A DNA stretch of 25,376 nucleotides from a virus. The stretch covers positions 1 through 25,376 of IMG/VR virus record IMGVR_UViG_3300042310_000039. One strand, 5' to 3'. The notes beneath the pieces are model-generated. The model saw nothing but the letters and a program-made list of their open reading frames with translations. It ran no database searches and was not told the origin of the DNA. Positions within the stretch are counted from its first letter, which is position 1, and every line of letters starts with the position of its first letter. The position numbers and the translations under genes were made by a program. Of this stretch, positions 1-25,376 are shown piece by piece.

Positions 1-1
1 A

Positions 2-3000
2 GATTGGACACGAGTATATCAAACCTTCCGTAATGCGGATTTTCAAAGCTACGACTACGAAACACTTCGTAAGTCGATGATTGATTATTTACGCTTATAT
101 TACCCGGAGGACTTTAATGACTTTATCGAATCAAGTGAGTTCATTGCGCTTATCGATTTAATTGCCTTCTTAGGTCAAAGTCTTGCTTTCCGAAGCGACT
201 TAAACGCACGTGAAAACTTTATTGACACAGCACAACGTCGTGACAGTATTCTTAAATTAGCCAAACTAATTTCATACAATCCTAAACGTAATATTCCTGC
301 TAGCGGATTTTTAAAAGTTGATAGTGTAAGTACTACTGAAAATATATATGATAGTAACGGCATTAATTTAGCTGGCTTAGTGATCTCCTGGGCAGATTCG
401 GCAAACGATAATTGGTACGAGCAGTTCACAGCAGTGATCAACGCAGGACTTTTATCATCTCAATCTATCGGTAAACCTAGTAACTCACAATTAATTAATG
501 GCATAACCAACGACGAATATCAAATAAATTTAGTACCGAATATTATTGCAACATATAGTTTCACAAGTAAAATTGAAGGTACCACGACTAATTTTGAAAT
601 GATTAGTCCGACAAGTGCTGGTAAAACTTTTATATATGAAAGTGCTCCTCGTCAAAATCAACCATTTAATCTACTTTATCGTAATGATAATTTAGGCAAT
701 ACTAGTACAAATACTGGATTCTTTACCTATTTCAAACAAGGTGAATTAAAGTCACTTGATTTTACATTCCAAGAAAGTACACCAAATCGTGTGTACAGTA
801 TTAACGTAGATAATATTAATAATACTGATATATGGTTATACAGTTTAGATGCGCAGGGCTTACCAAATGCTTTGTGGACTCAGGTCCCGGCAGTGGGTAA
901 TACTAATGTTATCTACAATAAAAGTTCTAGCAAATCCATCTTTCAAGTTAACACTCGAGCCAGTGACCAAATTGATTTAGTATTCGGTGACGGCGCATTT
1001 GCTAACATACCGCAGGGTAATTATAGATTGTATTATCGTGTAAGTAACGGTACTGATTATAAAATTACCCCAGATGAAATGCAAGGTATAGTCGTACCGA
1101 TTAACTATATTAGTCGAACCGGCCGTATCGAAACACTTACTATTCGTTCAAGTTTGCGCTACACAGTGGCTAATGCTAGTTCACGCGAGTCACTTGAAGA
1201 AATTAGACAAAAAGCACCACAACAATACTACACACAAGATCGTATGGTAACAGGCGAAGATTACAACATCTTACCTTACACATTGTTTAGTAACATACTT
1301 AAAGTTAAAGCAGTTAATCGTACCAGTTCTGGTATTAGTCGTTACTTAGATGTTATTGATACAACTGGAAAATATTCAAGTACCAACATCTTTGCAGAAG
1401 ATGGCGTACTATATCGCGATCCATTTGTTAGTTCAACATCTTTTGATTATAATACAAAGAACGATATTTACAAAGCAATTTACAATAAAGTAAAACCAGT
1501 CGTTTCTAATCCAGAAACACTACATTACTTCTATGGAGAATACCCACCTATTACATTAAGTAACACTTACTGGCATGATTCAACGACAATAGCAAATGGT
1601 GGTACAGGATATCTAGTAGACGCTACTAATATAATACTATCAGTTGGCGATACAGTTTCAAATAATAACAGATATATTACACAAGGGTCGGTCATTAAAT
1701 TTAGCGCAGGTGTAGGAAATTATTTTGATACACAAAACAATATCCAGCCCGGCGTTCCAGTTCGCCCGGGAGAAAAATATTATATTTACGCGGCTGTTCA
1801 ACAAGTTGTTGGTGACGGCACAAATGGCGGCGTTGGGAATTTATCTACTGGACTCGGACCAATTACGTTAAGTGAAAGAGTACCAGATGGTGCTGTAGCA
1901 ATTGTAGTGTATGCGGTATTCGACACTGAATTTTCAACTACCCTAACAGATACTATAGTAAGTTATGTACAAGCATACGAAGATTTTGGTCTACGGTATG
2001 ATAGCGGTACTACCTCATGGAAATTAATATTACCTGGTGATTTAGCTATTGGTGAATTTAGTCTCGCCAATACCGGAGACACTAGCAGTACAGGATTAGA
2101 TACCAGTTGGTTAATACGCTTTCGAGCAATCGGACAAACTTACACTGTTTATTATAGAGGTTTGAATTATGTATTTGAAAGTGTAAATGAAACTAACTTC
2201 TATTTTGATAATGCAGTTAAGGTCTTTGACCCGTCAACTGGAGTTACAATACATGATCATATCAAAATATTAAAAGTAAACTCGAATTCAGATGATTCAA
2301 ATCCACTAGCATTAGATTATACATGGTACATTTATAAAAATATTGTTGAAGTTGATGGTTATGAAAATCCTAATAAAATTTTAATTACATTTGCTGATTT
2401 AGATAATGATGGTATTTTTGACAATCCGGATTTGTTTGACATAATTGTTAACCCTAATGTTGATGTTAACAACAAATATGTATATTTCCAATCAATTACT
2501 GGATATAATAATTTTGCTACACAAACTTTAGTCAGCAATGCTTTAGTAGAATCATCATATAGTACATTAATTGCTGCCGAGGCTGCCGCAACATTATATC
2601 AGAATGGGCAATTATTCTATATTGTGCCTGAAAATAAATTTTATCAATTATCTATCAATGGTGCCGCCTACACATTGCTTGAAGTTTCGGGGTATACTGC
2701 TAAAAAAGGTAGACAGGATATATATTTTCAATATAGACACAATAGTCCAAATTATCGACGAATTGACCCGAGCCCAAGTAATATCATTGATTTATATCTG
2801 TTAACAAAACAATATTCGGATGATTATACTGCGTGGATACAAGATACTACTAATACTGTAGTTGAACCAACAGCTCCGAGTTCTAATGCGCTTTCTACAG
2901 AGTTTGGTATATTAGAGAAATATAAAAATTTAACAGATACAATTATTTACAATCCTGCTATATTTAAACCAATATTTGGCGCTTTGGCACCAGATTCGCT

Positions 3001-3343
3001 ACAGGCAACATTTAAGGTTGTAAAAAATTCTAGTATCATTGTTAGTGATAATGATATTAAAACTAAAGTAATTGAAGCAATTAATAATTATTTTGATGTA
3101 GCAAATTGGGACTTTGGTGAAACATTTTACTTTAGTGAACTGAGCGCATATTTACATAGTGTACTTGCTCCGAATATTGCAAGTATTACTATTGTTCCGT
3201 CTAGCGCAACTAGTGTATTTGGTAGCTTGTTACAAATTAATGCAAACTATAACGAAATTATTGTAAGTGCTGCTACAGTAGATAATGTACAGATTATTAG
3301 TGCTATTACCGCGGCGCAAATCAACCAAACTGTATTGGCTTAA
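2..3343 (+). CDS. 6: Baseplate wedge protein gp6 (T4-like), 5' partial
   Basis: Homologue of T4 gp6, the wedge protein that dimerises with gp6 of neighbouring wedges to close the inner ring of the contractile-tail baseplate. The frame is open to the window edge. The ATG at 77 is internal, because the 25 codons before it (including DYETLRKS) read straight into the family sequence, so the true start lies upstream. With the Met at 77 as residue 1, the N-terminal signature YYPEDFNDFIESSEF is at about 8-22, followed by NARENFIDTAQRRDSIL. The C-terminal dimerisation-type region has NYFDVANWDFGETFYFSEL at about 1004-1022. At least 1,113 residues are present, against 660 in T4. The extra length seems to lie centrally (roughly 480-950), where the sequence is beta-rich and Gly/Thr/Asp-rich and unlike T4 gp6. 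The gap to the giant gene is 30 bases, without a terminator. The family call rests on motif recognition and is strong; the limits of the central insertion are approximate. Confidence 0.93.
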   Translation, partial: DWTRVYQTFRNADFQSYDYETLRKSMIDYLRLYYPEDFNDFIESSEFIALIDLIAFLGQSLAFRSDLNARENFIDTAQRRDSILKLAKLISYNPKRNIPASGFLKVDSVSTTENIYDSNGINLAGLVISWADSANDNWYEQFTAVINAGLLSSQSIGKPSNSQLINGITNDEYQINLVPNIIATYSFTSKIEGTTTNFEMISPTSAGKTFIYESAPRQNQPFNLLYRNDNLGNTSTNTGFFTYFKQGELKSLDFTFQESTPNRVYSINVDNINNTDIWLYSLDAQGLPNALWTQVPAVGNTNVIYNKSSSKSIFQVNTRASDQIDLVFGDGAFANIPQGNYRLYYRVSNGTDYKITPDEMQGIVVPINYISRTGRIETLTIRSSLRYTVANASSRESLEEIRQKAPQQYYTQDRMVTGEDYNILPYTLFSNILKVKAVNRTSSGISRYLDVIDTTGKYSSTNIFAEDGVLYRDPFVSSTSFDYNTKNDIYKAIYNKVKPVVSNPETLHYFYGEYPPITLSNTYWHDSTTIANGGTGYLVDATNIILSVGDTVSNNNRYITQGSVIKFSAGVGNYFDTQNNIQPGVPVRPGEKYYIYAAVQQVVGDGTNGGVGNLSTGLGPITLSERVPDGAVAIVVYAVFDTEFSTTLTDTIVSYVQAYEDFGLRYDSGTTSWKLILPGDLAIGEFSLANTGDTSSTGLDTSWLIRFRAIGQTYTVYYRGLNYVFESVNETNFYFDNAVKVFDPSTGVTIHDHIKILKVNSNSDDSNPLALDYTWYIYKNIVEVDGYENPNKILITFADLDNDGIFDNPDLFDIIVNPNVDVNNKYVYFQSITGYNNFATQTLVSNALVESSYSTLIAAEAAATLYQNGQLFYIVPENKFYQLSINGAAYTLLEVSGYTAKKGRQDIYFQYRHNSPNYRRIDPSPSNIIDLYLLTKQYSDDYTAWIQDTTNTVVEPTAPSSNALSTEFGILEKYKNLTDTIIYNPAIFKPIFGALAPDSLQATFKVVKNSSIIVSDNDIKTKVIEAINNYFDVANWDFGETFYFSELSAYLHSVLAPNIASITIVPSSATSVFGSLLQINANYNEIIVSAATVDNVQIISAITAAQINQTVLA

Positions 3344-3373
3344 ATACTATATAACACTTGAGATTATAACGAC

Positions 3374-6300
3374 ATGGCGATAAAAAAGACTTCAAATTTA
3401 CTTCCTAGCATATTCCAAACCGACGTTAACAATAAGTTCTTGTCGGCCACAATGGATCAGTTAGTAACTGAACCAAATTTAAGAAATATATATGGCTATA
3501 TCGGAAGAACATTTGCGCCGACCTACAAAAGTAATGATAGTTATATAATCGAAAGTTCGGCCGAACGACAAAAATATCAACTTGAGCCGAGCATAGTGGT
3601 TCGCAATGAACAAAACGAAGTTACATTTTTTGCTAGTTATGTTGATTTATTAAATAAACTCGAATATTATAGCGGGCTAACGCCAAATCACGCTAAGTTA
3701 TTTGAAGCCGAATATTATAGCTTTGATCCGCACATATCACTTGACCATTTTGTTAACTTTACACAGTACTATTGGCTTGCTGATGGTTTAGATCCTGTTG
3801 ATGTTAATACAAGTGGGGTCGATTTAGAAAAAACATTTACTGTTACTCGTGATACAACTACAGCTCGTTACGATTTTTCTACCGGCGGCCAGATAAAGAA
3901 TACAATTACACTTGCTCGCGGCGGCCAATACACATTTGAAGTTAACCAACTTGGTTCTGGCTTCTGGATACAAACAGAACTTGGTGTCGATGGTCTAGTA
4001 AATGCGACACCAACAGTTAGTACACGAGACGTGCTTGGCGTTATTAATAATGGTGCTGAAACCGGCACCATTACATTTAATGTTCCGCAGGCAAATGCGC
4101 AAGATAGATATGTGTTAATGAATGTAGTAGCTAGCGTAGAATACGCAGTTCCACTTGCTTTCGCAGATATTCACAATAGCACAGTTAGTCAATTTGTCAC
4201 AGCCTTTCCGGCATACGCAGGAATCACTGGTCAACTTAATGGTGAAACTGCAATATTTGTTAATCAAAATTTATTAACAAATCGCGGTGAAGAAGCGTGG
4301 ACTATGCCCGAAGTCATTGATCCAGTTACTGGACTAGTTGTTCCGGGATATGATGCCGGTACAGTGATCTCGACTACGCAACGTTACGGAGTATGGAGAG
4401 TACAGTTCAGTGATATTGGTAATATTGACGATCCGTTGATTCGTTTGGTACATGTTCAGGATGTTTTGCTTAACGAAAAAGTATACATCAGATCTGGTCT
4501 TGTTAATGCCAATAAAGAATTCTTTAAAGATTACGATGAGTTCTTCCATGTTGTTCCTGTAATTTCAAGTATACAAGATACATTATATTTCCAAGACGGT
4601 AGCAATCCAGCTATCTACGGCACAATTAAACTTATTGATATTGCCGGCTGGGAAATTGATGTCGAAAACGACATATTAGGAAAATCTAACTACACTAGTC
4701 CTAACGGAGTTATATTCACTAGTGGATTAAAAGTAAGTTTTAGCACCGATGTTACTCCAGCAACTTATCAAAATAAAGAATATTATGTTGAGGGTGTAGG
4801 GTCATCGACTGGAATACAATTAATTGATGCGTCATTGTTAGTTACTTCCGAGTTATACAATGATGAACTAGCACTAAATTATCCAGACGGATTACCGGGT
4901 AATGAATCTAATGCAGAATATATTACAATTAATCGTTGTAGCAAAGATTTAAATGCTTGGTCTCGTAATAACCGTTGGTTCCATCGAGATGTAATCAAAG
5001 CCACAGCTGATTATAACGGCGTGATTGTAACATATGATCAAACTTATCGTGCGCGACGTCCGATTATACAATTTGACGCAAATTTACAATTATTTAACTA
5101 TGGTAGAATTGGTAAACAACCTATTGATATCTTAGATGTAACTACAAAAAATGCGTTAATAGATATACAAGGAAAAGTATTAACTGTTATAGGCGGAGTT
5201 ACTTTAGTTGACGGCATGCGAATTATATTTGCTAATGACATCGACCCAGTAGTACGTGATAATATCTATACAATTAATTTAGTACAACTTGCTGTTGACA
5301 TTAATGGATTGCCATCTGGACCTGTATATATAAATTTAAATCCTGCCACTGATGCTAACAATGAAATTTATGATACTGTGGTAGTAAAAACAGGATTGTA
5401 TAAAGGAACGCAATGGTGGTATAATGGAGATACTTGGGAACAAAGCCAACAAAAAACTAGCCTACAACAAGAACCGATGTTTGATATGTATGACACTAGT
5501 GGAACAAGTTTATCTCTTTATACTAACAGTACATTTGCTGGTACAAAATTATTTGGCTATAACAGAACAAGTACAAGTACAGTAGTAGATCCTGTACTTA
5601 AATTTCCATTAAAATACAGAACATTCCTTACACAAGGCGATATTGAATTTTCTAACTATTTTGACACAGATGAATTTAGTTATATACTCAATCAAATAGC
5701 ATATACTAGTCAAATTTCCATTGGATTTTTACAAAAAATTATAGATAGAAATATAGTAGTTCCAACTAATATTTGGAAGAAATCAACTGAGATACTACAT
5801 CATGAACAACTTATTACATACGTATATGACGGGTTGAATAGTCCGTTTAAAATTGATGTTACTCCAGCAGCGGCGACGTCTGTTCCACATGTTAAAGTTT
5901 ATAAAAATAACACATTCTTAAAAACAACACAGTGGACTCTGACAAATAATGCGTTGACGTTAGCTACTGAACCTTCTATAGGTGATAAAATTGATATATT
6001 AATTTTTAGTAATGATATAAGTGCGCTTGGTCAGTATCAAGTTCCACAAAATTTAGATTTAAATGCTCAAAATATTAACCTAACATCGTTAACATTAGGT
6101 CAACTTAGAAATCATCTGATTGAGTTGAGTCAAAATAGTACTGAGCTTGTTGGCGATGTTCTTAGCGAAAGTAATCTCAGAGATATCGAGATTACATCAA
6201 AAGGCGGCAACATACTACAACATAGTGCGCCAATATCAAATGCCGCACTGTTTTTATTAAATGACAGCACAAACTTTATCGATGCAATTCGTTATGCGCA

Positions 6301-9300
6301 ACAAGAATACGCTAGATTTAAAAATAAATTCTTAGAATTAAGTGCTACACTATCAGGCATACAACCAACTGATCCTGTGGCCAGTGTGGATTTAATCTTA
6401 ACAGAAATTAACAAGATTAAAAACAAAACATTCCCATGGTTCTACAGTGACATGGTACCATACGGTACATTAAAAAATATTGTTAACGGTACAGGTTATA
6501 CAATATTCGACCCATTGGTACGTTCATATGAAATTACTTCGGTATTTGACGCCTATACTCTAGGTAATACTGCGGTACTTGTTTATTTAAATGATGTACA
6601 ATTAATCTTAGATAGAGATTATACATTTGATACAGATCGTCCGGCAATAACATTTAAGAATACTGTTACTTTAGAAGTAGATGATATTGTTAAAATTGTA
6701 GAGTATGCGGATACCAATGGATCTTATGTACCAGAGACTCCGAGTAAGTTGGGCTTATATCCTAAATTTATTCCTGAGATCTTCTTAGACGATACGTATC
6801 GTACACCTATCAATGTTATACGTGGACATGACGGCAGCATAACTCCAGCATTTGATGACTACAGAGATAGTTTTGTATTAGAATTAGAAAAACGTATTTA
6901 CAATAACATCACATTGCACAACATTAGTAGTTATCAAGACGTATATTCAGTTATACCAGGGAAATTCAGAACAAGTGATTATACAATAGGTGATGTTAAT
7001 CAATTATTATCTAAGAATTTCTTAAATTGGATCGGTAATAACAAAATTGATTTTACAGTCAATGATACATTTGAAAGCAATGATCCATTTACGTGGAACT
7101 ATAGTCGTTTTGTTGACAGAATTAACGGTGAAATATTGCCTGGTAGTTGGAGAGCATGTTATCAATATTTCTACGATACAATACGTCCACATTTGACTCC
7201 TTGGGAAATGTTAGGTTTTTCTACTATGCCATCGTGGTGGGTAGAAGAATACGGTCCTGCACCTTATACTGGCGGTAACAAACTTCTATGGGATGACCTA
7301 GAACTAGGATTAATTAAATACGGCGAACGTGCTGGTATAGATACTGTTTTTGCTCGTCCGGGATTATCAGCAGTTATTCCTGTAGACGCCAATGGACTTT
7401 TATTAAGCCCAGCAGCAATCATGACTGCGTCTTTCAATTCTACTAGAGCTGCAACAGCTTGGGCAGTGGGGCAACAAGGACCGGTCGAAGCGGCTTGGCG
7501 CATCAGTAGTAATTTCCCGTATGCTGTACAACAGGCCCTTGCTTTAGCTAAACCTGCTAGATATTTTGGTTTATTAATGGACATATCTCGATATTCAAAA
7601 AATAATACATTAAATCAATATCTGACTGATACAAACGATCACATTAAACAAACATCAATGACGTTCAACGGTGACACATCATCGGGCACTGTGGTTAGAA
7701 CAGCGGGCTATATAAACTGGATCGCTGATTTCCTAGTGAATCAAGGAATTAATCCTTCTAATGTTATTACTCCATTATTAAAAAATTATGAAGTCAATCT
7801 TGCCTACAAAATGGCCGGATTTAGTGATCAAAAATATCTTCAGGTATTGGCAGAGCAAAATTCGCCAACTAGCACAAATGATAGTATCGTTATCCCAAAT
7901 GAAAACTATAATGTACATTTGTATAAATCAACTCCGGTCGGTAAAATAACCTATAGCGGTGTAATTATTGAAAAAACAACAAATGGATATAGTGTACGCG
8001 GATATAATTTATCTAATCCGTATTTCACTATTATTCCAAGTGTTATAAACACAAACGCATATAAAATTACTGTATTAAACAATTCAGTGACGGTGTTTAA
8101 CGATTATCAAAATTTAAAACTAACAGTACCTTATGGTTACGAATTTAATAGCCAACAACAAATAGCTGATTTTTTAATTAGTTACGAAAGACATTTAATA
8201 GCCCAAGGGTTTATCTTTAATGATACAGATGAACAACTAGGCGAAACTCGTAATTGGAAATTGTCGACTAAAGAATTCTTATTTTGGGCACAACAAGGCT
8301 GGGCACCTGGTAGTATCTTAGTATTGAGTCCAGTGGCTAATGTGATAAATGCCGTTACCGTTGGAGCAATTACAGATGCTATCACAGATAGCCAGTATGG
8401 TTCTAAAGTATTAGATCAGAATTTTGCTTTAGTTAAAAATACAAACTATAATGTATTACGCAGTCCCACTACTTTCAAATTGACATTAACTAATGATGCA
8501 GTTATTGGCTATATCGAGTTAAATTTGGTACAATACGAACACGTTTTAATATTTGATAATACAACAGTGTTTAATGATATTATTTACAAACCAGAGCTTG
8601 GTAATAGACAATTTAGATTAAAATTGATCGGACAAAAAACAACTGAATGGAACGGTAGTCTTTATGCTCCGGGCTTTGTATACAATTCTGGTCAAGTTGA
8701 CGAGTGGGTAGCTGGCGTAGATTATTTAAAAGGTGCCTTAGTACAATTTAAAAATCAATATTTTGTCGCTTTACAGAATATTTCAGCAACGACTGAGTTT
8801 AGTTTTGCTTCGTGGAAACAACTTTCTGTTAGCGAAATTAAAAAAGGATTGTTACCAAACTTTGCTACTATTGCCACTAAGTCGCAAGCATACTACGATT
8901 CATATACAAACTTTAAAGATTCGGACCAAATTACATACAGTCACGGATTGATTGGATTTAGCACACGACAATATCTAACAGATATTGGCTTAAGTGATAC
9001 AACACAAATTGAATTATATAAAGGATTTATCAAGCAAAAAGGCTCAGCCAATGCTGTTAATCAATTATCTAACGCACAATTTAATAATCTAAGTAGTGAT
9101 ATAAAATTCTACGAAGAATGGGCAATACGTATAGGTGAATATGGAGCAATAGATACAAACCCGTATGTAGAAATTGTATTAGATGAATCAGCATTTGGAA
9201 TTAATCCTGTTTCTGCTACATTCGTAGCTAATACTAGCGGCAATGGCTTGAATATATTTGATAGTTCACAATTATACAAATCAAATAATTCTTACAACGG

Positions 9301-12300
9301 CACAATAGCATTGAATAGAGATGCTTATAGTAATTACGAGAATGATATCATAAAGGCTGGATATGTAAATATTGACGATGTTGATACTACTATATTCGAT
9401 CTTGCTAATTTTACAGATTTAAATAATCAATTAGATGCTATTGGCACAGGCTATACTATCTGGTGCGCAAGAGACTTTTCACAAAACTGGAATGTTTATC
9501 GAGTAACAGAAACTAACAATCATGTGTTTTTAGTATCTAACTCGCTTGATGGATTTGTAACATTTACCACAGACAGTCCACACAGTTTATCTGTCGGAGA
9601 TATATTCCTAATCCGTAGTTTTACTACAGAATTTGATGGTTTTTACCAAGTCGAAAGTGTAGTTGATCTTAATAATATATTAGTCAAGTACTCCGGTGAT
9701 ACAACACAATTAACCACACTCGACGGTGACGGTATATTGTTTGTTTTAGACAGTATACGATTTAACTACATGGAAACTGCCCGAGAATATGTTCCGCCAA
9801 ATGGATGGAAAGTTGGTGAAAAGATTTGGATCGACGAGGATGCCGAAACAACAGCAGTACAGGGTCAACCATTTGGTACGCAACCGAGCGGTACCTGGAA
9901 AGTGTACGAAAAAACACACCCATGGGGAGTGACTCAACGTTTAGTAAAAACAAATGATGTGTATATTACATTTAGTAATGTAGCACTAGCTAATGCCACA
10001 AGTACATTAACTATCGGAGGTAATGTTGTTACTGGGATTACAACTATTACAGGCAATGCTGTTGGCATTATATCAAATGTAGATATGTTTAACCCTAATG
10101 TAGCAAACGTAGCAGCAAGTCAGACTGTTAATAACAGTAATATATTTCCAGCTAATACTACCGTATCTTCATTAACGGTTGATACTGAATATACAGCCAA
10201 TGATGGATTCGGCCAAGCACTAAAAATGATTGACAATGCCGAACAAACTATTTTTGTAGGTACGACTTTATATGCCGGTACTGGTGCTGTAAGTGTATTT
10301 GATAAAAATACATCAAATGCTTACAGTAAAACGTCTACTATAACACCAGACGGTGCTAATACATTTACCTATGGTTCACATATCGACACAGCAGTTGACG
10401 GTACACAACTAAGAATGGCCGCAAACGCACCAACAAGTTCTGGTTTAGCCGGTGCTGCTAATGTTGGCTTAATCTATACCTATAATAAACTTGAAGGCGA
10501 AACTGTATGGAATAGAGGACAAGTTATTGCAGGCAATGTTAGTGCCACTAACGGACAATTTGGCCACGGCTTTGCGTTTGATGAATTAGGCCACTGGTTA
10601 TATGTTGGTGCTCCTTATGAATCAACTCCTAAAGTTTATGTCTACGGTTTAAAACGATTTGTAACTGAGGAAAGTGAGACAGTTACTACATCCGGATCTG
10701 TATCATCTATCACAGTACCATTTACACCCGAAGTAACTGATGATGCTAATTCATTAGTAGTTACTAGCGAAACACGTACATACATTCCAAATATTGATTA
10801 CACCTTATCCGGAACAACAATAACATTTATATCTGGAAACGTTAATGATACGCTTACAATTTCACAAGGCCCGTATTATACATTAGTCGAAACAATTAAT
10901 GGACCAGCGGGCAGTGAATTTGGTTTTTGTATCGATGCAAGTTTAAACGGAGCACAGCTCGGTGTTGGCGCTCCTGCTGATGGGGTAATCGGCGCAACCG
11001 GCGATTTACTTGCACAAGCTGGGGCAGTGTATATATATGATCGTGTAATTGAAGCATTTAATAGTACAACTGATACAGTATATACCACAGTAGAAACAAT
11101 TGCTCCTGTGTATAAAGTAACTGTTGATGATATTGAAATATTTAATTATACAGTAACTGGCGCAAACGAAATAACATTATCTGTACCGCTTGGTGTAGGT
11201 AAAAATGTAAAAATTGAAACTAACAAATTTACTCTATTAGAAAGAATAATCGGAATTGATAGCCTGGGCGGAAGTTTAAGTGCCATCCAGGAAGGAGCGC
11301 GATTTGGATCGGCCCTAACTATCTGTTCAAATAATTGTGCTTTCTACATCGGTGCTCCCTATTATAATTCCGGTACAGCTTACAATACTGGTGCTGTGTG
11401 GAAATTCCATAACAAGGGCACGCTATATGGTATCAACAGAGGGTTTACTAAGAATCCAACGTTTACTCCGGGCGACACAATTCGTTTAGATAACTTCCAG
11501 ATTACTGTGACTGGTACAAGTTTAGATAGTTTAATCGAAGATATCAATGATGCCAATCTATTAGGTATTACCGCAGTCAATGAAAACGGATACTTAAGAT
11601 TAGACAGTGATAAAACTGTAGCTAAAAATCGTTTACGTATTCTATCGGGCAGTGGTACAGTGTATGCTGACGCAGGCTTGGCTATATTTGCGTTCATGCA
11701 GATTATTGTTAATCCGTATAACAGCAATAATGAATATTTTGGTACTAAAGTTATATTGGCTCGTAATGCCTATATGCTAGTAATTAGTAGCGAACGCGGA
11801 ACAACAAATACTGTTACTACCTTTGATAATGACACTACAGTAATTGATGATGATTCTACATCTTTTGTTGATAGTATCAAAGTTAGCGGTAGTGTGTACA
11901 CATACGAATTATATGATGATCCTCGTGATATGGTTGAACATCCTGGACGTTATGCATTCTGTCAACAACTTGATCCAACTGATTTAAACACCGGCGACGG
12001 TTTTGGTACAGCAATCGATATAATCGGCGATTATATTATAGTAAGTGCACCAAGTGATGATACTACTATTAATGATGGTGGCAGTATTTACCTGTTTAAT
12101 AATATAATAAACAAACGTGGATGGAGTTTAATTAGATATCAACAACCGACAGTAGATATAGAATCAGTTAATAGAATGTATCTATACAGTAATCTGTCAA
12201 ACACTATTCTAACAACTTTAGAATTTATTGATCCTGCAAAAGGTAAAATACTTGGCCGAGCAGAACAAGAAATCGCATATAAAACCGGATATGATCCGGC

Positions 12301-15300
12301 GATATATAATCGCGGAACAAATAGCGCAGTTAGTTTAAATGATAATATATTCTGGAACGGTAATCAAGTTGGACAAGTATGGTGGAACTTAAGTCAACTT
12401 AGTTACATTGACTACGAACAAGATACAGTAACATATCGTAGCATTAATTGGGGGCGACTATTCCCAGGTTCAACAGTTGAGGTATTAGAGTGGGTAGAAA
12501 GTCCGTACTTACCAAGTACGTATGTTGCTCGAGGCGGAGAAGGTATTCCGAAATATGCCGACGATAGTGCTTATGCGGAATTAGTATATGTTGATCCAGT
12601 TACTAATATTATTAGTATTAAATATTATTTCTGGGTTAAAGATAAAACAACAGTTGATCCTAATAATAAAACTAGACAGCTACCTCTTGTGGCTATTCGA
12701 GATATAATCGAAAATCCTAAAAATCAAGGTATCCCCTATGCTGCAATTGTTAGTAATAATGTTATTAATCTATATAATATAGCCGATTATCTATCAGCAC
12801 AAAATACTATTTTACATGTCGACTATAACACAGTTAAGAACACTAATATTATTCACAGTGAATACGAGCTAGTACAAAAAGGTAACGCAGATAGTATAAT
12901 ATCTCCAAAAATTGTTAATAAATTAATTGATAGTTTAGCTGGGATTGATATATTAGGGGCAGAAGTACCCGATCCTGCTCTTAGTACTGCTAGTAAATTT
13001 GGATTAGGAGTACGCCCACGGCAGACTATGTTTGTTGATAAAACAACAGCTTATGCCAGTTTAGTAGATTATGTTAATAGTATCTTAATAACTAAACCGA
13101 TTGTTAGTACCTGTAATTTAAATACACTTAATACTCAGGAAGCACAACCCAATGTTAATCTAGGCGAATGTGATTTAAAAATTAATACAGATATTGAATT
13201 GGCATATCTCGATACTGATGTATTATCTGTAGGTTATACAGTGTTAGTAAATCAAGATACTACCCAAAATAATCTATGGACTGTTTATACATTATCTCCA
13301 ACTAAAACTTGGTCACTAACTCGAATCCAGCAGTATAAAACTTCTTTATATTGGAATTATGTTGATTGGTACGCAGAAGGAGTAAGTCCTACTGATATAC
13401 AACTTGATTATGTAGTTGATACACTTCCTGATGCTTTAAAATTACCAGTTGCTGTTGGTGATGATATACTTGTCAAGGTTGGTAGTGGCAATAGTGGTTG
13501 GACTCTTATTTCAGTAGCGGCTGATCTTGCTTATACTATCGTGGGCAGACAGAATGGAACAATACAATTAACAACATCAAACAATGATACTGTTATTCCT
13601 ACTACTCCGACTATAGAAATTCGTCATATAATCAACGCTCTTAAAGATGATATTTTTATCGGTGAATTAGATGCTGAATTTAATAATCTAATTTTTGTAA
13701 TGATTAATTATGCGTTAACTGAACAAAAATATGTAGATTGGTTATTTAAAACTAGTTTTATTAGTGTATCACATAAATTGCGTTCGCTATTACAATATCC
13801 AAACTATATTAAAGATAATCAAACGTATTATGAAAATTACATCACAGAAGTTAAACCATATTCAACTAAAATACGTGAATATTCTATTAACTATGATAGT
13901 AATGATGAATTTGCGGGTAGTGTAACCGACTTTGATTTACCACCGTACTATGATACAGAAACAAAAGTATTCCGTAGCCCGAGTGGTGAAAATGTAATTA
14001 AAGATGAGGCATTATGGCAAACTGATACCTACAACCAATGGTATACTAATAGAAACCACCGTGTTGAAAATATTATAGTAGAAAATGCCGGCAGTGGATA
14101 TACATCCGAACCAATAGTCACTATTGTGGGTGGTGGTCTTGCTGCTACCGGAGCAACTGCCCGCGCGGTTATTGACTTTGATTTAGGTACTGTGATTAGA
14201 ATTGAAATTCTTACTCGCGGTACTGGCTATTATCAAACTCCGACTGTGGTTATTAATGGCACGAATACAACTCCGGCAACAGCCTACGCACAATTAGGGA
14301 ACATACCATTTGAAGCACCGCAGCCTAACGCAGGTCATGCCTTAGTAAGAACATTTGATACAACATTAAAATTTGATAGAATCAGTTACACTAGTTCTGT
14401 AACAGAATGGGCTGCTAATACTGCTTATACTGTTGGAGATATCATAACTCGTCTTGATTTAAATGGAGTACGGACTGCGTATATAGCTACTACTAATACA
14501 AGTCCTAGCTCAACTTTTATATCAGACAATTACAGTGTGTACAATGCGTCTGATTTTACTAATGCTACCGATCGTGTTATGGGGTACTATGAACCTAATT
14601 CGGCGATGACTACCATCGAAACAAGCTCAACTATAATAACAACCGCTAATACTACTACTAGTAGTACTACAATTTATCTCGTAAATAATATTAATGATCT
14701 ACATATCGGGATGTATATTAGTGGCAATGGAGTTACATCGAGTTTAATTACTAACGTTGTATTAAATGTATTAGAAGATGTTAGTTATATTACTGTCGAC
14801 ATTGCCCAAACTATTGCAGCAGGAACAGAAATTACTGCAACTTACAAAAACTTAGGGGAGTTACTGAAAGGCATTAATTACCCCGGAGTAAAAGTACAAG
14901 GTCTTAATTTTAATCAAGCACCTGGGTTTGATGGGCCAACACCGTTTGATCAAGGTATATTTGATAATATTCAATATGATGCTGATGGTTTACCTATGTT
15001 AGATGATGCAACTGTGGATACAATTATTCGTAGTAGCTACACCGACTTGGCATTAGGCACACGAGCAGAAGATATCGATGTTGTGGGTGGTGCGTATGTT
15101 GATACATATTCAAGTCATGCTCCAGAAGAAATGGTTCCTGGTATTGTATTTGATACACTAGACATGCAGGTTTATACTAAAATTAACGGCAATGTTGATG
15201 TAATTGCCTACAGAATGTTTAGTAACATGATGCGTGAAGAAAGTTATTTACGTATTGCTGATGCCCATGCAACAACATTAGTGGCTCCGTTGGGTTTAAC

Positions 15301-16342
15301 TGATACTGAGATTTTTGTAGCAGATGCTAGTAAATTAGCTGAACCGTTTGTAGATGTGATCGGGTTAGCCCAAATATCATTGCCGGGGGTGATCTTCATT
15401 AACGGTGAGCGTATAACTTATTATACTCGTAATTTACTTACAAACACACTTGGGCAAATACGTCGCGGCACGCAAGGAACTGCCACCCCATCGATTCAAC
15501 TTGCTGGTACAGTTGTAACTGATGGGGGAGATGATCAATTAGTTCCTAATGTAGCAACAAATATAGCAGTCAGCACAACTACCCCGTATACAGTAACATC
15601 GACTCGTTCATACTATCTTTCACTAACTGACAGTATAACTGCTAACGTAGGTGATGTGATAACACAAACTGCATCTGGAGCATCATTGACTGTAGCTGGT
15701 ATTGATTCTGTGGCACGGGTATTATTAGTCGTACGTAATAATTCAAACAGCTTAACATTCCAAGAAAATCAAATTGGGCTAAGTGGAAACGTTACAGTAT
15801 CTAGTGGTGATTACATAACGCAATCATCAACTGGTGCTAATGTAACTGTATTAACTAGTGGCGCTAATATTAGTAACGTTGAAGTAAGTTACTACGGTAT
15901 TACAACATTAGCCACAGGTAAAGCTAGTGGTAATATTGCAATAAATGATTCTAATGTTGCTGTTTATCTGACTACTGTAACTGGCAACGTAATTGTTGGT
16001 ACAGAAATAATAATAAATGGTACTAGTACCGGAAATGTGTATCCGTTGAGTATTGTTCCTGTCGGCAGAAATAATGATGGAATTCCGTTTGTTGATAGTA
16101 ACGGCAACGTGACCATTGCGGCAAATATATCATTACATACAACAAATGTGTGGTATAATTTAGGCACTGGCATAGCAACAGACGGAACCGGCTTTAATGG
16201 AGCAACAACCGAACAGGTGTTATTCTTAAAAGCTAGCACAGCATCGAACATTGTAGTTACCGCAATTAAAGATATGATTACGACAGAAGATGCGGTAAAT
16301 ACACTAACTACTGAAGATAGTAAAATAATTATTGAGGATTAA
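3374..16342 (+). CDS. Giant multidomain virion/baseplate protein (4,322 aa) at the gp7 position
   Basis: A single open frame of 12,969 bases, directly after gp6. The N-terminus (about 5-140) has LPSIFQTDVNNKFLSATMDQ, YQLEPSIVV and ending FTQYYWLADG, a pattern I associate with giant structural proteins of aquatic T4-like phages. Further blocks in order: WSRNNRWFHRDVI near 520; a small beta motif near 838-877 and 1067-1112; a CBM5/12-like module at 1775-1818; IELYKGFIKQKGSANAV near 1880; seven FG-GAP repeats at 2277-2915; DWLFKTSFISVSHKLR and EVKPYSTKIREY near 3455-3510; a paired GSGYTSEP/GTGYYQTP beta repeat at 3564-3640; YVDTYSSHAPEEMVPG near 3908; ITYYTRN...GQIRRGTQGT near 4010. I count only about nine cysteines. 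No signal peptide or membrane segment is visible. By position it may replace gp7, and the KGSANAV segment recalls the KG-alpha-helical part of gp7/tail protein I families; this equivalence is inference. The start is ATG with a weak TTGAG at 3358-3362. Being a virion protein is likely; its exact role is unknown. Confidence 0.85.
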   Translation: MAIKKTSNLLPSIFQTDVNNKFLSATMDQLVTEPNLRNIYGYIGRTFAPTYKSNDSYIIESSAERQKYQLEPSIVVRNEQNEVTFFASYVDLLNKLEYYSGLTPNHAKLFEAEYYSFDPHISLDHFVNFTQYYWLADGLDPVDVNTSGVDLEKTFTVTRDTTTARYDFSTGGQIKNTITLARGGQYTFEVNQLGSGFWIQTELGVDGLVNATPTVSTRDVLGVINNGAETGTITFNVPQANAQDRYVLMNVVASVEYAVPLAFADIHNSTVSQFVTAFPAYAGITGQLNGETAIFVNQNLLTNRGEEAWTMPEVIDPVTGLVVPGYDAGTVISTTQRYGVWRVQFSDIGNIDDPLIRLVHVQDVLLNEKVYIRSGLVNANKEFFKDYDEFFHVVPVISSIQDTLYFQDGSNPAIYGTIKLIDIAGWEIDVENDILGKSNYTSPNGVIFTSGLKVSFSTDVTPATYQNKEYYVEGVGSSTGIQLIDASLLVTSELYNDELALNYPDGLPGNESNAEYITINRCSKDLNAWSRNNRWFHRDVIKATADYNGVIVTYDQTYRARRPIIQFDANLQLFNYGRIGKQPIDILDVTTKNALIDIQGKVLTVIGGVTLVDGMRIIFANDIDPVVRDNIYTINLVQLAVDINGLPSGPVYINLNPATDANNEIYDTVVVKTGLYKGTQWWYNGDTWEQSQQKTSLQQEPMFDMYDTSGTSLSLYTNSTFAGTKLFGYNRTSTSTVVDPVLKFPLKYRTFLTQGDIEFSNYFDTDEFSYILNQIAYTSQISIGFLQKIIDRNIVVPTNIWKKSTEILHHEQLITYVYDGLNSPFKIDVTPAAATSVPHVKVYKNNTFLKTTQWTLTNNALTLATEPSIGDKIDILIFSNDISALGQYQVPQNLDLNAQNINLTSLTLGQLRNHLIELSQNSTELVGDVLSESNLRDIEITSKGGNILQHSAPISNAALFLLNDSTNFIDAIRYAQQEYARFKNKFLELSATLSGIQPTDPVASVDLILTEINKIKNKTFPWFYSDMVPYGTLKNIVNGTGYTIFDPLVRSYEITSVFDAYTLGNTAVLVYLNDVQLILDRDYTFDTDRPAITFKNTVTLEVDDIVKIVEYADTNGSYVPETPSKLGLYPKFIPEIFLDDTYRTPINVIRGHDGSITPAFDDYRDSFVLELEKRIYNNITLHNISSYQDVYSVIPGKFRTSDYTIGDVNQLLSKNFLNWIGNNKIDFTVNDTFESNDPFTWNYSRFVDRINGEILPGSWRACYQYFYDTIRPHLTPWEMLGFSTMPSWWVEEYGPAPYTGGNKLLWDDLELGLIKYGERAGIDTVFARPGLSAVIPVDANGLLLSPAAIMTASFNSTRAATAWAVGQQGPVEAAWRISSNFPYAVQQALALAKPARYFGLLMDISRYSKNNTLNQYLTDTNDHIKQTSMTFNGDTSSGTVVRTAGYINWIADFLVNQGINPSNVITPLLKNYEVNLAYKMAGFSDQKYLQVLAEQNSPTSTNDSIVIPNENYNVHLYKSTPVGKITYSGVIIEKTTNGYSVRGYNLSNPYFTIIPSVINTNAYKITVLNNSVTVFNDYQNLKLTVPYGYEFNSQQQIADFLISYERHLIAQGFIFNDTDEQLGETRNWKLSTKEFLFWAQQGWAPGSILVLSPVANVINAVTVGAITDAITDSQYGSKVLDQNFALVKNTNYNVLRSPTTFKLTLTNDAVIGYIELNLVQYEHVLIFDNTTVFNDIIYKPELGNRQFRLKLIGQKTTEWNGSLYAPGFVYNSGQVDEWVAGVDYLKGALVQFKNQYFVALQNISATTEFSFASWKQLSVSEIKKGLLPNFATIATKSQAYYDSYTNFKDSDQITYSHGLIGFSTRQYLTDIGLSDTTQIELYKGFIKQKGSANAVNQLSNAQFNNLSSDIKFYEEWAIRIGEYGAIDTNPYVEIVLDESAFGINPVSATFVANTSGNGLNIFDSSQLYKSNNSYNGTIALNRDAYSNYENDIIKAGYVNIDDVDTTIFDLANFTDLNNQLDAIGTGYTIWCARDFSQNWNVYRVTETNNHVFLVSNSLDGFVTFTTDSPHSLSVGDIFLIRSFTTEFDGFYQVESVVDLNNILVKYSGDTTQLTTLDGDGILFVLDSIRFNYMETAREYVPPNGWKVGEKIWIDEDAETTAVQGQPFGTQPSGTWKVYEKTHPWGVTQRLVKTNDVYITFSNVALANATSTLTIGGNVVTGITTITGNAVGIISNVDMFNPNVANVAASQTVNNSNIFPANTTVSSLTVDTEYTANDGFGQALKMIDNAEQTIFVGTTLYAGTGAVSVFDKNTSNAYSKTSTITPDGANTFTYGSHIDTAVDGTQLRMAANAPTSSGLAGAANVGLIYTYNKLEGETVWNRGQVIAGNVSATNGQFGHGFAFDELGHWLYVGAPYESTPKVYVYGLKRFVTEESETVTTSGSVSSITVPFTPEVTDDANSLVVTSETRTYIPNIDYTLSGTTITFISGNVNDTLTISQGPYYTLVETINGPAGSEFGFCIDASLNGAQLGVGAPADGVIGATGDLLAQAGAVYIYDRVIEAFNSTTDTVYTTVETIAPVYKVTVDDIEIFNYTVTGANEITLSVPLGVGKNVKIETNKFTLLERIIGIDSLGGSLSAIQEGARFGSALTICSNNCAFYIGAPYYNSGTAYNTGAVWKFHNKGTLYGINRGFTKNPTFTPGDTIRLDNFQITVTGTSLDSLIEDINDANLLGITAVNENGYLRLDSDKTVAKNRLRILSGSGTVYADAGLAIFAFMQIIVNPYNSNNEYFGTKVILARNAYMLVISSERGTTNTVTTFDNDTTVIDDDSTSFVDSIKVSGSVYTYELYDDPRDMVEHPGRYAFCQQLDPTDLNTGDGFGTAIDIIGDYIIVSAPSDDTTINDGGSIYLFNNIINKRGWSLIRYQQPTVDIESVNRMYLYSNLSNTILTTLEFIDPAKGKILGRAEQEIAYKTGYDPAIYNRGTNSAVSLNDNIFWNGNQVGQVWWNLSQLSYIDYEQDTVTYRSINWGRLFPGSTVEVLEWVESPYLPSTYVARGGEGIPKYADDSAYAELVYVDPVTNIISIKYYFWVKDKTTVDPNNKTRQLPLVAIRDIIENPKNQGIPYAAIVSNNVINLYNIADYLSAQNTILHVDYNTVKNTNIIHSEYELVQKGNADSIISPKIVNKLIDSLAGIDILGAEVPDPALSTASKFGLGVRPRQTMFVDKTTAYASLVDYVNSILITKPIVSTCNLNTLNTQEAQPNVNLGECDLKINTDIELAYLDTDVLSVGYTVLVNQDTTQNNLWTVYTLSPTKTWSLTRIQQYKTSLYWNYVDWYAEGVSPTDIQLDYVVDTLPDALKLPVAVGDDILVKVGSGNSGWTLISVAADLAYTIVGRQNGTIQLTTSNNDTVIPTTPTIEIRHIINALKDDIFIGELDAEFNNLIFVMINYALTEQKYVDWLFKTSFISVSHKLRSLLQYPNYIKDNQTYYENYITEVKPYSTKIREYSINYDSNDEFAGSVTDFDLPPYYDTETKVFRSPSGENVIKDEALWQTDTYNQWYTNRNHRVENIIVENAGSGYTSEPIVTIVGGGLAATGATARAVIDFDLGTVIRIEILTRGTGYYQTPTVVINGTNTTPATAYAQLGNIPFEAPQPNAGHALVRTFDTTLKFDRISYTSSVTEWAANTAYTVGDIITRLDLNGVRTAYIATTNTSPSSTFISDNYSVYNASDFTNATDRVMGYYEPNSAMTTIETSSTIITTANTTTSSTTIYLVNNINDLHIGMYISGNGVTSSLITNVVLNVLEDVSYITVDIAQTIAAGTEITATYKNLGELLKGINYPGVKVQGLNFNQAPGFDGPTPFDQGIFDNIQYDADGLPMLDDATVDTIIRSSYTDLALGTRAEDIDVVGGAYVDTYSSHAPEEMVPGIVFDTLDMQVYTKINGNVDVIAYRMFSNMMREESYLRIADAHATTLVAPLGLTDTEIFVADASKLAEPFVDVIGLAQISLPGVIFINGERITYYTRNLLTNTLGQIRRGTQGTATPSIQLAGTVVTDGGDDQLVPNVATNIAVSTTTPYTVTSTRSYYLSLTDSITANVGDVITQTASGASLTVAGIDSVARVLLVVRNNSNSLTFQENQIGLSGNVTVSSGDYITQSSTGANVTVLTSGANISNVEVSYYGITTLATGKASGNIAINDSNVAVYLTTVTGNVIVGTEIIINGTSTGNVYPLSIVPVGRNNDGIPFVDSNGNVTIAANISLHTTNVWYNLGTGIATDGTGFNGATTEQVLFLKASTASNIVVTAIKDMITTEDAVNTLTTEDSKIIIED
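8696..8827 (+). other. CBM5/12-like carbohydrate-binding module within the giant protein
   Basis: Residues about 1775-1818 read EWVAGVDYLKGALVQFKN, then QYFVALQN, then ASWKQL. This follows the chitin-binding module 5/12 pattern: W near the start, Y..G..V before a turn, an aromatic Y followed by hydrophobic-A, and a closing W about 40 residues on. A second, weaker copy is EWAANTAYTVGDIITRLDLN followed by AYIATTNTSPSS, near residues 3676-3720 (nt about 14405-14550), which lacks a clear closing Trp. In phage tail proteins such modules are generally thought to bind surface glycans or to act as small structural inserts. Carbohydrate binding here is inferred from pattern only. Confidence 0.5.
10202..12120 (+). 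other. Seven-repeat FG-GAP beta-propeller domain within the giant protein
   Basis: Seven FG-GAP-type units are visible, starting near residues 2277 (DGFGQALKM), 2331 (FTYGSHIDT), 2394 (GQFGHGFAF), 2513 (GSEFGFCID), 2641 (GARFGSALT), 2786 (NEYFGTKVI) and 2874 (GDGFGTAID), ending about 2915. Most continue with a hydrophobic strand and the GAP-like element (YVGAPYES, GVGAPADG, YIGAPYYN, IVSAPSDD), then a G.V.VY/F strand such as GAVYIYDR, GAVWKFHN or GSIYLFNN. Seven units is the number in the integrin-alpha propeller. The classical DxDxDG calcium loop is not evident, so this resembles the calcium-free FG-GAP form. Units 3-6 are separated by insertions of about 60-90 residues, two of which contain a small beta motif found elsewhere in the same protein. 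Such propellers often mediate protein or glycan contact; the ligand is unknown. Confidence 0.75.
16333..16338 (+). promoter_or_regulatory. Shine-Dalgarno site for the coiled-coil fibre gene
   Basis: TGAGGA lies inside the last codons of the giant gene, six bases before the ATG at 16345. Together with the two-base gap between stop and start, it fixes the start of the next gene and suggests translational coupling. Confidence 0.7.
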
Positions 16343-16344
16343 GA

Positions 16345-18006
16345 ATGTCGACGATTAAGATTAGCGAATTAGGAAATTTAACTACAGTACTAGGGAATAC
16401 AATTGTACCTGTAGTTGGTAATGTTGCTGGAACACTAACAACATTGCGAAGTAATGTTGCGCAATTACAAACATTCATCCTCGGAACTGTAGTTACAGAT
16501 TTAGCAAATTTAACTGCGTCAACCACAGCCAATGCTGCGGTACAAAGCGGTGCCATTACTGCCGTCGATGCTGCATGGCAAGCCAATGCCGCAACGCAAT
16601 TAAGTCAAATCACAGCCGCTAATGCCGCAATAGTAACAGCTAATACAGCATTGAAAGGGTATGTTGATGCGGCAAATACCATACAATCAAATGAAATCAC
16701 AACAATTAGCAATTCAGTAACAAGTGCCAACACTAATATGAAGGGTTATGTAGACGCGGCAAATACCATACAATCAAATGAAATCACAACAATTAGCAAT
16801 TCAGTTACAGGCGCAAATGCTGCTATAGTTACAGCTAATACGGCAATGAAAGGCTATGTAGACGCGGCTAATACTGTACAATCAAATGAAATCACAGCAA
16901 TTAGTAATTCGGTTACAGGCGCCAATGCCGCAATTGTAACTGCAAATACAGCAATGAAAGGCTATGTTGATGCGGCTAATACTATACAATCAAATGAAAT
17001 CACAGCAATTAGTAATTCGGTTACAGGCGCCAATGCTGCTATAGTTACAGCTAATACAGCAATGAAAGGCTATGTTGATGCTAATAATGCTACGCAACTA
17101 ACATCAATCAATAACATTACCAACGGAACTGCTACATTTGGAAATATTATTCCTAGTGCCAATGTAACTTATAATTTAGGTAGTCCAACCGCACAGTGGA
17201 AAGATTTATATCTAAGTGGTAGTACAATTTATATTGGTGGAGGCAATATCAGTGTTGCGAATAACACCTTTACTACTTCGTTGCCATTTACTGCCACTGG
17301 TACAATCTCAGCAGTTGATTTAGCTATTACTAATTCTATAATATGTGGCACAATTTTTGCTGACCAATCAGAGTTAACTGGGTACACAACATTATATCAA
17401 ACAGGGTTTGACAGCAATATGGCTAATTTAGCCTATGGTACTGTGGCATTATCTGTTACAACAAATGGCGATCCGAGAGCAGATCAAGGTGCTTTACTAT
17501 TCGAGGGTAACAATCCAGACGGAATTGGTATAGTTCCGTCGAATGATACTGCGTACACATTGGGATCTGCATCTCATCGCTGGGGCACTATATATTCACA
17601 GACTGTTGAGACTGAATCTGTTATCTTCTCAAATGGCGGCATATTTAGTACAATCGATGGTAGTGGACTACCTTATATTATCTTAGCAAGTGACGCGACT
17701 AACGCAACAGCAATAGCTACGCCAAGTTCAAATGTTTCTATTTTAAATTATATATCGATCAATGAAACGTATGCTAATGTAGTTGTCCATAATGCCAATA
17801 CCGCAGTGACACATACATGGCAATTTACCCAAGATGGTGATATTAAATTGCCAGCAGCCGGCGATATATTAGATTCAGCAGGCAATAGTGTAATAACATC
17901 ATTTACAATGGGCAATGCTGCACACTGGACTACACCGGTTACTACTATTGCAGCTGCATTGGATCAGATAGCCGAACGTTTATGGGACATTGAAAACCCG
18001 GTTTAA
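16345..18006 (+). CDS. Tail fibre protein with tandem coiled-coil-like repeats
   Basis: A 553-residue protein. The N-terminus MSTIKISELGNLTTV is a type common in aquatic phage fibre proteins and is probably the attachment end. Residues about 60-255 are Ala/Asn/Thr/Ile-rich and contain four tandem repeats (starting at 105, 134, 170 and 206) beginning GYVDAANTIQSNEI, plus a decayed fifth at 242; their spacing of hydrophobics suggests a trimeric coiled-coil shaft. Distal to this are two copies of the phage fibre motif N/T-LG...(R/Q)W..(L/I)Y: NLGSPTAQWKDLYLSG at 277 and TLGSASHRWGTIY at 405. The C-terminus (ALDQIAERLWDIE) is a short predicted helix. The gene is coupled to the giant gene, with a two-base gap and a good Shine-Dalgarno site. 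It is most likely a baseplate-attached fibre or fibre connector; receptor specificity cannot be read. Confidence 0.75.
   Translation: MSTIKISELGNLTTVLGNTIVPVVGNVAGTLTTLRSNVAQLQTFILGTVVTDLANLTASTTANAAVQSGAITAVDAAWQANAATQLSQITAANAAIVTANTALKGYVDAANTIQSNEITTISNSVTSANTNMKGYVDAANTIQSNEITTISNSVTGANAAIVTANTAMKGYVDAANTVQSNEITAISNSVTGANAAIVTANTAMKGYVDAANTIQSNEITAISNSVTGANAAIVTANTAMKGYVDANNATQLTSINNITNGTATFGNIIPSANVTYNLGSPTAQWKDLYLSGSTIYIGGGNISVANNTFTTSLPFTATGTISAVDLAITNSIICGTIFADQSELTGYTTLYQTGFDSNMANLAYGTVALSVTTNGDPRADQGALLFEGNNPDGIGIVPSNDTAYTLGSASHRWGTIYSQTVETESVIFSNGGIFSTIDGSGLPYIILASDATNATAIATPSSNVSILNYISINETYANVVVHNANTAVTHTWQFTQDGDIKLPAAGDILDSAGNSVITSFTMGNAAHWTTPVTTIAAALDQIAERLWDIENPV
16657..17067 (+). 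repeat. Tandem in-gene repeat array, unit 108 bases (36 aa) with one 87-base copy
   Basis: Four in-frame copies occur: 16657-16743 (29 codons), 16744-16851, 16852-16959 and 16960-17067 (36 codons each). A degenerate continuation follows from 17068. Copy 1 lacks seven residues relative to the others. Long stretches are identical at the DNA level: 50 bases between copies 1 and 2, and 51 bases between copies 3 and 4 (16878-16928 and 16986-17036). Copy 4 matches copy 3 in its first part and copy 2 in its last part. This is coding sequence, not a spacer-repeat array. Confidence 0.9.
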
Positions 18007-18010
18007 TACT

Positions 18011-18712
18011 ATGATTGATAATGAAATAAATAAGTATATGGATAAAAAAATGCAAGATTCAACAATGAAAACACAACCAACTGCTGCTCCAGCTAAACAA
18101 CCTGATGAGCGTGGTGGTATACATCTTCAAGGTCATATTAAGATATTTGATCCTGAGACTAACGAAGTGTTTGTAAACAAACGCAATGCTATTCATTATG
18201 AAAATATGAGCGAAGCAATTGCGCAAAGTTTAAGTAATAAAGGCACACAATTTATTACTGAGATGCACTTTGGTAACGGTGGTACTACAGTTGACCCTAC
18301 CGGCGTTATTACATATTTGCCAACTAATACTAACGTACAAAATGCTGACTTATATAGTCCACAATATTACAAAATTGTTGATAATACAAATTCTGCTAAT
18401 ATAGATCCACTGAGAAACAAAATGGTAATCACACATACCCCTGGACAAATTTACAGTGATATTATCGTAAGTTGTCTGTTAGACTATGGTGAACCAAGCG
18501 GGCAAGCGGTGTTTGACAACAGTCAAGATTTAAATGGACAATTTGTGTTTGATGAGTTGGGATTAAAGGGATTTTCATCAACGGGCGCAGGACTTGGCAA
18601 ACTATTAACACACGTGATTTTTAGCCCAGTACAAAAATCCCTAAACAGATTGATTCAAATTGATTACACAGTGCGTATACAAACACTAACTAATCTAAGT
18701 ACTACAGTATAA
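18011..18712 (+). CDS. Conserved T4-like phage virion protein of unknown function
   Basis: A 233-residue protein. The ATG at 18011, four bases after the upstream stop, is preferred. The frame also has a TTG at 17990, but its only purine run (GGGA) is two bases away and it would overlap the fibre gene. After a charged, Pro/Ala-rich N-terminus, residues about 28-70 read HLQGHIKIFDPETNEVFVN and NAIHYENMSEAIAQSLS, then HFGNGGTTVDPTGVITYLP. I recognise this pattern from structural genes of aquatic T4-like phages but cannot attach a T4 gene number. The C-terminal half is beta-rich (FDELGLKGF, LTHVIFSPV). No signal peptide or transmembrane segment is seen. The location between a fibre gene and three more fibre genes suggests a tail or baseplate component, perhaps a fibre adaptor; that role is inference. 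Confidence 0.7.
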   Translation: MIDNEINKYMDKKMQDSTMKTQPTAAPAKQPDERGGIHLQGHIKIFDPETNEVFVNKRNAIHYENMSEAIAQSLSNKGTQFITEMHFGNGGTTVDPTGVITYLPTNTNVQNADLYSPQYYKIVDNTNSANIDPLRNKMVITHTPGQIYSDIIVSCLLDYGEPSGQAVFDNSQDLNGQFVFDELGLKGFSSTGAGLGKLLTHVIFSPVQKSLNRLIQIDYTVRIQTLTNLSTTV

Positions 18713-18714
18713 CT

Positions 18715-18718
18715 AGGA
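18715..18718 (+). promoter_or_regulatory. Shine-Dalgarno site for fibre paralogue A
   Basis: AGGA lies seven bases before the ATG at 18726, in the 13-base gap after the preceding stop codon. It supports this start. Confidence 0.6.
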
Positions 18719-18725
18719 TAATAAC

Positions 18726-20087
18726 ATGGCGTATATAATAAGAAAAACAAACGGAACAACCCTTGGTACTATTTTAGATGGTACTATAGACACTGCGCAG
18801 ACTAGTTTAACATTGGTTGGTCGTAACTATGCTAACTACGGTCAGATAATGACTGATAATTTAGTAGCACTAATTGAAAATTTTGCCTACGACATTGAAC
18901 CCAGTAATCCGTTAGACGGACAATTATGGTGGGACACATCAGTTAAATTATTAAAAGTATACACTGGTACATATTTCAAAGTCATTAGTAGTGCAACCGC
19001 ACAAAATAGTAATACAGTCGGAGCACCGTCGACAGTAGTTCCCGGTGATATCTGGTGGGACACTTATGCTGAACAACTATATGTATACGATGGTACTACT
19101 CCGTATGTTAGTTCCGGTTGGAAACTAGTTGGTCCTACGTGGAGCAAAATATACGGTAAGAGCGGTGCGCTATGGGAACAAATTATAGACACAACAAACG
19201 TAACCCACGATGTTGTATCATTGTATATCGACGGAACACGAACAGCAATTATCAGTCAAGACGCTGTGTTTACTCCGTTGACCGCAATTACTGGCTTTAC
19301 CTCTATTAGAACTGGACACAATTTACGTAGTGGACACACACTTTGGGGCACTGCTAATAATGCTAGTTACTTAGGTGGTGTTATTGCTAGCAATTATTTA
19401 CGTACAGATATTAACAATAGTAGTACAGGTAATTTACATATTGTGAATAATACCGGAATTACGATCGGAGCTAATCTAGAATTAACATTAGCTGTTACTG
19501 GTGCTAACGCAACTATAACAAATAATTTTACCAACGGTAATATTAGTTTTGCTACTAATAGTACATCATACTTGCATATTAACGGTACTACTGGTGTAAT
19601 CGAAGTTGCCGCAGACCCGTCTACAGCATTGGGGATTGCTACAAAAAATTATGTAGATGATAGTTTTCTTACTTCGCCGGCCTTAGGCGGAGTTCCAACA
19701 GCAAATACTGCCCCTGCCGGAACAGTAACAACACAACTGGCTACAACAGAATATGTTGTTAATAATTCTGGATTTTTAAAGAATAAAATATATCAAGGAA
19801 ACAGTTATTTAGAAATAGTTGATGTAGGATCAGGAGCTGCTAACTTAGCAATTGACGGTATTAGTGTTTTAACTGCTAGCGCAGCTGGAGTGAATTTACT
19901 TGCCGGAGCAACAGCAACAACGCAAACTCAAACTTATACAAGTACTGGCAATGCGGCAGTAGCAACTACACAATATGTAAGAACAGCCGGACAATGGTGG
20001 GGTGGCAGTGCTAAATTTGTTAGCCTATCAACCCCTGATGCTGGACAAGGTAACGATGGCGATTTCTGGTTCCAGTATACTCCATAA
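18726..20087 (+). CDS. Tail fibre protein, paralogue A
   Basis: A 453-residue protein, first of three tandem paralogues. The shared N-terminal part (about 1-210) starts MAYIIRKTNGTTLGTILDGT and contains SLTLVGRNYANYGQ, LIENFAYD, and two tryptophan-rich units, GQLWWDTSVKLLKVYTG and GDIWWDTYAEQLYVYDG. It ends with SIRTGHNLRSGHTLWGTANNA. This region is probably the virion-attachment and shaft part. Distally it carries a fibre-type segment, ALGGVPTANTAPAGTVTTQL from residue 319 followed by ATTEYV, a repeat type common in phage fibres. The C-terminus is DGDFWFQYTP. It is clearly more diverged from paralogues B and C than they are from each other, and its tip is unrelated to theirs. It is most likely a structural fibre with a receptor-facing C-terminus; the receptor is unknown. 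Confidence 0.78.
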   Translation: MAYIIRKTNGTTLGTILDGTIDTAQTSLTLVGRNYANYGQIMTDNLVALIENFAYDIEPSNPLDGQLWWDTSVKLLKVYTGTYFKVISSATAQNSNTVGAPSTVVPGDIWWDTYAEQLYVYDGTTPYVSSGWKLVGPTWSKIYGKSGALWEQIIDTTNVTHDVVSLYIDGTRTAIISQDAVFTPLTAITGFTSIRTGHNLRSGHTLWGTANNASYLGGVIASNYLRTDINNSSTGNLHIVNNTGITIGANLELTLAVTGANATITNNFTNGNISFATNSTSYLHINGTTGVIEVAADPSTALGIATKNYVDDSFLTSPALGGVPTANTAPAGTVTTQLATTEYVVNNSGFLKNKIYQGNSYLEIVDVGSGAANLAIDGISVLTASAAGVNLLAGATATTQTQTYTSTGNAAVATTQYVRTAGQWWGGSAKFVSLSTPDAGQGNDGDFWFQYTP

Positions 20088-20102
20088 AAATTAATAACTA
20101 AT

Positions 20103-20116
20103 ATAATAGGTAAACA
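20103..20116 (+). repeat. Duplicated leader with ribosome binding site, copy 1 (before paralogue B)
   Basis: ATAATAGGTAAACA occurs two bases before the ATG at 20119, and the identical 14 bases occur at 21495-21508, two bases before the ATG of paralogue C. AGG, eight bases before each ATG, is the likely ribosome binding site. The shared leader indicates that the gene duplication included the upstream gap. Confidence 0.75.
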
Positions 20117-20118
20117 TA

Positions 20119-21480
20119 ATGTCGTACATTGTAACTTCAACATCCGGAGTAAGAATTGCAACTATAGCAGACGGAACAATTAATGCTTCTTCTACTAGCT
20201 TAACTCTAATTGGTAAAAATTATGCGGGGTATGGACTTTTTCTAAACGACAACTATGTCAGATTATTAGAAAACTTTGCCAATGCCTCAGCTCCACTGCA
20301 CTCACGCAGCGGCCAATTATGGTACGATAGTACAGCTAACATATTAAAATTATATAATGGTACCACTTGGAAGCCTATTAGCAGCACCGCAGCATCTAGC
20401 AGTTCTCCTGTTAGTCCGGTAACTGGGGATTTATGGTGGGATACAACTAATTCACAACTTAAAGTACGAGGCGGTAGTGCCTGGATAACTATTGGACCTT
20501 CTTATACAGCTACCGCAGGCACATCAGGAACTATAGTTGAAACTATTTTAGACAATAATTCGATTAGTCATGTTATCGTTAAATTTTATATTTCAAACAG
20601 TGTAATTGCTATATTGAGTAAAGACAGCGAATTTACTCCGCAAGTATCGATTACCGGATTTGACACAATTAAACCTGGATTAAATCTAATCAGTTCAAAC
20701 ACACTAACTGGAGCACAATTTACAGGTATCGCTAGTAATGCTCTACAAGTTAACGGAATTACAGGCAGTTTATATTTACGTAGCGATCAAAATACGAGTA
20801 CTACCTATAGAATTTCAGCAGGCAGTGTAGCAGTTGGTAATTTAGTTATTGCTGATTCAAGTGGTACTACTAGTTTAACTAATAGTAAACTTAATGGTGA
20901 TATGAATCTATGGGTTAACATGGGCGGAGTTAATACTAAAGCAATTGGTATTAACGGAACAACATCAACAGCTACATTTGCTGGTAATTTAGTACCAAAT
21001 GCCAATAATACTCTTAATATTGGTGATGCTGGTACTAGGTTTGCTAATGTATATGCTACAAATTTCATTGGAACAGCAATCACTTCACTATATGCTGACT
21101 TAGCTGAAAGATTTGAAACAGATGCTCCATTACTTCCAGGAACTGTCGTTGAACTCGGCGGCCTTAAAGAAATCACCGCAGCGGCTCAAGAATTGAGTGA
21201 AGCAGTATTCGGTGTAATAAGCACTAATGCTGGATTTTTAATGAATGGTGCCGCTGGATCAAATGCCACTCACCCACCGGTTGCGGTTAATGGGCGTGTA
21301 CCGGTTCGTGTAATCGGTAAAGTGAATAAAGGTGATAGATTAGTAAGTGCCGGACAGGGATTAGCACGAGCAGCTCTAAGAAGCGAGATAACCGCATTTA
21401 ATGTTATCGGCCGTGCTTTAGAAAATAAAGAAACAACAGGCATAGGCACAGTCACGTCGGTAGTTAGAATAAATAGTTAA
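20119..21480 (+). CDS. Tail fibre protein, paralogue B, with ADLAERFE-type C-terminal domain
   Basis: A 453-residue protein. The shared fibre N-terminus (MSYIVTSTSGVRIATIADGT, GKNYAGYGLFL, GQLWYDSTANILKLYNG, GDLWWDTTNSQLKVRGG) is followed by FYISNSVIAILSKDSEF and GFDTIKPGLNLISS. The region to about 280 is close to paralogue C at DNA level. VPNANNTLNIGDAGTRFANV at about 292 is the fibre motif that often precedes a tip domain. Residues about 325-453 form a distinct C-terminal domain starting YADLAERFETDAPLLPG, then VVELGG, FGVISTNAGFLMN, VAVNGRVPVRVIG, KGDRLVSAGQG and ending IGTVTSVVRI. I know this domain from tail proteins of aquatic T4-like phages. Its opening resembles the start of some fibre chaperone/autocleavage domains, but I see no basis to assert cleavage. 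It may be a trimerising tip or receptor-binding domain. Confidence 0.8.
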   Translation: MSYIVTSTSGVRIATIADGTINASSTSLTLIGKNYAGYGLFLNDNYVRLLENFANASAPLHSRSGQLWYDSTANILKLYNGTTWKPISSTAASSSSPVSPVTGDLWWDTTNSQLKVRGGSAWITIGPSYTATAGTSGTIVETILDNNSISHVIVKFYISNSVIAILSKDSEFTPQVSITGFDTIKPGLNLISSNTLTGAQFTGIASNALQVNGITGSLYLRSDQNTSTTYRISAGSVAVGNLVIADSSGTTSLTNSKLNGDMNLWVNMGGVNTKAIGINGTTSTATFAGNLVPNANNTLNIGDAGTRFANVYATNFIGTAITSLYADLAERFETDAPLLPGTVVELGGLKEITAAAQELSEAVFGVISTNAGFLMNGAAGSNATHPPVAVNGRVPVRVIGKVNKGDRLVSAGQGLARAALRSEITAFNVIGRALENKETTGIGTVTSVVRINS

Positions 21481-21494
21481 TAATAGCATACATA

Positions 21495-21508
21495 ATAATA
21501 GGTAAACA
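21495..21508 (+). repeat. Duplicated leader with ribosome binding site, copy 2 (before paralogue C)
   Basis: Identical to the 14 bases at 20103-20116 and at the same distance (two bases) from the start codon, here the ATG at 21511. AGG at 21500-21502 is the likely ribosome binding site. Confidence 0.75.
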
Positions 21509-21510
21509 CA

Positions 21511-22749
21511 ATGTCGTATATAGTATCAAAAACAAACGGAGCGACAATTGCAACTATAGTAGACGGAACAATTAATGCTTCTGCTACTAGTTTAATTCTA
21601 GTTGGTAAAAATTATGCCGGATATGGTCGTTTTCTTAATGAGAATTACGTTAAATTATTAGAAAATTTTTCCAGCGTAACAGCCCCAGAACCAGCACTCA
21701 GCGGCCAATTATGGTACGATAGTAATAACAGCGTATTAAAAATAAACAAAGATGGTACATCTACTGGATGGGCTGATATTAATAGTTCTACAGCGTCTAG
21801 CAGTTCTCCTCTTAGTCCAGTAACTGGAGATTTATGGTGGGATACAACTAATTCACAACTTAAAGTGTGGAGTGGTAGTGCTTGGGTAACTGTTGGCCCT
21901 ACATATACATCTTCGGGGGGAACATCAGGGGCCATTGTTGAAACTATTTTAGATGATGCTGATAATAGTCGAGTAGTTGTTAAATTTTATATTTCAAATA
22001 GCGTAATTGCTATTTTAAGTAAAGACAGTGAATTTACTCCTCAAGTATCGATTACCGGATTTGACACAATTAAACCTGGATTAAATCTAATTAGTTCAAG
22101 CACGCTAACTGGAGCACAATTTACGGGTAATGCTAGTAATGCGACAACACTCAACGGAGTTTCATCATATTTACGCAGTGATATCAATACAACAGCAACA
22201 GGAGTATTAACAGCAGCCGGTAATTTAGTTGTAGGTACTGATTTAACGATTGCTTCTGGCATCGGGTCAGTTAGTTTAACTAATAGTACTAACAATAGCG
22301 ATATGAATCTATGGGTTAAAAAAGCCGGAGTTAATACTAAAGCAATTGGTATTAACGGTGCCACAGCTGCAGTTACACTACCGGGTAACTTTATAACACA
22401 AGGAACAGCAAGCATTACGGGTAATATATCTATAACAGGATATTCACTACATCAAGGTATCACTATTGCTTCGAATAAAATATTACCAAATGCTAATAAT
22501 ACAATTGATATTGGCGCCACAGCAACTAAATTTGCTAACATACACGCTAGTACCCTAGTAGGTAATGTTACTGGCAATGTTACCGCAACTAATATAACAG
22601 CTAGCGCATATATAAAAACTGCTGTATATGCAACAACAACAGCTCGTGATCTTGCAATTCCTTCTCCGACGCCCGGTATGCAGGTATTTGTAACCTCGGG
22701 AGCAAAATTTTATGGTTATACCGGTGTGGCATGGGTCGCATTAAATTAA
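21511..22749 (+). CDS. Tail fibre protein, paralogue C
   Basis: A 412-residue protein. The N-terminal and middle parts closely follow paralogue B: MSYIVSKTNGATIATIVDGT, GKNYAGYGRFLNENYVKLLE, GDLWWDTTNSQLKVWSG, FYISNSVIAILSKDSEF and GVNTKAIGING. At DNA level, 20578-20739 of B and 21979-22140 of C align without gaps, with about 12 differences in 162 bases by hand count. Identity falls away after about residue 285. A fibre motif ILPNANNTIDIGATATKFAN follows at 324, with SKF-type VGNVTGNVTATNITAS. The C-terminus is a short module from residue 378, ARDLAIPSPTPGMQVFVTSG, ending YGYTGVAWVALN, a small tip type seen in many phage fibre proteins. It lacks the ADLAERFE-type domain of B. It is likely a fibre with a different receptor-facing tip on the same shaft design. 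Confidence 0.8.
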   Translation: MSYIVSKTNGATIATIVDGTINASATSLILVGKNYAGYGRFLNENYVKLLENFSSVTAPEPALSGQLWYDSNNSVLKINKDGTSTGWADINSSTASSSSPLSPVTGDLWWDTTNSQLKVWSGSAWVTVGPTYTSSGGTSGAIVETILDDADNSRVVVKFYISNSVIAILSKDSEFTPQVSITGFDTIKPGLNLISSSTLTGAQFTGNASNATTLNGVSSYLRSDINTTATGVLTAAGNLVVGTDLTIASGIGSVSLTNSTNNSDMNLWVKKAGVNTKAIGINGATAAVTLPGNFITQGTASITGNISITGYSLHQGITIASNKILPNANNTIDIGATATKFANIHASTLVGNVTGNVTATNITASAYIKTAVYATTTARDLAIPSPTPGMQVFVTSGAKFYGYTGVAWVALN

Positions 22750-22775
22750 AAATAATTTTTATAATAGATACTACA

Positions 22776-22784
22776 CTAAATATA
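22776..22784 (+). promoter_or_regulatory. Possible T4-type late promoter (CTAAATATA)
   Basis: The 56-base gap before the next gene is very AT-rich and holds CTAAATATA, which resembles the TATAAATA late promoter -10 element of T4-like phages. It would start a transcript near 22790, just before the Shine-Dalgarno site AGGGA at 22794-22798. The match is short and the local composition makes a chance hit quite possible. Confidence 0.3.
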
Positions 22785-22793
22785 TTAGTAATT

Positions 22794-22798
22794 AGGGA
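22794..22798 (+). promoter_or_regulatory. Shine-Dalgarno site for the 313-aa virion protein gene
   Basis: AGGGA lies seven bases before the ATG at 22806. It is among the clearest ribosome binding sites in the window and supports this start. Confidence 0.7.
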
Positions 22799-22805
22799 AT
22801 AAAGA

Positions 22806-23747
22806 ATGGCATACGCATCGGCAGGATTAATTTCAGCAACAGACTATAACAACCTAGCATGGGGTGGTACTCAAGGTACTTACACAGCGGTTACTAAAAA
22901 CATTGCTTATGTTATGGGCGTTGGTACGGGTGCTAATGGATATGGTCAAACTATTACTGCGATTAATACAGTGGCAGGTGCCGACATAGTAACAGCCACA
23001 CAATGGAGTGGCATGTTAACTTTACTTAATGGCGCATTAGGTCATCAAAGTGGTGCTGGCGCACAATTAAGTGGTAACTATACTGCTGGACAGACTATTA
23101 CATATTTTGCCAACGTAGCCACAGCGGTAACAACAATTAATACAAATGCGGCATTATATGCGGCACAAGGCGCTACAACTACTGGTGCAAACTTTGATGC
23201 AACTGTAACAGGTTCAACTGGTTTAAGTAGTTATACTGTAGACCGTGTAGTAACATTTGCTAGTGCTAACCAAGCACGCTACTTCTTTAACGCCGGCGGA
23301 CAATTAAATTTAAGATTAAGTACAGTGAACGCTGCTGATAATGGATCAGAAAGTAGTTTTGCTAGACTAGTAACTGGTTTGGGCGGCGTTGGATTTAGAA
23401 ATACTACAAACACTGGTCGCACTGGGTCTGGTATTACCTTAAATACCAACAATACAGCACTTGGTTATAGAACTAACGTACTTAACACACCGGCTACTAT
23501 AGTGCAAGTAACTGATACCACAGCAAGTTACACAGCAAGCACTGGGTATTTACAAGTGTATACAAGCAGTAGTGACACTACTAACGGCTCAAACGGATTA
23601 AACGTAGTTTTCCGCACTGTATTTACTGTTGCTGACAAGCCATTTAATGATGCATTAAGTCTTACCTACAGAATGGCAGTTGATATTGTATATCCAGAAT
23701 CAACATACTTAACAACTAACTCATGGGGCACACCAACTATTTCATAG
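22806..23747 (+). CDS. Small virion protein of aquatic T4-like phages
   Basis: A 313-residue protein. The N-terminal domain (about 1-85) has the pattern LISATDYNNLAWGG, YVMGVGTGANGYGQ, then VAGADIVTATQWSGMLTLLN and a closing GHQSGAG. This paired arrangement (DYN...VMG.G..GYGQ, then ATQW..ML) recurs in structural proteins of aquatic phages, as far as I recall. The rest is Thr/Ser/Asn/Gly-rich and beta-prone, with FASANQARYFFNAGGQLNLR near 150 and LSLTYRMAVDIVYPESTYL near the end. No membrane segment or signal peptide is seen. It ends the run of structural genes; the stop codon is immediately followed by a strong promoter. A fibre-tip or decoration role is possible but not shown. Confidence 0.7.
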   Translation: MAYASAGLISATDYNNLAWGGTQGTYTAVTKNIAYVMGVGTGANGYGQTITAINTVAGADIVTATQWSGMLTLLNGALGHQSGAGAQLSGNYTAGQTITYFANVATAVTTINTNAALYAAQGATTTGANFDATVTGSTGLSSYTVDRVVTFASANQARYFFNAGGQLNLRLSTVNAADNGSESSFARLVTGLGGVGFRNTTNTGRTGSGITLNTNNTALGYRTNVLNTPATIVQVTDTTASYTASTGYLQVYTSSSDTTNGSNGLNVVFRTVFTVADKPFNDALSLTYRMAVDIVYPESTYLTTNSWGTPTIS

Positions 23748-23776
23748 TTGACAAACTAATATAAATGTAGTATACT
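23748..23776 (+). promoter_or_regulatory. Strong sigma70-type promoter
   Basis: TTGACA (23748-23753, perfect -35) and TATACT (23771-23776, five of six -10 bases) are separated by exactly 17 bases. The predicted start is about 23783. The -35 begins on the base after the stop codon of the preceding gene. Within the spacer, TATAAATG (23760-23767) matches seven of eight bases of the T4 late promoter TATAAATA, so the site could serve two polymerase forms. It would drive the 105-residue gene and the two glycosyltransferase-like genes. Confidence 0.75.
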
Positions 23777-23807
23777 ATAGGTAAGTTATTTTGACTTACC
23801 TATTTTT
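23777..23807 (+). terminator. Intrinsic terminator hairpin ending the structural operon
   Basis: A perfect 10-base-pair stem, ATAGGTAAGT (23777-23786) with ACTTACCTAT (23794-23803), has loop TATTTTG and is followed by TTTT. It starts on the base after the -10 box, so the predicted start site of the overlapping promoter falls inside the left arm. RNAs begun there would lack most of that arm and should not form the full hairpin. Confidence 0.8.
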
Positions 23808-23823
23808 ATGGCTAATTACTATT

Positions 23824-24141
23824 ATGACAACAGAAATTACTCAATTAGTTGCTCAAATTAAACAAGCAACGGATTATCAAACCAACAAACGCATACTTAA
23901 AGAAAAAATACAAACGGATTTACATGTTCCGTATAACAATGGACTCTTTAAAGTAACACCGGAACTTATAGCATTCCTATCAACGTGGACTGCTGATACT
24001 GTGTATCTTGAAGATACCTACGAAAATCCTATAGAAATACAACGACTAGCATTTTTAGAATTGTGTCAGCAACACTATCAACAAGTAATGAACGCATGGC
24101 ATATTCAATATGACGAAATCCGACGTGCCCGCAAAGTCTAA
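23824..24141 (+). CDS. Conserved small protein of unknown function (105 aa)
   Basis: The ATG at 23824 is chosen. The frame extends back to a TTG at 23791, but that lies in the terminator loop, has no ribosome binding site, and would be only about 8 bases from the predicted RNA 5' end. No strong Shine-Dalgarno precedes 23824 either. The protein is Gln/Glu/Lys/Thr-rich and probably largely helical: EITQLVAQIKQATDYQTNK, ILKEKIQTDLH, the centre YNNGLFKVTPELIAFLSTW, then VYLEDTYENPIEIQR and a C-terminal helix CQQHYQQVMNAWHIQYDEIR. It has no membrane segment and no metal or nucleotide motif that I can see. I believe similar small proteins occur in other aquatic T4-like phages, but I cannot name a function. 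Its last 32 bases overlap the next gene. Confidence 0.75.
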   Translation: MTTEITQLVAQIKQATDYQTNKRILKEKIQTDLHVPYNNGLFKVTPELIAFLSTWTADTVYLEDTYENPIEIQRLAFLELCQQHYQQVMNAWHIQYDEIRRARKV

Positions 24142-24886
24142 AGGTGTTGTATTATTTGCTGTTAACACTGCCACAGTTGATTATGTTAGAATCGCTGAGC
24201 AGGCCGCACGACTAATTAAACATACTCTAAACTTACCTACTACCATTATTACAGATCCGGGCGTACCTAGTTTAGCTAACTATCGCACTGGCTATGCTGG
24301 TGGCACAGAATGGAAGAATGGTGGTAGATATCGTGCGTACGAACTTAGTCCTTATGATGAAACTATCTTACTTGACAGTGACTATCTACAGTTAGACTCA
24401 AGTTTATTAACTATACTTGATACAACAGTTGATTATAAGTTAATGCACAATAATCAAAGCCCTGAACAGTCAATGTCGGGCAACATGGGTCAGTTAAGTT
24501 TAGATTATGTATGGGCAACTGCTATAACATTTAAGCGTACAGATAAAACACAAATGTTATTTGATCTAGTTGGTCGTATTGAACGTAACTATGCTTACTA
24601 TCAAAAACTATATCACTTAAGAGAACGCAATTTCCGCAATGATTATGCGTTCGCCATTGCCAACAACATTATTAATGGGTACACTACTAATACCACACAA
24701 AGTATACCTTTTACTATGTTAACCTTGGATAAACTGGTTAAAGACATTGAAATAACGGGTGAAAAGATGATTATACGCGAAGAAAATTCTGTACATGTCA
24801 TTACCAGGCAAAACATACATGTAATGGATAAAGATTATTTGCTTAGTGAAAAGTTCGATCAGTTGGTAGATACAGTATGCGAATAA
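24110..24886 (+). CDS. GT-A glycosyltransferase-like protein
   Basis: A 258-residue protein. The N-terminal half looks like a GT-A nucleotide-sugar fold: a first strand KGVVLFAVNTATVDYVRIAE, then NLPTTIITDPG, then RYRAYELSPYDETILLDSDY, where DSD at residues 89-91 is a candidate metal-binding DxD motif directly after a hydrophobic strand. Further blocks are MGQLSLDYVWATAITFKRT, NFRNDYAFAIANNIINGY and HVITRQNIHVMDKDYL near the C-terminus. No membrane segment or signal peptide is seen, so it would act in the cytoplasm. The ATG at 24110 overlaps the preceding gene by 32 bases and has no clear Shine-Dalgarno, suggesting coupled translation. The substrate is unknown; DNA, virion protein or host glycan modification are all possible. 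The fold-level call is moderate. Confidence 0.7.
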   Translation: MTKSDVPAKSKGVVLFAVNTATVDYVRIAEQAARLIKHTLNLPTTIITDPGVPSLANYRTGYAGGTEWKNGGRYRAYELSPYDETILLDSDYLQLDSSLLTILDTTVDYKLMHNNQSPEQSMSGNMGQLSLDYVWATAITFKRTDKTQMLFDLVGRIERNYAYYQKLYHLRERNFRNDYAFAIANNIINGYTTNTTQSIPFTMLTLDKLVKDIEITGEKMIIREENSVHVITRQNIHVMDKDYLLSEKFDQLVDTVCE

Positions 24887-25376
24887 CACCACATCAGGCA
24901 CAGCAGGGCTTTATGACCATTGCACAGAATACAGCAGAGGTTGATTACTTACGGCTTGCTTACGTACAAGCAATGAGTATTAAACTAACCATGCCCGGCA
25001 GTTTATACGCAGTGGCAGTTGATAAACATACACTAGAGCAAGTTACAGAACAACATCGCCGAGTGTTTGATTATGTCGTTACCATTGACACTGACCTAGC
25101 CCAAAACGAAACTTGGAAGTTAAGCAATGAATGGCAGGCATTTTATCTCACACCATTCAAAGAAACAATTAAACTCGAAAGTGACATTGTATTCACTAGA
25201 AGTATTGCGCATTGGTGGACTGCTTTTAGATTAAAGAATGTTGTACTAAGCACGGGCTGTAGAGATTATCAGCAAGAGTTAAGCACATCACGAGAATACA
25301 GAAAGTTATTTGACGATAATGAATTGCCTGACACTTACAATGGATTAATGTATTTTAGATACACCCGTGAAGCAAC
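24877..25376 (+). CDS. Second glycosyltransferase-like protein, 3' partial
   Basis: Starts at ATG 24877, overlapping the previous stop by 10 bases, and stays open to the window edge (166 codons seen). An alternative ATG is at 24913. The N-terminus repeats the design of its neighbour: MTIAQNTAEVDYLRLAYVQA parallels VNTATVDYVRIAEQA, followed by a strand SLYAVAVDKHT like TIITD. Then come FDYVVTIDTDL, EWQAFYLTPFKETIKLESDI (ESD at 101-103 in the DxD position), FTRSIAHWWTAFRLKN and ELPDTYNGLMYFRY. The last resembles segments of GT-A-like proteins in cyanophages, as I recall. The pair is probably an old tandem duplication with diverged function. The missing 3' end prevents judging domain completeness. 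Confidence 0.68.
   Translation, partial: MRITPHQAQQGFMTIAQNTAEVDYLRLAYVQAMSIKLTMPGSLYAVAVDKHTLEQVTEQHRRVFDYVVTIDTDLAQNETWKLSNEWQAFYLTPFKETIKLESDIVFTRSIAHWWTAFRLKNVVLSTGCRDYQQELSTSREYRKLFDDNELPDTYNGLMYFRYTREA

Follow-up and report, generated by a model that had tools for sequence, protein, structure and literature searches.

A giant virion protein encoded behind gp6 in RaK2-type jumbo phages is a candidate gp7/gpI-class baseplate wedge protein

In T4, the slot behind the baseplate wedge gene for gp6 belongs to gp7. The locus described here raises the question of what fills that slot in a virus where a gp6-type gene is followed by a single open reading frame (ORF) of 12,969 bases. The sequence analyzed (hereafter the window) is a linear IMG/VR record of 25,376 bases (IMGVR_UViG_3300042310_000039). 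An earlier note, made from the sequence letters, had described an unbroken frame right after gp6, and this is borne out: the ORF is started by an ATG, has no internal stop, encodes 4,322 residues, and begins 30 bases past the stop of the gp6-type gene. The odds of 4,322 open codons arising by chance are ~10^-134 at the GC content of the window (36.4%), and a chance origin of the frame is out of the question. Comparison with locus L014, which is 91% identical to the giant in a conserved segment, revealed that synonymous codon changes exceed amino-acid changes in every 600-codon bin of the ORF; in comparisons with the more diverged loci L019 and L022, this excess fails in some 600-codon bins. 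The giant ORF is real and conserved, and it was previously catalogued as a virion protein with no assigned role.

The ORF upstream of the giant is gp6-like, as indicated by profile matches (hmmscan; phrog_10646, 4e-299; phrog_219, 1.3e-25) and by alignment with T4 gp6 (hhalign, 71.5%, E = 3.6e-5). The next ORF downstream begins at position 16345, 2 bases past the stop of the giant. The earlier note had recognized no homolog of gp7 through gp12 in the window. At the thresholds used, screening of 11 plus-strand ORFs, the giant included, against PHROGs and Pfam (hmmscan) likewise detected no gp7, gp8, gp9, gp10, gp11, or gp12 family. The 240-residue neighbor (Table 1) is common near the giants of relatives, and a profile built from their loci comprised 86 sequences including the query. 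Three consecutive fibre-type genes (18726-20087, 20119-21480, and 21511-22749) share the N-terminal families phrog_14394 and phrog_15511, and their N-termini look as if they had been duplicated at the attachment end. The second of these genes carries a C-terminal Peptidase_G2-like intramolecular chaperone domain (E = 2.2e-5, slightly below the Pfam cut-off).

Table 1. Features of the window, with nucleotide positions, strand, and basis of assignment (residues are those of the giant protein).
Feature	Position	Strand	Basis or remark
gp6-type baseplate wedge protein (BW2)	2..3343	+	5' end truncated by window edge
Giant virion protein, 4,322 aa	3374..16342	+	phrog_10938 (1222 bits) and homologs
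N-terminal conserved block, residues 1-140	3374..3793	+	Residues 1-100 aligned in 9/9 named homologs, 101-140 in most
Main conserved core, residues 480-2000	4811..9373	+	Homolog alignment
CBM5/12 (chitin-binding type 3)-like module, residues 1773-1821	8690..8836	+	Fold only
Helix-KG[TS]-helix and EEW segment, residues 1885-1918; candidate gpI/gp7 (BW3) core	9026..9127	+	
FG-GAP-like repeats (x7), residues ~2276-2900	10199..12073	+	Pattern and Pfam
Second conserved block, residues 2900-3600	12071..14173	+	Homolog alignment
GxGYxxxPxVxI beta repeat, residues 3561-3641	14054..14296	+	hhalign to cyanophage giant
Variable C-terminal arm, residues 3600-4322	14171..16339	+	Low conservation
240-aa conserved neighbor	17990..18712	+	phrog_11259 (9e-70); annotated with no role

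The giant belongs to phrog_10938 ('virion structural protein'; E = 0, best stretch residues 861-1769 by hmmscan), a family that it shares with RaK2 ORF070, 121Q gp582, CBB gp236, PA5oct gp355, Atu_ph07 gp180, SCTP-2 gp140, and a protein of Phosso. In tblastn searches, residues 1-1,542 had relatives in 60 phage records and most of the remainder had them in 59, all below 60% identity and including RaK2, 121Q, CBB, PA5oct, Atu_ph07, Phosso, SCTP-2, and Vibrio 2.275.O. The giant is one gene in each of nine named phages (3,323-4,555 residues) and lies directly behind gp6 in eight of the nine; the exception is SCTP-2, where it is located ~92 kb away from gp6. A single phrog_10938 locus was detected in each of 11 records of the RaK2/PA5oct/Atu_ph07-type clade, comprising the nine named phages and two contigs of 329,321 and 218,902 bases (completeness not stated). 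The profile had no match in T4, S-SSM5, or S-MbCM7. As a separate observation, the SCTP-2 giant (L005:7771-28562) adjoins another very large ORF (~3,096 residues).

Three scans of viral contigs yielded at least 597, at least 588, and at least 562 confirmed relatives, in sets that overlap. Among the matches listed, 229 loci were kept, 132 of them with a complete ORF, and 104 of these are distinct; the distinct complete copies among the matches listed have a median length of 4,384 residues, and 102 of the 104 fall within 3,000-5,200 residues. The gp6 gene is immediately upstream in 207 of the 212 testable loci among the matches listed, with loci on one contig counted separately. RaK2-type copies differ from that of the window in that they are devoid of most of residues 140-480 and of the FG-GAP region, and their C-terminal arms are different. 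Frame-split copies at L176 and L266 were considered as evidence for separate genes and rejected, because L176 resumes exactly at the frame break (relative to L183) and L266 loses ~50 residues at each of two breaks, which look like sequence or assembly faults.

In relatives the giant is a virion protein, in support of what the earlier note had proposed; the published detections are of its orthologs. In phAPEC6, gp245 (381.88 kDa) was identified by 17 unique peptides in virion mass spectrometry and follows the gp244 baseplate wedge protein (PMC7247149); judging from its size and this neighbor, we take gp245 to be an ortholog. The virion table for CBB gives values of 21 and 7.72 for CBB_236, which we read as peptides and percent coverage (PMC5259590). 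The sequence record of PA5oct gp355 carries the note ESI-MS/MS.

The earlier note further suggested that the giant stands in for the whole gp7-gp10 region. The 11 clade records were screened with models of T4 baseplate proteins, T4 serving as the positive control; this genome-wide search was run in the records of relatives, the window being a single 25 kb record. Models of gp7 (phrog_964) and gp8 (PF09215) matched T4 only; at E = 0.1, neither had a match in any of the 11 clade records. A broader gp8 model (phrog_438) matched T4 and, end to end, both cyanophages (S-SSM5 and S-MbCM7). Among the jumbo phages it matched 17 times, in three records; 15 of these matches lie within the giant ORF, and all 17 are confined to the repeat-rich middle of the model (positions 185-340). 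Across the same 11 records, the gp9/gp10 N-terminal model (PF07880) and the gp11 model (PF08677) exceeded the cut-off in T4 only, with two and one sub-threshold matches, respectively. The Gp10_C model (PF21939) matched T4 and PA5oct gp358 (E = 1.4e-25), with two further sub-threshold matches, and the gp12 model (phrog_910) matched T4 and, over part of its length, three places in Vibrio 2.275.O (1.7e-20 for the best). The gene for PA5oct gp358 (L001:12122-13867) lies shortly downstream of the giant; the product has a Gp10_C-type end and its record is annotated as T4-like gp10. The table of T4 homologs published for CBB lists gp6, gp25, and gp53, and gp7, gp8, and gp10 were not found among its entries (PMC5259590). 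Collectively, these observations show that neither gp7 nor gp8 can be detected in the 11 clade records, whereas single members retain gp10- and gp12-type domains. Given the domains in PA5oct and Vibrio 2.275.O, the proposed replacement holds for gp7 and gp8 only.

Two regions of the giant are variable (residues 2000-2900 and 3600-4322), and for residues 3543-4322 the relatives identified were 11 Pseudomonas phage records only (E = 0.01). Alignments for structure modelling comprised 145 of 164 non-redundant homologs (A3), 74 of the 146 rows of A3 (A4), and 134 of 148 homologs together with the window (A6, collected with no motif pattern). The model of residues 1080-2060 (pLDDT 80.7, pTM 0.65) is a mixture of helix and strand. 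A Foldseek search of the PDB with this very long model returned nothing with E < 0.001, the CBM-like module filling the list, and phmmer comparison of the whole giant with PDB sequences gave no match at E = 1. Fold searches of BFVD identified 24 matches at E of 0.001 or lower; the ones with names came from uncultured Caudovirales phages, Atu_ph07, and Myoviridae sp. ctWb16, and a lectin-like protein was among them (2.5e-4). The module at residues 1773-1821 aligned best with the Milano baseplate chain 8fqc_P1 (VIA-align Z 8.6, rmsd 1.2 over 45 residues), tied with a chain of phage 7-7-1 (Z 8.1), and many chitin-binding domains followed (Z 5-7). The top Z is only slightly higher than that of unrelated models, and the module is called CBM-like by its modelled fold.

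Seven FG-GAP-like repeats, five found by pattern and two by eye, start at residues 2279, 2333, 2396, 2516, 2644, 2789, and 2877, and the last is also matched by Pfam FG-GAP_2 (8e-8, residues 2864-2908). This number of repeats makes a seven-bladed beta-propeller likely, judging from the repeat sequences. At least three such repeats were found by pattern in 85 of the 132 complete copies among the matches listed. The beta repeat at residues 3561-3641 aligned with the cyanophage giant SSSM5_094 of S-SSM5 (hhalign, 98.6%, E = 7.5e-16), and the repeat occurs several times in cyanophage giants.

The great length of the protein, its repeats, and its lectin-like modules would suit a long fibre rather than a part of the baseplate wedge, and whiskers, one candidate for such a fibre, have been reported on CBB (PMC5259590). 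We consider this very improbable. CBB is described as typical of RaK2-like morphology except for its whiskers (PMC5259590), yet every one of the 11 clade records searched carries the gene; moreover, the giant adjoins gp6, and its modelled core of mixed helix and strand does not resemble a simple fibre repeat.

The conserved blocks at residues 480-2000 and 2900-3600, which flank a variable insert, could alternatively be read as the outcome of a fusion between an ancestral gp7 gene and a gp8 (or gp10) gene, whose products can still fold into those parts. In line with such a fusion, gp8 is undetectable in the clade records, and one locus (L140:2840-17706) has what looks like a natural split: its giant stops close to the position of residue 3201 in the window's giant, and the counterpart of residues 3284-3503 is in a later ORF, behind an ORF of 1,419 residues that had no match in the compared set. 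In hhalign comparisons of 12 segments of the giant (residues 2300-2880 left out) with T4 gp53, gp5, gp6, gp8, gp9, gp10, gp11, and gp12, the best result was 5.0% (gp10), where four targets were represented by one or two sequences (gp12 by one, gp11 by two) and the gp6-gp6 control pair reached 71.5%. No segment compared in this way resembles gp8, gp9, gp10, or gp11, and we regard a fusion as quite improbable.

In the contractile tails that have been studied, a pair of gp6-type chains and a single chain of the gp7/gpI type (BW3) make up the wedge, and in the baseplates studied it is BW3 (T4 gp7 or P2 gpI) that receptor-binding proteins bind (PMC10811340). The BW3 proteins T4 gp7, P2 gpI, and Milano gp30 resemble the giant in that their genes come after gp6/gpJ and in having a KG[TI] motif after helices. 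They differ in length (4,322 residues in the giant versus 1,032 in T4 gp7 and 176 in P2 gpI), and the giant has no significant profile or fold match to them. None of the segments compared significantly resembles T4 gp7: none of the 12 segments exceeded 1% against T4 gp7 (hhalign, residues 2300-2880 left out), nothing was obtained when the giant was aligned with T4 gp7 and a single P2 gpI sequence, and the Foldseek result for residues 1080-2060 was null at the threshold given above. Known gp7-gpI pairs likewise score low in profile comparison. The Pfam gpI model (PF09684) did not match the giant at E = 10 and missed T4 gp7 too, and the BW3TFN model (PF25691) gave nothing over its cut-off in 14 records.

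The KGSANAV segment, which the earlier note had viewed as a possible remnant of the core of gp7/tail protein I, begins at K1889-G1890-S1891. Among 135 homologs, K is conserved in 132 and G in 134, the next position is T or S in 131, and downstream E1914 and W1916 are conserved in 128 and 124, respectively. Against a P2-type gpI profile, the KG segment aligned in register at KGT, A, and EW with a score of 22.8, equaled by 2 of 200 block-shuffled decoys. Against a broader gpI set (eight usable added sequences, two of which have no KG[TS]), the score was 26.3 (11.6%) against a decoy mean of 18.2, and 3 of 200 decoys did as well. This score is flattered, since the sequences of the KG profile (F3) were selected with a pattern that demands the KG and E-W motifs. 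For comparison, the core of gp7 from T4 and cyanophages scored 21.2 (3.8%) against the same set, with 2 of 120 decoys as good. The gpI alignment of the KG segment is about as good as that of the gp7 core and is not significant alone. Six other segments of the giant and two neighboring proteins scored 20.0 or less against the gpI set, in a comparison that left out residues 140-480, 2060-2300, 2300-2880, and 3600-4322. Alignment of the KG segment with the T4/cyanophage gp7 core was weak (19 of 150 decoys as good), and a Pfam scan of the 135 KG-domain sequences gave scattered weak matches only. A model of the KG domain consists of helix, KG, and helix (pTM 0.37), and searches with it (Foldseek, VIA) gave no gp7 or gpI match and nothing useful. 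The in-register alignment with P2 gpI and the near-invariant KG lend modest support to the idea of a remnant, and these sequence comparisons make descent of the giant from gp7/gpI likely. We found no paper that assigns the phrog_10938 giant to gp7, which is not proof that none exists.

Giant proteins behind gp6 are also found in cyanophages. In S-SSM5, the virion protein SSSM5_094 (L269:4340-22855) comprises 6,171 residues, and its gene is flanked by gp6 and gp9. S-MbCM7_077, the giant of S-MbCM7, has 3,533 residues and directly follows gp6. The KGT segment of these giants aligned with the T4 gp7 core over 30 columns (95.8%, E = 7.4e-9), a score flattered in that the cyanophage profile (F2) was gathered by a pattern requiring FYxAKGT; plain BLAST with the S-SSM5 giant found the same place in the gp7 core (E = 0.016). 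Another large protein of S-MbCM7 (2,820 residues) carries the gp7 annotation, and it is therefore the KGT segment, not annotation, that supports the cyanophage precedent. Both this second protein and the motif-based collection of F2 weaken the precedent; a gp7-type segment inside a giant behind gp6 is nevertheless plausible in cyanophages from the sequence matches. Cyanophage giants resemble the jumbo phage giant in their slot behind gp25-gp6, their single giant ORF, the GxGY beta repeat, and a KGT segment. They differ in that their KGT segment matches T4 gp7, a separate gp8 is kept, and phrog_10938 has no match in them. Both a shared origin with the cyanophage giant and a parallel rise are possible for the jumbo phage giant. 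The earlier note had envisaged a baseplate built on a different plan. Such a plan would not be peculiar to this phage: the arrangement is common to the clade, and cyanophages too have a giant behind gp6, with gp8 kept.

From the ORF, its conservation, its gp6-adjacent position, and its domain anatomy, we infer that the giant is, with moderate probability, a greatly enlarged wedge protein of the baseplate that belongs to the gp7/P2-gpI class (BW3) and bears surface-facing domains in cis. Its location in the slot held by gp7 in T4, the conserved KG, the gpI alignment, and the lack of detectable gp7 and gp8 argue for this identity; the lack of a significant gp7 match, the gp7-core decoys, the null Foldseek and VIA results, and the distance between the giant and gp6 in SCTP-2 argue against it. 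By analogy with other BW3 proteins, one copy per wedge is probable. A core at residues ~1830-1920 (helices, KG[TS], and EEW) would join a bundle of the two gp6-like chains encoded just upstream. The parts that would project outward are residues 1-140 and 480-1820, the CBM-like module, the FG-GAP repeats, and the C-terminal block; they may link neighboring wedges and carry or anchor the fibres for receptor binding whose genes lie beside that of the giant. With a gp7/gpI-like core and outward blocks in one chain, the giant would supply in cis what T4 assembles from gp7, gp8, and other peripheral proteins.

The absence of a significant profile or fold match to gp7/gpI, together with the adhesin-type modules, would also be expected of a peripheral scaffold or adhesin that performs the outer functions of gp7 and is not its descendant. 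The KG would then be coincidental, and a small unrecognized protein would complete the gp6 bundle; since known gp7-gpI pairs score low, such a small gp7/gpI protein could escape detection. We find this unlikely in light of the in-register gpI alignment and near-invariant KG, the position of the giant beside gp6, and the T4-gp7-like segment of the cyanophage giant in the same slot. Returning to a BW3 identity, we tentatively suggest, with somewhat less than even confidence, that the RaK2-type wedge keeps three chains, that the third is a mega-protein combining the core with an inter-wedge lattice, a propeller, and carbohydrate-binding modules, that separate gp7 and gp8 have been lost, and that gp7 has grown comparably in cyanophages.

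New here are the failure to detect gp7 or gp8 in the 11 clade records, the evidence for a gpI-like motif, and the cyanophage parallel. If the BW3 identity is right, a single protein forms much of the baseplate periphery in abundant jumbo phages, which would account for the finding of neither gp7 nor gp8 in annotations of the clade. The wedge would also gain a candidate for its missing third chain, together with a motif of 30 residues, and it would follow that a core part of the contractile tail can reach more than 20 times the length of P2 gpI.

Follow-up and report, generated by a model that had tools for sequence, protein, structure and literature searches.

Tandem fibre-like genes with differing, conserved C-terminal modules in a putative giant-myovirus baseplate operon

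Gene content of the locus

The DNA analysed here (the window) is a metagenome-derived virus fragment of 25,376 bases. Three tandem open reading frames, named A, B and C, were found where the initial annotation had placed them, and they occupy a slot that is bounded by two marker genes, U and D. The features of the window are as follows.

2..3343, + strand: baseplate wedge subunit (T4 gp6-like; phrog_10646, E 3e-287), 5' end truncated by the contig edge
3374..16342, + strand: giant virion structural protein of 4322 aa (phrog_10938, E 5e-163 and 9e-96 in two pieces)
16345-18006: 553-aa gene upstream of U, with repeats at 16738-17075
17990..18712, + strand: U, upstream slot marker, 240 aa (phrog_11259 family, E 9e-70; PA5oct gp357 has the same place)
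18726..20087, + strand: gene A, 453-aa fibre-like subunit, an old paralogue
approx. 19836-20084, + strand: A end module (WWGGSAKFVS...GDFWFQY)
20119..21480, + strand: gene B, 453-aa fibre-like subunit
20119..20739, + strand: B head, aa 1-207 (head profile common to relatives)
approx. 20281-20388, + strand: GQLWYD module inside the B head
approx. 20392-20511, + strand: GDLWWD module inside the B head
20740..21087, + strand: B variable shaft, aa 208-323 (the segment of lowest identity, mean 38% between relatives)
21088..21480, + strand: B C-terminal domain, aa 324-453, predicted phi29 gp12-type / Peptidase_G2
21481..21510, + strand: B-C leader ATAATAGGTAAACA, of the type that precedes window B and the second gene in relatives
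21511..22749, + strand: gene C, 412-aa fibre-like subunit
approx. 22567-22746, + strand: C end module (ARDLAIPSPTPGMQVFVTSGAKFYGYTGVAWVALN)
22750..22805, + strand: C-D spacer, a C-type 3' tail followed by GGAATAAAGA, the probable cassette junction
22806..23747, + strand: D, downstream slot marker, 313 aa, kept after the slot in relatives

A, B and C are encoded downstream of the wedge gene and the giant structural gene and, judged by sequence, the locus is a baseplate operon in a giant-myovirus fragment. The N-terminal region (the head) of each protein matches two families, phrog_14394 (E 7e-8, 7e-9 and 2e-11 for A, B and C, respectively) and phrog_15511 (E 2e-5, 1e-10 and 6e-8). A scan of genome contigs for a host returned 11 matches, which lie on MAG contigs of unrelated taxa and are probably co-binned viral DNA; therefore, no host can be named.

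Several neighbouring genes have features of their own. At 4322 aa, the product of 3374-16342 is very large for a phage structural protein, and both of the N-terminal pieces that were searched match phrog_10938 in part only. The 553-aa gene (16345-18006) contains an in-frame coding unit of 108 bp in 3.1 copies (89% matches), and its repeat motif is counted five times in the window and in relative L012, three times in L011 and twice in L013; these differences suggest length variation of a shaft-like region. Near the end of the window, the adjacent reading frames 24110-24886 and 24877-25374 have similar N-termini (NTAxVDYxRxA) and may be paralogous, glycosyltransferase-like genes; the second gives a weak match to Mannosyl_trans3 (E 0.015), under the cut-off.

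Three paralogues with one head and unrelated ends

The N-terminal motif that had been noted in the initial annotation is present in A, B and C, its true spacing (MxYIxxxTxG) being one residue longer than first written, and each protein carries one GQLW(W/Y)D module, as had been reported, plus a second module, GD(I/L)WWD. Comparison of the two modules with HHalign shows them to be homologous (E 8e-19; score 78 versus 17 for the best shuffled control). B and C are 61% identical over 353 N-terminal amino acids (E 4e-132) and 77% identical at the DNA level over approximately 872 nt (893 aligned columns), leader included, while A displays approximately 40% amino acid identity to either over approximately 290–300 residues (E 1e-54 to 1e-55). 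Homology stops at around residue 290–350, beyond which the C-termini cannot be aligned. Three paralogues with a common N-terminal region of approximately 290 aa and unrelated end modules are thus present, as first proposed, at a level far beyond chance. The proposal that they share one shaft design did not hold: the common part comprises the head with its GQLW/GDLWWD region, and the shaft proper (approximately aa 208–350) is the least conserved segment.

The three genes are not equidistant, as B and C constitute a close duplicate pair with a common leader and A is an old, distant paralogue. Direct repeats link B and C at 20103-20357/21495-21749 and 20376-20675/21777-22076, and within a 95%-identical segment a stretch of 50 nt, the longest B/C identity and an intragenic one, is the same at 20641-20690 (+) in B and 22042-22091 (+) in C. 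This stretch points to gene conversion between the two genes at a later time, or to a recent partial duplication. On a tree of head sequences, a direct sister relationship of window B and window C was neither supported nor rejected (AU p 0.54).

Among the end modules, those of A and D are homologous to each other (E 2e-11), and the D end bears a weak likeness to the second module (E 2e-5). The ends of A, C and D were also considered as degenerate GDLWWD copies; those of A and C scored barely above shuffled controls, and no such claim is made.

The slot in uncultured relatives and in cultured phages

Relatives were collected by similarity scans of viral contigs with C, D, A and U, each covering up to 80 loci; all counts given here refer to the matches listed and describe this sample rather than natural frequencies. 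Since a scan with the C end alone reached two loci among the matches listed, both through the shaft part, C-type ends were found via heads and synteny. At least 142 distinct complete U-to-D slots were obtained, of which 129 contain a B end, in last position in 127, and 67 begin with A. The slots consist of B alone (53), A-B (34), or A with an optional middle gene and B, the middle gene ending in a C module (A-C-B, four), a short D module (seven) or a Collar/Gp10-like module (seven). Two slots, from two lineages, carry A-C without B, and the A-B-C order is seen in the window alone (1/142). In three relatives (L114, L129 and L140), the B position is occupied by a gene with a Peptidase_S74 end (E 8e-9 to 2e-13).

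Additional peculiarities were observed in individual relatives. The contig of L098 and L178 (3300021137_000001, 329 kb) is giant-phage-sized and combines the A-B arrangement with two adjacent D-like genes, a doubling also present in L102, L115, L117, L125 and L143. In L119, a head-family gene in the A position (5525-6661) has a collagen-like triple-helix shaft (PF01391, E 4e-15), and L039 (6239-9406) and L145 (1945-6342) contain very long head-family genes of 1055 and 1465 aa, respectively, with unclassified ends.

Among cultured phages, Pseudomonas phage PA5oct (NC_071039) offers a close parallel, in that gp358 and gp359 form a tandem, head-sharing pair that follows a giant structural gene and lies between phrog_11259-like and D-like genes; gp359 has a B end, as does window B, and gp360, in the place of D, resembles D at its N-terminus. 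PA5oct differs from the window in having two genes rather than three and in its first gene, gp358, which ends in T4 Gp10_C (E 1e-23) and not in an A end; its homologue of B is 47% identical over 51% of B. All of gp357–gp360, as well as the giant upstream gene, are annotated with ESI-MS/MS in the record notes. The initial suggestion of mixed fibres on one virion finds partial support in this syntenic pair, both members of which bear the annotation; A, B and C may likewise occur together in one virion. The record name of gp358 (L085 10253-11998), long tail fibre distal subunit, may mislead given its head family and Gp10_C end.

Agrobacterium phage Atu_ph07 (gp176) and Sinorhizobium phage Phosso each encode a single B-type protein downstream of giant structural and U-like genes, as in the window, but in one copy, as a longer protein and without an A or C paralogue at the locus. 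Atu_ph07 gp176 lies within a cluster (CDS 170-215) that is reported to be rich in virion proteins (PMC6102473).

The B end resembles the C-terminal domain of phi29 gp12

The B end is a domain of approximately 129 aa that begins with the motif AD(L/V)AER(F/Y) and was found in 138 head-bearing reading frames among the matches listed. In all 138 sequences it extends 118–135 residues from this motif to the stop codon, and thus forms the very C-terminus, after the shaft. An alignment of 55 sequences contains 25 invariant positions in this domain, among them D327, A329 and E330 of B. Window B scores just under the curated cut-off for Pfam PF11962 (Peptidase_G2; E 2e-5, 24.4 bits versus 25), in a partial match covering positions 45–101 of 228, and 65 of 76 full-length relatives match the same family at E <= 0.01, the best at 9e-8.

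An AlphaFold model of the B monomer (pTM 0.43) has pLDDT values mostly between 84 and 96 in the B end. The predicted domain superimposes on the phi29 gp12 pre-neck appendage structures 3SUC (VIA-align Z 15.1, rmsd 2.0 A over 115 residues, 25% identity) and 3GQH (Z 14.6), the rmsd range for the two being 2.0–2.1 A over 110–115 residues, and Foldseek returned E 1e-4 for this fold. The next-best structural matches, at Z 13 and below, are phage capsid decoration proteins, and the fold is therefore more widely distributed. A profile of the B end weakly reaches gp12 (3GQH) and Dpo31 in a search of PDB sequences (E 0.02–0.03); direct PDB sequence searches with the window B end, as well as a whole-length profile search against PDB sequences, returned nothing relevant. 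By its predicted fold, the B end is a C-terminal chaperone domain of the phi29 gp12 type. Because of this fold match, and because the C-terminal domain of gp12 is an intramolecular chaperone that is released once folding is done (PMC4690869), the B end is probably an assembly module rather than a receptor tip. The presence of an S74 chaperone in the same position in relatives fits this role.

Besides the fold, the B end has in common with gp12 (PF11962) a D-x-A-E motif at the junction. It differs in length (129 versus 163 residues), in having Ala instead of Ser before the junction, in the upstream protein to which it is joined and in its setting, a myovirus baseplate operon as opposed to a podovirus appendage. 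These features bear on whether B, by the strict phi29 gp12 mechanism, cleaves itself, leaving a mature fibre without such a tip. The window motif Y325-A326-D327-L328-A329-E330 corresponds in position to the junction where gp12 is cleaved. D327 aligns with the first residue, an aspartate, of the solved gp12 fragment, the model of mature gp12 runs to residue 691 (PMC6542822), and D327, A329 and E330 are invariant. However, Ser691 of phi29, the residue before the presumed scissile bond and the last one modelled in the mature appendage (PMC4690869, PMC6542822), is replaced by alanine in 138/138 motif-bearing B homologues among the matches listed, and for this reason self-cleavage may not occur. 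We consider self-cleavage a real possibility, though one falling somewhat short of even chances. In a more tentative and rather doubtful variant, the exchanged unit would be an assembly chaperone and not a tip, phi29-gp12-type, S74-type and short ends being interchangeable on one head family, and B would be a non-cleaving gp12 chaperone that has lost the serine and is retained on the mature fibre to form a structural cap.

The ends of A and C received no confident structural assignment, the model of C being of low confidence (mean pLDDT 64, poor at both termini). Residues approximately 88–137 of B weakly resemble CBA120 TSP3 (583–623) and collagen XV/XVIII trimerisation domains at Z < 5; the collagen XV/XVIII likeness of the GDLWWD region falls under the reliability line of the tool and is retained as a lead only.

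Ends are exchanged between heads

On a head tree of 52 sequences, C-type genes occupy separate places and are mixed with B-type genes. Constraining the C heads to a single clade costs 100 log-likelihood units (AU p 1.9e-5), and the end type changes at least three times on the tree. The heads of L006-C and L013-B are sisters with full support, and the DNA of these two genes is 74–88% identical up to approximately alignment column 350 and 32–41% identical from where the ends begin; the breakpoint is sharp, lies at the shaft-end junction, and identity beyond it is at chance level. L013-B and L011-B display the opposite pattern, with heads at 39–80% and ends at 79–96%. The genes flanking the slot are 83–92% identical between L006 and L013, and the event is, as read from these alignments, an end exchange (or a head conversion) in a conserved background. 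The idea that the cassette serves as a reservoir for recombination is thus borne out in its general form by the constraint test and the breakpoint. Domain shuffling in tail fibres, including that of intramolecular chaperone domains, is well documented (PMC10684548).

The companion idea of switchable recognition found no sign of switching: there are no inverted repeats of at least 24 nt in 18000-24000, and the scanned reading frames of the window, which covers 25 kb of the genome, include neither a recombinase nor a reverse transcriptase.

Conservation of the ends and the role of the fibre-like proteins

Pairwise identities were calculated within each type among close relatives (32 A, 31 B and 7 C sequences, with end types assigned by sequence motifs), and the values are descriptive means over related pairs. 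For head, shaft and end, respectively, they are 58, 50 and 62% in the A type, 64, 38 and 68% in the B type, and 59, 42 and 70% in the C type. All three types agree in direction, the mean identity of the ends being at least that of the heads and the middle shaft varying most. The initial annotation had regarded the ends as diverging host-recognition tips, a reading that by its own terms would fail if tips were as conserved as the shafts, and this is what was found. Should any part of these proteins read the host surface, the conservation pattern points to the variable shaft more than to the ends. Strictly, receptor-binding ends would also be compatible with this pattern, because a conserved receptor would conserve the ends too.

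Where tandem fibre genes vary at their C-termini, this is commonly taken as host-range variation, and the three ends might be receptor-binding tips that make host recognition multivalent or switchable. Branched or multiple receptor-binding proteins are laid out in this way, as tandem paralogues with a common head and differing C-termini, e.g. in the multi-fibre sets known in CBA120 (TSP1-4) and RaK2 (gp526-534), where several related receptor-binding proteins are encoded together (PMC10253068). Furthermore, PA5oct has two paralogues with virion MS notes and reportedly needs LPS and a second receptor, e.g. type IV pili (PMC6950013), and an exchange of ends through recombination would also suit tips. 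Against this stand the conservation of the ends relative to the heads in every type, the chaperone fold of the B end and the lack of inverted repeats. Moreover, the CBA120 and RaK2 sets vary in enzymatic or receptor domains, whereas the ends in the window are conserved and neither a catalytic nor a glycan-binding domain was detected in A, B or C. We therefore regard receptor-binding tips as unlikely.

Starting from the observed homology, synteny, conservation pattern, breakpoint and predicted fold match, we favour, as the probable explanation, baseplate fibres with exchangeable ends that serve mainly in assembly. A, B and C would be subunits of probably trimeric, fibre-like baseplate proteins of a giant T4-related myovirus, in which the N-terminal head most likely docks to the baseplate, the GQLW/GDLWWD beta modules probably aid chain register, and a variable shaft is followed by one of a small set of C-terminal modules. 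These modules would be mainly assembly devices: in B, a phi29-gp12-type chaperone would trimerise and register the chain, possibly being cut off afterwards, while in relatives a Peptidase_S74 chaperone may take the B position and the optional middle gene may carry Gp10_C/Collar or short beta-hairpin ends. The slot that holds these genes, flanked by two conserved structural genes, would be prone to recombination, and homologous recombination within the common head and shaft would put ends on new heads. What we infer beyond the observations is the trimeric state, docking by the head, the function of each end and the presence of all three proteins in one virion.

The new elements are modest, namely a defined slot in uncultured giant phages and the identification of the B end; in at least one case the exchanged, conserved module of this slot appears to serve folding rather than receptor contact. 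Recognisable folding domains, each conserved within its type, are among the variable C-termini of the slot, so a host-range reading would probably be wrong here. Natural exchanges in the slot could also be used to find out which segment of a baseplate fibre determines specificity. The B domain, common among uncultured aquatic giant phages and usually left as unknown in annotations, now has a predicted fold and a testable role.

Origin of the A-B-C order

In L011–L013, the stop codon of B is followed at once by a leader of the GGAATAAA/TTAAGA type and then by the start of D. The window has, after the B stop, a leader typical of second genes, then C, a C-type 3' tail, GGAATAAAGA and D. The sequence directly after the B stop codon in L012 is identical to GGAATAAAGA, and those in L011 and L013 are nearly so. 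Because the C-D spacer thus joins a C tail to a B-D leader, the simplest reading is that a cassette of leader, C and tail was probably inserted between B and D, insertion being the presumed direction of the event, and that this produced the unusual order of the window. The D gene of the window is about equally close to those of L006, L011, L012 and L013 (87–89%), and therefore donor and recipient cannot be named.

The same order could in principle have arisen by metagenome misassembly, joining a strain with A-B to a strain with A-C. Relatives of both arrangements exist, and A-B-C is unique among the 142 slots in the matches listed. However, a misjoin at the longest B/C identity, the intragenic 50 nt, would create a chimeric gene and not an extra one. 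Additionally, a proper leader separates B from C, and what lies between C and D is a composite of C tail and B-D leader. On these grounds, misassembly is very improbable.
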